From Gordonia araii NBRC 100433 (GTDB lineage Bacteria > Actinomycetota > Actinomycetes > Mycobacteriales > Mycobacteriaceae), in NCBI RefSeq assembly GCF_000241265.1, contig NZ_BAEE01000011.1:1-64000 (forward strand): a stretch of DNA of 64,000 bases. Direction: 5' to 3'. Positions 1-64,000 of this stretch are shown one piece after another. Made by a program: the position numbers and the translations under genes. The notes beneath the pieces are model-generated. The model worked only from the letters and a program-made list of their open reading frames with translations. It had not been told where the DNA came from and did no database searches. Numbering within the stretch: position 1 is the stretch's first letter; every line of letters begins with the position of its first letter.

Positions 1-402
1 GCCGCCGGGCGGGTCAACAATTGGGATCTGGTGGACTCCTCGGCGCGGCAGATCCTCGGTGAGTGGTGCCTGTCGTCGGGGGATTTCGGTGAGCTGGTGT
101 CGTATGCGCGCGACGAATCGCTGTGGGACAGGCGCGTCGGGATCATCGGCACCCACGCGTACCTGTGGGTCGGCGATCCGTCGGCCACCCTGGCGGTCGC
201 GCCCATCGTCGTCGACGATCGTCGGGACCTGATCCAGAAGGCCTTCGGCTGGATGCTGAGGGAGATGGGCAAGAGGGTGTCACGCGAGTCGCTGACCGAC
301 TACCTCGACGCGCACGCACCCGAGTTGGGTCGAACGGCGCTCAGCTATGCGATCGAACACCTCGAGCCAGAGTTGCGCGCGCATTACCGTTCCCTGCGCT
401 GA
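1..402 (+). CDS. DNA alkylation repair protein (AlkD-like), 3' part
   Basis: The reading frame is open from base 1, so this is the C-terminal 133 residues of a gene that begins outside the window. The visible start reads NNWDLVDSSA, followed by helical-repeat sequence with WMLREMGK, matching the HEAT-like DNA alkylation repair (AlkD) family. Members of that family excise alkylated bases such as 3-methyladenine and 7-methylguanine without base flipping. A GTG at 31 could be called as a start, but the upstream codons belong to the same conserved stretch, so 31 is not the true start. The next gene follows after 69 bases with its own promoter space. The family call is from motif memory; the catalytic N-terminal half is not visible. 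Confidence 0.8.
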   Translation, partial: AAGRVNNWDLVDSSARQILGEWCLSSGDFGELVSYARDESLWDRRVGIIGTHAYLWVGDPSATLAVAPIVVDDRRDLIQKAFGWMLREMGKRVSRESLTDYLDAHAPELGRTALSYAIEHLEPELRAHYRSLR

Positions 403-413
403 CGCCGCCGTGT

Positions 414-433
414 CTTTGGTCAATCGTCCAAAG
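414..433. promoter_or_regulatory. Short inverted repeat upstream of the FMN-binding gene
   Basis: CTTTGG at 414-419 and CCAAAG at 428-433 form a perfect 6-bp dyad with an 8-base spacer, 38 bases before the ATG at 472. It could be an operator for the FMN-binding/ApbE/oxidoreductase operon or a weak terminator of the preceding gene. There is no T-run after it, which slightly favours an operator. Confidence 0.3.
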
Positions 434-471
434 CTCTGTCGGTGTGTCTGAGTTAGGCATACGATACTTGC

Positions 472-885
472 ATGTTCACGGAACCAGCTCCACGATCGAC
501 CACGCATTTGGTCGCGGCCCGCGCCGCAGGAATCATCGCAGCCACCGCCGCGTTGGGGCTGGCACTCACCCCCGCGACCGCATCGGCCGCGAACTACAAG
601 AACGGTTCGTTCTCGGGTACCGGGACGTACACGCTGCCGGTCGGGACCAGCGATCTCGGCGTTCAGATGGCGCTGGCGAACAACGTCGTCCGCTCGGCGT
701 CGGTGACCTACTCCGCCCTGCCCATCTCGCGGGAGTTCCAGACGAGGTGGTGGAACGCGTCAAGGGGCAAGATCGTCGGCAAGAACATCGACCAGATCCA
801 CGTCGGCAAGACCGCCGGATCGTCGCTGACCCCGAACGGCTTCAACGGCGCGCTCGCGCAGATCAAGAGTCAAGCGCGCCGGTGA
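472..885 (+). CDS. Secreted FMN-binding domain protein
   Basis: This 137-aa protein has an N-terminal signal sequence: a hydrophobic stretch at about residues 18-40 ending in TASA before ANYKNGSF. The mature part resembles a single FMN_bind domain, an extracytoplasmic domain that carries FMN covalently attached by ApbE. The C-terminal segment reads AGSSLTPNGFNGAL, which aligns with the usual SGAT-type flavinylation motif, with Ser in place of the acceptor Thr. Its stop overlaps the GTG start of the ApbE gene, and the third gene encodes a membrane NqrB/RnfD-like reductase. It is therefore likely the terminal extracytoplasmic electron carrier of that unit. Covalent FMN attachment is inferred, not shown. 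Confidence 0.75.
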   Translation: MFTEPAPRSTTHLVAARAAGIIAATAALGLALTPATASAANYKNGSFSGTGTYTLPVGTSDLGVQMALANNVVRSASVTYSALPISREFQTRWWNASRGKIVGKNIDQIHVGKTAGSSLTPNGFNGALAQIKSQARR

Positions 886-1784
886 CCCGGCCGCCGTCGG
901 CCCGCCCGACCGAGCCGGGCGCGGCGTCCGACTGGGTCTTCGACGCGCTCGGCACCCAGTGGGCGATCACCGTGCCCGAGCCGCTGCCCGCGTCGGCAGT
1001 CGAAGCGGTGGAAGCCGAACTGGACCGTATCGACGTAACGTGGTCGCGGTTTCGCGACGACTCGTTGGTCGCGCACGCGTCACGCGAAGCCGGCACGTAT
1101 CCGCTCGCCGCATCCGACCAGCCGCTGATCGACTGGTACCGACGGCTCTACGACGCGACGGGCGGGGCGTTCTCGCCGTTCGTCGGCCAAACCCTCGCCG
1201 ACGCGGGCTACGGCCCCGGCTACTCCCTGAACCCGGCCGAATCGGTGACGCCGGTGCCAGCGTGGGACGACGTCCTGACTGGATACCGGGGCGCCTTGGA
1301 AGTCGTTGCTCCGACGATGATCGACGTCGGCGCGGCGGGCAAGGGTTTCGCCGTCGACCGGGTCGCGCGGATCGTCGCCGAGTACACCGACACGTTCATC
1401 GTCGACGGCAGCGGCGACATGGTCGTGTCCGAGCGGACCACGCCGGTTCGCATCGCGCTGGAGCATCCGGCCGACCCGATGCAGGCGATCGGTGTCGTCG
1501 AATTGGCAACCGGCGCGATCTGCGCGTCGGCCGTGACCCGGCGGTCGTGGGCCGACTGGCACCACGTCGTCGACCCCCGCACGTCGCGACCGACCGTCGA
1601 TGTCGTCGCGACCTGGGTGGTCGCCGCGTCGACGATGATCGCCGACGGTCTCGCCACCGCGTTGTTCTTCACTCCGGCTGATGAATTGCACGATCGGCTC
1701 GGCATCGACTTCCGCTTCGTCACGATCTTCGCCGACGGTACCGCCGACTACTCACCGTGGCCCGGACTGGAACTGTTCTCGTGA
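882..1784 (+). CDS. apbE: FAD:protein FMN transferase (ApbE family)
   Basis: ApbE transfers FMN from FAD to a Ser/Thr of extracytoplasmic flavoproteins. This 300-aa copy has the family signatures: IDVGAAGKGFAVD (DxGxxxKG), VDGSGD, HHVVDPRTSRP, and a C-terminal TMIADGLATALF metal-site helix. The start is GTG at 882, overlapping the stop of the FMN-binding gene (GTGA), so the two are translationally coupled. The frame is open much further upstream, but that part is a shadow of the preceding genes. No signal peptide is evident at this start. The neighbouring FMN-binding protein is its probable substrate. Confidence 0.88.
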   Translation: MTRPPSARPTEPGAASDWVFDALGTQWAITVPEPLPASAVEAVEAELDRIDVTWSRFRDDSLVAHASREAGTYPLAASDQPLIDWYRRLYDATGGAFSPFVGQTLADAGYGPGYSLNPAESVTPVPAWDDVLTGYRGALEVVAPTMIDVGAAGKGFAVDRVARIVAEYTDTFIVDGSGDMVVSERTTPVRIALEHPADPMQAIGVVELATGAICASAVTRRSWADWHHVVDPRTSRPTVDVVATWVVAASTMIADGLATALFFTPADELHDRLGIDFRFVTIFADGTADYSPWPGLELFS

Positions 1785-3343
1785 ATCGCCTTGTGCCGGC
1801 GTGGCTTTCGCCGCACCGGACCGTGCTGCTGGCCCTCGTCGCACTGGCGGTCTACACGTTCGCACTCGCCGCCGTCGACATCGGCGACGAAGGTTTCGGC
1901 TACCGGCCGGCCGCACTCGTGCGCTCGTTGGTCGTCGTCATCGTCGTATCGGCCGTCGTCACATACGCCTGCGCCGCGGTCGTGCGGGTACCGCCCAATT
2001 CCGACTCGTGGCTCATCACGGCGCTCATCCTGTTCTTCGTCATGCCGGTGGGCGTCGACGCGGGGACGCTGAAAGCGGCGGCCCTCGGAGCGGTCGCCGC
2101 GTCGTTGTCGAAGTACGTGCTGGTGTGGCGCCGGCGGCTGATCGTCAACCCGGTCGTCGCGGGCGCGGTGACCTGCTACGTCTTCTCGTACGCCCAGATC
2201 GGCGGCATCGCGTACCTCTCGTGGTGGGTGGCCTCGCGGGAATTGCTCATCCCGATGATCGTGATCGGGGTCCTGACCATCACCGCCTTGCGCGAGTGGC
2301 CGTTGATCGTCGCCTACCTCGCGGCGGCGTTGTCCACGGCGGCGATCGCCGCGGCGGTGCACCCCACCGGCCACACTCTCGCGCTCATCCTCAACTCGAC
2401 GCCCCTGCTCTTCTTGGGCGTGTTCATGCTGCCGGAACCGTTGACCTCGCCGGCCACACGTCGGCCGCGGCTGGCGTACGGGGCGCTGGTCGGCACACTG
2501 ATGTACAGCTCGATCTACGTGAAGGTGACCGAGACGTACGCGTTCGGTTTCGATCCGGAGATCGCACTGCTGGTCGGATGCCTGTTCGCCTTCGCCGTGC
2601 GTCTCGCGTCGGGGACCGCGCGGCGCGTGCCACTCGACGTCTCGACGTCGCCGATGGTCGCTTCGACCTATCGGGTGTCGGCCGATGGTCGGGTCGCGTT
2701 CCGTCCCGGTCAGTGGGCGACGGTGAGCACGCCGCACTGGCGCTGGCCGCTCTGGGTGCGGTCGCGCCGGGTGTTCTCGTTCGCCTCCGCGCCGAACGCG
2801 TCGTCCGACGCCGGCCTCGTCGAGTTCGGTTTCACCGTGAGCCACACGCCGTCGCGGTTCAAGGACGCCCTGATCGGCGGGGCGCGCCGGGCATACGTGG
2901 ACAACGTCGGTGGTGACTTCGTGCTGGCGCCGCGGGTGCGGCGCAGCAGTAGGGTCGTGTTGATCAGCTCCGGCATCGGAATCACGCCGTTCGCGTCGAT
3001 GCTGCGTTCGCTGCTCGACGACGGGGAGGATCTCGCCGGGTTGGCGATCGTCCACGTCGTCCGGGCGGCCGATCGCGCCGCGTACGCCGATCTGGTGGAA
3101 CGCGCGGCTGCGTCGGGGGCCCTGGTCGGGTGCGTGGTGTCGGCGGAACTGGCCGACGGGTTCGACGCGGAGTCGTTGCGCGAGGTTCTGCCGTCCGCGT
3201 GGACTAGTGCCGACGCGACGCACTATTTCATCTCCGGCGCCCCGGCTTTCGTTGGGAGCACGGCGCGCTCGGTGCGGCGGGTGGATCCGAGGACCCTGTT
3301 GCGTCCTTGGCGGATCCACACCGATTCGTTCACCGGGTATTGA
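1781..3343 (+). CDS. NqrB/RnfD-like membrane domain fused to a ferredoxin-NAD(P) reductase domain
   Basis: This is a 520-aa fusion. Residues about 15-290 form a polytopic membrane domain; the segment PEPLTSPATRRPRLAYG matches the conserved MATDPVTSP-type signature of RnfD/NqrB subunits. Residues about 295-515 form an FNR-like module with RVFSFAS (RxYSxxS-type FAD motif) and SSGIGITPFASM (nucleotide-binding GxGxTP). The SGAT flavinylation motif of true NqrB/RnfD was not found, so the FMN probably sits on the separate secreted protein. The start is GTG at 1781, overlapping the apbE stop. The likely role is moving electrons from cytoplasmic NAD(P)H across the membrane to the flavinylated partner. 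The fusion reading is firm; the electron route is inferred. Confidence 0.75.
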   Translation: MNRLVPAWLSPHRTVLLALVALAVYTFALAAVDIGDEGFGYRPAALVRSLVVVIVVSAVVTYACAAVVRVPPNSDSWLITALILFFVMPVGVDAGTLKAAALGAVAASLSKYVLVWRRRLIVNPVVAGAVTCYVFSYAQIGGIAYLSWWVASRELLIPMIVIGVLTITALREWPLIVAYLAAALSTAAIAAAVHPTGHTLALILNSTPLLFLGVFMLPEPLTSPATRRPRLAYGALVGTLMYSSIYVKVTETYAFGFDPEIALLVGCLFAFAVRLASGTARRVPLDVSTSPMVASTYRVSADGRVAFRPGQWATVSTPHWRWPLWVRSRRVFSFASAPNASSDAGLVEFGFTVSHTPSRFKDALIGGARRAYVDNVGGDFVLAPRVRRSSRVVLISSGIGITPFASMLRSLLDDGEDLAGLAIVHVVRAADRAAYADLVERAAASGALVGCVVSAELADGFDAESLREVLPSAWTSADATHYFISGAPAFVGSTARSVRRVDPRTLLRPWRIHTDSFTGY

Positions 3344-3354
3344 GATCCGCGCCC

Positions 3355-3480
3355 GTCGTCGCCGAGCGTGCCCAGTTTCCCGCCGATCGTGCCCAGATTT
3401 CCGCCGAGTGTGCCCAGTTTCTCGCCGAGTGTGCCCAGATTTCCGCCGAGTGTGCCCAGTTTCTCGCCGAGTGTGCCTTC
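3355..3480 (+). repeat. 21-bp tandem repeat array 1 (3' side of the oxidoreductase gene)
   Basis: Five consecutive 21-base units run from 3368 to 3472, each starting GTGCCCAG and ending CGCCGA plus two bases, with partial units at both ends. Units alternate between GTGCCCAGTTT and GTGCCCAGATT versions, giving a 42-base higher-order period. The array begins 12 bases after the stop codon of the upstream gene. The same unit forms arrays at 4774 and 26319, also immediately downstream of genes and in the same orientation relative to the gene. Confidence 0.9.
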
Positions 3481-3503
3481 GGTCGACGCCGTAGGATCGC
3501 CGC

Positions 3504-4298
3504 ATGACAACGATTCGCGTGGGCGTTCAGATTCAACCTCAGCAAGCCCCCGACTACCGGTTGATTCGCGACGCGGTGTTGCGCGCCGAAGACATCGGCG
3601 TAGACATCGCCTTCAATTGGGATCATTTCTTCCCGCTCTACGGCGATCGGGACGGCGCACATTTCGAGTGCTGGACGATGCTGGGTGCGTGGGCTGAGCA
3701 GACGTCCAGAGTCGAGCTTGGCGCCCTGGTCACCTGCAACTCGTACCGAAACCCCGAGCTCCTCGCGGACATGGCGCGCACCGTCGACCACATCAGCGGA
3801 GGGCGGCTGATCTTGGGAATCGGCTCGGGCTGGTTCGAGCGCGACTACGACGAATACGGCTACGACTTCGGCACGAAGGGGTCGCGCCTGGACGATCTGG
3901 CGGAGGCGATGCCACGGATCGTCGACCGCTGGGGCAAGCTCAATCCGCCTCCGACGCGAAAAGTGCCGGTGCTCATCGGGGGGAGCGGGGAGCGCAAGAC
4001 GCTGAGGATCGTCGCTGAGTACGGCGACATCTGGCATTCGTTCGCCGACGTCGACGCCTACCGGCGGAAGTCGGAGGTCCTCGCGCGACACTGTGCCGAC
4101 GTCGGGCGCGACCCGGCTCAGATCGAGCGATCAGTCGCGGTCGGTGGAACCGGGCAATCCGTCGACGATGTCTTGCGTCAAGCCGACGAGATGGTCGATC
4201 TCGGGGTCGGCCTGATCACCATCGACACGGGAGGCCCGGACTACGACCTCTCGTACGCCGAGGGCCTTTGCCGCTGGCGCGACGGTCGCAACGGCTAA
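3504..4298 (+). CDS. LLM-class F420-dependent oxidoreductase
   Basis: This 264-aa protein has the luciferase-like TIM-barrel pattern: MTTIRVGVQIQP at the N-terminus, FNWDHFFPLYGD, RVELGALVTCNSYRNPELLA, ISGGRLILGIGSGWFERDYDEYG, and VPVLIGGSGERKTLRIVAEYGD. These are the hallmark segments of actinobacterial F420-dependent LLM oxidoreductases. They use F420H2 or FMNH2 to reduce or oxidise small substrates; the substrate cannot be told from sequence. ATG at 3504 is a reasonable start just after the repeat array. The gene appears monocistronic, converging on a doxX-like gene. Confidence 0.85.
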   Translation: MTTIRVGVQIQPQQAPDYRLIRDAVLRAEDIGVDIAFNWDHFFPLYGDRDGAHFECWTMLGAWAEQTSRVELGALVTCNSYRNPELLADMARTVDHISGGRLILGIGSGWFERDYDEYGYDFGTKGSRLDDLAEAMPRIVDRWGKLNPPPTRKVPVLIGGSGERKTLRIVAEYGDIWHSFADVDAYRRKSEVLARHCADVGRDPAQIERSVAVGGTGQSVDDVLRQADEMVDLGVGLITIDTGGPDYDLSYAEGLCRWRDGRNG

Positions 4299-4299
4299 C

Positions 4300-4365
4300 G
4301 AGTGGCCACTCGGCGTGGGTGAGGTGCCCACTCGGCGTGGGTGAGGTGCCCAGTCGGCGGTGGGG
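4300..4365. repeat. 22-bp tandem repeat between convergent genes
   Basis: Three units of 22 bases (4300-4321, 4322-4343, 4344-4365) share the core GTGCCCACTCGGCG followed by TGGGTG; the first has GTGGCCAC and the third is degenerate. It fills the gap between the stops of the convergent LLM and DoxX genes. It shares the GTGCCCA start with the 21-bp arrays but differs afterwards. Confidence 0.8.
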
Positions 4366-4366
4366 G

Positions 4367-4750
4367 TTACTCGGTGGAGGACGAGTCGGAGTCGCGCCAG
4401 ACCTTGATCGCCAGCGCGATCATGGGTATCTGCAAGGGGAGCCGGGCGAGGGCCAGGCCCTTCAGCACCGGACCCTTGTCTTGCCAGAGGCGCACCATGT
4501 TCACATTGGCCGGGAAGACGGCCGTGAACAGCAGCGCCGCCAGCCCCGCTGCTCGGCGACGCAGACTCGGCACGAGCAGAGCCGCGCCGATACCGACCTC
4601 GGCGACGCCGGAGGCATAGGTGTAGTGCCGGGGATCGCCGGGCAGTTCCTTGGGCACGATCGTGTCGAAGGGCTTCGGCGCCACGAAGTGCAGAATGCCG
4701 GGAACGATGAGTATCGCGGACAGGATCTTGGCCAGCCGGTCGTTGTTCAT
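4367..4750 (-). CDS. DoxX family membrane protein
   Basis: A 127-aa protein with four predicted hydrophobic segments (about residues 7-25, 45-62, 68-85, 100-118). Its motifs, GILHFVAPKPFDTIVPKELPG, YASGVAEVGIGAALL and FPANVNMVRLW, are typical of the small DoxX/DoxD-like actinobacterial membrane family. Members are linked to redox stress and electron transport, but the function of this subgroup is not established. It lies downstream of a repeat array and the KshB-like gene on the same strand; the 122-base gap makes a shared transcript possible but unproven. Confidence 0.75.
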   Translation of the reverse strand: MNNDRLAKILSAILIVPGILHFVAPKPFDTIVPKELPGDPRHYTYASGVAEVGIGAALLVPSLRRRAAGLAALLFTAVFPANVNMVRLWQDKGPVLKGLALARLPLQIPMIALAIKVWRDSDSSSTE

Positions 4751-4773
4751 GAATCCCGATCATAGGGGTGACT

Positions 4774-4872
4774 GGGCACGGTCGGCGAGATCGTGGGCAC
4801 GGTCGGCGGGAATCTGGGCACGGTCGGCGGGAATCTGGGCACGGTCGGCGGGAATCTGGGCACGGTCGGCGG
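4774..4872 (-). repeat. 21-bp tandem repeat array 2 (3' side of the KshB-like gene)
   Basis: Four full 21-base units and one partial unit, each beginning GGGCACGGTCGGCG on the + strand, fill 4774-4872. Three central units are identical (GGGCACGGTCGGCGGGAA plus TCT). The array runs directly into the stop codon (4873-4875) of the minus-strand gene. Read on that gene's sense strand, the unit is the same as in array 1. Confidence 0.92.
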
Positions 4873-5931
4873 TCAGAACTCGATCTTGAGGCTGTCCGAC
4901 GTCGGGCGCGCCTGGCAGCCGAGGATGTAGCCGTCGGCGATGTCGTCAGGATCGAGCGCGCCGGCGTTCTCCATCTCGACCGTCCCCTCGGTCAACGTGC
5001 ATGCGCAGGAACCGCATTCGCCCTCTTGGCACGAGTACGGGGCGTCGAGCCCGGCGGCCAGCATGATGTCGATCAGCGTGCGCGAACGCGGCCACGCGAG
5101 GTTGTGCGTCTCGCCGTCGAGTTCGACCTCGACCTGTGCCGCCTCGGCGGCTTCTTCCTCGCTCACCGCTTCGTGCTCGACGTCGACGAACGGGTCGCCG
5201 CTCAACGAGTTGTAGACCTCGGTGTGCACGTTGTGGTGGTCGAACTTGGCCTTCGCCAGCGCCTCGTGAACGGCGTCCATGAAGGGGCCGGGTCCGCAGA
5301 TGTACGCCGAATGCGTGGCGGCCATCGGCTTGAAGAACGTCGCGAGCGCGCGCACGTCGGGCAGCCCCTGCAGCGACTCCAGCCAATGCACGACGGTGAG
5401 CCGGCCGGGGTTGGCGTGGTGCAGCTCGCGGAGGTCGTCGGCGAAGATGACGTCGGACTCGCTGCGATTGGCGTAGAAGAACGTGATCGGTCCGGTGCCC
5501 GTCTTCAGTGCCGTTTTGAGAATCGACATCACCGGCGTGACGCCGGACCCGGCGGCGATGAGCAGGAGGGGGACGTGGATGTTCGCGGGTGTGAAGACCC
5601 CGGACGGCGGCAGCGCCTCGATCTGCGATCCGGCCGCCAGGTTGTCGCAGACCCAGTTGGACCCGTAGCCGTCGGGAGTGCGTTTGACGGTGACTTTCGG
5701 CTGCTTGTCGGTGGCCGGTGCCGAGGACAGTGAGTAGCACCGCGCGACCGCGCCGGTTTGATCGCTCGGGATGCGCAGGGTGAGGAATTGGCCCGGCAGG
5801 TAGTCGGTGAACTTCTCGCCCATCGACTCGGGGACCTCGAACACGATGCTGCGCGCGTCGGACGTCTCGTCGACGACCTCGGCGACCGTCAGAATGACGC
5901 TGCGCGAGCCGTGCGGGGTCAGGTCGGCCAT
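4873..5931 (-). CDS. kshB: Ferredoxin reductase, 3-ketosteroid 9-alpha-hydroxylase reductase-like (KshB)
   Basis: A 352-aa reductase with an FAD domain (PGQFLTLRIPS, ARCYSLSSAP), a nucleotide domain (IAAGSGVTPVMS, YICGPGPFMDAV) and a C-terminal plant-type 2Fe-2S domain (CQEGECGSCAC with a distal Cys in LGCQARP). Order, length and local wording match KshB of mycobacteria and rhodococci, which passes NADH electrons to the Rieske oxygenase KshA in sterol-ring opening. A KstR-type dyad lies 21 bases upstream of the start, supporting a sterol role. KshA is not in the window. Related reductases serving other Rieske oxygenases are the main alternative. Confidence 0.75.
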   Translation of the reverse strand: MADLTPHGSRSVILTVAEVVDETSDARSIVFEVPESMGEKFTDYLPGQFLTLRIPSDQTGAVARCYSLSSAPATDKQPKVTVKRTPDGYGSNWVCDNLAAGSQIEALPPSGVFTPANIHVPLLLIAAGSGVTPVMSILKTALKTGTGPITFFYANRSESDVIFADDLRELHHANPGRLTVVHWLESLQGLPDVRALATFFKPMAATHSAYICGPGPFMDAVHEALAKAKFDHHNVHTEVYNSLSGDPFVDVEHEAVSEEEAAEAAQVEVELDGETHNLAWPRSRTLIDIMLAAGLDAPYSCQEGECGSCACTLTEGTVEMENAGALDPDDIADGYILGCQARPTSDSLKIEF

Positions 5932-5951
5932 TCGCCCTCCTCTGCCAGATT

Positions 5952-5965
5952 TAGAACGTGTTCTA
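5952..5965. promoter_or_regulatory. KstR-type operator upstream of the KshB-like gene
   Basis: TAGAACGTGTTCTA is a perfect dyad (TAGAAC, GT, GTTCTA) and fits the KstR consensus TnnAACnnGTTnnA known from sterol regulons. It lies 21 bases before the start of the minus-strand KshB-like gene and just after the stop of mftR, so the KshB-like gene is the likely target. Confidence 0.7.
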
Positions 5966-5967
5966 AT

Positions 5968-6579
5968 TTAGCGCATCGTGGGGCCGGTTTGCGAGAGCGC
6001 GGCGTCGATCCCCACCGCGAGCAACCGACTTCCCTCGACGAGGAGGGTGCGCAGCCTAGCGGCGCTCGGATCCATCGGGCTGGCCAGCCACTGCTCATAG
6101 GCGGCGAGTGCAGTGCCCAGGGCGAGCCAGCCGATCAGCTGCGGCTGGTAGTCCTCGGGCCGCCGGCCCAGCCGCGTGGCCGCATAGGCGGCGATCGCCT
6201 GGCGCCAATCGGCGTACATCAGCATCGAATGCGCCTGCAGGGCGGGAACCGTGAGCAGCAGGCGCATGCGTCGGCGGTGCCGCGCCGCATGCTCCTCGGG
6301 GAGGTCGTTGAACTCGACCAGCGCCTCGGCGAGGGCATCGGCAAGCGGCAGATCGTCGGGAAGTTCGGCGAGCAGCGCGCGCATGTCGTCGAGATGGGCG
6401 TCGAAGTCGCCCCAGGCGATGGCATTCTTCGACGGGTAGTAGCGGAACAGGGTCCGGCGGGCGATGCCGGCGGCGTCGGCGATCTCGTCGACGCTCGTCG
6501 TGTCGAATCCGCGGCGATCGAAGAGGTCGATGGCGATGTCGCTGATCCGCGTCCGCGTGGTGACCGGCCGCCGGCTCAT
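5968..6579 (-). CDS. mftR: Mycofactocin system TetR-family regulator
   Basis: This 203-aa TetR protein has its helix-turn-helix in residues about 10-56 ([39 protein letters not shown], the typical [15 protein letters not shown] of this subgroup). The C-terminal part is the ligand-binding helical domain. It sits divergently from mftA with 107 bases between starts, the standard place for MftR. MftR is reported as a repressor of the mycofactocin genes that responds to acyl-CoAs. The assignment rests on position plus family resemblance. Confidence 0.82.
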
Positions 6580-6615
6580 TCCGTCCTCCTTCGGCCGGTC
6601 GCAAGAACTGGGGTG

Positions 6616-6664
6616 TTGTGTTTATGCACTCGGTGCCATTATATTCGATCGTGATCCACATCAC
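6616..6664 (+). promoter_or_regulatory. Probable mftA promoter with overlapping operator dyad
   Basis: TTGTGT (6616-6621) and TATATT (6640-6645) are spaced by 18 bases and resemble a housekeeping promoter, placing the transcript start near 6652. A dyad, GTGAT CCAC ATCAC (6651-6664), overlaps that point and is a candidate site for the divergent MftR. A strong ribosome binding site, AGGAGG, follows at 6674-6679. Confidence 0.5.
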
Positions 6665-6686
6665 TAGCCCAACAGGAGGTTGGATC

Positions 6687-6794
6687 ATGGCCGATCAGAA
6701 CAATGTCGATCAGCAAGGTGTCACCGACACGGGACTCGTCAGCGAATCGCTGGTCGAGGAGGTCTCGATCGACGGGATGTGCGGGGTCTACTGA
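6687..6794 (+). CDS. mftA: Mycofactocin precursor peptide
   Basis: A 35-residue peptide starting [11 protein letters not shown] and ending in the diagnostic IDGMCGVY. The C-terminal Val-Tyr is the pair that the radical SAM enzyme MftC decarboxylates and crosslinks to make the redox cofactor mycofactocin. AGGAGG lies seven bases upstream of the ATG. The stop overlaps the ATG of mftB (ATGA), so translation is coupled. The conserved C-terminus makes the call near certain. Confidence 0.97.
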
Positions 6795-7135
6795 TGAGTG
6801 CCCCCGTTTCGGCAACCCACCCCGGCGGTCGCGAGGCCGCCGGGGAGGGTGTCCCGGCTTTCGACATCGGCGCCGCGTGGCAGCTCAACCCCAAGGTCGC
6901 GGTGCGCCCCGAACCCTTCGGTGCGCTGCTGTACCACTTCGGCACTCGTAAACTTTCATTCCTCAAGAACCGGACTGTCGTCGGAATCGTGCAAACGCTG
7001 CACGAGTACCCCGACGCGGACTCAGCCCTCACCGCCGCCGGCATCGACGCCCAGTCGCGCCCGCTCTATGTGCAGGCGCTCACCGCGCTCGCCGATTCCG
7101 GCATGATCATCCGCATTCAGGAGCCAGCCCAGTGA
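6794..7135 (+). CDS. mftB: Mycofactocin precursor-binding chaperone
   Basis: This 113-aa protein matches MftB, a PqqD-like RiPP recognition element that holds MftA for MftC. Typical segments are FDIGAAWQLNPKVAVRPEPFGALLYHFGTRKLSFLKNR and a winged-helix-like C-terminal half. The start is ATG 6794, overlapping the mftA stop, although the frame is open slightly upstream. The stop overlaps the GTG of mftC. Confidence 0.93.
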   Translation: MSAPVSATHPGGREAAGEGVPAFDIGAAWQLNPKVAVRPEPFGALLYHFGTRKLSFLKNRTVVGIVQTLHEYPDADSALTAAGIDAQSRPLYVQALTALADSGMIIRIQEPAQ

Positions 7136-8406
7136 CCACTCTGGAATTCCCCGCGGACGTCCGCGACCGTGAGAAGCCCCCGGTCGTCGGCCGTCTCGTC
7201 GACCAGTTCGAGCGCGGACTCGACGCGCCGATCTGTCTGACCTGGGAGTTGACCTACGCCTGCAACCTCGCCTGCGTGCACTGCCTCTCGTCGTCGGGCA
7301 AGCGCGACCCGCGCGAGCTGTCCACCGAGCAATGCAAGGCGATCATCGACGAGCTGCAGCGCATGCAGGTGTTCTACGTCAACATCGGCGGCGGCGAGCC
7401 GACCGTGCGCCCGGATTTCTGGGAACTCGTCGACTACGCCACCAGCCACCAGGTCGGCGTGAAGTTCTCGACCAACGGCCTGCGCATCACGCCCGACGTG
7501 GCCGCGCGCTTGGCGGCGTCGGATTATGTCGACGTCCAGATCTCGCTCGACGGCGCCACCGCCGAGGTCAACGACGCGGTGCGCGGCCCCGGATCCTTCG
7601 ACATGGCCGTCCGCGCGTTGGAGAATCTGCGCGACGCGGGCTTCGCCGACGCCAAGATCAGCGTCGTCATGACCCGGCACAACGTCGCACAGCTCGACGA
7701 GTTCAAAGCGCTGGCCGACCGGTACAACGCGACGCTGCGCATCACGCGGATGCGCCCGTCGGGCCGCGGTGCCGACGTGTGGGACGACCTGCACCCGCTG
7801 CCGCACCAGCAGCGCGAGCTGTACGACTGGCTCGTCGCGCACGGCGACCGTGTGCTCACCGGTGACTCCTTCTTCCACCTCTCGGCGTTCTCGTCAGGCG
7901 CCGGCAGCGGCCTGCCCGGCCTGAACCTGTGCGGCGCCGGTCGCGTGGTCTGCCTGATCGACCCGGTCGGCGACGTCTACGCCTGCCCGTTCGCGATTCA
8001 CGAGAACTTCCTCGCCGGCAATATCGCCACCGACGGCGGGTTCCAGGAGATCTGGCAGCGTTCGGCGCTGTTCACCTCGTTGCGCGAACCGCAGAGCGCC
8101 GGTGCGTGCGCGTCGTGCAACCACTTCGACGCGTGCCGAGGCGGGTGCATGGCGGCGAAGTTCTTCACCGGGCTGCCGTTGGACGGGCCGGACCCCGAAT
8201 GCGTGCAGGGCTACGGCGAGCAACTGCTCGCCGGTGAGCGCACCAAGCCGACCGCGAACAAAGATCACTCGCGCGGCGTGCCGCTCACGCTGATGACCCG
8301 GCCACCGGAGCAGCCGCCCGCTCGGGGCTGCGACGAGAACCCGCTTGCGGGATTCCTGCCGACGACGGCGACGGGCTGCTCGTCGTCGTCCTGCAGCACC
8401 TGTTGA
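7132..8406 (+). CDS. mftC: Mycofactocin radical SAM maturase
   Basis: A 424-aa radical SAM/SPASM enzyme. The [4Fe-4S]-SAM motif is CNLACVHC (Cys44, Cys48, Cys51), followed by the GGGEPT motif and, in the C-terminal part, a SPASM cluster region (CGAGRVVCLIDPVGDVYACPF and CASCNHFDACRGGC). MftC oxidatively decarboxylates the C-terminal Tyr of MftA and then forms the Val-Tyr C-C bond. The tail is unusually Cys/Ser rich (TGCSSSSCSTC). GTG at 7132 overlaps the mftB stop. Confidence 0.96.
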   Translation: MTTLEFPADVRDREKPPVVGRLVDQFERGLDAPICLTWELTYACNLACVHCLSSSGKRDPRELSTEQCKAIIDELQRMQVFYVNIGGGEPTVRPDFWELVDYATSHQVGVKFSTNGLRITPDVAARLAASDYVDVQISLDGATAEVNDAVRGPGSFDMAVRALENLRDAGFADAKISVVMTRHNVAQLDEFKALADRYNATLRITRMRPSGRGADVWDDLHPLPHQQRELYDWLVAHGDRVLTGDSFFHLSAFSSGAGSGLPGLNLCGAGRVVCLIDPVGDVYACPFAIHENFLAGNIATDGGFQEIWQRSALFTSLREPQSAGACASCNHFDACRGGCMAAKFFTGLPLDGPDPECVQGYGEQLLAGERTKPTANKDHSRGVPLTLMTRPPEQPPARGCDENPLAGFLPTTATGCSSSSCSTC

Positions 8407-8439
8407 TTCCCCGCCAACCGCACATCCCGAGGAGTACCC

Positions 8440-9657
8440 GTGTCCAAGTTCGCCGAGCTCATGGAGCGCAACCCGTGGCGCCGCAACCCGTGGTTCGAGA
8501 CCGTCGGGGAGGCGCAGCGCCGGGCTCAGAAGCGACTGCCCAAGACGGTGTACTCGTCGCTGGTCGCGGGCACGCAGGCCGGCATCACCGTCACCGATAA
8601 CGTCGAGGCGTTCAACGAGCTGGGTTTCGCCCCGCATGTCGTCGGCGCGACGCCGGAACGCAACCTCACCACGACGGTGATGGGGCAGGAGATCTCCTTC
8701 CCGGTGCTGATCTCGCCCACCGGGGTGCAGGCGGTCGACCCCGACGGTGAGGTGGCCGTCGCGCGCGCGGCCGCCAACCGCGGGACCGCGATGGGCCTGT
8801 CGAGCTTTGCTTCCAAGCCCGTCGAAGAGGTCACCGCCGTCAACGACAAGATCTTCTTTCAGATCTACTGGCTGGGCAGCCGCGAGGACATCCTCGCCCG
8901 CGCCCAGCGCGCCAAGGAAGCCGGCTGCAAGGGCTTGATCGTCACGACCGACTGGGTGTTCAACGTCGGCCGGGACTGGGGCAGCCCGGAGATCCCCGAG
9001 AAGGTCGACGTGCGGGCGGTCGCCAAGCTGGCGCCGGAAATTATCACCAAGCCGCGCTACGCGATGAGCTGGTTCCGCGACGGCAAGCTGATCATCCCGG
9101 ACCTGTCGGCGCCGAACATCGCCCACAAGGGCGAAGACGGACCGACGTTCTTCGACGTCTACGGCACCTGGATGAACACGCCGCCGCCCACCTGGGAAGA
9201 CCTGCAGTGGCTGCGCGAGCAGTGGGACGGGCCGTTCATGGTCAAGGGGATCACGCGGCTCGACGACGCGAAGCGCGCCGTCGACATCGGCGCGTCCGCG
9301 ATCTCGGTGTCGAACCACGGCGGCAACAACCTCGACGGCACGCCCGCGACGATCCGCGTGCTGGGCCCGATCGCCGACGCGGTCGGGAACGACGTCGAGG
9401 TCCTGCTCGACGGCGGCATCCGTCGCGGCAGCGATGTCGTCAAGGCGCTGGCCCTCGGGGCGAAGGCCGTCATGATCGGCCGCGCGTACCTGTGGGGTCT
9501 CGCCGCGAACGGGCAGGCCGGCGTCGAGAACGTCCTCGACCTGCTGCGGATGGGCATCGACTCGTCACTCATGGGACTCGGCAAGGACGACGTCGCGAAG
9601 CTCTCGCGCGACGACCTGATCATCCCGGACGGCTTCGAGCGAGAGTTCGGGAACTGA
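8440..9657 (+). CDS. mftD: Mycofactocin biosynthesis FMN-dependent oxidase
   Basis: A 405-aa member of the FMN-dependent alpha-hydroxy-acid dehydrogenase family (TIM barrel). Visible motifs are the active-site VSNHGGNNLDG, LLDGGIRRGSDVVKALALGAKAVMIGR and the N-terminal NPWRRNPWFETVGEAQRRAQKRLPK typical of MftD. MftD oxidatively deaminates the AHDP intermediate to give the redox-active alpha-keto amide of premycofactocin. Start GTG 8440, 33 bases after mftC. The gene order after mftD departs from the usual mftDEF run. Confidence 0.94.
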   Translation: MSKFAELMERNPWRRNPWFETVGEAQRRAQKRLPKTVYSSLVAGTQAGITVTDNVEAFNELGFAPHVVGATPERNLTTTVMGQEISFPVLISPTGVQAVDPDGEVAVARAAANRGTAMGLSSFASKPVEEVTAVNDKIFFQIYWLGSREDILARAQRAKEAGCKGLIVTTDWVFNVGRDWGSPEIPEKVDVRAVAKLAPEIITKPRYAMSWFRDGKLIIPDLSAPNIAHKGEDGPTFFDVYGTWMNTPPPTWEDLQWLREQWDGPFMVKGITRLDDAKRAVDIGASAISVSNHGGNNLDGTPATIRVLGPIADAVGNDVEVLLDGGIRRGSDVVKALALGAKAVMIGRAYLWGLAANGQAGVENVLDLLRMGIDSSLMGLGKDDVAKLSRDDLIIPDGFEREFGN

Positions 9658-9659
9658 TC

Positions 9660-10157
9660 ATGCGCTATCGGGATCTGCCCACCGTCGAAGTCGAGGCGAA
9701 GATCGCTGCGCCGCCGGAGCAGGTGTGGCCGGTGGTCACCGACATCACGCTGCCCGTCGAACCGGCCGGCGAGTTGTACGACGCACAGTGGATCGGAGGG
9801 GCCGTCGCTCCGGCCGTCGACGCACAGTTCGTCGGCCGCAACCGCAGTGATTTCGTCGGCGAGTGGGAGACGGTGTGCACGGTGATCGACCTCGAGCCCG
9901 GTCGGCGCTGGGTGTGGAGCGTCGGTGCGGCCGACATGGAGCCGTGGGCGCAGTGGGGGTTCGAGGTGGACCCGTCCCGGGACGGGTCGGTCGTGCGTCA
10001 GTTCGCCCGGATTGGGCTAGGTTGGTCGCCGCTCAAAGGTGCGATAGACGCCTCGCCGGAGAAGGAAGGCCGGATCATCGCGGGACGGATGGCGGTTCTG
10101 CGCGAGGCGATGACGGCCAATCTGGAGGAAGTGCGCCGGCGCTGCGAGGCCGGCTGA
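9660..10157 (+). CDS. SRPBCC family protein
   Basis: A 165-aa helix-grip protein. VEVEAKIAAPPEQVWPVVTDITLPVE is the usual N-terminal strand of the SRPBCC (polyketide cyclase/START-like) superfamily, and the C-terminal long helix ends in AMTANLEEVRRRCE. ATG 9660 is two bases from the mftD stop, so the gene is in the same transcript. The ligand is unknown. It is the first of the genes that separate mftD from mftE. Confidence 0.75.
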   Translation: MRYRDLPTVEVEAKIAAPPEQVWPVVTDITLPVEPAGELYDAQWIGGAVAPAVDAQFVGRNRSDFVGEWETVCTVIDLEPGRRWVWSVGAADMEPWAQWGFEVDPSRDGSVVRQFARIGLGWSPLKGAIDASPEKEGRIIAGRMAVLREAMTANLEEVRRRCEAG

Positions 10158-10163
10158 ACCGGC

Positions 10164-10703
10164 ATGACGACGCAGACTGTGCGGCCGCTGCGCGCCGACG
10201 ACGAGCTTCGGTTGCGCGCGGAGCCGTTCACCTACGAGCAGGTGGGGCAGACGGCCGTCGGTCCGGTTGCCGGGTACCGCTGGTTCGAGAAGTCGGCCGT
10301 GCTGCGGCGCCGCGATTTCGAGCAGGCGGCCGCCGACGTGATGCGCTGGCAGATCCAGGCCCGGTCGGGTCTGCGTGTCTGGACTTCCGACTCGCCGCTG
10401 CGGGCGGGCACGGTGATGTTCATGCGTCTCGGGCCCGGTCCGCTGTCGCTGCGCATTCCCTGCCGCGTCGTCTACGTCATCGATGAGCCCGATCTCCGGG
10501 GATTCGGCTACGGCACGCTGCCCGGGCACCCGGAGACCGGAGAAGAGCGGTTCGAGCTCCGTCGGCTTCCCGGCGGCGAGTTGTCGGTGACCATATCGGC
10601 CTTCTCCCGCCCCGACACGATGATCGCCAAGGCCGGCGGGCCGGTGTCGCGGCGGGTACAGGACTACATGACGGACCGGTACCTGCGGGCGCTCGACCGA
10701 TAG
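10164..10703 (+). CDS. DUF1990 family protein
   Basis: A 179-aa protein matching DUF1990: FTYEQVGQT near the N-terminus, GYRWFEKSAVL, FMRLGPGPLSLRIPCRVVYVIDEP, RGFGYGTLPGHPETGEERF and a C-terminal RVQDYMTDRYLRAL. The family also has an SRPBCC-like fold and no settled function. It lies six bases after the SRPBCC gene and is probably co-transcribed with it and mftD. It converges on vapC. Confidence 0.8.
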   Translation: MTTQTVRPLRADDELRLRAEPFTYEQVGQTAVGPVAGYRWFEKSAVLRRRDFEQAAADVMRWQIQARSGLRVWTSDSPLRAGTVMFMRLGPGPLSLRIPCRVVYVIDEPDLRGFGYGTLPGHPETGEERFELRRLPGGELSVTISAFSRPDTMIAKAGGPVSRRVQDYMTDRYLRALDR

Positions 10704-10721
10704 CGCTGTCGCCTGCCGCGA

Positions 10722-11102
10722 TCAACACCCGACGACGTTCACCCCGCGGTTTCGTGCGACCTCGCCGAGACGTCGATCGAAGGTGGCGAGGGAGGAGGCT
10801 TCCCGCTCTGCGGCGACCAAGACGCAGCAGTCGGGCATCTTCAGTCCGGTGGCAGCGCGAATCCGCGCGAGTTCGACCGGCTCGCCCGGTGCGTGTGACA
10901 CCTGCTCGATCCCGAGCTTCTCGATGACCTCGAGGGTCTGTGATTCCGTCCCCGACCGTGCGGGATGGACCAAAACCTCGGCTAGCGACAACGGGTGTAT
11001 GGCCAGTCGCTCCTCGGTGTCGAGGATCTCGAGTGCTGCCTCCGCGTGAGGGTCTTCGACGCCGAGATGGGCGATCAGGATCGCCGCGTCGAGGACGATC
11101 AT
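10722..11102 (-). CDS. PIN-domain ribonuclease toxin (VapC-like)
   Basis: A 126-aa PIN domain with the acidic residues expected for Mg-dependent RNase activity: Asp in MIVLDAAILI, Glu in LSLAEVLVHP, Asp in LKMPDCCVLVAA and Asp in ATFDRRLG. The start is ATG at 11102, overlapping the stop of the upstream antitoxin gene by four bases; the long upstream extension of the frame is a shadow. Known VapC toxins cut tRNA or rRNA and are neutralised by the adjacent antitoxin. Confidence 0.85.
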   Translation of the reverse strand: MIVLDAAILIAHLGVEDPHAEAALEILDTEERLAIHPLSLAEVLVHPARSGTESQTLEVIEKLGIEQVSHAPGEPVELARIRAATGLKMPDCCVLVAAEREASSLATFDRRLGEVARNRGVNVVGC

Positions 11103-11356
11103 TCGGGCCAGTCCTCGCGGAGTTCCTCCAGGTATCGATGCGGGTAGGGGACGGTGCCCTGGGTCTGCCGCAACAGGCGTCGCCGAGCAGACCGCCGGGC
11201 CTCGCCCGACGCCTCGAGCGCTTCGGCGCCGCGGGCCATCAAGCGGACGATCAGCTCCGCGCGCGGAACACCGGGCCACTCGCGCTCGGCGACGGCCAGG
11301 GACTCCGCGACAGTCGGCGTCTGAGTGACCTGGATGCGTTTGAGGGCGGTGGGCAT
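11099..11356 (-). CDS. VapB-like antitoxin
   Basis: An 85-aa protein starting MPTALKRIQVTQTPTV, with an N-terminal beta strand plus helices as in ribbon-helix-helix antitoxins and a C-terminal segment ending HRYLEELREDWPE. It precedes and overlaps the PIN toxin gene, the standard order. A perfect 9-bp dyad lies eight bases upstream of its start. The upstream extension of this frame into the SDR gene is a shadow. The exact antitoxin subfamily is not recognised. Confidence 0.78.
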   Translation of the reverse strand: MPTALKRIQVTQTPTVAESLAVAEREWPGVPRAELIVRLMARGAEALEASGEARRSARRRLLRQTQGTVPYPHRYLEELREDWPE

Positions 11357-11363
11357 AACCTGA

Positions 11364-11392
11364 GTGTACCACTGCTGAATAAGGTGGTACAC
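11364..11392. promoter_or_regulatory. Toxin-antitoxin operator dyad
   Basis: GTGTACCAC (11364-11372) and GTGGTACAC (11384-11392) are exact inverted repeats with an 11-base spacer, immediately upstream of the antitoxin start at 11356. This is the usual place for autoregulation by an antitoxin-toxin complex. It also lies 27 bases from the KstR-like motif of the divergent SDR gene. Confidence 0.7.
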
Positions 11393-11418
11393 CGGTCTGT
11401 TGCTTGCCTGCCGCAAAC

Positions 11419-11432
11419 TAGAACGTGTTACA
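11419..11432. promoter_or_regulatory. KstR-type operator upstream of the mycofactocin-type SDR
   Basis: TAGAACGTGTTACA fits TnnAACnnGTTnnA, with one half imperfect compared with the site at 5952; the first 11 bases are identical to that site. It ends eight bases before the SDR start codon. No ribosome binding site is visible in that short gap, so the SDR may be made from a leaderless transcript whose promoter overlaps this operator. Confidence 0.55.
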
Positions 11433-11440
11433 GTTCCCGC

Positions 11441-12241
11441 ATGGGACAGTTCGACGGCCAGGTCGTCTACATCACCGGTATCGCCCGAGGTCAAGGGCGC
11501 AATCATGCGGTTCGATTCGCCGCGGAGGGCGCGTCGATCATCGGCTTGGATATCGCGACGAAGGTCGCCGACCACCAGACCTATCCGACGGCGACCGAGG
11601 CCGATCTCGCCGAGACGGTCCGGCTCGTGGAGGAGGCCGGCGGCAAGATCCTCGCGCGCCAGGGCGACACCCGTGATCTCGCCGTTCAGCAGCAGCTCGT
11701 CGCCGAGGGCATCGAGACGTTCGGGCGTATCGACCACGTCGTCGCCAACGCGGGCATCCTCACCTGGGGCCTGACGTGGGAGCTGACCGAGGAGCAGTTC
11801 ACCGACGTGGTCGACGTGAACCTCGTGGGCACGTGGAAGACGCTCAAAGCCGTCGTCCCGCCGATGATCGAAGCCCGCAACGGCGGGTCGATCACCATCA
11901 TCTCGTCCACCGCGGGACTCAAGGCGATGCCGGCGCAGTCGTCGTACTCGGCGTCGAAGTTCGGGCTGCGCGGCCTCGCCCAGTCGGCGGCGAAAGAACT
12001 CGGCAGCAAGCGCATTCGGGTCAACACCGTGCATCCCTACGCGGTGAACACCCCGATGGGCGTGGAGGACTCGGAGGCGTTCAAGGCCTTCGAGACCTTC
12101 GGCGAGCACTTCCCGTCGATGATGAACCACTACCCGGTGGCTACTCTCGACGACCTTTCCGACGCGGTGCTCTACCTCGCGAGCGCCAAGGCGGTCACCG
12201 GCGCGGAGTTCCAGATCGATATGGGCAGCTCAAAGGTATAG
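11441..12241 (+). CDS. Mycofactocin-coupled SDR family oxidoreductase
   Basis: A 266-aa short-chain dehydrogenase. The nucleotide motif is TGIARGQGRNHA, with the ARGQGRxHA wording and neighbouring insertion typical of the SDR subgroup whose tightly held NAD is recycled by mycofactocin (carveol-dehydrogenase-like). The catalytic segment is SSYSASKFG (YxxxK), preceded by ISSTAG, and HPYAVNTPM follows. A KstR-like site at its start suggests a sterol or related alcohol substrate; this is inference. ATG 11441 is the only sensible start. Confidence 0.82.
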   Translation: MGQFDGQVVYITGIARGQGRNHAVRFAAEGASIIGLDIATKVADHQTYPTATEADLAETVRLVEEAGGKILARQGDTRDLAVQQQLVAEGIETFGRIDHVVANAGILTWGLTWELTEEQFTDVVDVNLVGTWKTLKAVVPPMIEARNGGSITIISSTAGLKAMPAQSSYSASKFGLRGLAQSAAKELGSKRIRVNTVHPYAVNTPMGVEDSEAFKAFETFGEHFPSMMNHYPVATLDDLSDAVLYLASAKAVTGAEFQIDMGSSKV

Positions 12242-12298
12242 CCGATCCAAAAGGCGGCAACCCCAAGGCGTCGCCCCGACCCCCGCGCCGGCGACACG

Positions 12299-12625
12299 CT
12301 ATCCCTCCCGGATCGTCATCGACGCGATCTTGTCGCCGTCGACGACGAAGGTGAACCTGCTCAGCCCGTTCGCCCAGCTGCTGCGCCAGTCCGCGACCAC
12401 GGTCGTGGAGTCGCCGGTCGTGGTCGCCTCGGCGACCGTCATGGTGCCCTTGGCTCCGATGAACTCTTTGTCGCTCCAGCCCTTGATGGCGTCGCGGCCG
12501 GTGAAGATCCGGCCCCAGTCGTCGACGAATCCCTCCTCGGTGAAGGCGTCGAGGAAGGCCTGCTCGTCGTGCCGGTTGACCGCCTCGATAAACAAGGTCA
12601 CGGGTTCGGGCGTCGTCGTGCTCAT
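12299..12625 (-). CDS. NTF2-like / SnoaL-like small protein
   Basis: A 108-aa protein: VTLFIEAVNRHDEQAFLDAFTEEGFVDDWGRIFTGRDAIKGW is the standard opening of the nuclear transport factor 2-like (SnoaL/ketosteroid-isomerase-like) fold, ending in a strand-rich SRFTFVVDGDKIASM. Start ATG 12625; an in-frame upstream extension overlaps the neighbouring SDR gene and lacks family similarity. It follows the SDR gene at 12652 by 26 bases on the same strand, so the two form an operon. The substrate is unknown. Confidence 0.78.
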   Translation of the reverse strand: MSTTTPEPVTLFIEAVNRHDEQAFLDAFTEEGFVDDWGRIFTGRDAIKGWSDKEFIGAKGTMTVAEATTTGDSTTVVADWRSSWANGLSRFTFVVDGDKIASMTIREG

Positions 12626-12651
12626 GGGTAATCCCTTCGGTTGTTCGTCCG

Positions 12652-13407
12652 TCAGCGAGTGGTGTAGCCGCCGTTGGCGAAAATCGTCTGACCGGTGATC
12701 CACCAGCCGTCCGTGGCCAGGAAGGTCACGATCGGCGCGATGTCCTCGATCTGCGTCAACTGTCCTCCCATTCCCTGCGACTTGTGGAACTCCACTCGTT
12801 CCGGTGTCTCCTGACCGTAGAAGAACGGCGTGTCCATCGGTCCGGGGGCGATGGCCGTCACCGAGATGCCGCGCGGCGCGAACTCCTTCGCCGCGGCTCG
12901 GGTGAAGTGCTCCACGGGGCTCTTTCCGCCGGCATAGGTGGAGTAGCCGTCGGTGAAGGCCCCGAGCAGCGACGTGACGATCGTGACGATCTTGCCGTCG
13001 TCAGCCAGGTTGCGGCCGGCCTCCTTGATGAAGAAGTACGCGGCTTTGCTGTTGATGTCGAACATCGAGTCGTACTCCTCCTCGGTGGTCTCGACGATCG
13101 GCTTCCGCAGCACCTTGCCGACGGTGTTCACGGCGACGTCGACCGATCCCAGTGCCGACGACGCGTCGGCGAACAGCCGCTCGACGTTCTCCGGGACGGT
13201 CAGGTCGCCGGCCAGGATGACGGCCTTGCCTCCTTGTGACCGGACGCGTTCGGCGGTCTCCTCTGCCTGGGCGGCCGATTCGGGCGAGTTGTAGTGCAAC
13301 GCCACATTGGCCCCCTGCGCCGCGGCGAGCTGGCTGACCAGGCCGCCGAGGTTCTTCGCGCCTCCGGCGATCAAGACGTTCTTTCCATTGAGTGAGCGAG
13401 TGCTCAT
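12652..13407 (-). CDS. SDR family oxidoreductase
   Basis: A 251-aa classical SDR. Nucleotide binding is at IAGGAKNLGGLVSQLAAAQGANVALHY, NAG-equivalent VNTVGKVL, catalytic segment STYAGGKSPVEHF (YxxxK), and C-terminal GQTIFANGGYTTR. It starts opposite a TetR gene across a 70-base gap holding an operator-like dyad, so it is the probable target of that regulator together with the downstream NTF2-like gene. The substrate cannot be read from the sequence. Confidence 0.85.
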   Translation of the reverse strand: MSTRSLNGKNVLIAGGAKNLGGLVSQLAAAQGANVALHYNSPESAAQAEETAERVRSQGGKAVILAGDLTVPENVERLFADASSALGSVDVAVNTVGKVLRKPIVETTEEEYDSMFDINSKAAYFFIKEAGRNLADDGKIVTIVTSLLGAFTDGYSTYAGGKSPVEHFTRAAAKEFAPRGISVTAIAPGPMDTPFFYGQETPERVEFHKSQGMGGQLTQIEDIAPIVTFLATDGWWITGQTIFANGGYTTR

Positions 13408-13436
13408 CGCTGTTCCCTCCTATGTAACGGTGATAT

Positions 13437-13465
13437 GTATACCTATAGCGGCGATACAGGTTTAC
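13437..13465. promoter_or_regulatory. Imperfect dyad between SDR and TetR genes
   Basis: The left arm GTATACCTATAG and the right arm, read in reverse GTAAACCTGTAT, pair over most positions around a short centre in the 70-base divergent gap. TetR regulators usually bind such sites between themselves and the divergent gene. It ends 12 bases before the TetR start. Confidence 0.45.
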
Positions 13466-13477
13466 TATAACGGAACT

Positions 13478-14170
13478 ATGGAGAAACCGACAAGCGATAC
13501 ACGGACGCGCCTGCTCGACGCGGCGGCCGAGCTCATCGCCGCAGCCCCCGGGGAGGAGTTCTCGCTGCGCGACGTGTGCGATCGCGCCGGCGTCAAGATG
13601 CCGACGCTCTATCACTTCTTCGGCAACAAGCAGGGCCTGACGGAAGCCGTCGTGGAGCGCGGTTTCGAGCAGTACGCCGCGACGAAAGCGCAGCGAGAAT
13701 CCAGCGGCGATCCGATCCAGGACATCCGGGACGGTTGGGACGCGCACGTGGAGTTCGGCTTGGCCAACCCGGGCGTCTACGCGCTGATGTACGGCACCGT
13801 CCGTCCGGGCGATCCCGCGCCGGCCCAGGCGAAGCCCACCGCGATGCTGCGGGAATTGGTCCGCCGGGCCGCCGAGCAGAACCGGCTGGTCGTGCCGGAG
13901 GAGCAGGCGGTCGGGCACATCCTGGCCGCCAACATCGGCGTGACGCTGCGCCAGATCATCCTGGCCCAGGCGGACCCGGAGCTGTCAGCGGCCATGCGCG
14001 ACGGCGTCATCGCGGCGATTACCGGGACACCCGACGTCGGTACGTCGGTGCCGCGCGAGGCGCTGCTCGTCACCCTAGATCACGCGGTGCGCAACCCGGC
14101 GATTCTCGGGTCTGCCGAGACGGCGCTGCTGGCCGATTGGCTGCAGCGCCTGGTCGATTCGCAGACCTGA
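13478..14170 (+). CDS. TetR/AcrR family regulator
   Basis: A 230-aa regulator: TRTRLLDAAAELIAAAPGEEFSLRD and VCDRAGVKMPTLYHFFGNKQGL form the N-terminal helix-turn-helix (residues about 6-55). The C-terminal domain is helical (YALMYGTVRPGDP, AVGHILAANIGVTL). ATG 13478 is chosen because upstream in-frame sequence overlaps the divergent SDR gene. It likely represses the SDR/NTF2 pair and itself. The effector is unknown. Confidence 0.85.
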   Translation: MEKPTSDTRTRLLDAAAELIAAAPGEEFSLRDVCDRAGVKMPTLYHFFGNKQGLTEAVVERGFEQYAATKAQRESSGDPIQDIRDGWDAHVEFGLANPGVYALMYGTVRPGDPAPAQAKPTAMLRELVRRAAEQNRLVVPEEQAVGHILAANIGVTLRQIILAQADPELSAAMRDGVIAAITGTPDVGTSVPREALLVTLDHAVRNPAILGSAETALLADWLQRLVDSQT

Positions 14171-14183
14171 GGGAGGCGGCGCT

Positions 14184-15110
14184 CTAACGCTGGAACTGAA
14201 GCACGTTGCCCAGGTCGGTGCCGACCGCGAATCGTTTGGGATCGTGCGGATGGGCGGCGACCGAGGTCACCGGCTGGCCGACCTGCACGCCGCAGAATCT
14301 TCCACTGCCCGCGTCGACGATGTAGAGCTGTCCGGTGCTCGATGCGACGGCGAGCCGATTTCTTCCGACGCGTGCGAGGTCGTCGAGGAATCCGGGAAGC
14401 GGGGCGGTGAGGTCCGCGGCGACGGTCGTCCTGGCCGGCTCGGAGACGGGTACCCGCAGGACGCGACCGGTGAGGCTGGTCGTCATCGTGACGTAGAGGT
14501 TGTCGCCGATGACCGCTACGCCGTTGATGCTCGTCCCGTTGACGGTCGCCGTCGGCCTCAGATTCTGCGGTGCCCGTGCCGACCACGCGTGATCGATGGT
14601 CCCGTTGCGACGCAACCGCACAACCCCGCGCCAGGTGTCGCCGACGTACCCGAAGCCGTCGTCGTCGAAGGCCAGTCCGTTGGGCAGGCCAAGGCCGCGT
14701 GCAAACACTCGTGCCACCGGTTTGGGCGACTTCGGGTCGAAACGGTAGATCACACCGCTGGTCGTCAAGCCGGGAAGGCTGCTGGTGAACGAGGTGACGT
14801 ACATCTGGCCGCCGGGTCCGGACCGCACGGCGCCCGGAAAGGGCACCGATACGCTGCCGACGACGCGTCCTGCGCGGTCCAGTCGTTGGACCGCGCTGCC
14901 CGCGGTGCGGGTCACCCACAACCGGCCGTCGGGGTCATAGCCGATGTTCTCGGCCCAATCGATCCCCGGAGTGCGGGGAGTCGAGGTCGCGATGAGCCGG
15001 ACCGACTCGCATGTCGACGCGGCTGCGGGTCCGGCCGTGGCGGATCCGGCGCCCGCTGCCATGCCCACGGCACACGCCGCGATCGCTGTACGTCGAATGA
15101 GGTTCCGCAC
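14184..15110 (-). CDS. Secreted SMP-30/NHL-type beta-propeller protein
   Basis: A 308-aa protein with a signal peptide (MRNLIRRTAIAACAVGMAAG, cleavage near AAAS). It is followed by repeated blades of the form IGYDPDGRLWVTRTAGSAVQRLD, GLPNGLAFDDDGFGYVGDTW, INGVAVIGDNLYVTM and NRLAVASSTGQLYIVD, as in SMP-30/gluconolactonase or strictosidine-synthase-like propellers. It may be an extracellular lactonase or a binding protein. Its start faces a TetR gene across 63 bases. Confidence 0.75.
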   Translation of the reverse strand: MRNLIRRTAIAACAVGMAAGAGSATAGPAAASTCESVRLIATSTPRTPGIDWAENIGYDPDGRLWVTRTAGSAVQRLDRAGRVVGSVSVPFPGAVRSGPGGQMYVTSFTSSLPGLTTSGVIYRFDPKSPKPVARVFARGLGLPNGLAFDDDGFGYVGDTWRGVVRLRRNGTIDHAWSARAPQNLRPTATVNGTSINGVAVIGDNLYVTMTTSLTGRVLRVPVSEPARTTVAADLTAPLPGFLDDLARVGRNRLAVASSTGQLYIVDAGSGRFCGVQVGQPVTSVAAHPHDPKRFAVGTDLGNVLQFQR

Positions 15111-15173
15111 CGTGTGCTGCCTTCCGTTGACTGGACTGCAGAATAGGCACGCGCCGCCATATTATGCAACACT

Positions 15174-15791
15174 ATGACGCTTAATGTGATGATGGATCGG
15201 ATGAGCGAGGACGACGCGGGCCGGCCGCCAGGCCGACCACTCGAAGTGGACATCAGCCGTCGGGTCAACGACGCGGTGCTCCAACTGCTCGCCGACAAGG
15301 GCTACCACGGCTTGTCGATCAGCGACGTCGCCAAGCTTGCCGGCGTTCCGCGCTCGACCCTCTACCGTCGGCGGGAAACCACCGCGACCCTCAGCGTCCA
15401 GGCAATCAGTGCGGTGGTCCCCGCGGTCCACGACATCGATAGCGGTCAACCGCTCGACGACCTCGTCGCGTCGATCACCGACTTCGTCCGTCGTTTCACC
15501 GCCTGCGAGCACACCCCGGTGGTGATGGAACTGCACGCATTGGCGTTGCGCGACCAAGAACTGGCCAGGCTGACCGCCGCCTATCTCCGACCGCGCGGGG
15601 AAATCCTGGATCGCATGATCGCGCGAGCCCAGGCGGCCGGCGTGATCAATCCGGACATCGCCAGCGGCGTGGTCCGAGATCTCTTGATCGGTCCGCTGTT
15701 CTATCGGTGGCTGGTCCCTAAGCAGGCATTGGACGAGTCGGTCGTCGAAACCATCGTCGCCGGGGCGTTGCGCGGGGTCGCACCGCCCTGA
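15174..15791 (+). CDS. TetR/AcrR family regulator
   Basis: A 205-aa TetR protein: DISRRVNDAVLQLLADKGYHG and ISDVAKLAGVPRSTLYRRRETTA form the DNA-binding head, and the rest is a helical ligand domain with the RGEILDRMIARAQAAGVINPD and DLLIGPLFYRWLV segments typical of TetR_C subfamily members. ATG 15174 is used; ATGs at 15186, 15189 and 15198 could also serve. It converges with the racemase gene, one base from its stop, and is divergent from the SMP-30-like gene, its more probable target. Confidence 0.83.
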   Translation: MTLNVMMDRMSEDDAGRPPGRPLEVDISRRVNDAVLQLLADKGYHGLSISDVAKLAGVPRSTLYRRRETTATLSVQAISAVVPAVHDIDSGQPLDDLVASITDFVRRFTACEHTPVVMELHALALRDQELARLTAAYLRPRGEILDRMIARAQAAGVINPDIASGVVRDLLIGPLFYRWLVPKQALDESVVETIVAGALRGVAPP

Positions 15792-15792
15792 G

Positions 15793-16899
15793 TCAGTCGT
15801 TCCAGATCGTCGCCGGATCGGTCGCGGCGCGCTGCGGCCCGGTCGGCGTCTGCGGTTGGGTGCGGGAGAAGCGCGGCGCCACCTGTGCCTGCATGACCCC
15901 GTCGATCTCGACGAGAGTGCCGCGCGCGGCCAGGTGCGGGTCCTGCGGCGCCTCGACGAAGTCGAGGATCGGCGAGACACACGCGTCGGTGCCGTCGAAG
16001 ACCGCCGCCCATTCGTCGCGGGTCTTGGTCTTGAACACCTCGGTGAACTTGGCCTTCAGCTCGTCCCATTTGCCCATGTCCAGCTGGTGCGGCAGGGATT
16101 CGGGGTCGAGTTCGAGCCCTTTGAGGAGTTCGGCGTAGAACTGCGGCTCGATGGATCCGACAGCCATCCACTTGCCGTCGGACGTCTCGTATACCTCGTA
16201 GAACGGCGCGCCGGTATCGAGAAGATTCGCGCCGCGCTTGTCCTGCCACAGGCCGGTGCCGCGGAACGACCACATCATCTGTCCGAGCACCGATGCACCG
16301 TCGACCATGGCGGCGTCGATCACCTGTCCCTTGCCGGAGACCTGTCGCTCGACGAGGGCGGACAGGATGCCGATGACGAGGAACATCGAACCGCCGCCGA
16401 AGTCGCCGACCAGGTTGAGCGGGGGCGTCGGCTTCTCGTCGGCGCGGCCGATGGCGTGCAGCATGCCGGTCAGCGAGATGTAGTTCATGTCGTGGCCGGC
16501 GAGTTCGGCGCGCGGACCGTCCTGTCCCCAGCCGGTCATCCGGCCGTAGACGAGGCCAGGGTTGACCGCGGCCAGGTCGTCGGGGCCGAAACCGAGGCGT
16601 TCCATCACCCCGGGGCGGAAGCCCTCGATGATGGCGTCGGCCTTGGCGACCAGGTTGAGAATGGTCTCGCGGTCGGCGGGGTTCTTGAGGTTCGCCTCGA
16701 CGACGCGGCGGCCGCGCAGCAGCGCGTCGGCGTTGCGGCCCTCCTGTGGCAGATCGCCCGGTCGCTGTACCCGGATGACGTCGGCGCCGAGGTCGGCGAG
16801 CAGCATCGCGGCGTGCGGGCCGGGGCCGATGCCGGCGAACTCGATGACGCGGATCGAACGCAGTGGGCCGGGCCGGCCGGAGTCGTGAGTCGCCGTCAT
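15793..16899 (-). CDS. mcr: Alpha-methylacyl-CoA racemase (family III CoA-transferase fold)
   Basis: A 368-aa protein closely following mycobacterial Mcr: [103 protein letters not shown] and [12 protein letters not shown]. The enzyme inverts the 2-methyl centre of branched acyl-CoAs, needed for sterol side-chain and methyl-branched fatty acid breakdown. Start ATG 16899 has GGAGG seven bases upstream; the frame extends 12 codons further without support. It fits with the KshB-like gene and KstR-type sites nearby. Confidence 0.87.
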
Positions 16900-17055
16900 T
16901 GCAGAGCCTCCAAGAGTTGCTGGCCGTGTGAGCACGGCCGATTCCAGTTCGGGTTGCCATCCAGCATTTCACACCAAGCGAACGCTCGGCCGAAGGTGGT
17001 CGGGACGGGTGATCGCCAGTACCGCCCGGCCGCGCACACGACTACACTCGGCCGA

Positions 17056-17760
17056 ATGACTGATGCGCAGTTGGGGGCGCGAACGTCGACCGAAATCGCT
17101 GGCCACGATGTTCTCGTGCTGGTCCCGCTCGGCTCCACCGAGCAGCACGGCCCGCATCTGCCGCTCGACACCGACACGCGAATCGCGACCGAGGTGGCGC
17201 GTCGCGCCGCGCCGCGGATCGACGGGACCGTGCTCGTCGCGCCGCCGATCAACTACGGGGCGAGCGGCGAGCACGAGGGGTTCACCGGAACGATCTCGAT
17301 CGGCACGGACGCGTTGCGTTCGCTGCTCGTCGAGTACGGCCGCAGCGCGTCCCGCTGGGCGTCGCGGCTCGTGTTCGTCAACGGGCACGGCGGCAATCTC
17401 ACCGCCTTGGCCGACGCGGTGGTCCTGCTTCGCTATGAAGGCCGCGATGTCACCTGGTTCGCTTGTGCCCCGCCCGGCGGCGACCCGCACGCCGGACACG
17501 CCGAGACGTCGATCTTGCTGACGCTGGCGCCCGAGGTCGTCGACACCGGCGCCGCGGCGGCCGGCAGCACGGTCGCGCTGGCCCAGATCCTCGACGATCT
17601 GCGCACGGGAGGCGTCGCGGCCGTCAGCCCCAACGGTGTGCTGGGCGACCCCACGACGGCGAGTGCCGAGCACGGTGCGCGGATGGTCGAGGCGATGGTC
17701 GACGACCTCATCGCGTCGGCCGCCGCCTGGGCCCCGAACGAGCAGGGGCGGGTTCGGTGA
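17056..17760 (+). CDS. mftE: Mycofactocin precursor peptide peptidase
   Basis: A 234-aa creatininase-family metallopeptidase. The metal/active-site segments are STEQHGPHLPLDTDTRIA, NGHGGNLTALA and HAGHAETSI. MftE cleaves the crosslinked Val-Tyr from the matured MftA to release AHDP. ATG 17056; upstream open frame is a shadow of the racemase gene. The stop overlaps the mftF GTG start. It normally follows mftD directly; here it is 7.4 kb away with its own upstream gap of about 155 bases that must hold a promoter. Confidence 0.9.
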   Translation: MTDAQLGARTSTEIAGHDVLVLVPLGSTEQHGPHLPLDTDTRIATEVARRAAPRIDGTVLVAPPINYGASGEHEGFTGTISIGTDALRSLLVEYGRSASRWASRLVFVNGHGGNLTALADAVVLLRYEGRDVTWFACAPPGGDPHAGHAETSILLTLAPEVVDTGAAAAGSTVALAQILDDLRTGGVAAVSPNGVLGDPTTASAEHGARMVEAMVDDLIASAAAWAPNEQGRVR

Positions 17761-19169
17761 CGCCGACCGACACGGCCCTTCCCAAGGGCTTTCAGGCGCA
17801 GATCGACCTGCGGTGCGCACGCGACCGCGATTGGCGCCACCTCGTCGGGGGGGCGCCGACGAGGTTGTTGCGCCTTTCGGAGCGGGCGGCCGGGATGGTT
17901 TCGGCCGAGGGGCGGATCACCGTGCTCGACGATGCTTCCGGCGAGCTGGTCCGCACACTGCTCGACGCCAACGTCGCACACCCGCGCCCGATGTTCGGCC
18001 CGCACGACGAATCGGTGACCGTGGTGATCCCCGTCCGCGACAACCAGCCCGGCGTCGACCGGCTGCTCCGCGCGGTCCACGGGCTGCGGGTGATCGTCGT
18101 CGACGACGGGTCGGCCGCGCCGATCACGGTTCCCGAGGACGTGCGGCTGCTACGTTTCGACACCAACCGCGGACCGTCGGCGGCGCGCAATCACGGTGTG
18201 GCACAGGCGGATACCGAGTTCGTCATCTTTCTCGACTCCGATGTCGTCCCGCTCGCCACCCCGGGTGCTGCCGCCGATTGGGTCACCGCCCTGACAGCGC
18301 ACTTCTCCGATCCCGCCGTGGGACTGGTGGCGCCACGGATCGTCGGTCTCCCAGCGGCCGAGCCGAACCTGGTCGAGCGGTACGAGGCGGGTTTCTCATC
18401 GCTGGACATGGGTCAGCGGGAAGCGGCGATCAAGCCCGGCAGCCGCGTGCCCTACGTGCCCAGCGCCGCGATGGTGGTCCGGCGCCGCGCGTTCACCGGG
18501 TTCGACGAGGATCTGCGCGTCGCCGAAGACGTCGACCTGTGCTGGCGGATGGCGGCACAGGGCTGGTGCTTGCGCTACGACCCGGTCGCCCGCGTCGCCC
18601 ACGAACATCGGTCGACGCTGCCGTCGATGCTCGGCCGCCGCCGCTACTACGGCACGGGCGCGGCTTTTCTCGCCGACCGCCATCAGCGCAAGGCGGCTCC
18701 GCTGGCCATGCGGTGGCCGATCGCGGTCGCGGTCGTCGCGCTGCTGACGCGGACCCGGCTGGGATTGGCGGTCGGGCTCCTCGGCGCGGGCTACGCGGGG
18801 TGGGCGGTACGTCGGCGCCTGGGTGAGATGCCGGGGCGCGACCGGGTTGCTGCATCCCTCACCGGACAGGCCTTGGCGCACGGGCTCGTCCAAGCGGGCG
18901 GTGCGGTCTGCCGGCACTATTGGCCGATCGGGCTGGTGACGGCGCTGGTTTCGCGCCGGTTCCGCGTCCTGGCAGCGCAGGTGGCGGTGGTCGACGCCGT
19001 CGTCGCGTGGATCCGCCACGCGCAGGCCGCCGGCCGGTCGCCGAAGGTGGACCCGCTGTCGTTCCTGGTCCTGCGCCGCCTCGACGACCTGGCCTATGGC
19101 ACCGGGCTGTGGCAGGGGGCGCTGGCTCAGCGCGACGCGACGGCCTTGCTGCCGGTCATCGGGCGATGA
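17757..19169 (+). CDS. mftF: Mycofactocin glycosyltransferase
   Basis: A 470-aa family 2 glycosyltransferase: VTVVIPVRDNQ, IVVDDGS, GPSAARNHGVAQAD, FLDSDVVPL (DxD) and EDVDLCWRMAAQGW. MftF adds beta-1,4-glucose units to premycofactocin. A hydrophobic stretch at about residues 325-350 and the basic C-terminal region suggest membrane association. GTG 17757 overlaps the mftE stop, and the stop overlaps the ATG of the next gene, so mftE-F-G are translationally coupled. Confidence 0.92.
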   Translation: MTPTDTALPKGFQAQIDLRCARDRDWRHLVGGAPTRLLRLSERAAGMVSAEGRITVLDDASGELVRTLLDANVAHPRPMFGPHDESVTVVIPVRDNQPGVDRLLRAVHGLRVIVVDDGSAAPITVPEDVRLLRFDTNRGPSAARNHGVAQADTEFVIFLDSDVVPLATPGAAADWVTALTAHFSDPAVGLVAPRIVGLPAAEPNLVERYEAGFSSLDMGQREAAIKPGSRVPYVPSAAMVVRRRAFTGFDEDLRVAEDVDLCWRMAAQGWCLRYDPVARVAHEHRSTLPSMLGRRRYYGTGAAFLADRHQRKAAPLAMRWPIAVAVVALLTRTRLGLAVGLLGAGYAGWAVRRRLGEMPGRDRVAASLTGQALAHGLVQAGGAVCRHYWPIGLVTALVSRRFRVLAAQVAVVDAVVAWIRHAQAAGRSPKVDPLSFLVLRRLDDLAYGTGLWQGALAQRDATALLPVIGR

Positions 19170-20449
19170 TCGCCGACGTCCTGGTGGTGGGCGCGGGGAG
19201 CGCCGGTTGCGTGGTGGCCGAGCGCCTGTCGCGCAATGCCGATCGACGGGTGGTGGTGCTCGAGGCCGGACCCGAGGTCACCGGTGGCGATGTGCACCGC
19301 CTGGACCGGATGCTGCTCGGCTCGGTAGCTGCGCCGAGCCGGTACGCGCGGTGGTACCGGGCCGACCCGCCCGTCGTGCGCGGACGCGCGGTGGGCGGAT
19401 CGTCGGTGGTCAACGGTGGGTATTTTCTGCGGGCACATCGCGACGACTTCGCCGAGTGGGGCGGACCGTTCACAATGGACGCGATCACCGCGGCCTACGA
19501 CGAGCTGGACGGCGGGGTGCCGGGTGGTGCGCCCGCGGGGAGGATGTCGGTCGGCCCGGTGCGCGACGACGAGGTCGGGCCGTTGGTGCGGCGACTCGAA
19601 GAACGATGGGCGGCTGCGCCGCCGGGTCCTTGGCCGGGGGTCGGGATACAGCGGGTTCCGGTGAACCGGTGCGACGGGCAACGGTGGAGCGCGGCCGACG
19701 CCTATCTCGCCCCGGCGGGGGACCGCCCGAATCTGACGGTCCGCGCCGACTGCTCGGTATCCCGGCTGGTCGTCGAGAGCGGCAGGGTCGTCGGAGTGGT
19801 GTTGTCCGGCGGTGAGCAGGTGCGCGCCGGTGAGGTCGTCGTCTGTGCCGGCGGGCTGGGCAGCGCGGCGTTGTTGATGCGCAGCGGTGTCGTCGACGGG
19901 TCGTTGCCGGCCTTCGAGCATCGTGAAATCTTGGTGCGCTACGCGCCGGCGGTGCGCCCAGAGCCGGCCCCGGTTCTACTGCCCAGTGTGGCGCACACCG
20001 CCGACGGTTCCGAGATCCGTTGGTACGCCGATGATTTCGCGCGATTCATCCCGGGTCTGGCCTCCTCGACCGCCGTCGTGGGGGTTGCGCAGATGCATCC
20101 GCCGCGGCCGGGGGAGCTGCGGTGGGACGGGGAGCGGCTGGACGTCGAGCCGGCCGGGATGCGCGTCGACGAGGTCAGTGCGGCGGTGGCCGAAGTCGTC
20201 GAGGCGTTGTCGTCGGCGGAGCTGGCCGATGTCGTCGTCGACGGGTCCGTCGCGGTCGATCCGGCGGTGGGTACGTCGCAGCACGGCTGGGGTGCCATGG
20301 CGATGGGGGAGCGGACCGACTGGTTCGGCGCCGTCGACGGGGTGGCCGGGCTGCGGATCGTCGACGGGTCGATCCTGCCGAACGTGAGCAGTGGTCCGCA
20401 CGCGACCGTCATGATGGTCGCGATCGTCATCGCGGACGCCCTGAGCTAA
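19166..20449 (+). CDS. mftG: Mycofactocin-associated GMC oxidoreductase
   Basis: A 427-aa GMC-family flavoprotein, short for the family. The FAD motif is VLVVGAGSAGCVVAERLS, with VRGRAVGGSSVVNGGYFLR and a C-terminal GLRIVDGSILPNVSSGPHAT. MftG is reported to oxidise mycofactocinol and pass electrons to the respiratory chain, which regenerates the cofactor. ATG 19166 overlaps the mftF stop. A strong hairpin follows 13 bases after the stop. Confidence 0.9.
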   Translation: MIADVLVVGAGSAGCVVAERLSRNADRRVVVLEAGPEVTGGDVHRLDRMLLGSVAAPSRYARWYRADPPVVRGRAVGGSSVVNGGYFLRAHRDDFAEWGGPFTMDAITAAYDELDGGVPGGAPAGRMSVGPVRDDEVGPLVRRLEERWAAAPPGPWPGVGIQRVPVNRCDGQRWSAADAYLAPAGDRPNLTVRADCSVSRLVVESGRVVGVVLSGGEQVRAGEVVVCAGGLGSAALLMRSGVVDGSLPAFEHREILVRYAPAVRPEPAPVLLPSVAHTADGSEIRWYADDFARFIPGLASSTAVVGVAQMHPPRPGELRWDGERLDVEPAGMRVDEVSAAVAEVVEALSSAELADVVVDGSVAVDPAVGTSQHGWGAMAMGERTDWFGAVDGVAGLRIVDGSILPNVSSGPHATVMMVAIVIADALS

Positions 20450-20461
20450 CCAGTCCCGCGC

Positions 20462-20505
20462 GGTTTCGCCTATCCCTCATCGATCGATGACGGATCGGCG
20501 AAACC
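20462..20505. terminator. Bidirectional terminator between mftG and the DUF4442 gene
   Basis: A 44-base near-perfect palindrome: 22-base arms (20462-20483 and 20484-20505) starting GGTTTCGCCTATCC and ending GGATCGGCGAAACC, with two mismatched pairs. It lies between the convergent stops at 20449 and 20521, so it can end transcription from both sides. Confidence 0.8.
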
Positions 20506-20520
20506 ATGCTGGATCGAGGA

Positions 20521-21009
20521 TCAGGCCGGTGTGACCCAGGTGGTGATGTCGCAGTGCACGACCTCGTCGCCGTTGGTGTCGCGGACCGCGATGTTGACGA
20601 CCACGTCGCGCCCCTCAGTGAGCGAGTCCCAGTTGATCGGCTCGGCCAGGCGCGCCTCGGCGGTCAGTCGCGTCTTGGCCTTGGCCAGGTACTGCGTGTG
20701 CATCTCCTTGGGGATCCACCGATGCGTCGTCGGGGTCGTCGCCTCCATCAGCATCCCCATCGCCGTCTCGGCGAGGTTGCACGCCGCGATCGCGTGGAAG
20801 GTGCCGAGATGGTTGTGGACGCCGAACCAGTTGGGGGCGGTCACCTTGCAGTAGCCGGGCTCCATCTCCTTGACCAGGGGCAGGATGGTGCCGAAGTACG
20901 GGACTTTGGCGACCATGCCGACGGAGAAGAGGGCGTTGCCGACGGTGTTCTTCGGGAGTCGGCGGCGCAGGGCGTAGGTCGCGCTCGGGCGCGGGTTCGC
21001 ATCAGACAT
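20521..21009 (-). CDS. DUF4442 hotdog-fold thioesterase-like protein
   Basis: A 162-aa protein with hotdog wording: FGTILPLVKEMEPGYCKVTAPNWFGVHNHLGTFHAIAACNLAE is the DUF4442 signature around the long central helix, followed by a sheet ending VVHCDITTWVTP. The family probably hydrolyses acyl-CoA or similar thioesters. The start is ATG 21009, with a perfect 8-bp operator-like dyad directly upstream. It stands alone on the minus strand. Confidence 0.78.
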   Translation of the reverse strand: MSDANPRPSATYALRRRLPKNTVGNALFSVGMVAKVPYFGTILPLVKEMEPGYCKVTAPNWFGVHNHLGTFHAIAACNLAETAMGMLMEATTPTTHRWIPKEMHTQYLAKAKTRLTAEARLAEPINWDSLTEGRDVVVNIAVRDTNGDEVVHCDITTWVTPA

Positions 21010-21016
21010 GCGAGCT

Positions 21017-21036
21017 ATCTTACTCCATAGTAAGAT
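21017..21036. promoter_or_regulatory. Operator-like dyad upstream of the DUF4442 gene
   Basis: ATCTTACT and AGTAAGAT (21017-21024, 21029-21036) are exact inverted repeats with a 4-base spacer, starting seven bases from the ATG of the minus-strand gene. The form suits a TetR-type repressor; no regulator gene is adjacent. Confidence 0.5.
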
Positions 21037-21163
21037 CGTTGGAGTAGGCTACTCGGCCGTGGTCGCCTGAGTCTGTGGGCGGATTGAGGCGTCGTCATCT
21101 TCGTTGTCCGAAATGCTAGGTTGGGTGCCACGAAAACGGACAAAAAGCATGCAAGGGGGACCC

Positions 21164-21493
21164 GTGTCAGGTGATTTCGTTCTCGATCCCAGTGCAATCA
21201 CAGCCGCAACGGCGGAGGTTTCGGAGTGTGCTTCGCGGCTGATGGCGCTGTCGGTGGATGGTGCTTCGACCTTCGACCTGGCGGGCAAGTTCACGGGTGC
21301 GACGGCCGACATGGGTGGCGCTGGCGAGGTGGCGAACCAGAAGATCCAGACGACGTTGTCGAATGCGTCGGGCACGGTCGCCGCGTTTTCCGAGGCGGTG
21401 GACGGCGCCAAGAACACGACCGAGCAGACCGACCAGCGGAGTTCTGATCAGTTCAAGGCGTTGACGCCGTACCCCGCCTACCAGAGCGAATAG
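21164..21493 (+). CDS. EspC-like ESX (type VII) secreted small protein
   Basis: A 109-aa helical protein beginning VSGDFVLDPSAITAATAEVSECASRLMAL and ending TDQRSSDQFKALTPYPAYQSE. The Asp-Pro-x-x-I/L-x-x-A opening and length match the EspC-type family of ESX substrates in Mycobacteriales. The start GTG 21164 has AAGGGGG just upstream; an ATG at 21149 in the same frame is possible. The following gene, 12 bases on, encodes a WxG-containing larger protein, the usual pairing of a small helper with an effector. No ESX machinery is in the window, so export would rely on a system elsewhere. Confidence 0.68.
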   Translation: MSGDFVLDPSAITAATAEVSECASRLMALSVDGASTFDLAGKFTGATADMGGAGEVANQKIQTTLSNASGTVAAFSEAVDGAKNTTEQTDQRSSDQFKALTPYPAYQSE

Positions 21494-21505
21494 GACGACG
21501 TCTCG

Positions 21506-22675
21506 ATGCCTCCGAGTTACAACGAGGTGATGGGCTGGCAGCCCGGTTCGCTGGGGGATGCCGCAACGGCCTTGGGCACGCTGCAGTCGACTGTCCACAC
21601 CGAATCGTCTGAGGCCGGCGATCCTGTGCGCGATATCGAGCCTGCGGAATGGAAGGGCAAGGCCCGAGGCGCTGCGGATGCGCGGGCCGAGGCTCTGACG
21701 CGCTGGCTTCGCGGTGTGGCCGCCGAGTTCGGTGAACTCGTGACGGCGCTCAACGACGGGGAGAGGAACATCCGCGATGCGCGGACGGCGCTGCGCAACC
21801 GCACGACGCAGGCTGCCGGCGAGGGGTACATCTTGCAGCAGGCGAGTCGCAGTTACCAAGTCGACTTCGACGCCTCTCGTGCGGAAGACGAGGATGCGGA
21901 GTTTGACGCCAACACCGCCCATCAGCATCAGACCGCACTGCGCCAGTTGGGTGAGGCGGCCGACCAGGCGGTTACCGATACGCGGAACGCCATCAATGCG
22001 GCCCTCGGAGAACTAGGGGTAATGGCCCCGTCCAGTCTGGCGGCCAACCGGGGCGCCGTGGACCCGAGGCTCGCGGCTGAAGATAAGAAGGCCGTGGAGA
22101 ACGGGACGGCTACGCCTGCGCAGTTCGCGCGATACTTGCGGGCCATTACTTTCACGCCGGAGCAGCTTGAGAGGATCGCGGCGGGAGATTTTAGTGGAAT
22201 CAGCCCGTCGCGGCTCAAGTATTGGGAAAACCTGGGTTATAGCAAGGAAGACTTGCCAGGGCTTGCTGCATCGGGGGCGCTCTCGGCTATCAATAAAGAC
22301 GCGACCATGCTAGCCAAGAATACTGATAGTTACCGGCATCGCTCAAAGGTCCATCAAGGAGCCGGTCCTAACGGGGTGGCTAGAGTCAACCAGGTTGCGA
22401 AGGTGCTGGGACGTGGGACTTTCGTCGCCGGGTTCGCATTGACCGCCTACAGCGAATGGGACCAATATGATCAGGGTAAGCAAGACGGCGGAGATATGGT
22501 CGCAGGTACGGCTGGAGGGATTGGTGGGGGTCTCGCTGGCGCTGCAGCGGGAGCCGCCTTAGGCTCGATGATTGCTCCAGGGATCGGAACTGCGATTGGT
22601 GCTGGAATTGGCGGTGCACTCGGGAGTGATTTCGGCTCTAAGGGAGTCAAATTCATTAAGGGTCTGTTTGGATGA
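21506..22675 (+). CDS. Putative ESX effector with WxG region and glycine-zipper C-terminus
   Basis: A 389-aa protein. Residues 1-170 are helical and contain WKG at 49-51 (a WxG motif) within EPAEWKGKARGAADARAEAL. Residues about 170-300 form a middle domain with no recognised family (TPEQLERIAAGDFSGISPSRL). Residues about 325-375 are a glycine-zipper stretch (GGIGGGLAGAAAGAALGSM, GTAIGAGIGGALGSDFG), which can insert in membranes, followed by SKGVKFIKGLFG. It follows the EspC-like gene by 12 bases and precedes small membrane proteins. A pore-forming antibacterial effector fits all this, but that is inference; a structural surface protein is the alternative. Confidence 0.6.
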   Translation: MPPSYNEVMGWQPGSLGDAATALGTLQSTVHTESSEAGDPVRDIEPAEWKGKARGAADARAEALTRWLRGVAAEFGELVTALNDGERNIRDARTALRNRTTQAAGEGYILQQASRSYQVDFDASRAEDEDAEFDANTAHQHQTALRQLGEAADQAVTDTRNAINAALGELGVMAPSSLAANRGAVDPRLAAEDKKAVENGTATPAQFARYLRAITFTPEQLERIAAGDFSGISPSRLKYWENLGYSKEDLPGLAASGALSAINKDATMLAKNTDSYRHRSKVHQGAGPNGVARVNQVAKVLGRGTFVAGFALTAYSEWDQYDQGKQDGGDMVAGTAGGIGGGLAGAAAGAALGSMIAPGIGTAIGAGIGGALGSDFGSKGVKFIKGLFG

Positions 22676-22685
22676 GGATCGTTTG

Positions 22686-22943
22686 ATGACTCGTTGTCCG
22701 AAGAATTCGAGATATGTCCGCGATAGAAGCAAGAAGGAGGATCTTGTGCGAGAGTCATCAAGTCGGAAGGGAAATCCAGGACGACACCGGCGGAAGCCGG
22801 AGTCGATCACGACTGAGGCTCGGCGGCTTGAAGATTTCCTCGGCGAGGACTTGTCAGAACGCTTGAAAGTCCTGGTGATCTCCTTACCTTCCTTGGTTAC
22901 ATTCATGCTCGGGTTGATCGCTGGCGGCAAAGTCTTACCATGA
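22686..22943 (+). CDS. Small basic single-span membrane protein, copy A
   Basis: An 85-aa protein, not a recognised family. The N-terminal half is strongly basic (RSKKEDL, KGNPGRHRRKPES) and the C-terminus is one membrane span, VLVISLPSLVTFMLGLIAGGKVLP. ATG 22686 is 10 bases after the effector stop; a GTG at 22746 is an alternative start. A related gene at 23839 ends in FLAGLIAGDKVSQW, sharing the LIAGxKV tail. Small membrane proteins beside pore-forming toxins are commonly immunity proteins, so that is the working guess. Base composition is visibly less GC-rich here than in the flanks. Confidence 0.55.
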   Translation: MTRCPKNSRYVRDRSKKEDLVRESSSRKGNPGRHRRKPESITTEARRLEDFLGEDLSERLKVLVISLPSLVTFMLGLIAGGKVLP

Positions 22944-22976
22944 TAGGAGAAACAGAGTCGTGCGGCGGGCCCTAGT

Positions 22977-23501
22977 ATGATTTACGTAGTCGAGCATGTG
23001 GTCGCCAACTACGGCGGCGACCCTCAGCTTCGCGCCAACACTTCAGAGTTGGACTTCGCGCTGCCGTCGGCGTGGTATGACTTGGGTGTCGGAGAGGCTC
23101 ACCGGTATATGGCGAGTCGCGTGTTGTTGCGATCGTCGGAGCCGACCCCACCGTTTGTGCCGAATGTCGCGATCCAGTACATCAGTTTGGGGATTACCGA
23201 GGTGATACGTGTCGGTGAGCTGGATACGACGATGGATCTGCATGCCCTTGATGCTGAGGTGATCGACCATGAAGTCCGCTGCGGCGGCTATCTGTGCGTC
23301 GACACCGGAACGTACTCCACGGATGGGTTCGAAGTAAAGACCCGCCGGTCACAGTTGACCTACTCGGTGCCGGGTGATTCGATGTTGGCGATCCTCACCG
23401 CCACCGCGGCTCTCGATGGGTGGGACGCAGTGGAACTTGAAATTGCGACGATGGAGGACGGGTGGCTCACGGCGACGATTCCGACAGATGGTTCCGACTG
23501 A
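22977..23501 (+). CDS. Unrecognised 174-aa protein of the ESX cassette, copy A
   Basis: Soluble-looking protein beginning MIYVVEHVVANYGG. Conserved blocks shared with the copy at 24086 are EAHRYMASRVLLRSS, PPFVPNVAIQYISLGITEVIRVGELDTTMDL, RRSQLTYSVPGDSML and VELEIATMEDGWL. The two copies are the same length and roughly three-quarters identical. The strand-rich pattern with FVPNV and an Arg-x-Ser-Gln near the C-terminus is loosely reminiscent of Mog1/PsbP-like (LpqN-type) folds, a weak impression only. Its 3' end overlaps a separate small membrane ORF. Candidate chaperone or immunity protein of the effector. Confidence 0.65.
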   Translation: MIYVVEHVVANYGGDPQLRANTSELDFALPSAWYDLGVGEAHRYMASRVLLRSSEPTPPFVPNVAIQYISLGITEVIRVGELDTTMDLHALDAEVIDHEVRCGGYLCVDTGTYSTDGFEVKTRRSQLTYSVPGDSMLAILTATAALDGWDAVELEIATMEDGWLTATIPTDGSD

Positions 23502-23590
23502 AGACGTATTTCACGGGGCGGTTCTCAGCGCTGGTGACTTATCCGATTTTGGCCTTTGCGGTTGGATTCTTGATCAGCTATTTTCTTTAG
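23462..23590 (+). CDS. Overlapping 42-aa membrane peptide, copy A
   Basis: A small ORF in the +2 frame relative to the 174-aa gene, overlapping its last 40 bases. It starts at GTG 23462 with GGAGG at 23453-23457 and encodes a charged head (AHGDDSDRWFRLK), TYFTGRFSALVTYP and a membrane span (ILAFAVGFLISYFL). The second cassette has the same ORF at the same position (24571) with about 75% identical residues, including nearly every residue past the shared overlap. Conservation beyond the end of the host gene, aligned start codons and identical Shine-Dalgarno spacing argue that it is translated. Confidence 0.62.
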   Translation: MAHGDDSDRWFRLKTYFTGRFSALVTYPILAFAVGFLISYFL

Positions 23591-23687
23591 ATAGAGCGAG
23601 TAATGATTTCGGCGAGCGGTTTCACACCCGACCGGTTTCTTTCATACGCCACAGATCGGTGCGGGGTTGACGAAACGATACGGAGGC

Positions 23688-23815
23688 GTGTCGGGGGAGC
23701 TGGTTTCATCCCCAGTGCAGTCACTGCTGCCTTGGCGGAGGTGTGTCGGAATGTGCTTCGCGGCTGATGGCAATGTTTCGACCTGGCGGCCAAGTCCACT
23801 GCGTGTGACGGAGAT
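23688..23815 (+). pseudogene. Decayed copy of the EspC-like gene
   Basis: The bases from GTG 23688 align with the start of the EspC-like gene at 21164: CCCAGTGCAGTCAC against CCCAGTGCAATCAC, then GGCGGAGGTGT against GGCGGAGGTTT, TGTGCTTCGCGGCTGATGG (identical), and TTCGACCTGGCGG (identical). Small deletions break the frame and the rest of the gene, plus any effector, is missing. It marks the left border of the duplicated cassette. Confidence 0.75.
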
Positions 23816-23838
23816 TTTGTGAAGGGCTGGTTCAGTTG

Positions 23839-24060
23839 ATGTCACCCGATAGAACTCGACGCCGGGGGGCCAAGCCACGACACCTGGCGAGGTCGAGGGC
23901 GGAGTCGTGGGGGGCTCGTCATCTACCGCCACAGCGCGGCCTGGCCAAGTACGTGGATGAAACCCAAATTGATCTGCTCGTATGGAACCTGATGTGCGGC
24001 TGCTCCGGCATTGCTTTTCTGGCCGGTCTCATTGCCGGTGACAAGGTGTCCCAGTGGTAA
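23839..24060 (+). CDS. Small basic single-span membrane protein, copy B
   Basis: A 73-aa protein: basic head (MSPDRTRRRGAKPRHLARSR) and one C-terminal span (LVWNLMCGCSGIAFLAGLIAGDKVSQW). It corresponds in position, charge layout and tail (FLAGLIAGDKV against FMLGLIAGGKV) to the protein at 22686, but the N-terminal part has diverged. ATG 23839 is used; TTG 23836 is adjacent. Here there is no intact effector upstream, so it would be an orphan immunity-type gene. Confidence 0.5.
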   Translation: MSPDRTRRRGAKPRHLARSRAESWGARHLPPQRGLAKYVDETQIDLLVWNLMCGCSGIAFLAGLIAGDKVSQW

Positions 24061-24085
24061 TCGTCTCGGCCGATCGAGTGGGTCC

Positions 24086-24610
24086 ATGATTTACGTGATG
24101 GAGCATGCGATCGCCAATTATGGGAGTGTCGCGACGCTGCGGGCATCGACGCCGGAGTTGGACTTCGTTCCTCCGTTGGCTTGGTATTACCTTGGTGTCG
24201 AGGAGGCTCATCGGTATATGGCGAGTCGGGTGTTGTTGCGTTCGTCGGATCCACCGCCGCCATTTGTGCCCAATGTGGCGATTCAGTACTTCAGCTTGGG
24301 TATCACTGAGGTGATACGGGTTGGTGAGCTGGACACGACGATGGATCTTCAAGCGCTCGGCGCCGAGGTTGTCGACCATGAAGTCGGCCGCGACGGGTAT
24401 CTCTGCGTCGACAGTGGCACCTACTCCGCTGATGGGCAGGATTTACAGGTGCGTCGGTCGCAGTTGACCTATTCGGTCCCGGGCGATTCGATGCTGGCAG
24501 TCTTCACCGCCACCGCGACCGTCGATGAGTGGGGTGCAGTGGAGCTTGAGATCTCGACGATGGAGGACAGTTGGCTCGCGGTGACGATCCCGACAAGTGG
24601 TTCAGACTGA
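24086..24610 (+). CDS. Unrecognised 174-aa protein of the ESX cassette, copy B
   Basis: Paralogue of the protein at 22977 and the same length. It begins MIYVMEHAIANYGS and keeps the blocks EEAHRYMASRVLLRSSDP, FVPNVAIQYFSLGITEVIRVGELDTTMDL, RRSQLTYSVPGDSMLA and VELEISTMEDSWL. Differences cluster at the N-terminus and around residues 95-120. The ATG at 24086 matches copy A's start; the longer upstream frame is unsupported. Retention of both copies in frame after loss of the effector and EspC-like genes suggests selection, as expected of immunity genes. Confidence 0.65.
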   Translation: MIYVMEHAIANYGSVATLRASTPELDFVPPLAWYYLGVEEAHRYMASRVLLRSSDPPPPFVPNVAIQYFSLGITEVIRVGELDTTMDLQALGAEVVDHEVGRDGYLCVDSGTYSADGQDLQVRRSQLTYSVPGDSMLAVFTATATVDEWGAVELEISTMEDSWLAVTIPTSGSD

Positions 24611-24699
24611 GAACCTATTTCACCGGCTGGTTCTCGGCACTGGTCACCTACCCGATCATCTCCTTCACGCTCGGGTTCCTCATCACCTATTTCTTCTAG
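24571..24699 (+). CDS. Overlapping 42-aa membrane peptide, copy B
   Basis: Starts at TTG 24571 in the +2 frame of the 174-aa gene, with GGAGG at 24562-24566 exactly as far upstream as in copy A. It reads ARGDDPDKWFRLR, TYFTGWFSALVTYP, IISFTLGFLITYFF. Three-quarters of residues match copy A and the two spans are interchangeable in character. The stop lies nine bases before the convergent DUF4153-like gene ends. Confidence 0.6.
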   Translation: MARGDDPDKWFRLRTYFTGWFSALVTYPIISFTLGFLITYFF

Positions 24700-24708
24700 C
24701 GAGGTCCC

Positions 24709-26226
24709 CTAGTAGCGAAAGTTGCCGCAGCCCGCTGGCGAGGCGTCCGTTTCGTCGGGCTTCGCGGGCGGAACTCGGTGACGGGAAACGTTGAACTCGC
24801 GCCACGACGAACTGTCGTCGTGGTTCCGGTGGAAGCGCCACATCGCGCAGGCCCGGGCCGGCTCGGGGAGCCGGTCCAACTGTCCGTACGCGTCGGACGA
24901 GAGGCCGCCCAGGTACCAGGCGTCGATCTTCTCGACGGACGTCGCGCGGTCGATGTTGGTCTTGGCGATGAACCGGTCGGGGTTGATCAGCGCGAACGCG
25001 AGCGCGCTGAACACGGTGAGGAGCACCAGGCGTCGGACGAGGGGCCGGGCGTCGAAGTTCAGGCCGACAGCAGCCAGCGCGATGATGACGGCGGCCAGGA
25101 AGACCTCGAAGTAGAGGCCGAAGATCCGGTCCTGCGTCGCACCGTAGGCGTTGATGTACCGCTCCATTCGGAGGAACGCGGAGACGACGACGAGCAGCGT
25201 CGCCGCGAACAGCCCGCCGAATAGGATGCGTGCGGTCCGGCGCTGGCGCTCGTCATGGCGATCGATGAACCACCACGCCGCGGTCGCCACGATGATGACC
25301 AGCAGGGTCACGACGAGCAACTGCCAGAAGCCGCGCACCGCGTACTGCGAGTAGGTGAGGTTGGCGGTGCGCTGCACGTAGTCGTCGCCGCCGAACAGCG
25401 CGCGGGCCTGCATGGCGAGGAACAGCACGAACAGGGCGAGCAGCGCGCCGATCGGCACGGCCCAGGCCCACACCGGCGGGTAGCGGCGTTCAGTCGGTTC
25501 CGGATAGGTGAACTGCGCGTGCGCCAGGAGCGTTCCGGTCAGCGTCACCCAGGCGATGAACACCCCCGCGACGATCGCCGCGATGAAATCGCCCGAGAAG
25601 GGGTTGGACAGGTCGAAGTCGACGAGCTTGCCGAAGGTCGGGTCGGCGCTGGCGAACAGCGAACCGAAGATCAGTAGGAGCAGCAGTGTCACCAGGGCGA
25701 CGGCGCCGCCGAGCAGTGCGACGCGCACCCGCGACGCCGACGATCGCGACGCCGGACGGCGACGTCGAAACGGCTCGCCCAACGCGATGAACGGTGCGAC
25801 GAGCGGCGACAGGGCGGCGAACAGCACGCCGGTGAGGTTGTGGGCCGACGTCAGCAGCAGCAAGGTCGCGCAGACGGCGACGAAGAGGCTGATGCCGTTG
25901 ACCCAGCCCGCGTCGAGGAACAACGGAACGAGCAGCAACCCGGCGATGCCCGCGGTCAACGGAATCCAGTACGACCGCTGACGTGCGCGGATCTCGGCGG
26001 GGGCGGACGCGATGATCAGAGCCAGGACCGCCAAGCCCGTGACCGTGGTGCCCAGGCCGGTCTCGTCGATCCGCCAGAAGATCGCGCCGATCACGCCGGC
26101 CACCCCCGCGGCGATCAATGCCGCGTAGGGCAACGGCGACGTGTTGGCCCGCTGGGAGATCTCGGACTGTGGCCGCGGCGGGATGGGTGGCGGCGCGTAC
26201 TGAGGGGTCGGTCCTGCGTAGGTCAT
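24709..26226 (-). CDS. DUF4153/DUF4173-type polytopic membrane protein
   Basis: A 505-aa membrane protein with a Pro-rich cytoplasmic N-terminus (MTYAGPTPQYAPPPIPPRP) and about 11-12 hydrophobic segments between residues 30 and 430. The C-terminal soluble tail includes SVEKIDAWYLGGLSSDAYGQLDRLPEPARACAMW, a typical end of the DUF4173 group (asparagine-rich NIDRA followed by a tail measuring residue pairs). The function is unknown. It stands alone; upstream lies a 21-bp repeat array of the next gene. Confidence 0.72.
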   Translation of the reverse strand: MTYAGPTPQYAPPPIPPRPQSEISQRANTSPLPYAALIAAGVAGVIGAIFWRIDETGLGTTVTGLAVLALIIASAPAEIRARQRSYWIPLTAGIAGLLLVPLFLDAGWVNGISLFVAVCATLLLLTSAHNLTGVLFAALSPLVAPFIALGEPFRRRRPASRSSASRVRVALLGGAVALVTLLLLLIFGSLFASADPTFGKLVDFDLSNPFSGDFIAAIVAGVFIAWVTLTGTLLAHAQFTYPEPTERRYPPVWAWAVPIGALLALFVLFLAMQARALFGGDDYVQRTANLTYSQYAVRGFWQLLVVTLLVIIVATAAWWFIDRHDERQRRTARILFGGLFAATLLVVVSAFLRMERYINAYGATQDRIFGLYFEVFLAAVIIALAAVGLNFDARPLVRRLVLLTVFSALAFALINPDRFIAKTNIDRATSVEKIDAWYLGGLSSDAYGQLDRLPEPARACAMWRFHRNHDDSSSWREFNVSRHRVPPAKPDETDASPAGCGNFRY

Positions 26227-26318
26227 CGGTGTCCTTGTCGTCGGCGACGGTTTGCGTCGGGAAACGATCGAATCACGATAACGAAGGGATGGTCGGATTG
26301 GTTCCGACGACCTGATCT

Positions 26319-26437
26319 GGGCACGGTCGGCGGGAAAGTGGGCACGGTCGGCGGGAATGTGGGCACGGTCGGCGGGAAAGTGGGCACGGTCGGCGGGAAA
26401 GTGGGCACGGTCGGCGGGAAAGTGGGCACGGTCGGCG
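26319..26437 (-). repeat. 21-bp tandem repeat array 3 (3' side of the phosphatase gene)
   Basis: Five full units (26319-26423) of 21 bases starting GGGCACGGTCGGCGGGAA, four ending AGT and one TGT, plus a partial unit running into the phosphatase stop codon at 26438. Same unit and same orientation relative to the upstream gene as arrays 1 and 2. The remaining 93 bases to the divergent DUF4153-like gene hold its promoter. Confidence 0.93.
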
Positions 26438-27262
26438 TCAGGAGGGGGAGACGAGGAACCGTTCGCGCAGGTGGGCTTGGGCGTCCGCGTCGATGCCCAG
26501 CGCCTCGTCGAAGTAGCGGTCGATCGTTCCGTAGTCGTCGGCGACCTGCGCGAAGGAAGCGGCGAGATAGGTCTCGTCGACGCCGAGCAGGGCCCGCAGC
26601 AGCTCCGGATTGCCGCCGGCGTCGGCGAAGCGGGCGAACAGCGGCCGCAGCGCGGGCAGGAGCCGGTCGTTGGTCAAGAGGTAGTCGCGATAGATATCGG
26701 CGCGCTCGACGCCCATGAGATGCAGAAAGGTGGCAGCGGCCCAGCCGGTGCGGTCCTTGCCGGTGGCGCAGTGGAACAGCATCGGCGCCGGCTCATCGGT
26801 GAGCAGGTGGGTGAAGAAGCCGCGGAAGGCGCGTTTGGCGCTGTCGAGTTCGACGAACGCGCGGTATCCGCGGACCATGAGATCGCGCGCCTGTGCCGTG
26901 GTCATCTGCTCGGACATCGCGCGGGCGACCTCCGGATCCTCCAGCAGGGAGTGCAGGTTCGCCGGCATCGACTCCTCGGCCACATCGGCGAGGACGTCGA
27001 GGACGACCTGCGTAGCCCCGGGGAACGCCGGATCGGGAGAGGCGGATCGCTCCTTCTCGGTGCGCAGGTCCACGATCGTCTTCAGGCGCAGGCCGGTGAG
27101 ACCGGCCGCGTCGTCGGCGTCCAGCGCCGCGAAGTCGTTGGCCCGGAACACCGTGCCGGGCCGCACGACCCTCCCGTCGGCGGCGGCCCAATGGCCGAGG
27201 TCGCGGAAGTTGGCCACGGACGGGAACGGACTGGGGGCGCCGGGGGCGGTACGCGCGGGCAT
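26438..27262 (-). CDS. Tyrosine-protein phosphatase (PtpB-like)
   Basis: A 274-aa phosphatase: VANFRDLGHWAAADGRVVRPGTVFRAND is the usual opening of the bacterial atypical DSP/PtpB family, and the P-loop is FHCATGKDRTGWAAA (HCxxGKDRT). Further matches are LKTIVDLRTEKE, YLLTNDRL and LLGVDETYLAASF. Mycobacterial PtpB acts on phosphotyrosine and phosphoinositides. ATG 27262 is chosen; the longer frame upstream lies in the S10 promoter region. Confidence 0.88.
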   Translation of the reverse strand: MPARTAPGAPSPFPSVANFRDLGHWAAADGRVVRPGTVFRANDFAALDADDAAGLTGLRLKTIVDLRTEKERSASPDPAFPGATQVVLDVLADVAEESMPANLHSLLEDPEVARAMSEQMTTAQARDLMVRGYRAFVELDSAKRAFRGFFTHLLTDEPAPMLFHCATGKDRTGWAAATFLHLMGVERADIYRDYLLTNDRLLPALRPLFARFADAGGNPELLRALLGVDETYLAASFAQVADDYGTIDRYFDEALGIDADAQAHLRERFLVSPS

Positions 27263-27667
27263 GATGCCCACGTTAGGGCACGTGCGGCCCGGCCGAGACA
27301 CCGCCGCCGGCGAGTACGCCCGAGGCGTCTCGACGCGATTTGGAATGCCCGGCGGGGATGGTGCATACTTGTCGGGTTGCCTTGATCGGGCAGCGCGGTT
27401 CACTGCGGTCTCGATCATGGGAGCCGATACTCGTGTTCACCGCGGGAATCGAGCGTGTAACGCGCGGGGGATCATCCTCCGCGGCCCGACACGCCCGACC
27501 GCGTGGACCGGATGGCAAGACCCGTCGCCGATCTCACCGGCGACACGTACAACGACAGATGAACAGCGTCGATCCGCGGCCATAGACCGCGGACTGTGAT
27601 CGCCGAGTTGCCGGTGCCCACATGCGTGCGTTCGTCTGTCGAGAACAACTGACGGAAGAGGACCAGC
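27263..27667 (+). promoter_or_regulatory. S10 operon promoter and leader region (405 bases without a gene)
   Basis: A housekeeping-type promoter candidate is TTGGAA (27340-27345), an 18-base gap, then CATACT (27364-27369), giving a start near 27376 and a leader of about 290 bases before rpsJ. Inside the leader, CGCGGGGGAT and ATCCTCCGCG (27463-27483) form a hairpin with one mismatch. No coding sequence in this stretch shows family similarity. Leader-mediated control is typical of S10 operons, but the mechanism here is not known. Confidence 0.4.
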
Positions 27668-27973
27668 GTGGCGGGACAGAAGATCCGCATCAGGCTCAAG
27701 GCCTACGACCACGAGGCGATCGACGCTTCGGCGCGCAAGATCGTGGAGACCGTGACCCGTACGGGTGCACGGATTGTCGGCCCGGTGCCGTTGCCCACCG
27801 AGAAGAACGTGTACTGCGTCATCCGCTCGCCGCACAAGTACAAGGACAGCCGCGAGCACTTCGAGATGCGCACCCACAAGCGACTCATCGACATCCTCGA
27901 CCCGACGCCGAAGACGGTTGACGCGCTCATGCGCATCGACCTGCCGGCCAGCGTCGATGTGAACATCCAGTAG
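27668..27973 (+). CDS. rpsJ: 30S ribosomal protein S10
   Basis: A 101-aa S10: [55 protein letters not shown]10 (NusE) sits in the 30S head and also joins the NusB antitermination complex. Start GTG 27668. First gene of the S10 operon. Confidence 0.99.
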
Positions 27974-27989
27974 GCGAGGGATTCGAGCA

Positions 27990-28649
27990 ATGACGAATCA
28001 GAGCAGCACGAAGGGTCTGTTGGGCACCAAGCTCGGCATGACCCAGGTGTTCGACGAGAACAACCGAGTTGTCCCGGTGACCGTGGTCCAGGCCGGACCG
28101 AACGTGATCACCCAGATCCGCACCGCCGAGCGCGACGGTTACACCGCCGTGCAGGTCGCCTACGGGGCCATCGACCCCCGCAAGGTGACCAAGCCGGTCG
28201 CGGGCCAGTTCAGCAAGGCCGGGGTCACCCCGCGCCGCCACGTCGCGGAGATCCGCGTCGCCGACGCGAGCGAGTTCGAGATCGGTCAGGAACTGACCGC
28301 CGAGCTGTTCGCCGATGGCGCGCTGGTCGACGTGACCGGCACCTCCAAGGGCAAGGGCTTCGCCGGCGTCATGAAGCGCCACGGCTTCGCCGGCCTGGGT
28401 GCCAGCCACGGTGCGCACCGCGTGCACCGCGCGCCGGGCTCGATCGGTGGCTGCGCCACCCCGGGCCGCGTGTTCAAGGGCATGCGCATGGCCGGCCGGA
28501 TGGGCAACGACAAGGTGACCACGCAGAACCTCACCGTCCACAAGGTGGACACCGAGGCCGGTCTGCTTTTGATCAAGGGCGCGATCCCCGGCCGCAAGGG
28601 CGGCATCGTGGTCGTGCGTGATGCCGTGAAGGGTGGTGCAGCCAAGTGA
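27990..28649 (+). CDS. rplC: 50S ribosomal protein L3
   Basis: A 219-aa L3: [17 protein letters not shown] at the N-terminus, the [13 protein letters not shown] loop that reaches the peptidyl-transferase centre, and [16 protein letters not shown] at the end. Its stop overlaps the rplD GTG start. Confidence 0.99.
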
Positions 28650-29311
28650 GCACCGAGACCAAGACCAACCTGAAGCTGGACGTCAAGACCGCCGACGGCA
28701 AGACCGACGGCAAGGTCGAGCTTCCCGCGGAGATCTTCGACGCCCCGGCGAACATCGCGTTGATGCACCAGGTCGTGGTGGCCCAGCAGGCCGCCGCGCG
28801 CCAGGGCACCCACTCGACGAAGACCCGCGGCGAGGTCCGCGGCGGTGGCGCCAAGCCGTACCGCCAGAAGGGCACCGGCCGTGCGCGTCAGGGTTCGAAC
28901 CGGGCGCCGCAGTTCGCCGGCGGTGGCACCGTCCACGGCCCGCAGCCGCGCGACTACAGCCAGCGCACCCCCAAGAAGATGAAGGCCGCCGCACTGCGCG
29001 GCGCCCTCTCCGACCGGGCGCGCAACGACCGCATCCACGTGATCACCGAATTGGTCAGCGGCCAGACGCCGTCGACCAAGGCGGCCCGCAAGTTCCTGGA
29101 GCTGCTCAGCGACCGTCGCAAGTTCCTCGTCGTGCTGTCACGCGAGGACGACGCCGCCTGGCGCAGCGTCTCGAACCTGCGCAACGTCGCGCCGATCGCG
29201 CCGGACCAGCTGAACACCTACGACGTGCTGGACTCCGACGAGGTCGTGTTCACCGTCGAGACGCTGAACGCCTTCATCGAGGGCAACCAAGGCAAGAAAG
29301 AGGAGGCCTAG
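28646..29311 (+). CDS. rplD: 50S ribosomal protein L4
   Basis: A 221-aa L4: the extended loop [35 protein letters not shown], then [16 protein letters not shown]. In many bacteria L4 represses its own operon. GTG 28646 overlaps the rplC stop. Confidence 0.98.
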
Positions 29312-29313
29312 GC

Positions 29314-29619
29314 ATGGCTACGCACGCAGATCCGCGTGACATCATCCTGGCGCCGGTGATCTCGGAGAAGGCCTACGGGCTGATCGAGGACAACGTCTAC
29401 ACCTTCCTGGTGGCGCCGTCGTCGAACAAGACCGAGATCAAGATCGCGGTCGAGAAGATCTTCGACGTGAAGGTGGCGAGCGTGAACACCGCGAACCGTC
29501 AGGGCAAGCGCAAGCGCTCCCGCGGCGGCTTCGGTCAGCGCAAGTCGACCAAGCGCGCGATCGTGACCCTGGCCGAAGGCAGCAAGCCGATCGAGATCTT
29601 CGGGAGCCCGGGCGCGTAG
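29314..29619 (+). CDS. rplW: 50S ribosomal protein L23
   Basis: A 101-aa L23: [25 protein letters not shown] and the [20 protein letters not shown] loop. L23 forms the ribosomal docking site for trigger factor and SRP at the exit tunnel. ATG 29314 lies two bases after the rplD stop; a longer open frame upstream overlaps rplD and is not used. Confidence 0.98.
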
Positions 29620-29656
29620 GCGGCCGGAACCGGAGACGAGTAGAGGACTTTGACTC

Positions 29657-30496
29657 ATGGCAATTCGTAAGTACAAGCCGACGACACCGGGTCGTCGCGG
29701 TGCGAGCGGCGCGGACTTCGCGGAGGTCACCCGTGATCACCCGGAGAAGTCGCTGGTGCGCCCGCTGCACGGCCGCGGAGGCCGTAACGCGCACGGACGC
29801 ATCACCACGCGCCACAAGGGTGGCGGGCACAAGCGCGCCTACCGGCTGATCGACTTCCGTCGCAACGACAAGGACGGCGTCAACGCCAAGGTCGCGCACA
29901 TCGAGTACGACCCCAACCGCACCGCGCGCATCGCGCTGCTGCACTACCTGGACGGCGAGAAGCGCTACATCATCGCGCCGAAGGGTCTGAACCAGGGCGA
30001 CGTCGTCGAGAGCGGCCCCAACGCCGACATCAAGCCGGGCAACAACCTGCCGCTGCGCAACATCCCGACCGGTACGGTCGTGCACGCGGTGGAGCTGCGC
30101 CCGGGCGGCGGGGCCAAGATGGCCCGCAGCGCCGGCGCCTCGATCCAGCTCCTCGGCAAGGAGGGTCCGTACGCGACCCTGCGCATGCCGTCGGGTGAGA
30201 TCCGCCGCGTCGACGTGCGCTGCCGCGCCACCGTCGGCGAGGTCGGCAACGCCGAGCAGAGCAACATCAACTGGGGCAAGGCCGGCCGTATGCGGTGGAA
30301 GGGCAAGCGCCCGACCGTCCGCGGTGTCGTCATGAACCCGGTCGATCACCCGCACGGCGGTGGTGAGGGCAAGACCTCCGGTGGCCGTCACCCGGTCAGC
30401 CCGTGGGGCAAGCCCGAGGGCCGCACCCGTAAGAAGAACAAGGCGAGCGACAAGCTCATCGTCCGGCGCCGTCGCACCGGCAAGAACAAGCGATAA
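29657..30496 (+). CDS. rplB: 50S ribosomal protein L2
   Basis: A 279-aa L2: [37 protein letters not shown] and the C-terminal [14 protein letters not shown] with the catalytic-region His, followed by [18 protein letters not shown]2 is a primary 23S rRNA binder needed for subunit joining. Confidence 0.99.
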
Positions 30497-30513
30497 CAGG
30501 AGGGAGTTAGAGA

Positions 30514-30795
30514 ATGCCACGCAGCCTCAAGAAGGGCCCGTTCGTCGACGACCACCTCCTCGCGAAGGTGGACGCGCAGAACGAGAAGGGCACCAAGCAG
30601 GTCATCAAGACCTGGTCGCGCCGCTCGACCATCATCCCCGACTTCATCGGTCACACCTTCGCCGTCCACGACGGTCGCAAGCACGTGCCGGTGTTCGTCT
30701 CGGACAACATGGTCGGCCACAAGCTGGGCGAGTTCGCCCCGACCCGTACGTTCAAAGGTCACATCAAGGATGACCGGAAAGCGAAGCGCCGGTAA
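30514..30795 (+). CDS. rpsS: 30S ribosomal protein S19
   Basis: A 93-aa S19: [54 protein letters not shown]. Binds the 30S head with S13. AGGAGG precedes the ATG. Confidence 0.99.
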
Positions 30796-30797
30796 CC

Positions 30798-32056
<1,259 letters not shown>

Positions 32057-32058
32057 CC

Positions 32059-32475
32059 ATGTTGATCCCACGTCGGGTTAAACACCGCAAGCAGCACCAC
32101 CCGAGCCTCAAGGGGCGAGCCTCCGGCGGCACCAAGGTGACCTTCGGCGACTACGGCATCCAGGCGCTCGAGGGTGCGTACATCACGAACCGTCAGATCG
32201 AATCTGCGCGTATCGCCATCAACCGGCACATCAAGCGTGGCGGCAAGGTGTGGATCAACATCTTCCCCGACCGTCCGCTGACGAAGAAGCCCGCCGAGAC
32301 CCGCATGGGTTCCGGTAAGGGTTCGCCGGAGTGGTGGGTGGCCCCGGTGAAGCCGGGCCGCGTGCTCTTCGAGATGACCTACCCCAACGAGGAGATTGCC
32401 CGCGAGGCCCTGCGCCGCGCGCAGCACAAGCTCCCGATCAAGACCCGTATCGTGACGCGAGAGGAGCGCTTCTGA
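32059..32475 (+). CDS. rplP: 50S ribosomal protein L16
   Basis: A 138-aa L16: [59 protein letters not shown]16 helps shape the A site. Its stop overlaps the rpmC ATG. Confidence 0.99.
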
Positions 32476-32705
32476 TGGCACTGGGAACTGCTGCTACCGA
32501 ACTGCGCGAGCTCGACGACGCTGAGCTGATCGCTCGCCTCAAGGAGTCGAAGGAAGAGCTGTTCAACCTTCGCTTCCAGACGGCGACCGGTTCGCTCGAC
32601 AACAACCGCCGGTTGCGCGTCGTGCGTCGCGAGATCGCCCGTATCTACACCGTCATGCGCGAGCGCGAGCTCGGGCTCGCGGGCGGGCCGGAGGCTGACG
32701 CATGA
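32475..32705 (+). CDS. rpmC: 50S ribosomal protein L29
   Basis: A 76-aa L29: [27 protein letters not shown], then [24 protein letters not shown] 32475 overlaps the rplP stop; the longer upstream frame is a shadow of rplP. The stop overlaps the rpsQ ATG. Confidence 0.98.
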
Positions 32706-32986
32706 GTGAGGACAAGAACGTGACGACCGAAGAGACCCGGGCCAGCCGCAAAGAGCGGATCGGCTACGTGGTCAGCGACAAGATGCAGAAGACGATCGTC
32801 GTCGAGCTGGAGGACCGCAAGAGCCACCCGCTGTACGGCAAGATCATCCGCACCACCAGCAAGGTGAAGGCCCACGACGAGAACGGGGACGCCGGTGTCG
32901 GCGACCGCGTGCGACTCATGGAGACCCGCCCGCTGAGCGCGACCAAGCGCTGGCGCCTGGTGGAGGTGCTGGAGAAGGCCAAGTAG
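32702..32986 (+). CDS. rpsQ: 30S ribosomal protein S17
   Basis: A 94-aa S17: [63 protein letters not shown]. Last gene of this operon; rplN and the following genes of the E. coli arrangement are absent, as in mycobacteria, where the cluster is split at this point. Confidence 0.99.
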
Positions 32987-33008
32987 GCCAGCTGGTACCG
33001 CCGAGACT

Positions 33009-33049
33009 ACAACCGGCCCGCTTCCCCCTGAGGGAGGCGGGCCGGTTGT
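33009..33049 (+). terminator. S10 operon terminator hairpin
   Basis: Arms of 18 bases (33009-33026 and 33032-33049), starting ACAACCGGCCCGC and ending GCGGGCCGGTTGT, pair with one mismatch around a 5-base loop, 22 bases after the rpsQ stop. There is no clear T-run, as is usual in high-GC actinobacteria. Confidence 0.85.
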
Positions 33050-33129
33050 CGTTGGCAGGCCGACAATTTCGTCCGCTGTGGCCGGTGTCGTGGTCATAGT
33101 GACCACTGATGGGCGCCCAGACGACGTTT

Positions 33130-33741
33130 TTAGTCGGTCGGCGACGGGTCGTCGACGATGTTGGCCGACGTGTGGTTGATCGTCGCCGCCTTGGCGGAGA
33201 GCCAGTCGACGTAGGCCAGGCCGATCGCCGAGAGGATGAATGCCATATGGATGATCGTCTGCCACATCAGCTTGTCCGTGCCGTGCGGCGTGTTGACCGT
33301 GGCGCCGGCCTCGATGAACGACTTGAGAAGGTGGATCGACGAGATGCCGATGATCGACATCGCCAGCTTCACCTTCAGCACGTTCGGGTTGACGTGTGAA
33401 AGCCACTCGGGCTTGTCGGGGTGGCTCTCCATGCCGATGCGCGAGACGAAGGTCTCGTAGCCGCCGATGATGACCATGATGAGCAGGTTCGCGATCATGA
33501 CCACGTCGACGAGGCCGAGCACGATGAGCATGACCTGCTCTTCGGAGAGGCTTCCGAAGTCGGTCACCAGGTGGATGAGTTCTTTCCAGAACACCACCAC
33601 GTACACGGCTTGGGCGACGATGAGGCCGATGTAGAGCGGTGCTTGCAGCCAGCGGCTGACGAAGATCGACGACCCGATGAAGCGGACGAAGGATTCCTGG
33701 GCTGGGTGCCTCGGGGAGATTTGCGGAGGAGCGGTTTCCAT
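33130..33741 (-). CDS. UPF0114 (YqhA-type) membrane protein
   Basis: A 203-aa protein of the TIGR00645/UPF0114 family: SSIFVSRWLQAPLYIGLIVAQAVYV, VMIANLLIMVIIGGYETFVSRIG, SIHLLKSFIEAGATV and IIHMAFILSAIGLAYVDWL, with four membrane spans. Function is unknown. It converges with rpsQ and is separated by the operon terminator. Confidence 0.87.
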   Translation of the reverse strand: METAPPQISPRHPAQESFVRFIGSSIFVSRWLQAPLYIGLIVAQAVYVVVFWKELIHLVTDFGSLSEEQVMLIVLGLVDVVMIANLLIMVIIGGYETFVSRIGMESHPDKPEWLSHVNPNVLKVKLAMSIIGISSIHLLKSFIEAGATVNTPHGTDKLMWQTIIHMAFILSAIGLAYVDWLSAKAATINHTSANIVDDPSPTD

Positions 33742-33786
33742 AACGTCGAACAGCGTAGCCGACGGATCAGCGTCGGTGCGTGCTTG

Positions 33787-34179
33787 TCATTCGGCTGCGC
33801 GCAACTCGATCCCGATGTTGTTCTTCGCCCCGCCCCGCAGCTTGGAGAAGAAGGTGAAACCGCGTCCGATCAATCCGTAGCGTCGGTTGATCGCGCCGTA
33901 GACGTCATTGTTCTGCGCGGGGTCGAGCAGACGCGCGACGGCCTCGACCGGTTCGCCCTTGACCTTGCCGCGCACGTCGCAGGCGGCGATCGTGACGCGC
34001 GGGGTGTTGCGGATGCGCTTCACCTTCCACGCGGACGATTCGGAGATCACCCACGCCGCGCCGTCGTCGGCCGGCGACGGCGCGATCCACACCGCGGTCG
34101 GTTTGGGCCGGCCGTCCTTGGTGAAGGTGGTCAGGCTGACGTATTGCGAGCGGGCGACGTCGTCGAAGGTCGGTGACAT
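33787..34179 (-). CDS. PPOX-class (F420/FMN-binding split-barrel) oxidoreductase
   Basis: A 130-aa protein: YVSLTTFTKDGRPKPTAVWIAP, VISESSAWKVKRIRNTPRVTIAACDVRGKVKGEP and YGLIGRGFTFFSKLRGGAKNNIGIEL follow the PPOX-class F420-dependent enzyme pattern. ATG 34179 is used; the frame extends upstream into the ABC permease region without support. Cofactor and substrate are inferred only from family. Confidence 0.8.
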   Translation of the reverse strand: MSPTFDDVARSQYVSLTTFTKDGRPKPTAVWIAPSPADDGAAWVISESSAWKVKRIRNTPRVTIAACDVRGKVKGEPVEAVARLLDPAQNNDVYGAINRRYGLIGRGFTFFSKLRGGAKNNIGIELRAAE

Positions 34180-34204
34180 GTTCTCGATTATTCCCGACGA
34201 TGAA

Positions 34205-35035
34205 TCAGTTCCGCGAGGTCGCCGCCTTGGCGTAGCCGCGCAGGGCCGGATAGGCGAAGACCGCGACCAGCGCGATCGCCCATGCGACGACGATGAGGAG
34301 GTTACCGGCGACGGGTCCACCCGCGGCGAGGTTGCGCATGACCTCGATGGCCGGTGTCATCGGCTGGTAGCGCACCAGCGGCTGCAGCCAGCCCGGGTAT
34401 CCGTCGGCGGGGGCGAAGCCGGAGTTGAAGAACATGAGGACACTGCAGAGCAGTGACAGCAGCGGCACGATGGGCCCGCCGGGCGGGAAGGTGACCGCCA
34501 GCGCGAGGACCAGCACGGCGAACATGCCGCCGAAGAGCAGGGCGACGCCGAAGATTCCGAGCACCGGGAGGAACCCCTGCGTGAAGCGGAACCCGATCGC
34601 GTAGCCGGCGACGAGAAGAATGCCGGTGGTGATGACGATCCGGACGAGTTCCGCGGCGACCCGCGAGCTGAGATCGGCGGTCCGGTTGATCGGCAGCGTC
34701 GCCAGCCTGGCCAGGAGGCCGGTGCTGCGTTCGGTGTTCAACCGCACGGCAGCGGCGATGGAGCCGAACATCGCACTGATCAGAATGACCATCGGCACCG
34801 TGCCGAAGGCGCTGTCCTGCCCGGTCGCCGAGCCGATGACGTCCCCGAGCACCACCTTGAACAGGATCAGCGCCAGCAGCGGGCTGACCAGCGCGGAGAT
34901 GAGGGTGAACGGGTCGCGCAGCCACACCATGACCTGGCGGCCGGTGAGGATCCACGTCTGCGACATCCAGCCGCGCGGTGCTGGAGCCGCCGGTGGACCG
35001 GCAGCGACCCGTCCGATGCTCGTCGGTTGCGTCAT
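34205..35035 (-). CDS. ABC-2 type exporter permease (DrrC-like)
   Basis: A 276-aa permease with six hydrophobic segments between residues 45 and 262 and the ABC-2 wording PFTLISALVSPLLALILFKVVLGD, STGLLARLATLPINRTADLSSRV and FNSGFAPADGYPGWLQPLVRYQPMTPAIEVMRNLA. ATG 35035 overlaps the stop of the upstream permease gene by four bases. With that permease and the ATPase it forms a three-gene exporter of the daunorubicin-resistance (DrrABC) type, divergent from the NRPS genes. Confidence 0.85.
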   Translation of the reverse strand: MTQPTSIGRVAAGPPAAPAPRGWMSQTWILTGRQVMVWLRDPFTLISALVSPLLALILFKVVLGDVIGSATGQDSAFGTVPMVILISAMFGSIAAAVRLNTERSTGLLARLATLPINRTADLSSRVAAELVRIVITTGILLVAGYAIGFRFTQGFLPVLGIFGVALLFGGMFAVLVLALAVTFPPGGPIVPLLSLLCSVLMFFNSGFAPADGYPGWLQPLVRYQPMTPAIEVMRNLAAGGPVAGNLLIVVAWAIALVAVFAYPALRGYAKAATSRN

Positions 35036-35850
35036 CGCCGACGCCCCTTCCGCGCCGCGAAGAAGGTGAGGGCCGCGGCGAGCACGGCCAGGCCGGCCAC
35101 CCACGCGACGGCGGCGCCGGCCCGGGTCGCCGACCCCGCGCTGTCGAATTCGCGCATGGCCTCGGCCCACACCGAGATCGGCTGGTGCTCGGCGAATCCG
35201 CGGATCCACGCCGGAAACCGCTCGGCCGGGACGAAGCCGGTGGACACCATGCCCAGAATCAGGATCGGCAGGGTGAGGATCTGGCTGGTGGCCTGCGGGG
35301 ACGGCGCGAGGATGCCGAGAGCGTCGCCGATGGTGAACGCCAGCGCCCCGATCGCGGCCGCCAGCGCGAGCAGCGCGACGGTGCCGGTGACACCGCCGTG
35401 CGGGCGCCAGCCGATGAGGAGGACAACGGCCACACCGCACACCAGCGAGACTGCCAGCATCAGCAGGTTCGCGGTGAACCGTGCGGCCGGCGGTACCAGC
35501 GAGTGCATGGGCAGTGACTGGAAGCGCGCGGTGATACCGGTCGTGCGGTCGATCGAGGACCGTGCCGCGGCGGCCGACGCGGTGAAGGCGACGGATTGAA
35601 GCAGGATGATCGGCGTGAGGAACTGCGCGTAGTCCATGCCGGGCGCATCCATGACGCTGCGCAGCGGAAGGTAGAAGCACACCGCCAGGAAGGCGGGGGA
35701 GACGAACGCGAACACGATCTCGCCGCTGACCACGACCTTGCGCATGGCCCGCGCGGACAGCGTCCACCATTGGCGCGCGGCGTTGGGCGTGACGTCGGCC
35801 CCCCGGACGAGGACCGATCCGTCCGACACCGGCGGTGCGGCGATGGCCAC
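35032..35850 (-). CDS. ABC-2 type exporter permease (DrrB-like)
   Basis: A 272-aa permease: VVVSGEIVFAFVSPAFLAVCFYLPL, RTTGITARFQSLPMHSLVPPAARF and GFVPAERFPAWIRGFAEHQPISVWAEAMRE. Six spans. The start is taken at GTG 35850, two bases after the ATPase stop, because the frame remains open upstream only as a shadow of the ATPase gene. Protein length fits ABC-2 permeases. The stop overlaps the next permease's start. Confidence 0.8.
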   Translation of the reverse strand: MAIAAPPVSDGSVLVRGADVTPNAARQWWTLSARAMRKVVVSGEIVFAFVSPAFLAVCFYLPLRSVMDAPGMDYAQFLTPIILLQSVAFTASAAAARSSIDRTTGITARFQSLPMHSLVPPAARFTANLLMLAVSLVCGVAVVLLIGWRPHGGVTGTVALLALAAAIGALAFTIGDALGILAPSPQATSQILTLPILILGMVSTGFVPAERFPAWIRGFAEHQPISVWAEAMREFDSAGSATRAGAAVAWVAGLAVLAAALTFFAARKGRRR

Positions 35851-35852
35851 GG

Positions 35853-37322
35853 CTATCGAGTCCCCGGGGGCTGGTTGCCCGGCCCGGTCAGCGCGAGGAA
35901 GACGTCGTCGAGCGAGGGGCGCCGCATGGTGATGTCGGCCAGCTCGATACCGGCGTCGGTGGTGCGCCGGACGATCTCCACCAAGACGTCGGTGCCCGAC
36001 GGCGCCGGTACCGAGAGTGAGACGTCGTCGCGGTGACCGGTGTGTCCGAGTAGATCGGCCAGCACCGACTCCAGGTGGCGAAGCTCGGTGAGGTGCGCGG
36101 GCGTGACCTGGCAGTAGGAGCTGCCGGTCTGGTTCTTGAGTTGCTCGGCCGTGCCCGCCGCGATGATCCGCCCGTGATCGATCACGACGATCTCGTCGGA
36201 GAGGAGGTCGGCCTCCTCCAGGTACTGGGTGGTCAGCAGGATGGTCACGCCCTGCTCGCGCAGGCGTTCCACCAGATTCCACACGTCCTGCCGGCTGCGC
36301 GGATCCAGACCGGTGGTCGGCTCGTCGAGGAACACCACCTCCGGCGACGTCACGAGCCCGCATGCCAGGTCGACGCGGCGACGCATCCCCCCGGAATACT
36401 CCGAGACGCGCTTGGCTCCGGCTTCGACGAGGTCGAACTGGGCGAGCAACTCGTCGGCACGCTGCTGGGCCTGCGCCTTGCGCAGTCCGTGGAGCCGGCC
36501 GAACAGGACGAGGTTCTCCCGCCCGCTGAGGGACTCGTCGAGCGCGGCGAACTGGCCGGTCAGAGCGATGCGCCTGCGGACCTCTCCGCCCGCCTTCACG
36601 ACGTCGTGGCCGGCGACGCTGGCGGAGCCGGAATCGGGCTTGAGCAGTGTCGTCAACAGGTTGACGGTGGTGGTCTTGCCTGCGCCGTTCGGGCCGAGGA
36701 GGGCGAGCACAGAGCCGGAGGCGACGGAAAACGTGACGCCGTCGACCGCGATCTGGCCGTCGAAGGACTTGGTCAGGCCGGTGGCCTCGATCGCCGGGGC
36801 GCTGAGCGGGACACGGGTACGGGCGACGCGGGATGCCGAGGTGCGCGGCGGGACGGGCGTCTGCTCGACGAGCCACCCGGTCGATATCGGGGCAGACGGG
36901 GGACCGGACGGCGGCTCGGCCGGGATCTCGGTGACCGGCTCGCTGCCGTAGTAGTCGTCGTAGACCTCGGGCGCATCGGCGGCGACCGGCGTGATGTTCG
37001 GCGAGGACACCGGCTCGGGTTGTTCGGGCACCTCCACGCGGGCGTGTCTCCCGGTGCGCGTCACCGGGCTCGACGGCGTGATGTTGGTCGGCCGCGGGAC
37101 GGCCGGGCGGATCGGCACCGTCGGCGCATCGTCGATGAAGGCCGGGGCGGCCGGGGCCTCGGCGGCCCACGGATCGCCGACCTGACGCTGGGCCCCGGAC
37201 ACCGGCTGCCGCGTCGCGGCCGATTCCACATGCCACTGAATCCGCGGAGGGGTGTTCGGCGTAGGCTCGGCGTCGGAACGGTCGTACACGACCCAGCCAC
37301 CGACCTCCTCGTCGCCTGCCAT
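35853..37322 (-). CDS. ABC exporter ATPase (DrrA-like) with long N-terminal extension
   Basis: A 489-aa protein. Residues about 178-489 are a DrrA-type ATPase: Walker A LLGPNGAGKTTTVNLL, Q-loop LTGQFAALDESLSG, signature YSGGMRRRVDLACGL, Walker B VVFLDEPTTGLDPRSR, H-loop TTQYLEEADLLSDEI, and the DrrA C-terminal tail RRPSLDDVFLALTG. Residues 1-175 are a Pro/Ala/Glu-rich, probably disordered extension (twice NITP) not present in usual 310-330 aa DrrA proteins. ATG 37322. The divergent position beside the NRPS suggests export of its product. Confidence 0.88.
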   Translation of the reverse strand: MAGDEEVGGWVVYDRSDAEPTPNTPPRIQWHVESAATRQPVSGAQRQVGDPWAAEAPAAPAFIDDAPTVPIRPAVPRPTNITPSSPVTRTGRHARVEVPEQPEPVSSPNITPVAADAPEVYDDYYGSEPVTEIPAEPPSGPPSAPISTGWLVEQTPVPPRTSASRVARTRVPLSAPAIEATGLTKSFDGQIAVDGVTFSVASGSVLALLGPNGAGKTTTVNLLTTLLKPDSGSASVAGHDVVKAGGEVRRRIALTGQFAALDESLSGRENLVLFGRLHGLRKAQAQQRADELLAQFDLVEAGAKRVSEYSGGMRRRVDLACGLVTSPEVVFLDEPTTGLDPRSRQDVWNLVERLREQGVTILLTTQYLEEADLLSDEIVVIDHGRIIAAGTAEQLKNQTGSSYCQVTPAHLTELRHLESVLADLLGHTGHRDDVSLSVPAPSGTDVLVEIVRRTTDAGIELADITMRRPSLDDVFLALTGPGNQPPGTR

Positions 37323-37572
37323 GGTCGCTCCCCCTCGGTGATCGGCTGCGTGACGCTTTTCGATGTCGGCGGTCGCACCGTTACCGTCGGTATACTCGGT
37401 CGTTCGTTCGGCCCAAGTGCGACGCCGCTACGGGTGTGACCCGTGAGGACCACGTTAGCGTTGCCTGGGTAAAAGGCTGCGGTGACACTCGCGGCGGTCG
37501 CCGTCGGGTTGGGTAACAACCGGGCAGGTGAACGCGAAATACTTCATTGACGCGCGTTAGGAGGTCGGGGTG
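37323..37572. promoter_or_regulatory. Divergent control region between exporter and NRPS genes
   Basis: 250 bases without a gene. A GGAGG at 37560-37564 serves the NRPS start. GGTATAC around 37390 may be part of a promoter. No iron-box (TTAGGTTAGGCTAACC-type) sequence was found, so nothing here marks the product as an iron-regulated siderophore. Confidence 0.5.
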
Positions 37573-40500
37573 ATGTCGCAGCGCACGCACGGAGATGCCG
37601 TGGGTTCGTCGGATATCCTCCCGCTGACCCCGGCGCAGCGCGGGATGTGGTTCGCCGAGAACCTCTCGCCGGACTATTCGGTGAACGTCGCGCAGTACCT
37701 CGATCTGCGGTACGAACCGGGAGCTTTCGACCACAAGTTGTTCGCCGACTGCACCAAGGCGGCGTGCCAGGTCCTCGAGTCCCCGTACGTGCGCGTCGTG
37801 GACTACCCCGACGGCACGCCGGGACAGGTCGTCGATCTCGACCTGGACTATTCGGTCGAGATCCTGGACTTCCGCGACGAGGCGGACCCCGAGACGGCGG
37901 CGCTGGACTGGATGAAGGCCGAATACCAGCGGCCGATCGATCTCTACCGGGACGACCCGGTGGTCGCCAAGCTCATCCGGATCGCTGACGATCGCACCTT
38001 CTGGTACGGCCGCGGCCACCACATCGTCATCGACGGTTACGCGGCGCTGACCATGGTGCGGATGACCGTCGACCGGTACAACGCCGCGCGCCGGGGCATG
38101 GAGCTGGCGGAGAAGCCGGGCGCCACGATGACCGAGATCGTCGCGGACGAGCAGAAGTACCAGGAGAGCTCCCGCCGGGAGAGCGACGGCGCACACTGGC
38201 GCGAGGTGATGGCGGATCTGCCGGAGCGCGTGACCCTGAGCCGGCGACCGGCGGCGACCGGCCTGGCCCCGCAGAACATCGTCGCGAGCAGCGCGCTGAC
38301 GCCGGAGGTGCAGGCGCGGGTCGAGCAGGTCGCCGCCGATCTCAACAGCTCGATGGCGATGGTGCTGGCCGCCGCGTACGGCGCTTTCCTCTACCGCATG
38401 ACCGGCAACGACGACGTGCTCATCAGCCTGCCGGTGACCGGCCGGGCCACCGCGAAGATCAAACGGGCCGGCGGCATGCTGTCCAACATCCTTCCCGTCC
38501 GGATGAAGGGTCTCGCGGGAGTGACGGTGGCCGACCTGGTCCGTTCGGTCCAGGTCGAGATGACCGGCGCGCTGCGCCACCAGCGTTACCGGTCCGACGA
38601 CATCCGTCGCGACGCGGGGCTCGACACCGACGCCGTCGGTTTCGGCCCGACCATCAACATGGTGTTCTTCGACGCGCCGATCGAGATCGACGGCGCCACC
38701 GTCGATTACCGCATCCTGGCGTCCGGGATCCTCGAAGACCTGCTGGTGAACCTGTACCAGGCCAGTCCGAGTGCGCCGTTGGTCGTCGACCTGCACGGCA
38801 ACCCCTACCGCTACACCCAGGCCGAGATGGACATCCACCACCGCCGGTTCATGGCCTTCGTCGAAGGGTTCGTGGCTGACGCCGCCGCGCCGGTGCGGGC
38901 GTTGCCGCTGCTGCTGCCCGGGGAGGAGGCGAGGCTGCGGGAATTCGAGCGCGGACCGGCGCGCGAGGTCGCCGACGAGCATCTCTTGGACCGCTTCGTC
39001 GCGCAGGTGCGCTCGACGCCCGACGCGATCGCCGTCTGCGACGGCGATGCCGAATACACCTACGCCGAATTCGACGCGATCCGCTCGGCGACGGCCCGTC
39101 TCCTGCGGGAACACGGCGTCGGCACCGGCGACCGCGTCGCCGTCGTCCTGGAACGCGGAATCGCCCAGGTCGCCGCCGTCTACGCGGTGGTGACCCTCGG
39201 CGCGGCCTATGTCCCGATCGACCCGCAGGACCCCGCCGCCCGACGCGAATCCGTCTTGGCCGCGGCGAGACCGACGGTCACCGTCGACGAGCGGTTCCTC
39301 ACCGACAACGACTTCTCGCCGACCGCTGCGCCCGCGGAACCTCCCGAACCTCTCGCGGGGACGGGCAGCCCGCCCTACGTCATCTTCACCTCCGGCTCGA
39401 CCGGCACGCCGAAGGGCGTCGAAGTGGGGATGGCGGCCGTGGTCAACCGCCTTGCCTGGATGCGCGAAGACCACCCGCTCAGTCCGGCCGACGCGGTGCT
39501 CTACAAGACCCCCATCACCTTCGACGTGTCCGTCGGAGAGCTGTTCGGTCCGCTGCAGGTCGGTGCGCGCATGGTGATCGCCCGGCCGGGAGGGCATCGC
39601 GACCCGGAGTATCTGAAGGCGCTGATGGCGGAGCGGGAGGTGACCGTCACCCATTTCGTGCCGTCGATGCTCGACGTGTTCCTCGAGGCGGTGGGTACCT
39701 CGTCCTCGGCCGGCACCGGCCTGCCGCCTTCGCTCCGCCGGATCATCACCTCGGGCGAGGCCCTGACGTGGGAGCTCGCCGGCGGCGTGCGCGACTGCGG
39801 CGACGTCGAGCTGCTCAACCTCTACGGCCCCACCGAGGCCGCCGTCGAGGTCACCGCGTACCGGGTCGCCGGCGTCGAGGACGCCGGCGGCGTCCCGATC
39901 GGGCGGCCCGTCGCGAACACCGAGATCCTGGTGCTCGACAAGCACCTGCGACGGCTGCCGGTGGGCGCGGTCGGGGAGATGTACCTGTGCGGTTCGCAGG
40001 TGGCCCACGGTTATATCGGCCAGCCCGGGCTGACCGCCGAGCGGTTCGTCGCGCACCCCTACGCCGACGGCGAGCGCATGTACCGCACCGGAGACCTCGT
40101 CCGGTGGCGCGACGACGGCAACCTGGAATACCTGGGGCGCGTGGACTTCCAGGTGAAGATCCGCGGCCAGCGCGTCGAACTGGGCGAGATCGAGTCGGTG
40201 CTGCTGGCCGACCCCGCCGTCGACTCGGCGGCCTCGGTGGTCCGGGAACTCGACTCCGGGACCAGCGTGGTCGCCTACGTCCGTGCTCCGCACGCGGACC
40301 CGGAACTGGTCGACCGGCTCGAGAAGCACTGCACCGCGACGCTGCCCGCGCACATGGTGCCCGCCGCCGTCGTCGCTCTCGACGAGTTCCCGACGACGTC
40401 GTCGGGCAAGCTGGACCGCCGCGCGCTGCCCGAGCCCACGATCGTCGACCGGGCCGCGGTCGACTACGTCGCACCGGTCTCGGAGGTGGAGAAGAAGATC

Positions 40501-43500
40501 GCCAACCGGATCGAGGAGGTCCTAGGGCTGGAACGGGTCGGCTTGCGCGACAACCTGTTCGCCCTCGGGGCCGACTCGCTGGCGGCCGCGCGGCTGGCGA
40601 CCCAGTTGCGGACCCGCGACGACCTGGAGGTCCCGCTCACCGCGATCTTCGCCGGCCCCGACGTCGCCGCACTCGCGCGGGCAGCCGATACCGACTCGGC
40701 GGCGCAGCACCCGCGGCTCACCGCCGCCGAGCGGCCCGACACGATTCCGGTGTCGGCCGCGCAGACCAGACTGTGGTTCATCAACCGGCTCGATCCCGAC
40801 TCGGCCGCCTACAACATGCCCGGCGCGGTCCGACTCGGGCCCGAGGTCGACTTCGCCGCTCTGCGGCAGGCGATCGCCGACGTGGTCATTCGCCACGAGT
40901 CGTTGCGCACCCGGTTCGTGGAGGTCGACGGCGAGCCGACCCAGGTGATCGACCCCGTCGAGACGGTGACCCCCGACGCGGTGGTCGGCGTCGTCGAGAC
41001 CGACGATGTCGACGCCGCGGTCGCTCGCACCGCGTCGACCGGGTTCGATCTCGCCGGCGGCGCGTTCCGCGCAGTGCTGCTGCGCGGTCCGGACGCGAAC
41101 GTGCTAGTCGTCGTCCTGCACCACATCGTCGGCGATGGGGCGTCGCTGCGCCCGCTCATCGCCGACGTCCTGATCGCCTACAACGCGCGGCGCCACGGGT
41201 TCGCACCGTACTTCCCGCCGCTGCCCGTCCAGTACGCCGACTACGCCCTCTGGTACGACGAACTCCTCGGCGACCCCGCCGAGCCCGCATCGCTGGCGCA
41301 CCGCGAGATCGAATACTGGGCTCGGCGCCTCGACGGCGCGCCCGAGGTCATCACCCTGCCCACCGACCGGCCCCGGCCGCGGCGCCCGTCCGGCCGCGGG
41401 GACTACGTCGACCTGATGCTCTCCGAATCGGTGCTCGCGTCGCTGCGCGACCTTGCCGCCGGAGCGGGCGTCACCCTGTTCAGCGTCGTGGAGGCAGCGC
41501 TGGCCGTGGTGTTGTCGCGGCTCGCCGACAGCGACGACGTGGTCATCGGCACCGCCGTCGCCGGACGCGACGAACCGGAGGTCGCCGACCTGATCGGCAT
41601 GTTCGTCAACACCGTTGCCCTGCGGTCGACGATCAGGCCCGAACTGACCGTGCGCGAACTGCTCGGCCGCGCCCAACAGGGCCGCGCCGAAGCGCTGGCG
41701 CACGCGACCACCCCGTTCGAGCAGGTCGTCGACGCCGTCGCGCCCAGCCGAACCCTCGCCCACAGCCCCATCTTTCAGGTCGCGCTCACGATGGTCACCG
41801 ATGCGGTCGCCGGGATCGACCACGAACTCGGCTTCGAGGTGATCTCCTCCCGCGTGCCCGCCGCGAAGTACGACTTGGCGCTGACCGCGACGGAGTATGT
41901 CGGCGCCGGCCGGATGGGCATCGAGTTCAACTACGCCACCGATCTGTTCGACCGTGCCACGGTCGAGTCCTTCGCCGACTACCTGCGGCGGGTTCTGACG
42001 TCGATGGCACAGCACCCGGACCTGTCGGTCGGCCGGATCGACCTGCTCGCGCCCCGGCAGATCGCCGACGCGGTCGGCACGGTCGAGCCGGTCGCTTCGC
42101 CGCGCACGCTGCGGGCCTTCGTCGCCGAATGGCTCGCCACCGCCTGCGCCCGCGACGATCAGGCTCTCCTGGTCGGCGATGCGACGCTGACCGCCACCGC
42201 GGCGTCGTCACGCATCAACCAGCTCGCCCGCGAACTGATCGCCCGTGGCGCCGGGCCCGCGACGACCGTCGCCGTGCGCATCCCGCGTTCCGTCGATTCA
42301 GTGGTCGCGATGCTGGCGACCGCCGTGACCGGCGCGGCGTTCGTCTTCATCGACCCGAAGAATCCGGTCGGGCGGCAGGAGGCGCTGGTCGCCGACAGCG
42401 GTGCCGTACTGGGGATCACGACCACCGCGGTCGCCGCGCCCGGCGACACCGTCGACTGGGTGGTGCTGCAGGACGAGTCGACCGAGCTGCACCTGGCCGG
42501 TCACCCGACGACCGCGGTAGCCGACGCCGAGTTGCCCCGCCCGATCCATCTCGACGAGACCGCCTACCTGATCTACACCTCGGGATCGACCGGCCGTCCG
42601 AAGGCCGTCGACGTCACCCATCGGGGATTGGCCAACCTGATCGCCAATCAGCGCTCGATCCTCGGATTGGACGGCGAATCGGTCGTCCTGCACGTGGCGT
42701 CCCCGGCCTTCGACGCCATGGTGTTCGAGCTGACGATGGCGATCGGCGCGGGTGCCCGCCTGGCCGTCGCCGCCCCCGACCGCTTCGCCGGCCCCGAGCT
42801 GGAGCAGACGATCGCCGACGGCGGGGTGACCCACGCGGTGATGACGCCGACCGTGCTCGCCACCCTCGACCCGGCCGCGGTTCCGACGCTGTCGACCGTC
42901 CTCAGCGCCGGCGAGGCCTGCCCCGACGAACTCGCCCGCACCTGGGAGGAGCGCAGCCGGTTCTTCAACCTGTACGGGCCCAGCGAGTTCACCATCTGGG
43001 CGACGGCCGACGGTCCGATCTCCGTCGGCGCTCCCATCACGATCGGGCCCGCGCTGCCCGGTGTGCGGGCACTGGTGCTCGACAGCGGACTGCGGCCGAC
43101 GCCGCCCGGCGTCGTCGGCGATCTATACCTGAGCGGCATCCAGGTCGCGCGCGGCTACCGCAATCGCGCGGATCTGACGGCTGCGGCGTTCGTCGCCGAC
43201 CCGTTCGGCACGGGCGAGCGCATCTACCGGACCGGCGACCGAGTCGTCCGTCGGGCCGACGGCAAGTTCGTCTACCACGGTCGAAGCGACTTCCAGCTCA
43301 AGATCCGCGGCCTGCGCATCGAACCGGGCGAGATCGACGCGGTTCTGGCAACCCACCCGACGGTCGCCAACGCGCTGTCGGTGGGCGTGAACGGGCCGGC
43401 CGGTGACACCGTCCTGGCCACCTACGTGGCCCCCCGGCCGGGCGAGACGATCGTTCCCGATGCGCTCCTGGCCTACGCGCGCGACCACCTGCCCGATCAC

Positions 43501-45657
43501 CTGGTGCCGCAGACGGTCAAAGTGGTCGACACGTTCCCGCGGACACCGATCGGCAAGATCGACCGCGCCGCGCTTCCGGCCATCGAGTTCGCCACCGCCG
43601 CCTACGTCGCCCCGCGCACCGAACTGGAGGCCACGGTCGCCGGCGTCGTCGCGTCGGTGCTCGGACTCGACCAGGTCAGCGTGACGAGCGGGTTCTTCGA
43701 AGTCGGCGGCAACTCGCTCTCGGCGGCGAAGCTGGCCGCGCGCCTCTCGGCGACCCTCGACCGGCCCGTCGGGGTGGAGGCGGTCTTCGAGGCGCCGACC
43801 CCGGCAGAGCTGGCCGCCCGTCTCGCCGATGAGCACCGTGGCGTGGTGGCCCCGCCGCTCGTCGCCCGGCCGCGCGCCGCCATGGTGCCGGTGTCCGCGG
43901 CGCAGCGGGGCATGTGGCTGCTCAACCGGGCCGATCCGGAGTCCTCGGCCTACAACGTCGCCCTCACGCTCCGACTGTCCGGGGCGCTCGACGTCGAAGC
44001 GCTGCGCGCGGCCCTCGTCGACGTCATCGACCGGCACGAGTCGCTGCGCACCATGTACCCGATGATCAACCGGGTACCGGTGCAGGTCATCGAGAGCACC
44101 GAAGCCGTCGCCGCCCAGGTCGACCTCCCGGTCACCGACCTCACGACCGGCGGCGCCGACGACGTCGCCGCCGCGCTGGCGAACGTGACCGATACCGGAT
44201 TCGACGTCACCGCGGCCGTTCCGATCCGTGCCGCACTGCTGCGAACGGCGGAGGACGAGCACATCATTTCGCTGGTCGTCCACCACATCAGCGTCGACGG
44301 AGCGTCGATGTCGCCGCTGGCCCGCGATCTGATGGTGGCCTACGAGGCCCGGCACGGCGGTGCCGCGCCGCGCTGGGAGCCACTGCCGGTGCAGTTCGCC
44401 GACTACGCGATGTGGACCGCCGAGCGGCTGGCGATCGCCGGCGACGACGGGGTGCCCGAACGAGAGCGTCAACTGGCGTACTGGGCCGGCCGTCTCGACG
44501 GTGCGCCCGAGTTGCTGGGACTTCCCACCGACCGGCCGCGCCCGGCGGCTCCGACCTTCGCCGGCGGAGTGGTCGAGTTCGAGATTCCCGCCGAGCTGGC
44601 CGACCGATTGACCGAAACGGCCCGGGCTCACAACGCGACGCTGTTCATGGTCACCCACGCCGCGCTGGTCGCCCTGCTGCACAAGGTGGCCGGCCGGACC
44701 GACATCGTGGTGGGCACTCCCTACGCCGGCCGCGGCGCGCAGGCGCTCGACGACGTCGTCGGCATGTTCGTCAACACCATCGCGTTGCGGACCGCCGTCG
44801 AACCGGGCGAACCCTTCGAGGATCTCGTGACGGCCGTCCGGCGCAGCGACCTCGCCGACCTCGCGCATTCCGACGTGGCGTTCGAGGAGGTGGTGACCGC
44901 GCTCGGGCGCGGCAGCACCGCCGGATACAACCCGTTGTTCCAGGTGTTGTTCACCTTCCAGAACCTCGCCTTCCCGACGGTCGAGCTCGCCGGTCTGCGC
45001 GTCGAGCCGGAGTCGGTGCCGACGGCCACCGTGCAGACCGACCTGGCGCTGACCCTGTTCCCCAGTGATCCGCTCACCGGCCGCGTCGACGGCGGGATCC
45101 GCGCGACCTGGACCTACGCCAGCGAATTATTCGATGAGAAGACGGTCAGGCGGTTCGCCGATTGGTACGTCACGCTCCTCGAAGCGGTCGCCGACAACCC
45201 GGCCGTCGCGGTCGGCGACCTCGCTTTGGAGACCGTCGTGCGGCCGACCGCCCCCGACGTCGACACGTCGGTGCCGCTCCCGCTGCCGCAGGCCGTCGCC
45301 GTGGCGGCCTCCTCGGCGCCGGACCGGATCGCCACCGAGCTGGACGGCGCCTCGGTCACGCTGGGCGAGTTGGCCGCGGGTGCGGCCGCCCTGGTCGCGG
45401 TCCTGCCGGATTCGGACGGCGGATCGGCACTCACGACCGCACTCTTCTCGGCGTTGCCGGGATTGGCCGTCGGCGGCCCGCAGGCGTTGGACCAGGTGCT
45501 CACCGAACTGCGGCACAACTGTGACGACGTGTTGCACGGCAACGGCGACGACGTCTTGTACAACGACGGCGACCGAGCCCGTAACGTCGACGGAAGAACC
45601 GACGAAAACCCGGCTGTAACTCTGCCCGCCTCGACGGACGAAGGAACCCCTGATTAA
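37573..45657 (+). CDS. Non-ribosomal peptide synthetase 1 (C-A-T-C-A-T-C)
   Basis: A 2694-aa NRPS. C1 residues about 10-450 (GHHIVIDGY), A1 460-945 (FTSGSTGTPKG, NLYGPTEAAVEV), T1 965-1035 (LGADSLAAARL), C2 1055-1490 (LHHIVGDGAS), A2 1505-1990 (YTSGSTGRPKA, NLYGPSEFTIW), T2 2010-2080 (VGGNSLSAAKL), C3 2100-2530 (VHHISVDGAS). After C3, residues about 2570-2636 look like the beginning of an adenylation domain (QAVAVAASSAPDRIATELDG, VTLGELAAGAAAL), then lose similarity. A1 pocket residues read D-V-G-H-I-S-L-V-E, near the serine type (D-V-W-H-F-S-L-V-D). Starting with a C domain suggests an acyl- or peptidyl-starter, or an inactive leading C. GTG 37570 is an alternative start. Confidence 0.93.
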   Translation: MSQRTHGDAVGSSDILPLTPAQRGMWFAENLSPDYSVNVAQYLDLRYEPGAFDHKLFADCTKAACQVLESPYVRVVDYPDGTPGQVVDLDLDYSVEILDFRDEADPETAALDWMKAEYQRPIDLYRDDPVVAKLIRIADDRTFWYGRGHHIVIDGYAALTMVRMTVDRYNAARRGMELAEKPGATMTEIVADEQKYQESSRRESDGAHWREVMADLPERVTLSRRPAATGLAPQNIVASSALTPEVQARVEQVAADLNSSMAMVLAAAYGAFLYRMTGNDDVLISLPVTGRATAKIKRAGGMLSNILPVRMKGLAGVTVADLVRSVQVEMTGALRHQRYRSDDIRRDAGLDTDAVGFGPTINMVFFDAPIEIDGATVDYRILASGILEDLLVNLYQASPSAPLVVDLHGNPYRYTQAEMDIHHRRFMAFVEGFVADAAAPVRALPLLLPGEEARLREFERGPAREVADEHLLDRFVAQVRSTPDAIAVCDGDAEYTYAEFDAIRSATARLLREHGVGTGDRVAVVLERGIAQVAAVYAVVTLGAAYVPIDPQDPAARRESVLAAARPTVTVDERFLTDNDFSPTAAPAEPPEPLAGTGSPPYVIFTSGSTGTPKGVEVGMAAVVNRLAWMREDHPLSPADAVLYKTPITFDVSVGELFGPLQVGARMVIARPGGHRDPEYLKALMAEREVTVTHFVPSMLDVFLEAVGTSSSAGTGLPPSLRRIITSGEALTWELAGGVRDCGDVELLNLYGPTEAAVEVTAYRVAGVEDAGGVPIGRPVANTEILVLDKHLRRLPVGAVGEMYLCGSQVAHGYIGQPGLTAERFVAHPYADGERMYRTGDLVRWRDDGNLEYLGRVDFQVKIRGQRVELGEIESVLLADPAVDSAASVVRELDSGTSVVAYVRAPHADPELVDRLEKHCTATLPAHMVPAAVVALDEFPTTSSGKLDRRALPEPTIVDRAAVDYVAPVSEVEKKIANRIEEVLGLERVGLRDNLFALGADSLAAARLATQLRTRDDLEVPLTAIFAGPDVAALARAADTDSAAQHPRLTAAERPDTIPVSAAQTRLWFINRLDPDSAAYNMPGAVRLGPEVDFAALRQAIADVVIRHESLRTRFVEVDGEPTQVIDPVETVTPDAVVGVVETDDVDAAVARTASTGFDLAGGAFRAVLLRGPDANVLVVVLHHIVGDGASLRPLIADVLIAYNARRHGFAPYFPPLPVQYADYALWYDELLGDPAEPASLAHREIEYWARRLDGAPEVITLPTDRPRPRRPSGRGDYVDLMLSESVLASLRDLAAGAGVTLFSVVEAALAVVLSRLADSDDVVIGTAVAGRDEPEVADLIGMFVNTVALRSTIRPELTVRELLGRAQQGRAEALAHATTPFEQVVDAVAPSRTLAHSPIFQVALTMVTDAVAGIDHELGFEVISSRVPAAKYDLALTATEYVGAGRMGIEFNYATDLFDRATVESFADYLRRVLTSMAQHPDLSVGRIDLLAPRQIADAVGTVEPVASPRTLRAFVAEWLATACARDDQALLVGDATLTATAASSRINQLARELIARGAGPATTVAVRIPRSVDSVVAMLATAVTGAAFVFIDPKNPVGRQEALVADSGAVLGITTTAVAAPGDTVDWVVLQDESTELHLAGHPTTAVADAELPRPIHLDETAYLIYTSGSTGRPKAVDVTHRGLANLIANQRSILGLDGESVVLHVASPAFDAMVFELTMAIGAGARLAVAAPDRFAGPELEQTIADGGVTHAVMTPTVLATLDPAAVPTLSTVLSAGEACPDELARTWEERSRFFNLYGPSEFTIWATADGPISVGAPITIGPALPGVRALVLDSGLRPTPPGVVGDLYLSGIQVARGYRNRADLTAAAFVADPFGTGERIYRTGDRVVRRADGKFVYHGRSDFQLKIRGLRIEPGEIDAVLATHPTVANALSVGVNGPAGDTVLATYVAPRPGETIVPDALLAYARDHLPDHLVPQTVKVVDTFPRTPIGKIDRAALPAIEFATAAYVAPRTELEATVAGVVASVLGLDQVSVTSGFFEVGGNSLSAAKLAARLSATLDRPVGVEAVFEAPTPAELAARLADEHRGVVAPPLVARPRAAMVPVSAAQRGMWLLNRADPESSAYNVALTLRLSGALDVEALRAALVDVIDRHESLRTMYPMINRVPVQVIESTEAVAAQVDLPVTDLTTGGADDVAAALANVTDTGFDVTAAVPIRAALLRTAEDEHIISLVVHHISVDGASMSPLARDLMVAYEARHGGAAPRWEPLPVQFADYAMWTAERLAIAGDDGVPERERQLAYWAGRLDGAPELLGLPTDRPRPAAPTFAGGVVEFEIPAELADRLTETARAHNATLFMVTHAALVALLHKVAGRTDIVVGTPYAGRGAQALDDVVGMFVNTIALRTAVEPGEPFEDLVTAVRRSDLADLAHSDVAFEEVVTALGRGSTAGYNPLFQVLFTFQNLAFPTVELAGLRVEPESVPTATVQTDLALTLFPSDPLTGRVDGGIRATWTYASELFDEKTVRRFADWYVTLLEAVADNPAVAVGDLALETVVRPTAPDVDTSVPLPLPQAVAVAASSAPDRIATELDGASVTLGELAAGAAALVAVLPDSDGGSALTTALFSALPGLAVGGPQALDQVLTELRHNCDDVLHGNGDDVLYNDGDRARNVDGRTDENPAVTLPASTDEGTPD
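45283..45480 (+). other. Truncated adenylation-domain start at the end of NRPS 1
   Basis: After C3 the reading frame continues with QAVAVAASSAPDRIATELDG and SVTLGELAAGAAALVAVLP, which follow the A-domain opening pattern (PDR-x-A, x-T-Y-x-E-L), and then ends in a low-complexity tail before the stop at 45657. The following gene again opens with a similar fragment. Confidence 0.5.
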
Positions 45658-45659
45658 CG

Positions 45660-48600
45660 ATGCCCGAAACGCAGATGCGCATCGCGGCTTTGTGGGGTAG
45701 CTCGGGCGAGGAGCAACCGGTACGCGCGCTCATCGCCGCCGCGGCCGAGACGGCACCGGCCGCGGTCGCCTTCGCTGGCGCAGGCGGTCCGATCGAGTTC
45801 GGCGTGCTCGCGGAGCGCGTCGAGTCCACCGCGCAGATCTTCGAGGCCAGCGGTGTCGACGCCGAAGCCGCCGTGGCCGCGGCCATCACACCGCTGGCCG
45901 TCCCGCCGGGCAGTGCTCAGGCCGAGACCGCCTCGCGGGTGGCGGCCGCGGTGGCCGACATCCGGTCGGCGGCGGCGGGCATCCTGGGAACGACGGAGTG
46001 GACCACCCTGCCCCCCCTGCTGCGATCCGCCGCGCACCGCCATCCGGACCGCGTCGCCGTCGTCGATGAGGCCGGCGCCAGCCGAACCTACGCCGATCTC
46101 GACTGGAGCAGCGATCGGATCGCGGCGGCACTGGCCCGCGCCGGCGTGACCCGCGACGCGGTGGTCGCACTCGCCTTCCCGCCGACCGCTGACATGATCG
46201 TCGCCATCCTCGGCGTCCTGAAATCCGGAGCCGCCTACGTGGCGCTCGACCTGGCGAGCCCGGCCGAGCGGATCGCCTACGTCGTGGCGGATTCGCAGGC
46301 GGTGTCGGTCGTGGCCGACGACACTTCGATCGGTGCCCTGCCCGCGCTGGACGTGCCGGTCGAGAGGTTCGGCGACCTCGTCGCCGCCGACGCCGCCGAC
46401 GCCGCCGAGGTCGTCCCGGTTGGCCCCGGCCCGGAATCCGCGGCCTACGTCATCTACACGTCGGGATCGACCGGACAACCCAAAGGCGTTGTCGTACAAC
46501 ATAATTCCGCTGTCCGATTCCTGCGCTCGATGCAGGAGCTGGTGCCGTTCACCGCCGACGACACGATCGGTCTGTTCGCGTCGTACACGTTCGACGCGTC
46601 GGTGTGGTCGATGTGGTCGGCGCTGGCGCACGGTGGACGGCTCATCGTCGTCGGCACCGACACCCGCGCGAGTCCCGACCTGCTCGCAGGGCTCATCGAA
46701 CGAGAATCGATCACCAGCATCAACCTGACCCCGTCGGTCTTCTACCCGTTCACCGACGCCGTTCGCCCGGGTGGCCGAGTGGCGCTGTCCGACTCGCTGC
46801 GATACCTGCACCTGGCCGGCGAAGCCCTCGACATCCAGGCCGTGCGCGGGTGGTTCGACGACCGTGAGCAGGACGGCCGGGAGGTGCGCCTGTTCAACAT
46901 CTACGGCCCCACCGAGGCGACGGTCCAGGTCACGCTGCGGGCGCTGACACCGGACTACCTCGCCGAGGCGGCCACCGCCGACATCGGGTTCGCGATCCCG
47001 GGCACCGAGGTCACGATCCTCGACGACCGGCTGCGCCCGGTGCCCGACGGGGTGCCCGGCGAGATCTACGTCTGCGGGCCACTGGTCACTCGCGGCTACC
47101 TGAGACGGTTCGGCCTCACCGCGGCGTCGTTCGTCGCCGACCCCCTCGCCGGGTCGACGTCGCCGTCAGGGGTTTCCCTACCGCCCGGCGCCCGGATGTA
47201 CCGCACCGGCGACATGGGGCTGCGACGCGGCGGCGCGATCGAATACCTCGGTCGGCGCGACGGGCAGGTCAAGCTGCGCGGCTACCGGATCGAACTCGGC
47301 GAGGTCGAGGCGGCACTCGCGGCCGCACCGACCGTCGTCGCCGCCGGTGCCGCCGTCCGGGAAGCGGACGGCGGACAGCAGGTGCTGGTCGGCTACGTCG
47401 TCTCCGACGCTGCGCCGCCCGACACCCAGGCCATCCGCGACTCGGTCCGCGCCCATCTACCCGGATACATGGTCCCCGACGTCGTCCTACCGTTGGACGC
47501 GCTGCCACTGTCGACGTCGGGCAAGCTCGATCGCGCCGCGCTGCCCGCCCCCGATTTCGGCGTCGAGGCCGAATACGTCGAACCCGCCACCGATGCCGAG
47601 CGGGACATGGTGCGCATCGTAGAAGAGGTGCTCGGCGTCTCACCGATCAGCGTGACCGCGTCCATTTTCGACCTCGGCGGCAATTCGCTCATCGCCGCGC
47701 AGGTGGCCGCGCTCTGCGGTGAGGAACTCGACCTGGCGGTATCGGTGCGCGATGTCTTCGACGCGCCGACCGTGCGGGAACTGGCGAGCCGGGTGGCGGG
47801 CAGTCACCGGGCGCGGCGGCCAGAACTCGTCGCCCACGAACCCCGCCCGGCGGTCATTCCGCTCTCCCATGCGCAGCGCCGGATCTGGTTCATCTCCGAA
47901 CTCGATCCCGAGACGGCGATTTACAACATGCCGTTGGTGCTCCGTTTCGACGGGACGCTGGACCCGGCAGCGCTGGCCGGCGCCTTCGACGACGTCGTCG
48001 CGCGCCACGAGGTCATGCGCACGCGCTTCGGCGTCGAGGACGGCGTGCCCTACCAAGAGGTGCTGGTCCACGGGAGCTACGCGCCCGATGTCGCGATCGA
48101 TCCGCCGACGCGGCTGGAGCCCGGCCGGGCACCGCTCGACGCCGCCGTCGCGGAGGTCGCCGGCCGGGGCTTCGATCTGCGGGCCGCGCCACCGGTACGA
48201 GCGCGGCTGTTCCAGCGCGGACCGGACGATTTCATTTTCGTGCTGATCGTCCATCACGTGATCGCCGACGGCGCGTCGCTGGCGCCGCTGTCGGGCGACC
48301 TGGTCGCGGCCTACGTCGCCCGCACGGCCGGCGAGGAGCCGCGCTGGCCCGCGCTGCCGGTGCAGTACGCCGACTTCACGTTGTGGAGCCACGAGCTGCT
48401 CGGCGATCCCGATTCGCCTGCGTCGGTGGCCGGCGGTCAACTGGGCTTCTGGGAGAAGGAGCTGGCCGGCGTGCCGGAAGCGATGGCGCTGCCCACCGAC
48501 CGGCCCCGCCCGCCGGTGCAGTCGCAGCGCGCGGCCGCCCACGCCTTCGACGTGGACCCGCGGCTCGTCGAACTGCTCGACGACTTCGCACGGCACCGCC

Positions 48601-51600
48601 AGACGTCGCGGTTCATGGTCCTGCACGCGCTGTGGGCGGCGTTGCTGCACCGGTTGACCGGGGATCGCGACATCGTGATCGGAACCCCGTACACCGGTCG
48701 CGGGGAGCGGGCCCTCGACGACCTCGTCGGCATGTTCATCAACACCGTCGCGTTGCGGACGCCCGTCGATCCCGCGGCGACGTTCGCCGAGCTCGTCTCG
48801 ACGGTACGGGCGCGCGACCTGGCCGCCCTGGACAACTCTGACGTGCCCTTCGACCTCGTGGTCGAGCGCGTCGACCCGGCGCGCAGCACGTCGCACGCGC
48901 CGATCTTCCAGGTGATGCTGCTGTTGCACGAGGCCGACGACGCGAGCTTCGCGCTGCCGGGCGTCGCGGCGGAGATCGTCGAGGTCTACCGCGACCTCAC
49001 CGACAACGACATGGCGATCACTTTCATCGAACGCGGTGCCGGCGAGGAGAGCGGTCTGCACGGCGTCGTCGAATACAACACCGACCTGTTCGACGAGACG
49101 ACCATCCGATCGTTCACCACCATGTTCGACGTCGTGGCGCGCGAACTGCTCACGGCACCGGAAACCCCCGTCGGCGATGCGGTGCTGCTTGCGCCCGCGC
49201 AGCGCGACGCGGTCCTGACCGCGGACCGCGGAGCGCGCATCGACGTTCCCGACTGGACGCTGGCCGACGCCGTCGCCGCACAGATCGCCGCGACGCCCGA
49301 CGCGATCGCACTGAGTCACCGCGACCGCGACGTGACCTACCGGGAGTTCGGCGCACGAGTCGCGACCCTCGCACGCGAATTGATCGGTGCGGGCGTCGGG
49401 CCGGATGTGGCAGTCGCCGTCTGTATCCCGCGATCGGTGGAGATGATGGTCGCCATCCACGCGGTGGTCGCCGCCGGCGGCCAATACGTCCCGATCGACG
49501 TCGACACGCCCGCCGAGCGGTTCGACTACATGGTGGAGACCGCCGGGGCCCGCGTCGTCCTGATCTCCGCGCACGAACAGCGCCCGGCAGCGCTCGGCAC
49601 GGCCGACGACGCCGTGCGGATCCTGCCCGTCGACGCCGAGGCGCCGGTCGACGAGCGGGTCGCGCCGGTGACCGACACCGAGCGGCTCGCGCCGCTGCGG
49701 ACCGATCACGCCGTCTACACGATCTTCACCTCCGGCTCGACCGGGCGGCCCAAGGGCGTGACCCTCCCGCACGACGCGGTCGTCAACCGGCTCCACTGGG
49801 GCTTGCACCAGCTGCCGATCACCGGCGCCGGGAGCGCAGCGAGCGGGCCGAATCACCACGAGTCCGACGATCTGGTGGTCCTCAAGACGCCGTACACCTT
49901 CGACTGTTCGGCGGCGGAGATCTTCGCCCCGCTGATGAACGGCACGCCGCTGCTCGTCGCCGACGCCGATGGGCATCTGGATCCGGTGTACATGGCCGAA
50001 TTGATGGCGCAGCGCGGCGTCACCATGGCCCACTTCGTTCCGTCGATGCTGGCGGTGTTCCTGGAATTGGCGGGCGAATCCCGGCTCGCCCGCCTCGACC
50101 GGCTCCGCATCATCTCCACGACCGGCGAAGCGCTCCCACCGTCGGTGGCCGCGCAGGTCCGCGCCGCGCTGCCGCACGTCACGCTCTACAACCTCTACGG
50201 GCCGACCGAGGCGGCCATCGAGATCACCTACGCCGAGATCGGCGACGACATCGGCCATACCGTCCCGATCGGCGTCCCGGTGTGGAACTCGAGCGCGCAC
50301 GTGCTCGACCCGCGGCTGCACCCGGTGCCCGACGGGGTCGCGGGCGAACTCTACGTCGGCGGTGTACAACTGGCGCGCGGTTACGCGGCCCGTCCCGACC
50401 TGACCGCCGACCGCTTCGTCGCCGACCCGTTCGCGGGTGAGTCCGCACCCCCGGGCGCGCGCCTGTATCGCACGGGCGACCTGGTCCGGCGCAACCGATC
50501 CGGCGATCTGGAATACCTGGGCCGCACCGACTTCCAGGTGAAGCTGCGCGGCCAGCGCGTCGAGCTCGGGGAGATCGAGGCGGCGCTGACGCAGGCGCCC
50601 GGCGTCGTTCACGCCGCCGCGACCGTGGCCAAGGGCCCCGACGGCGGCGAACACCTCGTCGCCTACCTCGCCGGTGCGCCCGAAGAAGGGGGAGCGGCGG
50701 CGATCGACCTGGCGGCGGTCAAGGCGGCGATCGCCGGGCCGCTACCGGAGTTCATGCGTCCCACCGTGTGGATGCTGCTCGATGAGGCGCCGCGCAATTC
50801 CGCCGGCAAGCTCGACCGCAACGCGCTGCCGCCGCCGGAGTTCACGGCGGGGGAGTACGTCGCTCCGGCGACCCCCGCGGAGAAGGAGATCGCCGAGATC
50901 GTCGCCGAGGTGATCGGTACCGAGCGCGTCGGCGTCACGGATTCCTTCTTCGACGTCGGCGGCAACTCGCTCTCGGCGACCCGCGTGATGGCACGCGTCG
51001 GCGAGGCGTTCGGCGTCGACCTGGGTGTCCGGGCGCTGTTCGACGCGCCGACGGTGCGCGAGCTGGCTCGTGTCGTCGACGAGGAGACCGGTGGGCAGTC
51101 ATCCACGAGCGCGTCCGTCCCGCTCGTCGCCCAGGAACGGCCCGAGCGCATTCCGCTCTCCTTCGCCCAGCAGCGGATGTGGTTCATCAACCAGTTCGAC
51201 ACCTCGTCGGCGGCCTACAACATTCCAGTGGTCCTGGATGTGACCGAATCCGGGACCGGCGCCGGGAGCGGTAGCGAGCGGGCCGAATCCGGAACCGGTT
51301 CGCTCGACCTCGCCGCTTTGCGGCTGGCGGCACACGATGTCCTCGCCAGGCACGAGGTGCTGCGCACGACCTACCCGGCCGACGAGAACGGCCAGCCCTA
51401 TCAGCTCATCGCCGATTCCGCCGATGCGGCCGAGCGTCTCGACTTCGCCGTCGTGGAGGCCGGCGATCCGGCCGGTGTCGTGGCCGAGGAGGTCGGCCGG
51501 GGATTCGACGTGTCGGTGCAGCTGCCCATCCGGATCCGGTTGATCCGGCAGGAGCCGGACCGTTCGACGCTCGTCGTCGTCCTGCATCACATCGCGGCCG

Positions 51601-54600
51601 ACGGCGAGTCGGGTCCGGTGCTGGCGGCCGATTTGGTGACCGCTTACCGCGCCCGTGCGGTCGGTGACGCGCCCGGCTGGGCGCCGTTGCCGATCCAGTA
51701 CGCCGACTACGCGCTGTGGCAGACCGCCGTGCTCGGATCCGATGACGACGACGATTCGCTGGGTGCCAGGCAAACGGGGTTCTGGACCGCCGAGCTGGCC
51801 GGTGTGCCCGAAGTCCTCGACCTGCCCGCCGACCGGCCGCGACCGGAGTCGTCGTCGGGGGCCAGCGGGTCGGTCGACTTCGGCGTCGGCGCCGACGTGC
51901 GCGACCGTCTCGTCGAACTGGGCCGCGAGCACGGGGCTTCGCTCTTCATGGTCGCGCACGCCGCGGTGGCGACCCTGCTGGCGCGCCTGTCGGCGACGAC
52001 GGACATCACGATCGCCACGCCGGTCGCCGGTCGAGGACTCGGCGCCCTCGACCGACTGGTCGGCATGTTCGTCAATACGCTGGTGCTGCGCAGCGAGTTC
52101 GACCCCGCATCGACAGCCGGAGACCTGCTCGTCCAGATCCGCGACCGCGATCTCGCGGCCTTCGACCACGCCGACCTGCCCTTCGAGAAGGTCGTGGAGG
52201 CCATCGACCCGGTGCGCTCGGATTCCTTCGGGCCGCTCGCCCAGGTCCTGCTGGTGTTCGTCGCCGCCGAACAGCGGCCGATCACCGTCGACGGCCTGAC
52301 ACTGACCCCGGTCGATCCCGGTGCCGGGGCCGCCAAGTTCGACCTCACCTTCGGCGTCGCCGACCGGCAGGGAGCCGGTTTGGGCGGGTCCCTCGTCTAT
52401 GCCGCCGATCTGTTCGACGAGTCGACGGCGCGGTGGTTCGCCCGTGGCCTCGAGGCGGTGCTCACCGCGCTCGCCCGCACCGGGGGCACCCTGCGGCTCG
52501 GTGACGTGGATCTGCTCGACGACGCCCAGCACCGCGCGGTGGCCGCCGCCTCGGTGGGCCCCGCCGTGCCGCTGCTGCCCGAGACGATTCCGGATGCCGT
52601 CGATGCCGCGCTGCGCGGCAACCCGGACGCGATCGGACTGGTCACCGACGACGCCGAAGTCGCCAACGGCCGCTTCGCGGGGCTGGTCGCCCACTACGCG
52701 CGCATCCTCATCGCCGAGCACGGCGTCGGCCCCGACGTGGCGGTCGCGGTCTGCATGCCGCGCGGGCTCGGCATGGTCCTCGCCATCCACGCGGTGCTGG
52801 CGGCGGGCGGCCAGTACGTCCCGGTGGACACGTCCCTGCCGCCCGACCGCGCCGACTACATGTTCGACGACGCCCAGGTGCGGGTCGTGCTGCTGGCGCC
52901 GGGCGACGAACCGGCGCCGATGGCGGGTCGCACCATCGCGACGGTTGCCGTTGACCCGGATGCCGCGGTGACACCGGAGTCGTCGGCACCACTGCGGGCC
53001 GTCGAGCGGCTGGCGCCGCTGCGCGGGGACAACGCCGCGTACACGATCTTCACCTCGGGGTCGACGGGCCGGCCCAAAGGCGTGACCGTCTCGCAGCGGT
53101 CGGTGCTCAATCGCCTGCGCTGGGGATTGGCGACGTTCCCACTCGGTGCGGACGACACGGTCATCCTCAAGACCCCCTACACCTTCGACGTCTCGGTGCC
53201 GGAGCTGTTCGCGCCGCTACTCGCCGGGGCGCGCATGTTCATCGCGCGCGACGGCGGCCACGCCGATCCCGACTACCTGATCGACGTGCTGGAGACCAAG
53301 GGCATCACCTCGGTGCACTTCGTGCCGTCGATGCTCGCGGTGTTCCTCGACGTCGTCGACGACTCTCGCCTGCGGGCGCTCACCGGCATTCGCTACGTGT
53401 TCGCCTCCGGTGAAGCACTGCCGGCGTCGCTGGCCAAGCGGACCCGCGAGATCTGGCCGTCGTCGGGTTTGCACGACCTGTTCGGTCCGACCGAGGCGGC
53501 GGTCGAGGTCAGCCACGCCGATCTCGATGTCGTCGGGCACACGGTGCCCATCGGCTATCCGATCTGGAACACGGCCACCTACGTCCTGGACTCGCGGCTG
53601 GCCCCCGTCGGCACCGGCGTGCCCGGCGAGCTGTATCTCGGCGGTGTCCAGCTGGCCCGCGGCTACGCCGCGCGGCCCGACCAGACCGCCGACCGATTCG
53701 TCGCCGACCCCTTCGCCGGGTCGACGACGCCGGGTCGAGCGGAGCGAGGGGGTCATTGGTCGGGGGTGTCCATTCCGTCCGGTGCCCGGATGTACCGCAC
53801 CGGCGACCTCGTCGCCCGCAACGCCGACGGCGCGCTGGAATACCTGGGACGCACCGACTTCCAGGTGAAGCTGCGCGGCCAGCGCATCGAACTGGGCGAG
53901 GTGGAATCAGTCCTCGCCGCGGTGCCCGGTGTCGTCCACGCCGCGGCAACGGTGGCGAGCGCGCCAACCGGTGCCGAACACCTCGTCGCCTACCTTTCCG
54001 GACACTCCGACATCGACCTGGACGAGGCGAAATCGAGCGTCGCGCAAGCACTTCCGGAGTACATGGTGCCCACCGTGTGGCAGGTGCTCGACGAGGTGAC
54101 GCTCAATTCGGCCGGAAAGCTCGACCGCCGCGCGCTGCCCGAGCCCGACTTCGCGTCGGCCGTCGCGGGCGCCGACCCGGTCGCACCGCGATCGGCGGCC
54201 GAGCGGCGCATCGCCGATATCGTGGCGGGTGTCCTCGGCGTCGACCGGGTCGGTGTCACCGACTCCTTCTTCGCGCTCGGCGGCGACTCCATCATGTCGA
54301 TCCAGCTCTCGTCGCTGTTGCGGGCAGAGGGCTTCGAACTGGGACCGCGCGACATCTTCGAGCAGCGGACCGTGCGCGGCCTGGCCGCTCTCGCGTCGAC
54401 GGCCGAGGCGACGGTCCTCGACGAATTGCCCGGCGGCGGAATCGGTGAGGTCGATCTGACACCCACCATCTCGTGGATGCTGGAGAACTCCCCGCGCCCC
54501 GGGGCCTTCCGCGACTACTCGCAGGCCTTGGTGTTGGCGCTGCCCGCGGAGGTCGACGATGACGGCGTCGTGACCGCGCTCGACGCGGTCATCGCCCGGC

Positions 54601-57600
54601 ACCCCATGCTTTCGGCGCGATTGGCCGACGGCGGGGACGGGCGCGCGACGATGACGGCGGGCAACGACGTCGGCTCGGTCGCCGACCGGCTCACCGTCGC
54701 CTCCTCGCCGGCCGTCGTGGGGTCCGCCGAATTCGACGACGCGCTCCGAGCGGGCCACCGCGAGGCGCTGGCCAGGCTGGACCCGGCGTCGGGTGCGATG
54801 GTGGCCGCGGCCGTTGTCCGCGCCGACAGCGGTGTCGGGCGCCTGATTCTCGCCATTCACCACGCCGTGGTCGATGCCGTGTCATGGCGCGGGATCGTCG
54901 GCGATCTCGTCGCCGCCTCGGCGCGCCTCGGCGCGGGGGAGCCCGCCGACCTGCCGCCCGCCTCGGGAACGTCGATGCGGCGCTGGGCGCGCGCCCTCGC
55001 CGAACTGGGTGAGAAACGGCGCAACGAGATACCGCTGTGGCGCGAGCACCTGCCCATCTCGCCCGCGCTGGCATTGCCGGAACCGGGGCTGGTGGCCGAG
55101 ACGTCGAACATCGCCGTCACGGTGCCGTCCGAGGTGACCGAGACGGTGCTGACCCGGGTGGCCGACGCCTTCCGCGCCGGTGTGGACGACGTGCTGCTGG
55201 CGGCGTTGCTGATCGCTGTCGCCCGCCTCGACGGCGGCAGCGCGGAGTCGGCCGCGGTACTCGTCGAGGGCCACGGCCGCGTCGAGTCGGTCGCACCGGG
55301 CGCCGACCTGTCGAGCACCGTCGGCTGGTTCACCAGCGTCTCCCCGGTGGCGGTCGGCACCGCCGACCTGCTCCGGGACGATCTCGTGCGCGCCGTCAAG
55401 GCCGTCAAGGAGGCGGTCGCCGCGCGGCCCGACGACGGGATCGGCTTCGGCCCGTTGCGCTGGGGGCCGGGCGCCGACCCGGATCTGGCGCACCGGCCGC
55501 TGCCGCCGATCGTCTTCAACTACCTCGGCGCGGCCACCGCGGGTGCCGCCGCGGCCGGCGGCGTCGACGAGATCGCCTTCGCACCTGTCGCGGACGCGCC
55601 GGCGCTGCCCGGAACGATCACCGGTGAGATGATCGCGCCGGCGCTCGCGGCGAACGTCAACACCGTGAGCGACCCGACGGGCCGACGATTCGCCATCGAC
55701 CTCGCGGCGCCGGAACGCGTCCTCGACGCCGCGGCCCTCACGGCCCTCGGTGAATCGATGAGCCAGATCCTCGCCGACCTCGTCGACGAGGTATCCGAAC
55801 GGGATCCCGGGCCTAGTCCGTCGGACCTGCCCGGACTGGACCTGGACCAGGACGAGATCGACGCCATCCGCGCTGCTCACCCGGGCGCCGAGATCTGGCC
55901 GCTGTCACCGCTGCAGCACGGACTGCTCTTCCAATCCGAACTGGCCGCCGAGTCCGCGGGCGGAACCGACCCGTACCTGATGCAGGCGGTCGTCGAATTG
56001 CGCGGCGACCTCGACGGCCAGCGCCTGCGCGCCGCCGCCCAACAGTTGCTGGACCGCACGGCCGTGCTGCGATCGGCCTACCGGCGCACGGCGAACGGGC
56101 AGGGAGTCGCCGTCGTCGCGCCGCACGTCGAAGCCCCGTGGCGCACCGTCGACCTCCGCGACATCGATGACGAGCGGGCGCGCTCGGCCGCCGACGAGGT
56201 GGCTCGCGACGAAGGGTGCGCCCGGTTCGACCTCGCGCATTCGCCGCTGATCCGGTTCGTCCACGTACTGCTTCCGGGCGAGGCAAGCAAGCTCGTCATC
56301 ACCAATCACCATCTGCTCGCCGACGGATGGTCGAGTCCGCTCGTCCTGGGCGAGCTGTTCGCGTCCTACGCCGACCCGGCCCGCGCGGACACCGGTGAAC
56401 GGACCGACTACCGCGACTTCCTCGAATGGGTGGCCGGCCGCGACGAGGAGGCGTCGCGGCAGGCGTGGCGCGAGTTCCTCGCCGACGTGTCCGGGCCGAC
56501 TCTCGTCGCACCGCGGACCCCGCGGCCCGACGAGGTCAGCGTGGACCACCGCATCACGTTGGGGCCCGAGACGACCGCGAAGCTGACCCGGTTCGGGCGA
56601 GAGCATGAGATCACCACCGCGACGCTGCTGCAGTTCGCATGGGCCGTGGTGCTGCACCGGTTCACCGGGGCCGACACGGTGATTTTCGGTGAGACCGTGT
56701 CCGGCCGACCGCCGGAGCTGGCGGGCGCCGAGTCGATGATCGGCCTGCTCATCAACACGGTGCCGGTCGCGGTCACCGTCGACGGCGACGCGACTGTCCT
56801 CGACGCTCTGGGCGATCTCGGGCGCCGCAAGGCGGGTGTGCTCGAACACCAGCACCTGTCGCTCACCGCGATCACCGCGGCGGCCGCCGGTCCGAAGGCA
56901 AGCTCGCCGCTATTCGACACGCTGACCGTCTACGAGTCCTACCCCGTCGACGCGCGAGGGCTGTCGGCCGCGGGCGAGGCGCTCGGCGTGCACATCGCCG
57001 ACGCGACGGCGAGCGACTCGACGCACTACCCGCTGACCCTGGCGGCGGCGCCGGACACCGGCGACGGGGTGGCCGATATCGCGCTGACGCTCAAATACCT
57101 GCCGAGCCTGTTCTCCCGCGACGAAGCAGCGTCCTTCGCGGCCGCGGTCACGTCGGTGCTGGCGGCGGTAGCCGAAGGCGACGGTCGCCGGGTGGCGGAC
57201 CTGCCGCTGGTCGCACCCGATGCGCCGGCCGGGCCGCCACTGCGGCCCGGCGTCGAGCCGGTACTCCTGCGCGACCTGTTCGCAGTGGCGGCGAGCAAGC
57301 ACCGCGGCCGCGTCGCGGTGATCGCCGGATCGTCGTCGATGACCTATCGCAAGCTCGACGAGGCCTCCAACCGTCTCGCGCGCGTGTTGCTGGAAGACGG
57401 CGTGGGTCCGGAAGTGCTCGTCGCGCTCGCGATCCCCCGGTCGGTCGAATTGCTCATCGCGATCTGGGCCGTCGCCAAAACCGGCGGCGGCTACGTGCCG
57501 ATCGATCCGGATTACCCGCCGGCGCGGGTGACCGCGATGCTGGAGGACTGCGGAGCCGAGACCGGTCTCACGACATCGGCCGCCGACGGTCTGCCCGGCC

Positions 57601-60600
57601 TCCCGGGCGGCGACTGGCACCGCATCGACGGCGGGGATCTCGTCACCCGCTACCGGGCTGCCGACTCGGGGCCGCTGGCCAAAGCCGACCTGCCGCCGAC
57701 GAGCGTCGACAACACGGCCTACGTCATCTTCACCTCCGGCTCCACCGGCCGCCCCAAGGGCGTCGCGGTCACCCACCGCGGGCTCGCCAACTTCGCCACC
57801 CAGGAGGCGCGACGGTCCGGCGTGGGCGAGGGCGCCCGGGTGCTCGGCTTCGCGTCGCCGAGCTTCGACGCCTCGGTGCTCGAATACCTGCTCGCGACGA
57901 TCTCCGGCGGCGCCCTTGTCTATCGGTCCGCCGACGCCGTCGGGGGCGAGGCGCTGGAGCGGGTCGTCGCGGGCAAGGCCGTGACGCACGGATTCCTCAC
58001 CCCGTCGGTGGTCGCCTCCCTCGACCCGGACGTGTGGGAATCGCTGCACGCCCTGTTCGTCGGGGGCGAGGCGGTTCCCGAGTCTCTCGTCGAGCAGTGG
58101 GCGTCGGCCGGCCGACGCGTGCAGAACCTTTACGGGCCCACCGAGACGACGATCGGCATCACCATCAGCGATCCCCTGCAGCCGCGAGAACCGGTCGTCC
58201 TGGGCGAACCGCTGGACGGCGTCGGGCTCATGGTGCTCGACGACCGGCTGCGTCCGGTTCCGCACGGCTTCCCCGGGGAGCTGTACGTCTACGGCAACGC
58301 CCTCTCGCGCGGCTACCTCGAACGGCCGGGGCTGACCGCCGACCGCTTCGTCGCCAACCCCTACACCCCCGGCAGCCGCATGTACCGCACCGGCGACCTC
58401 GTCACCTGGTGCGGCGATCCGCGAGACCGGCTGGTCCTGCGCTACCACGGCCGCAACGACGACCAGATCAAACTGCGCGGGCTGCGCCTCGAACTGGGCG
58501 AGATCGAGGCGGCCCTCGCGCGGGCCGACGGTGTCACCGCGGCCGTGGTCGTCGGCGTGCGTGCGGACGGGGCGATCGCCGAGCCGGGGGACAACGTCGT
58601 CTCGGCACTCGCCGCCTACATCGTCGCCGGGCCCGAGGTCGACATCGACAGCGTTCGAGAGCAGATCGCCGCCGACCTGCCGGCGCACGCGGTGCCGTCG
58701 ACGATCACCCCCATCGGCACCCTGCCGCTCACCCCGGTCGGCAAACTCGACCGCCGCGCGCTGCCCGCCCCGACCATCGCGGCCGGCGGGGCCGGCCGTG
58801 TCGAGCCGGCGGGGCCGGTGGAGAGCGCGATCGCGGGAATCTTCGCCGAACTGCTCGGCACCGACGACGTCGGAGCGACGGACTCCTTCTTCCTCCTCGG
58901 CGGAAACTCCCTGTCGGCGGCCCAGCTCGTCGCCCGGGTCGGCCACGCCTTCGACACCCGGATCGGCATCGCCGACCTCTTCGACGCCCCGACCGTTCGC
59001 GGCCTCGCGGCCGTCGTCGGCGAGTCGACGGCGCCCGCACTGCCGCCCATCACTCCCGGCTCCTCCGCCGAGACCCCGATCCCGCTCACCTACGCGCAGC
59101 AACGGATCTGGTTCATCAACCGCTACGACCCCGATTCGGGCGCCTACAACATCCCGGTGCTGCTCCGGATGCGCGGCGCCGTGGACATCGACCGGCTGCG
59201 CGCAGCGCTGCTGCGGGTGATGACGCGCCAGACGGTCCTGCGGACCGTCTTTCCGATCGACTCCGATGGTCGGCCCCGGCAGCAGCCCGTCTCGGCCGAC
59301 GTGGCGGACCAGCGGCTGGACTGGGCGGTCGTCGACACCGCCGACGCGGCGCGCGCCGCATTCTCCGACGGATTCGACCTCACCCGCGACCTGCCGATCC
59401 GCGTCCGGATCGTACGCGAAGGGCCGGACTCCGCGGTGGTCGCGATCGTCGTACACCACATCGCCGCCGACGGCCAGTCGATGCCGGTCCTCGCACGCGA
59501 TCTGCTGGCGGCCTACGGGGCGCGGGGCGGTGGCCCGGGCGAGGAGCCCGAAGTCACCTACGGCGACTACGCGCGGTGGCAGCGCGAGAACCTCGGTGCG
59601 GTCGACGAACCGGAATCGGTGCTGGGCCGCCAATGGGATTATTGGCGCCAACGCCTGGCCGGCTTGCCCGAGGTCACGGATCTGCCGATGGACCGGCCGC
59701 GCGGCGCGGAGTTCGACCCCGCGGGCGGCCGGCTGACGGTGACCATCGACCCGGACGCCGTGAATTCCCTGCGCCGGCTCGCGGAGGACACCGGCACGAC
59801 CGTCTTCATGGTGTTGCACGCGGCGCTGACCGTCCTCGTCGCGCGGCTCACCGGCTCGGGTGACGTCGTCGTCGGCACGGCGGTCGCCGGGCGCGGCGAT
59901 CGTGCCCTCGACGCGCTCGTCGGCATGTTCGTCAACACGGTGATCCTGCGAACCGCCGTCGACCCGTCGCACACCGCCGCCGAGGTCTTGGCGTCGGTGA
60001 AGGCGACCGACGTCGAAGCGATGGCCCACGCCGACCTGCCGTTCGAGGAACTCGTCGAAGCGCTGGCCCCGGCGCGTTCACGGTCGCACTCGCCGCTGTT
60101 CCAGATCGGCCTCAACCACGTGCTCGTCGCGGCGGACACCGCGACGACGTTGGAGGTCGACGGCGTCGCGGTCGAGCAGATCGACCCGGGGCCGCTGCCC
60201 GCGAAAGTCGATCTCACGGTCGACGTCCGCGAATCCGTGGACGCCGGCGAGCCCATCAGGGCCGAGTTCACCTATGCGACGGCGCTTTTCGACGAGGAGA
60301 CGGTCGCCGGGTTCGCCGGGGCGTGGCAGGCGATTCTGTCCGCGATGACCGCCGACCCGTCGATGCCGGTCGGTGACGTCGAGTTGTTGCCCGAGGGACT
60401 CGGCGGCGAACTGGTGCCCGCGCACGGGCCGGCGCCCAGCGCCCCGGCGACGGTCCGGGAACTCCTCGCGTCCGTCGGGCCCGACCCGTCCCGCGCTGCC
60501 GTCGTCGAGGGCGATGTCGCGGTGAGCTATGCGGACTTCGAGGCCCGGACCAATCGCCTCGCCCGGTTGCTGGTCGAGCGCGGGATCGGCGCGGGCGATG

Positions 60601-63600
60601 TGGTCGCCGTGGCGATGCGCCGATCGATCGACTCGGTCGCCGCCACGTGGGCCGTGCTCAAGGCGGGGGCCGCCTACCTGCCGGTCGACCCGCGCCTGCC
60701 GTCGGCGCGAGTGACGGGAATGCTCGACGACGCGCAGGTGCGCTTCGGCCTCACGCGCACGGTCGAGTCCGGCTTCTCGGCCCCGGGGGAGTGGGTCGCC
60801 GTCGACTCCGCCGAGACCGTCGAGGCGCTGTCGCGACAGGACGCGACCCCGGTCTCCGATGCCGAACTCGTCCGCGTGCCGACGGTCGACGACGTCGCCT
60901 ACGTCGTCTTCACCTCGGGCTCCACCGGGCGTCCCAAAGGCGTGGCCGTGACCCATCGCGGCATCGCCAACCTCGTCGGCTCGCTGCGCGGGCTGACCGG
61001 CACGGAGGTCGCCGAGCCGCGCGTGCTGCACGTCGCCTCGCCGAGTTTCGACGCGGCCTTCTTCGAGATGGCATGGGCCTACTTCGGCGGAGCCACGCTG
61101 GTGGTGTCGCCCGCCGACGTGTTCGGCGGCCGCGAACTCGCCGGCGTCATCGCCGGCGGTGCGGTCACTCACGCCGTGATCACGCCGTCGGTGCTGCGCA
61201 CGGTGGAGGCGAGCGGTGTGCCCGGCCTCCGGGTCATCGCGACGGCGGGCGAAGAGCTGCTTCCCGAACTCGTGCGGTCCTGGACCGGCCGCCGGTTCAT
61301 GAACCTGTACGGACCGACCGAAACGACCGTGTGGGCCACCGTGTCCGAGGCCGCCCCCGACGAACCCGTCGTCATCGGGCGCCCGGTCGCCGGCATCGGC
61401 GCGATGGTCCTCGACGCGCGGCTGCGCCCGGTCCTGCCCGGGGTCGTCGGCGAGCTGTACCTGGCCGGCGACCAACTGGCGGCCGGCTACCTCGGACGGC
61501 CGGGACTGACGGCGGGCACCTTCGTCGCGTGCCCCTTCGGGCCGCCCGGATCGCGAATGTATGCCACGGGAGACCTGGTTCGATGGCGCAGTGCGGGCGG
61601 GCAATGGCAGCTCGAGTTCGCCGGTCGCGACGACTTCCAGGTGAAGGTCAACGGCCAGCGCGTCGAACTCGGCGAGATCGACGCGGTGATCGGCTCCTAC
61701 GCCGGAGTCGCGTCGACGGTCACCGTCGGCAACGACGACCAGAACGGCGTCACCCGGCTGGTGACCTACGTCGTCGGCACATCGCTCGACGTTGAGACTG
61801 CACCCGCGCTCATCGTCGATCATGCCCGCGAGCATCTGCCCACCTACATGGTCCCGTCGGCTGTCGTAGTCCTCGACGCCCTGCCGCTCACGGCGGTCGG
61901 CAAGCTGGATCGCACAGCACTGCCGACCCCGGAATTCGGCGCGCAGACGCCGTTCGAGGAGCCGGGCACCCCGACCGAACACGCGGTCGCCGAGGTGTTC
62001 GCCGCTATCACCGGCGCCGACCGGCGCGTCGGGGCCCGCGATTCGTTCTTCGACCTGGGCGGCACGTCGTTGGCGGCCACCCGGGCGGCCGCGCAGCTCG
62101 CGGACCGGCTCGGCGTCGACGTCACCGTGCGCGACCTCTTCGACGAGCCGGAGGTCGCGGGGCTGGCCCGTCTGCTGGGCGCCCGGGACCGGCGCACGAG
62201 CCCACCGCTCGGTCCCCGCGACCGGCCGACCCCGCTTCCGCTCTCGGCGACCCAGCGTCGCATGTGGTTCCTCAACCAGTTCGACACCGACTCGGCCGCT
62301 TACAACATTCCCATCCCGGTGCGGCTGCGCGGGGAACTCGACCCGGCCGTGCTGCGCGAGGCGGTGGGCGATGTGATGGCCCGCCACGAGGTTTTGCGCA
62401 CGGTGTACCCGTCGGGGACGGATGGGCCGCGCCAGGAGATCCTCGCCGCCGACACGGCGCGCGCCCGGCTGGACGCCGCGGCCGTCGGATCGTCGGCGGA
62501 GCTGCTCGCGGCGGCCGGGCAGGGATTCGACGTCGGCGAACAGCTACCGCTTCGCGTGCGATGGCACCAGCATGCGGAGGACGGTGAACCGATCCTCGAC
62601 CTGCTCGTCGTGGTGCACCACATCGCGTTCGACGGGCAGTCGGCGCCGGTGTTCGTCGGCGATCTCGTCGCCGCGTACCAGCGCCGCGCCGGCGCCGGGA
62701 GCGAAGCGAGCGGGCAGGCCCCGCTTCCGGTGCAGTACGCGGACTATGTGCTGTGGCAGCTCGAAGTGCTGGGCGACGTCACTGATCCCGATTCCGAGAT
62801 GGCCCGCCAGTTCGCCCACTGGCGCGAACGGCTGGCCGATCTGCCCGCCGTCACCAACCTGCCCATGGATCGTCCGCGTCCGGCCGTCGCCGACCAGCGA
62901 GGCGCCCGCCTGCGCATACCCATCGACGAGTCGACGGTCGCCGGGCTCGCCGAGCTGGCCGCGCGGCACGGAGTCACGACATTCATGACCCATCACGCGC
63001 TGCTGTCGGTGCTCGTCGCACGGATGGCGGCCACCGACGACGTGGTCATCGGCACCCCGATCGACGGGCGCACCGAGACGGCGCTGCACGGACTGGTCGG
63101 CATGTTCGTCAACACGCTCGTGTTGCGTACGCGCGTGGACGCCGGGATGCGTCTCGACGAGTTGCTCGCGCACGTGCGCGGAGTCGACGTCGAGGCCTTC
63201 GACAACGCCGCCGTCCACTTCGAGCAGTTGGTCGAGGCGCTCGCGCCCGAGCGGTCCACCGCGCACGCGCCGCTGTTCCAGATCGCCCTCGCCGTCACCG
63301 ATGCCTCCGCGCAGCCGTCGGGTTCGGTGGAGCTCGAGCGAGCCGGCGTGCGGGTCGAGCCGCTGCCGGCCGATGTGGACGAGGAGAAGGTCGACCTGAC
63401 GCTCAGCGTCGTCACCGGCGGCGAACGGGACGAGAACTACCTCGAGTTCTCCTACGCCACCGCCCTGTTCGACGAGTCGACCGTCCGGCGCTTCGCGCAA
63501 GTGTGGCAGCGCATCGCCACGGCCGCGATCGCCGATCCGGGGGTACCCGTCGGCGACATCGACATCGTGGGCTCGACCACTGAGGGGGCCACGTCCGCTC

Positions 63601-64000
63601 ATTCGGGTGGTCGAGTGGACGCGACGAAGGAGCGGCCGTATCGAGACCCGGTGGGCCGAGGGCCTGGGCCGGGTGGTCTCGATACACCGACTCGCTCCGC
63701 TCGTCGGCACTCGACCACCGAAGGGGCCACCACCGCCCATTTGGGTGACTCGACCACCGAAGGGGCGACCACCGCCCATTTGGGTGACTCGACCACCGAA
63801 GGGGCGACCACTGCCCATTTGGGTGACTCGACCACCGAAGGGGCGACCGCCGCCCATTTGGGTGGTCGAGTGGACGCGACGGAGGAGCGGCCGTATCGAG
63901 ACCCGGTAGGTCGAGTGCCTGGCGAGCCTGCGAGCCAGGTGTATCGAGACCTGGTAGGTCGAGTGCCTGGCGAGCCTGCGAGCCAGGTGTATCGAGACCC
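45660..64000 (+). CDS. Non-ribosomal peptide synthetase 2 (A-T-C-A-T-C-A-T-E-C-A-T-C-A-T-C...), 3' end outside window
   Basis: An open frame from ATG 45660 to the window edge (6113 codons). The first 115 residues resemble a worn A-domain start, then A3 117-630, T3 (LGGNSLIAAQ, 673), C4 733-1183, A4 1197-1720, T4 (VGGNSLSATR), C5 1828-2290, A5 2307-2827, T5 (LGGDSIMSIQ), E 2930-3393 (HHAVVDAVSW, EGHGRVE), C6 3408-3840 (NHHLLADGW, D-residue acceptor type), A6 3870-4373, T6 (LGGNSLSAAQ), C7 4473-4910, A7 4927-5423, T7 (LGGTSLAATR), C8 5523-5967, then repeats. Pocket codes: A4 D-C-A-H-S-T-L-I-E, A5 D-V-P-H-F-S-L-V-E (serine-like). The fifth residue of the product should be D. No thioesterase is in view. 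Confidence 0.93.
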   Translation, partial: MPETQMRIAALWGSSGEEQPVRALIAAAAETAPAAVAFAGAGGPIEFGVLAERVESTAQIFEASGVDAEAAVAAAITPLAVPPGSAQAETASRVAAAVADIRSAAAGILGTTEWTTLPPLLRSAAHRHPDRVAVVDEAGASRTYADLDWSSDRIAAALARAGVTRDAVVALAFPPTADMIVAILGVLKSGAAYVALDLASPAERIAYVVADSQAVSVVADDTSIGALPALDVPVERFGDLVAADAADAAEVVPVGPGPESAAYVIYTSGSTGQPKGVVVQHNSAVRFLRSMQELVPFTADDTIGLFASYTFDASVWSMWSALAHGGRLIVVGTDTRASPDLLAGLIERESITSINLTPSVFYPFTDAVRPGGRVALSDSLRYLHLAGEALDIQAVRGWFDDREQDGREVRLFNIYGPTEATVQVTLRALTPDYLAEAATADIGFAIPGTEVTILDDRLRPVPDGVPGEIYVCGPLVTRGYLRRFGLTAASFVADPLAGSTSPSGVSLPPGARMYRTGDMGLRRGGAIEYLGRRDGQVKLRGYRIELGEVEAALAAAPTVVAAGAAVREADGGQQVLVGYVVSDAAPPDTQAIRDSVRAHLPGYMVPDVVLPLDALPLSTSGKLDRAALPAPDFGVEAEYVEPATDAERDMVRIVEEVLGVSPISVTASIFDLGGNSLIAAQVAALCGEELDLAVSVRDVFDAPTVRELASRVAGSHRARRPELVAHEPRPAVIPLSHAQRRIWFISELDPETAIYNMPLVLRFDGTLDPAALAGAFDDVVARHEVMRTRFGVEDGVPYQEVLVHGSYAPDVAIDPPTRLEPGRAPLDAAVAEVAGRGFDLRAAPPVRARLFQRGPDDFIFVLIVHHVIADGASLAPLSGDLVAAYVARTAGEEPRWPALPVQYADFTLWSHELLGDPDSPASVAGGQLGFWEKELAGVPEAMALPTDRPRPPVQSQRAAAHAFDVDPRLVELLDDFARHRQTSRFMVLHALWAALLHRLTGDRDIVIGTPYTGRGERALDDLVGMFINTVALRTPVDPAATFAELVSTVRARDLAALDNSDVPFDLVVERVDPARSTSHAPIFQVMLLLHEADDASFALPGVAAEIVEVYRDLTDNDMAITFIERGAGEESGLHGVVEYNTDLFDETTIRSFTTMFDVVARELLTAPETPVGDAVLLAPAQRDAVLTADRGARIDVPDWTLADAVAAQIAATPDAIALSHRDRDVTYREFGARVATLARELIGAGVGPDVAVAVCIPRSVEMMVAIHAVVAAGGQYVPIDVDTPAERFDYMVETAGARVVLISAHEQRPAALGTADDAVRILPVDAEAPVDERVAPVTDTERLAPLRTDHAVYTIFTSGSTGRPKGVTLPHDAVVNRLHWGLHQLPITGAGSAASGPNHHESDDLVVLKTPYTFDCSAAEIFAPLMNGTPLLVADADGHLDPVYMAELMAQRGVTMAHFVPSMLAVFLELAGESRLARLDRLRIISTTGEALPPSVAAQVRAALPHVTLYNLYGPTEAAIEITYAEIGDDIGHTVPIGVPVWNSSAHVLDPRLHPVPDGVAGELYVGGVQLARGYAARPDLTADRFVADPFAGESAPPGARLYRTGDLVRRNRSGDLEYLGRTDFQVKLRGQRVELGEIEAALTQAPGVVHAAATVAKGPDGGEHLVAYLAGAPEEGGAAAIDLAAVKAAIAGPLPEFMRPTVWMLLDEAPRNSAGKLDRNALPPPEFTAGEYVAPATPAEKEIAEIVAEVIGTERVGVTDSFFDVGGNSLSATRVMARVGEAFGVDLGVRALFDAPTVRELARVVDEETGGQSSTSASVPLVAQERPERIPLSFAQQRMWFINQFDTSSAAYNIPVVLDVTESGTGAGSGSERAESGTGSLDLAALRLAAHDVLARHEVLRTTYPADENGQPYQLIADSADAAERLDFAVVEAGDPAGVVAEEVGRGFDVSVQLPIRIRLIRQEPDRSTLVVVLHHIAADGESGPVLAADLVTAYRARAVGDAPGWAPLPIQYADYALWQTAVLGSDDDDDSLGARQTGFWTAELAGVPEVLDLPADRPRPESSSGASGSVDFGVGADVRDRLVELGREHGASLFMVAHAAVATLLARLSATTDITIATPVAGRGLGALDRLVGMFVNTLVLRSEFDPASTAGDLLVQIRDRDLAAFDHADLPFEKVVEAIDPVRSDSFGPLAQVLLVFVAAEQRPITVDGLTLTPVDPGAGAAKFDLTFGVADRQGAGLGGSLVYAADLFDESTARWFARGLEAVLTALARTGGTLRLGDVDLLDDAQHRAVAAASVGPAVPLLPETIPDAVDAALRGNPDAIGLVTDDAEVANGRFAGLVAHYARILIAEHGVGPDVAVAVCMPRGLGMVLAIHAVLAAGGQYVPVDTSLPPDRADYMFDDAQVRVVLLAPGDEPAPMAGRTIATVAVDPDAAVTPESSAPLRAVERLAPLRGDNAAYTIFTSGSTGRPKGVTVSQRSVLNRLRWGLATFPLGADDTVILKTPYTFDVSVPELFAPLLAGARMFIARDGGHADPDYLIDVLETKGITSVHFVPSMLAVFLDVVDDSRLRALTGIRYVFASGEALPASLAKRTREIWPSSGLHDLFGPTEAAVEVSHADLDVVGHTVPIGYPIWNTATYVLDSRLAPVGTGVPGELYLGGVQLARGYAARPDQTADRFVADPFAGSTTPGRAERGGHWSGVSIPSGARMYRTGDLVARNADGALEYLGRTDFQVKLRGQRIELGEVESVLAAVPGVVHAAATVASAPTGAEHLVAYLSGHSDIDLDEAKSSVAQALPEYMVPTVWQVLDEVTLNSAGKLDRRALPEPDFASAVAGADPVAPRSAAERRIADIVAGVLGVDRVGVTDSFFALGGDSIMSIQLSSLLRAEGFELGPRDIFEQRTVRGLAALASTAEATVLDELPGGGIGEVDLTPTISWMLENSPRPGAFRDYSQALVLALPAEVDDDGVVTALDAVIARHPMLSARLADGGDGRATMTAGNDVGSVADRLTVASSPAVVGSAEFDDALRAGHREALARLDPASGAMVAAAVVRADSGVGRLILAIHHAVVDAVSWRGIVGDLVAASARLGAGEPADLPPASGTSMRRWARALAELGEKRRNEIPLWREHLPISPALALPEPGLVAETSNIAVTVPSEVTETVLTRVADAFRAGVDDVLLAALLIAVARLDGGSAESAAVLVEGHGRVESVAPGADLSSTVGWFTSVSPVAVGTADLLRDDLVRAVKAVKEAVAARPDDGIGFGPLRWGPGADPDLAHRPLPPIVFNYLGAATAGAAAAGGVDEIAFAPVADAPALPGTITGEMIAPALAANVNTVSDPTGRRFAIDLAAPERVLDAAALTALGESMSQILADLVDEVSERDPGPSPSDLPGLDLDQDEIDAIRAAHPGAEIWPLSPLQHGLLFQSELAAESAGGTDPYLMQAVVELRGDLDGQRLRAAAQQLLDRTAVLRSAYRRTANGQGVAVVAPHVEAPWRTVDLRDIDDERARSAADEVARDEGCARFDLAHSPLIRFVHVLLPGEASKLVITNHHLLADGWSSPLVLGELFASYADPARADTGERTDYRDFLEWVAGRDEEASRQAWREFLADVSGPTLVAPRTPRPDEVSVDHRITLGPETTAKLTRFGREHEITTATLLQFAWAVVLHRFTGADTVIFGETVSGRPPELAGAESMIGLLINTVPVAVTVDGDATVLDALGDLGRRKAGVLEHQHLSLTAITAAAAGPKASSPLFDTLTVYESYPVDARGLSAAGEALGVHIADATASDSTHYPLTLAAAPDTGDGVADIALTLKYLPSLFSRDEAASFAAAVTSVLAAVAEGDGRRVADLPLVAPDAPAGPPLRPGVEPVLLRDLFAVAASKHRGRVAVIAGSSSMTYRKLDEASNRLARVLLEDGVGPEVLVALAIPRSVELLIAIWAVAKTGGGYVPIDPDYPPARVTAMLEDCGAETGLTTSAADGLPGLPGGDWHRIDGGDLVTRYRAADSGPLAKADLPPTSVDNTAYVIFTSGSTGRPKGVAVTHRGLANFATQEARRSGVGEGARVLGFASPSFDASVLEYLLATISGGALVYRSADAVGGEALERVVAGKAVTHGFLTPSVVASLDPDVWESLHALFVGGEAVPESLVEQWASAGRRVQNLYGPTETTIGITISDPLQPREPVVLGEPLDGVGLMVLDDRLRPVPHGFPGELYVYGNALSRGYLERPGLTADRFVANPYTPGSRMYRTGDLVTWCGDPRDRLVLRYHGRNDDQIKLRGLRLELGEIEAALARADGVTAAVVVGVRADGAIAEPGDNVVSALAAYIVAGPEVDIDSVREQIAADLPAHAVPSTITPIGTLPLTPVGKLDRRALPAPTIAAGGAGRVEPAGPVESAIAGIFAELLGTDDVGATDSFFLLGGNSLSAAQLVARVGHAFDTRIGIADLFDAPTVRGLAAVVGESTAPALPPITPGSSAETPIPLTYAQQRIWFINRYDPDSGAYNIPVLLRMRGAVDIDRLRAALLRVMTRQTVLRTVFPIDSDGRPRQQPVSADVADQRLDWAVVDTADAARAAFSDGFDLTRDLPIRVRIVREGPDSAVVAIVVHHIAADGQSMPVLARDLLAAYGARGGGPGEEPEVTYGDYARWQRENLGAVDEPESVLGRQWDYWRQRLAGLPEVTDLPMDRPRGAEFDPAGGRLTVTIDPDAVNSLRRLAEDTGTTVFMVLHAALTVLVARLTGSGDVVVGTAVAGRGDRALDALVGMFVNTVILRTAVDPSHTAAEVLASVKATDVEAMAHADLPFEELVEALAPARSRSHSPLFQIGLNHVLVAADTATTLEVDGVAVEQIDPGPLPAKVDLTVDVRESVDAGEPIRAEFTYATALFDEETVAGFAGAWQAILSAMTADPSMPVGDVELLPEGLGGELVPAHGPAPSAPATVRELLASVGPDPSRAAVVEGDVAVSYADFEARTNRLARLLVERGIGAGDVVAVAMRRSIDSVAATWAVLKAGAAYLPVDPRLPSARVTGMLDDAQVRFGLTRTVESGFSAPGEWVAVDSAETVEALSRQDATPVSDAELVRVPTVDDVAYVVFTSGSTGRPKGVAVTHRGIANLVGSLRGLTGTEVAEPRVLHVASPSFDAAFFEMAWAYFGGATLVVSPADVFGGRELAGVIAGGAVTHAVITPSVLRTVEASGVPGLRVIATAGEELLPELVRSWTGRRFMNLYGPTETTVWATVSEAAPDEPVVIGRPVAGIGAMVLDARLRPVLPGVVGELYLAGDQLAAGYLGRPGLTAGTFVACPFGPPGSRMYATGDLVRWRSAGGQWQLEFAGRDDFQVKVNGQRVELGEIDAVIGSYAGVASTVTVGNDDQNGVTRLVTYVVGTSLDVETAPALIVDHAREHLPTYMVPSAVVVLDALPLTAVGKLDRTALPTPEFGAQTPFEEPGTPTEHAVAEVFAAITGADRRVGARDSFFDLGGTSLAATRAAAQLADRLGVDVTVRDLFDEPEVAGLARLLGARDRRTSPPLGPRDRPTPLPLSATQRRMWFLNQFDTDSAAYNIPIPVRLRGELDPAVLREAVGDVMARHEVLRTVYPSGTDGPRQEILAADTARARLDAAAVGSSAELLAAAGQGFDVGEQLPLRVRWHQHAEDGEPILDLLVVVHHIAFDGQSAPVFVGDLVAAYQRRAGAGSEASGQAPLPVQYADYVLWQLEVLGDVTDPDSEMARQFAHWRERLADLPAVTNLPMDRPRPAVADQRGARLRIPIDESTVAGLAELAARHGVTTFMTHHALLSVLVARMAATDDVVIGTPIDGRTETALHGLVGMFVNTLVLRTRVDAGMRLDELLAHVRGVDVEAFDNAAVHFEQLVEALAPERSTAHAPLFQIALAVTDASAQPSGSVELERAGVRVEPLPADVDEEKVDLTLSVVTGGERDENYLEFSYATALFDESTVRRFAQVWQRIATAAIADPGVPVGDIDIVGSTTEGATSAHSGGRVDATKERPYRDPVGRGPGPGGLDTPTRSARRHSTTEGATTAHLGDSTTEGATTAHLGDSTTEGATTAHLGDSTTEGATAAHLGGRVDATEERPYRDPVGRVPGEPASQVYRDLVGRVPGEPASQVYRD
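49824..49847 (+). repeat. 24-bp element inside NRPS 2 (copy 1, A4)
   Basis: GGCGCCGGGAGCG followed by CAGCGAGCGGG, encoding GAGSAASG, inserted where A domains normally read straight into the segment before the LKTPYTFD motif. Related copies lie at 51258 and 62691. Confidence 0.75.
51258..51282 (+). repeat. 25-bp element inside NRPS 2 (copy 2, C5)
   Basis: GGCGCCGGGAGCG then GTAGCGAGCGGG, encoding GAGSGSER, within an early loop of the C5 domain. It is flanked by near-identical 16-base stretches, CCGAATCCGGGACCGG (51244-51259) and CCGAATCCGGAACCGG (51283-51298), like a target duplication or slippage product. Confidence 0.72.
53716..53770 (+). repeat. REP-like insertion in the A5 domain
   Basis: Between FADPFAG-type sequence and GARMYRTGDL the A5 domain carries about 20 extra residues (STTPGRAERGGHWSG...). 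The DNA includes GGTCGAGCGGAGCGAG (53733-53748), the arm of the palindromic repeats seen at the window end. A6 and A7 lack this insertion. Confidence 0.6.
62691..62714 (+). repeat. 24-bp element inside NRPS 2 (copy 3, C8)
   Basis: GGCGCCGGGAGCG then AAGCGAGCGGG, encoding GAGSEASG, in the C8 domain just before APLPVQYADY, at a loop that is short in the other C domains of these genes. Confidence 0.75.
63570..63863 (+). repeat. 39-bp in-frame tandem repeats after C8 of NRPS 2
   Basis: Units of 39 bases encode 13 residues, (D/H)STTEGATTAHLG. There is one diverged unit at 63570-63608 and four close units at 63708-63746, 63747-63785, 63786-63824 and 63825-63863. Between the first and the others lies a 99-base segment with a REP-like palindrome. 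All keep the NRPS frame. Confidence 0.9.
63672..63719. repeat. REP-like palindromic element
   Basis: A 48-base imperfect palindrome beginning GGTGGTCTCGATACACCGAC and ending GTCGGCACTCGACCACC, with the loop TCGCTCCGCTC. Such GGTCTCGA...TCGACC palindromes are dispersed intergenic repeats in Gordonia-like genomes; here it is inside a coding frame. Confidence 0.7.
63864..64000 (+). repeat. 44-bp direct repeat and 48-bp tandem repeat at the window end
   Basis: 63864-63907 repeats 63609-63652 almost exactly (GGTCGAGTGGACGCGAC start). From 63906 a 48-base unit encoding (L/P)VGRVPGEPASQVYRD occurs twice up to the window edge and contains the dyad CCTGGC/GCCAGG. The NRPS frame stays open throughout. 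Confidence 0.88.

Follow-up and report, generated by a model that had tools for sequence, protein, structure and literature searches.

Three overlapping genes from Gordonia araii NBRC 100433 probably specify a minimal unit of the NQR/RNF-like type that carries electrons outward, judging from sequence, structural models and analogy with published systems. The genes lie within 472–3343 of the window, by which we mean the whole 64,000-nucleotide stretch of DNA that was analysed, and encode an FMN-binding protein, an ApbE and an NqrB/RnfD-type membrane domain fused to a reductase (Table 1). This composition, which an earlier note had read from the sequence, was borne out by ORFs, Pfam, fold matches and genus orthologues. 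The coupling through overlapping stops and starts that the note described consists of a four-base overlap, GTGA, at each of the two junctions. As the window starts at the contig start, where the upstream neighbour is a partial ORF (1–402), genes before this ORF were not visible. The fusion gene adjoined apbE in all 31 genus genomes that carried it, and the FMN-binding gene was at the operon in 30 of these 31; the unit is therefore no chance juxtaposition. Gene order, domain folds, conserved motifs and co-occurrence are observations and are described as such below.

Table 1. Coordinates of the three genes and of the motifs discussed in the text (positions in the window).
Feature	Position	Strand	Evidence
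FMN-binding-domain protein, 137 aa	472..885	+	ORF, family profile, fold
apbE, FAD:protein FMN transferase, 300 aa, GTG start	882..1784	+	Pfam ApbE
NqrB/RnfD-type membrane domain and FAD/NAD(P)H reductase in a single chain, 520 aa, GTG start	1781..3343	+	
Codons A115-G-S-S-L-T120, predicted ApbE acceptor motif	814..831	+	counted from sequence
Codons W148-W149 of the fusion, at the inferred position of the RnfD/NqrB SGAT flavin site	2222..2227	+	
Codons E219-P-L-T-S-P-A-T226 of the fusion	2435..2458	+	
Codons R329-R-V-F-S333, reductase module of the fusion	2765..2779	+	
Codons G398-I-G-I-T-P403 of the fusion	2972..2989	+	

In the proposed mechanism, NAD(P)H would reduce FAD in the cytosolic reductase module, and electrons would pass from there to a flavin that the NqrB/RnfD-type membrane domain binds non-covalently, then to the FMN carried by the exported FMN-binding protein and finally to some acceptor in the envelope. 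This FMN would be attached by the operon ApbE, the likeliest site being S118 of A-G-S-S-L-T. The membrane flavin is taken to be non-covalent following Huang 2024 (PMC11334425), there being neither a covalent site nor a 2Fe-2S domain here. The direction of flow, the flavinylation, its compartment and the membrane flavin are what we infer. A minimal NAD(P)H-to-extracytoplasmic flavin system, as suggested in the earlier note, is the best reading, with which the folds, the motifs and the published model (PMC8238504; PMC11334425) agree.

The fusion protein was divided, by Pfam and model alignment, into a membrane domain (about residues 6–279) and a reductase module (about 280–520). PF03116 (NQR2_RnfD_RnfE) matched N-terminally (E 3.1e-7, 30.5 bits against a cut-off of 27.7) and PF00175 (NAD_binding_1) matched C-terminally in the same chain (E 6.3e-5, 24.0 bits against 22); the Pfam scan revealed no Fer2 (2Fe-2S) domain in the fusion. 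An alignment of the AlphaFold model (mean pLDDT 86, 30 sequences) with solved structures matched residues 6–278 to Azotobacter RnfD (Z 23.5, 244 residues, rmsd 3.0), residues 6–279 to NqrB (Z 22.8, 256 residues, rmsd 3.4) and residues 277–519 to the FAD domain of NqrF (Z 22.4, 226 residues, rmsd 2.6) and to similar reductases. The RnfD and NqrB chains were also found by sequence alone with a profile of 30 membrane domains (8ahx_D, 1.4e-9; NqrB, 5e-5). It is highly improbable that the flow is inward, from envelope electrons to NAD(P)H, or that the protein is an NADPH oxidase-like source of superoxide; the reductase module was as similar to the SpNOX and flavohemoglobin modules as to that of NqrF, but the membrane part is RnfD/NqrB-like and not of the heme type, and the window genome had no match to PF02508 (RnfA/E or NqrD/E subunits), a family matched in four of 14 control genomes.

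Further evidence for the outward unit came from conservation of the fusion protein. A first scan of the genome collection with a single-protein query returned no relatives; a scan with an alignment query returned 185, and the counts for the wider set all come from the best 80 of these. An alignment of 86 fusion proteins (the best 80 of 185 relatives, the window and five genus members) showed N123, W148, F211, M216, E219, P220, T222, G310, R329, R330, G378 and GIGITP (398–403) to be invariant. The PLTSPAT signature, which the earlier note had seen in the membrane part, is present at residues 220–226. RR-x-[FL]-[ST] and GIGITP were found in 86 of the same 86 proteins (best 80 of 185, window and five genus members); in the window, we take R329-R-V-F-S333 to be the FAD-binding motif, and G398-I-G-I-T-P403 is presumably the NAD(P)-binding motif.

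The same note had also held that the membrane part lacks the SGAT flavin site, and closer alignment revealed no intact SGAT at the expected site. The motif [ST]GA[ST] occurred in the membrane domain of none of 29 genus fusion proteins (of the 31, L020, split by a stop, was omitted from the genus alignment) and of two of 81 wider fusion proteins (the window and the best 80 of 185 relatives), in neither case at the expected site. These candidates, TGAS/TGAT at residues 123–126 of L078 and L100, near the N-P-A segment by position, and SGAS at 193 of L100, elsewhere than the expected site, were rejected as flavin sites. From helix order and the conserved N-P upstream, W148-W149 was placed in the loop that holds the SGAT site in RnfD/NqrB; W148 was present in 86 and W149 in 85 of the 86 aligned fusion proteins (best 80 of 185, window and five genus members).

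Analysis of the FMN-binding protein revealed a hydrophobic N-terminal signal and a domain at about residues 43–137, with neither a lipoprotein cysteine nor a twin arginine. The window protein alone matched no Pfam family at E ≤ 1, PF04205 (FMN_bind) included; at the same threshold, when the window protein was aligned with 29 genus orthologues, 26 of these 30 sequences matched PF04205 (best 2.6e-6); L014 was absent from this alignment, having no FMN-binding gene at the operon. The best solved match of the model was domain 2 of SaFMN3, an FMN domain from a multi-flavin protein (Z 10.2, rmsd 2.1 over 87 aligned). NqrC (Z 8.0) and RnfG (Z 7.7) also aligned, and IscU folds stood less than one Z unit behind the best match (9.3 against 10.2). 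Foldseek gave a best E-value of 0.01 and none below 0.001, and when the FMN-binding alignment was run as a profile against solved structures, only chance ribosomal matches came back. The lack of a Pfam match, the Foldseek E-value and the ranking of IscU folds count against the exporter. With IscU folds so close behind SaFMN3, the fold alone would not settle the identity of the protein; orthology does so, and as it has no Pfam match of its own while 26 of 30 members match, we name it FMN-binding by orthology and fold.

A cysteine was present at the end of the signal in 26 of the 30 genus FMN-binding proteins; it was lost in the window, L015, L016 and L019, which were also without the Ser/Thr-rich spacer. 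Twin-arginine-like strings were found in only two of 75 FMN-binding N-termini (best 80 of 185 wider loci), which makes Sec the likely export route.

At the expected attachment point the secreted protein has AGSS (residues 115–118), just as the earlier note had it. This differs from the published acceptor motif [S/T]GA[S/T], and of the five fixed positions in D-x-x-[ST]-G-A-[ST] three do not agree. The acceptor region read K-[VT]-[AS]-G-S-S-L-T in all 30 genus FMN-binding proteins, with GSSLT invariant. Serine also stood at the Ala position of SGAT in 43 of 76 rows of the wider set (75 FMN-binding matches in 74 of the best 80 of 185 relatives, plus the window), and the remaining rows read SGAT, SGAS, TGAT or AGAS. 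By alignment, AGSS is normal for this branch and neither a decayed SGAT nor a one-off change. Among the matches listed in a literature search on flavinylation and FMN-binding, none contained GSSLT. The motif [S/T]GA[S/T] is given for ApbE substrates in general and stands outside the defining criteria of NQR/RNF-like clusters (PMC8238504).

The deviant motif, and an ApbE without a signal although its substrate is exported, count against the exporter; they would fit an FMN-binding protein that in this branch is not covalently flavinylated and has FMN loosely bound or serves as an anchored partner, while ApbE modifies something else. We consider this unlikely, given the invariance of G-S-S-L-T, the constant position of apbE beside the fusion gene and the finding of no second FMN-binding protein of this kind in a profile search of the window genome. 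In addition, a published change of D to A had a minor effect, and one of A to V left about half (PMC12052999).

The window ApbE matched PF02424 (1.2e-36) and carried the loop C214-A-S216-A-V-T-R-R, H228 and D255. Wider ApbEs fell into two classes, set by their score against a genus ApbE profile (class A 220–481 bits, class B 24–44) with the acceptor motif not consulted. S216, H228 and D255, which were also aligned to 6nxi, were invariant in both classes, and the Ser, His and Asp align with the V. cholerae ApbE residues named in PMC12052999. Ahead of the catalytic His, class A read C-A-S-A-x-x-R-R-x-W and class B A-T-S-G; T-S-G at this loop is also found in the E. coli, Vibrio and Thermotoga ApbEs.

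Acceptor motif and ApbE class were compared at the 69 of 80 wider loci (best 80 of 185 relatives) with both proteins. A Ser-type acceptor went with class A at 41 of these loci and with class B at none; an Ala-type acceptor went with class B at 26 and with class A at two (L064 and L072). The other 11 comprised five Ala-type loci with no ApbE in the flank, two class A loci with no FMN-binding protein and four with neither, such that the FMN-binding domain was not found at six and ApbE at nine of the best 80 of 185 loci, some of which were contig ends or had short flanks. Class A with the Ser-type motif occurred in Saccharibacteria, Uhrbacteria and Actinomycetota among the best 80 of 185 relatives, and the Actinomycetota MAG L090 carried the other pair (Ala-type with class B). 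On a tree of 81 fusion proteins (best 80 of 185 and the window) the motif changed twice and the ApbE class once. An independent-pairs test was unable to reach significance on this tree, and independent co-evolution of the two was rejected as a claim; such few events amount to one old switch and not to repeated evidence. The link, that [A/S]-G-S-S-L-T goes with a distinct CASA-loop ApbE branch and not with ATSG, is thus no more than suggestive.

An export or lipoprotein signal is typical of ApbE though not universal, and hence not defining. Gene starts are predictions. Export was scored as a 13-residue hydropathy window reaching 1.6 ahead of the ApbE domain. This value was reached in none of the 30 genus loci measured (the 31st was too short), whereas all 30 FMN-binding proteins of the genus reached it by the same measure. 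Among the best 80 of 185 wider loci, L070 was the one case in 41 class A stretches, and there the stretch lies ahead of an ATG at the domain; a further three class A stretches were too short. In the same set the value was reached in five of 27 class B stretches, where the 13 residues mostly take in the first strand of the domain, and in 66 of 75 FMN-binding proteins. Additionally, a stop about 15 codons or less before the ApbE domain leaves no room for a signal in several loci. The window ApbE had no signal peptide or lipoprotein signal by the hydropathy measure and in the upstream stretch, and no second ApbE was found in the window genome; the operon ApbE was the sole ApbE in 29 of the 31 genus genomes with the system. 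Standalone genus ApbEs also seemed signal-less by eye, so the missing signal is not special to the operon. In G033 and G024, which do not have the fusion system, two SGAT FMN-binding proteins with a membrane anchor (L135 and L136) adjoined signal-less ApbEs.

The sequences raise the point that flavinylation may precede export. A second flavinylation code is a tentative possibility, in which a cytosolic CASA-loop ApbE would recognise K-x-[A/S]-G-S-S-L-T in place of D-x-x-[S/T]-G-A-[S/T] and FMN would be attached before Sec passage, so that no FAD export would be needed.

The family-wide survey of the fusion proposed in the earlier note covered 59 genus genomes, 31 of which had the fusion gene, and the best 80 of 185 wider relatives, and revealed a recurrent architecture. 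Every one of the 31 genus genomes that carry the fusion gene also encoded an FMN-binding protein showing the acceptor region, and none of the other 28 did. At L014 the FMN-binding gene was lost from the operon; three genomes had a separate, cysteine-bearing FMN-binding gene elsewhere, without a second ApbE, namely G004 (L014), G032 (L015) and G045 (L019). The three genomes that have the operon at a new place contained orphan FMN-binding lipoprotein genes, adjoining neither apbE nor the fusion gene, at L124 (6372–6905), L125 (2462–3064) and L126 (6481–7002). The fusion gene was broken by a frameshift or stop in four of 31 genus copies (L016, L019, L020 and L040), so the unit may be dispensable, a point against the exporter; these copies occur in drafts and one two-contig genome, and may reflect decay or sequencing error. 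Beyond the genus the system has a scattered distribution: at 1e-10 the membrane-domain profile matched 11 of 121 genomes of the order (even draw), in four of 49 genera, four of the 11 matches scoring only 53–79 bits.

The operon occupied at least three genomic settings among the genus loci. No acceptor enzyme was recognised beside it, which also counts against the exporter. Neighbours were discarded as a clue to the acceptor, with no gene conserved beyond genera apart from response-regulator-like ORFs, which were seen by eye in 12 of 80 wider loci (best 80 of 185 relatives). Site scans used what we take to be the DtxR/IdeR consensus. Sites like it ahead of the 31 genus operons were scattered and weak with no consistent box, and iron regulation was not adopted. 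A role in iron assimilation, a special case of the exporter in which the exported flavin reduces ferric siderophores or minerals, is weighed as unlikely: half sites preceded some genus operons (best 14/19, in L015), but the best site in the window scored 11/19, most genus operons had none, and inspection by eye of the operon's neighbours at the 31 genus loci showed no iron genes. VIT1 iron transporters in six of 127 published NQR/RNF-like clusters (PMC8238504) are in its favour.

Other features of the surroundings were as follows. A direct repeat, T[TC]ACCT-N5-T[TC]ACCT, occurred once each in nine of 31 genus loci (L020, L028, L029, L031, L032, L035, L040, L041 and L042), 116–174 bases before the aligned start of the FMN-binding gene and nowhere else therein; a stricter form was found in seven of 59 genomes, once each and always ahead of the operon. 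The repeat was absent ahead of the window operon. A 21-base tandem repeat, CGCCGAGTGTGCCCAGTTTCC, was present in 5.6 copies after the operon (3360–3477) and also at 4302–4364 and 4772–4872; about five in-frame copies of a unit near-identical to CGCCGAGTGTGCCCAGTTTCC lay in the membrane-reductase linker of the L042 fusion gene (7363–8988). A PaaE-like reductase with a 2Fe-2S domain was encoded on the opposite strand at 4873–5931, 1.5 kb downstream of the operon. The mycofactocin genes mftR, mftB and mftC (5968–8406) lay at least 2.6 kb downstream; as the operon is elsewhere in most relatives, this proximity is probably coincidence.

NQR/RNF-like systems have been described as a PF03116 membrane domain fused to a PF00175 reductase with an ApbE and an FMN-binding protein, in Actinobacteria and candidate phyla, and a membrane subunit without a covalent flavin site is among their published traits (PMC8238504; PMC11334425). 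Outward electron flow from NAD(P)H to the extracytosolic side has been proposed for them (PMC8238504; PMC11334425; preprint PMC10979944). The window unit, with PF03116 and PF00175 in one chain, a flavinylation gene cluster and no membrane flavinylation site, is a member of these systems and shares their domain architecture, partners and missing membrane flavin site; as architecture, electron path and missing site are already published, its kind and the main claim of the earlier note are not new. It differs in the acceptor of its branch ([A/S]GSS against [S/T]GA[S/T]), in an FMN-binding protein that escapes Pfam and has no lipoprotein cysteine, and in an ApbE without a signal peptide, a trait unmentioned in the main-text parts of PMC8238504 and PMC11334425 consulted. 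The AGSS rule with its CASA ApbE, the signal-less ApbE and the lost lipoprotein cysteine go beyond those published main texts, whose supplements may list the species of the window or its motif. If this variant holds, searches by [S/T]GA[S/T] or PF04205 would miss this FMN-binding protein, and it would be asked whether a covalent-FMN protein can pass the Sec channel or ApbE exits by a way invisible in its sequence, which would bear on the maturation of envelope electron transfer proteins in Actinobacteria and candidate phyla bacteria.

Compared with RNF and Na+-NQR, the unit has the RnfD/NqrB, NqrF FAD module and NqrC/RnfG folds in common, but only one path, no RnfA/E or NqrD/E subunits in the genome, no 2Fe-2S domain in the fusion and no SGAT in the membrane subunit; it is therefore not a complete RNF/NQR pump. 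The MsrQ-like flavinylation systems of Actinobacteria (PMC8238504) likewise deliver electrons to an exported flavinylated protein, as predicted here; their membrane protein is of the heme type whereas that of the window is of the NqrB/RnfD type. The ApbE of Klebsiella pneumoniae fumarate reductase (PMC12052999) also has no signal peptide, but its soluble fumarate reductase substrate stays in the cytosol, whereas the substrate of the window ApbE is exported.

What the first reader, a model, noticed from the sequence alone, without database searches (positions are those of the whole stretch)
63570..64000. Palindromic repeats have invaded the NRPS frame after C8 and expanded in frame
Where a C-to-A linker is expected, the second NRPS gene has at least 430 bases of 39-, 44- and 48-base repeats and a REP-like palindrome. 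All preserve the reading frame and encode a hydrophilic repeat peptide (DSTTEGATTAHLG; VGRVPGEPASQVYRD). Elements of this type are normally intergenic. Coding tolerance would make it comparable to the Rickettsia palindromic elements found inside genes. It may form a flexible spacer between megasynthase modules, or be a recombination hot spot for module exchange.
Basis: seen in the sequence. Interest (0 to 1): 0.75.

Follow-up and report, generated by a model that had tools for sequence, protein, structure and literature searches.

The report
Palindromic repeats lengthening an NRPS linker
A small repeated palindrome normally found between genes has settled inside a giant peptide-making enzyme gene and grown there without breaking the reading frame, and the same palindrome family has done this at the joints of at least eight other proteins in this group of bacteria.

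Summary
The window belongs to a 97-kb contig. Past base 64000 the frame stays open to C88:66458 (6,932 aa) and an intact A domain resumes at once, so the gene is not truncated. The C-A linker is 144 aa (63573-64004) instead of the usual 20-34 aa. It holds five copies of a REP-like palindrome (GGTCTCGATAC-hairpin-CTCGACCACC), four 39-bp units and 2.3 48-bp units. The palindrome has 140 exact copies in this genome. About 85% of those I could place are extragenic, but 19 of 125 lie in CDSs, in 11 genes. Orthologs were found for eight of the other genes. The closest relative G043, a one-contig genome, has different in-frame copies at the same joints in seven of them; more distant relatives mostly have none. 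Tandem periods are all multiples of 3 in CDSs but not outside. This works like Rickettsia palindromic elements and is a variant of known intragenic REPs. It lacks the GTAG/CGTC tag, and no Y1 (RAYT-type) transposase was found in any of 59 genus genomes. Most likely it is tolerated selfish DNA in disordered linkers. Module exchange at this point is not supported.

The parts
45660..64000 (+). Second NRPS gene of the cluster; ORF continues to C88:66458 (6,932 aa)
62235..63578 (+). Condensation domain preceding the insert (PF00668), HHxxxDG motif present; Ka/Ks vs G043 0.28
63573..64000 (+). REP-derived in-frame insert replacing the C-A linker; 144 codons, ends at C88:64004, 4 bases past the window
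63606..63648 (-). Palindrome copy 1, read as GGRVDATKERPYRDP
63675..63719 (+). Palindrome copy 2 (opposite orientation), read as GLDTPTRSARRHSTT
63709..63864 (+). Four tandem 39-bp (13-codon) units, (DSTTEGATTAHLG)n; each contains the palindrome's end CTCGACCACC. No exact copy of the unit in any other locus held
63861..63903 (-). Palindrome copy 3, read as GGRVDATEERPYRDP
63893..64000 (+). 2.3 tandem 48-bp (16-codon) units made of palindrome copies 4 and 5 (to C88:64003)
63909..63951 (-). Palindrome copy 4, read as GRVPGEPASQVYRD
63957..63999 (-). Palindrome copy 5, same peptide

Best explanation
The segment is a cluster of five copies of a REP-like miniature palindrome that is common in this genus. 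It entered the disordered C-A linker of one NRPS module in this lineage and then grew by slippage or unequal recombination in 13- and 16-codon units. Shown: in-frame read-through to an intact A domain; dispersed multicopy hairpin with conserved ends and compensated cores; absence from the same linker of relatives; equivalent in-frame copies in other genes of this genome and of relatives. Inferred: the element is a non-autonomous 'selfish' repeat of unknown mobiliser. It lands anywhere, most coding insertions are purged, and the survivors are in interdomain linkers or loops, in phases without stops, with expansions divisible by three. The encoded 144-aa hydrophilic peptide is an unstructured, mostly neutral tether between the C and A domains.
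For: Open frame to C88:66458, A domain directly downstream, PCP after it. Same linker in G043 and G039 has 24 and 21 aa with no palindrome copy; 20-34 aa in most relatives. 140 exact-end copies genome-wide, 0 for the reversed-pattern control; found in 23 of 59 genus genomes. 95 distinct cores among 125 copies, stem length 5.2 vs 2.6 shuffled and 3.4 for swapped halves. 19 of 125 copies lie in CDSs of 11 genes. Of eight such genes with orthologs, G043 holds its own different copies at the same joint in seven and G039 in four. In five the joint lies between Pfam domains (ABC-ABC, biotin carboxylase-biotinyl, AT-ACP, GH92N-GH92, OB-MaoC). Tandem periods divisible by 3: 10 of 10 in CDSs, 18 of 50 outside, Fisher p = 1.7e-4. 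Ka/Ks 0.23-0.29 on both sides. AlphaFold2: residues 446-593 pLDDT about 25, much of the flanking domains 60-92. KD hydropathy -0.87 for the insert vs +0.08 for the whole protein.
Against: No clean empty site: the old linker sequence is gone, so no target-site duplication can be shown. No expression or proteomic data. Low pLDDT is partly expected because no aligned relative covers the insert, and the whole model is of modest confidence (mean 57.6). Ka/Ks includes time before the insertion. Copy number comes from a 98-contig draft. Gene calls for the CDS/extragenic split are from a simple codon model. The period split was collapsed by hand from overlapping finder rows.
Confidence: 0.85

Rival explanations
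1. The repeat segment is selected as a functional long flexible spacer that changes the geometry of the C-A platform of this module.
For: Hydrophilic and predicted unstructured; frame kept through several expansions; another species (G032) independently expanded the same linker in frame with (DIDIIR)n.
Against: Same kind of insert occurs in unrelated proteins at any tolerant joint; closest relatives keep ~22 aa in the orthologous linker; no sign of conservation of the peptide.
Confidence: 0.1
2. The repeats are a recombination hot spot for exchange of NRPS modules.
For: Tandem direct repeats in a linker; the array has clearly changed copy number.
Against: C domain upstream (74% nt) and A domain downstream (78% nt) both match one contiguous module of G043, and likewise of G039; the 39-bp unit has no exact copy elsewhere in the loci held.
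Confidence: 0.04
3. Assembly artefact or decaying pseudogene.
For: Draft of 98 contigs; tandem repeats are hard for short reads.
Against: Insert plus flanks stay in one frame through several unit changes; intact motifs downstream; low Ka/Ks on both sides; the same phenomenon in G043, a one-contig genome, 9 of 30 copies in CDSs.
Confidence: 0.05
4. The stable hairpins (-13 to -19 kcal/mol as RNA) act in the mRNA as translational pauses between domain folding steps.
For: Five hairpins sit exactly between C and A domains; host genes often have the insert between domains.
Against: Orthologs without hairpins exist; no positional conservation beyond the tolerant joint; extragenic copies dominate.
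Confidence: 0.03

Closest known systems
Rickettsia palindromic elements (RPEs; Ogata et al. 2000, 2002, as reviewed in PMC10969869)
   Same: Palindromic repeats found both between and inside genes, in frame, in unrelated proteins, at positions compatible with folding
   Different: Here 43-50 bp units with 95 distinct hairpin cores among 125 copies, often tandem; high-GC mycolic-type actinobacterium; same joints occupied by different copies and frames in sister species. Sequence relation to RPEs not tested.
Intragenic GTAG/CGTC REPs (Di Nocera et al. 2013, PMC3733652)
   Same: Short dispersed hairpins, mostly extragenic, some inside genes; clusters encode up to 43-82 aa; location in flexible linkers or loops already proposed there
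   Different: No GTAG/CGTC tag, phylum not among those listed there, no tyrosine transposase found in any genus genome, and a 144-aa cluster in a megasynthase
REPINs / RAYT system (Bertels and Rainey 2011, PMC3116915)
   Same: Neighbouring hairpins, sometimes in inverted orientation, genome-wide
   Different: No PF01797 transposase found in any of 59 genus genomes

Membership tests
REP (repetitive extragenic palindrome) | Short palindrome with common consensus | tested here: met
   Conserved ends, compensated hairpin core, 43-50 bp
REP (repetitive extragenic palindrome) | Many dispersed copies | tested here: met
   140 exact-end copies, control 0
REP (repetitive extragenic palindrome) | Mostly extragenic | tested here: met
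   106 of 125 outside CDSs
REP, tagged superfamilies | GTAG or CGTC unpaired tag at one end | tested here: not met
   Flanks are heterogeneous on one side and mostly ACC[C/G]A on the other
REP/REPIN with RAYT | Cognate Y1 tyrosine transposase in the genome | tested here: not met
   PF01797 absent from own genome and from 59 of 59 genus genomes; controls positive
Rickettsia palindromic element | In-frame insertion into otherwise intact protein genes | tested here: met
   NRPS plus eight genes with orthologs
Rickettsia palindromic element | Sequence membership of an RPE family | not tested
   No RPE sequences compared; the elements belong to a different phylum
MITE | Target-site duplication and a parental transposon | tested here: inconclusive
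   Linkers without the element have diverged too far to read a TSD; no parental element sought beyond PF01797

The most novel reading that the evidence does not exclude
A palindrome family mobilised by something other than a Y1 transposase repeatedly colonises interdomain joints of core proteins in a clade of actinobacteria, and continuing turnover gives each species its own set of long disordered linkers, so that linker evolution in these bacteria is driven by a miniature mobile element.
Probability: 0.35. Interest if true: 0.8.

Novelty: new variant of a known kind. Interest (0 to 1): 0.62.

Why it matters
Protein-coding palindromes were first described as a Rickettsia peculiarity and later seen for tagged REPs in some other phyla. 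Here a tag-less palindrome, in a genus where no RAYT-type transposase was found, sits in frame in several multidomain proteins (Pks13-like, AccA3-like and AftD-like among them) and in an NRPS. Sister species hold different copies at the same joints. That makes a natural experiment on which protein joints tolerate insertion, and raises the question of what moves the element. It also offers natural examples of long C-A spacers for NRPS engineering.

Tried and rejected
No Rfam or Pfam match for the insert. Exact 39-bp unit elsewhere: none in the 139 loci held then. A loose palindrome pattern (2 plus 3 mismatches) gave chance hits inside genes, so counts rest on the exact-end pattern. Module exchange was rejected because both flanks match the same ortholog. 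The HNH/DUF222 and SHOCT host genes were not checked against orthologs and count as tentative. A short GAGCGAAGCGAGCG motif in the NRPS loops turned out to be low copy.

Full report
What is there. The window is G000:C88:1-64000 of a 97,306-base contig in a 3.9-Mb draft. The repeats begin right after the condensation domain (…VGDIDIVG) and end at C88:64004. They comprise palindrome copies 1 to 5, a 39-bp array of four and a 48-bp array of 2.3. Each 39-bp unit contains CTCGACCACC, one end of the palindrome, so that array looks like slippage of a palindrome end plus its spacer. In the NRPS frame all 144 codons are open; the other two forward frames have 2 and 4 stops.

Past the window the frame continues without a break. 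SETGTLVDILASRDLDPSHPALICGD opens an AMP-binding domain, followed by a PP-binding domain, and the ORF ends at C88:66458, 6,932 aa in all.

Comparison with relatives. In the genus, the closest matches to both the C and the A domain are one contiguous module of G043 (74% and 78% nt) and one of G039. Their linkers are 24 and 21 aa without any palindrome copy. Most other relatives have 20-34 aa; G032 has 58 aa with its own (DIDIIR)n expansion. So the array most simply arose in the window's lineage, replacing an already hypervariable linker. Ka/Ks is 0.23-0.29 on both sides, which fits a functional enzyme but includes time before the insertion.

The element. GGTCTCGATAC-N-CTCGACC has 140 exact copies in this genome and none for the reversed control pattern. 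It also occurs in 22 of 58 relatives, some with only one or two matches, with 140 copies in G043 and 165 in G011. Among 125 copies placed in held sequence there are 95 different cores. Stems are longer than in shuffled cores (5.2 vs 2.6) or in cores made of halves of different copies (3.4), so the two sides vary together. No PF01797 (Y1/RAYT-type) transposase was found in any genus genome, although the control genomes respond.

It is not only the NRPS. With a codon-model gene caller, 106 of 125 copies are outside CDSs and 19 inside, in 11 genes. Pfam names the hosts: AftD, a two-ATPase oligopeptide ABC protein, penicillin amidase, biotin carboxylase/BCCP (AccA3-like), AT-ACP-TE (Pks13-like), GH92, OB/MaoC, plus a membrane protein without a Pfam match and two small proteins. 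For eight of these orthologs were found. In G043 seven of the eight carry other copies, with other cores and often in another frame, at the same joint; G039 does so in four; the third-tier relatives mostly have none. In five hosts the joint is between Pfam domains. In the penicillin amidase it lies just before the SNAWG maturation site, that is, in the region expected to be the spacer peptide (established knowledge of the family). G043 is a single contig and has 9 of 30 sampled copies inside CDSs.

Signs of selection on frame. Tandem arrays associated with the element have periods divisible by three in 10 of 10 cases inside CDSs and 18 of 50 outside (Fisher p = 1.7e-4; overlapping finder rows collapsed by hand, and some arrays belong to a neighbouring 21-22-bp repeat family). 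The 21 coding copies with full ends use only three of the six possible frames. They are not independent of one another, so this is a hint only.

How it most likely works. Copies arise by an unknown route and are mostly removed when they hit genes, given that genes fill most of such a genome. Copies that land in a disordered joint in a stop-free phase survive. There they can expand by whole codons and become long hydrophilic linkers. AlphaFold2 leaves residues 446-593 of the C-linker-A construct unstructured (pLDDT about 25) between the two domains (shallow alignment, mean 57.6, and no relative covers the insert). Whether the NRPS gains anything from the spacer is not known.

Relation to the literature. 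RPEs (PMC10969869) and intragenic GTAG/CGTC REPs (PMC3733652) are the same kind of phenomenon. The latter already reports clusters of 43-82 aa and suggests flexible linkers. The phyla listed in that paper do not include Actinobacteria, and a full-text search for intragenic palindromes in actinobacteria found nothing; absence from an open-access library is weak evidence. The genus is not named by the tools.

Noticed in passing
window 3360-3477, 4302-4364, 4772-4872, 26318-26437: A second dispersed family of 21-22-bp tandem arrays (CGCCGACTGGGCAC.. / TGGGCACGGTCGGCGG..) that also accompanies palindrome clusters elsewhere and is itself coding in some genes (e.g. ADRAQDP repeats in the penicillin amidase).
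   Followed up: partly
window 49830-49847, 62697-62714; C88:64389-64406, 73109-73126: Short GGGAGCGAAGCGAGCGGG motif (GAGSEASG peptide) in loops of several NRPS domains; 11 near-exact copies in the genome.
   Followed up: partly
L033 (G032:C1:3951600-3954150), C-A linker: Independent in-frame tandem expansion DIDIIRDIDIIRDIDIIRDID in the orthologous NRPS linker of another species, without the palindrome.
   Followed up: no
L120:240-2732 (own C95) and G043:C1:190297-190341: Palindrome copies inserted just before the SNAWG autocatalytic site of a penicillin amidase, in the expected spacer peptide, in both species with different sequence.
   Followed up: partly
L211-L213 (G043:C1:288585-288832): An 806-aa predicted protein of G043 whose middle part is built of palindrome-derived peptides in several frames.
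   Followed up: no
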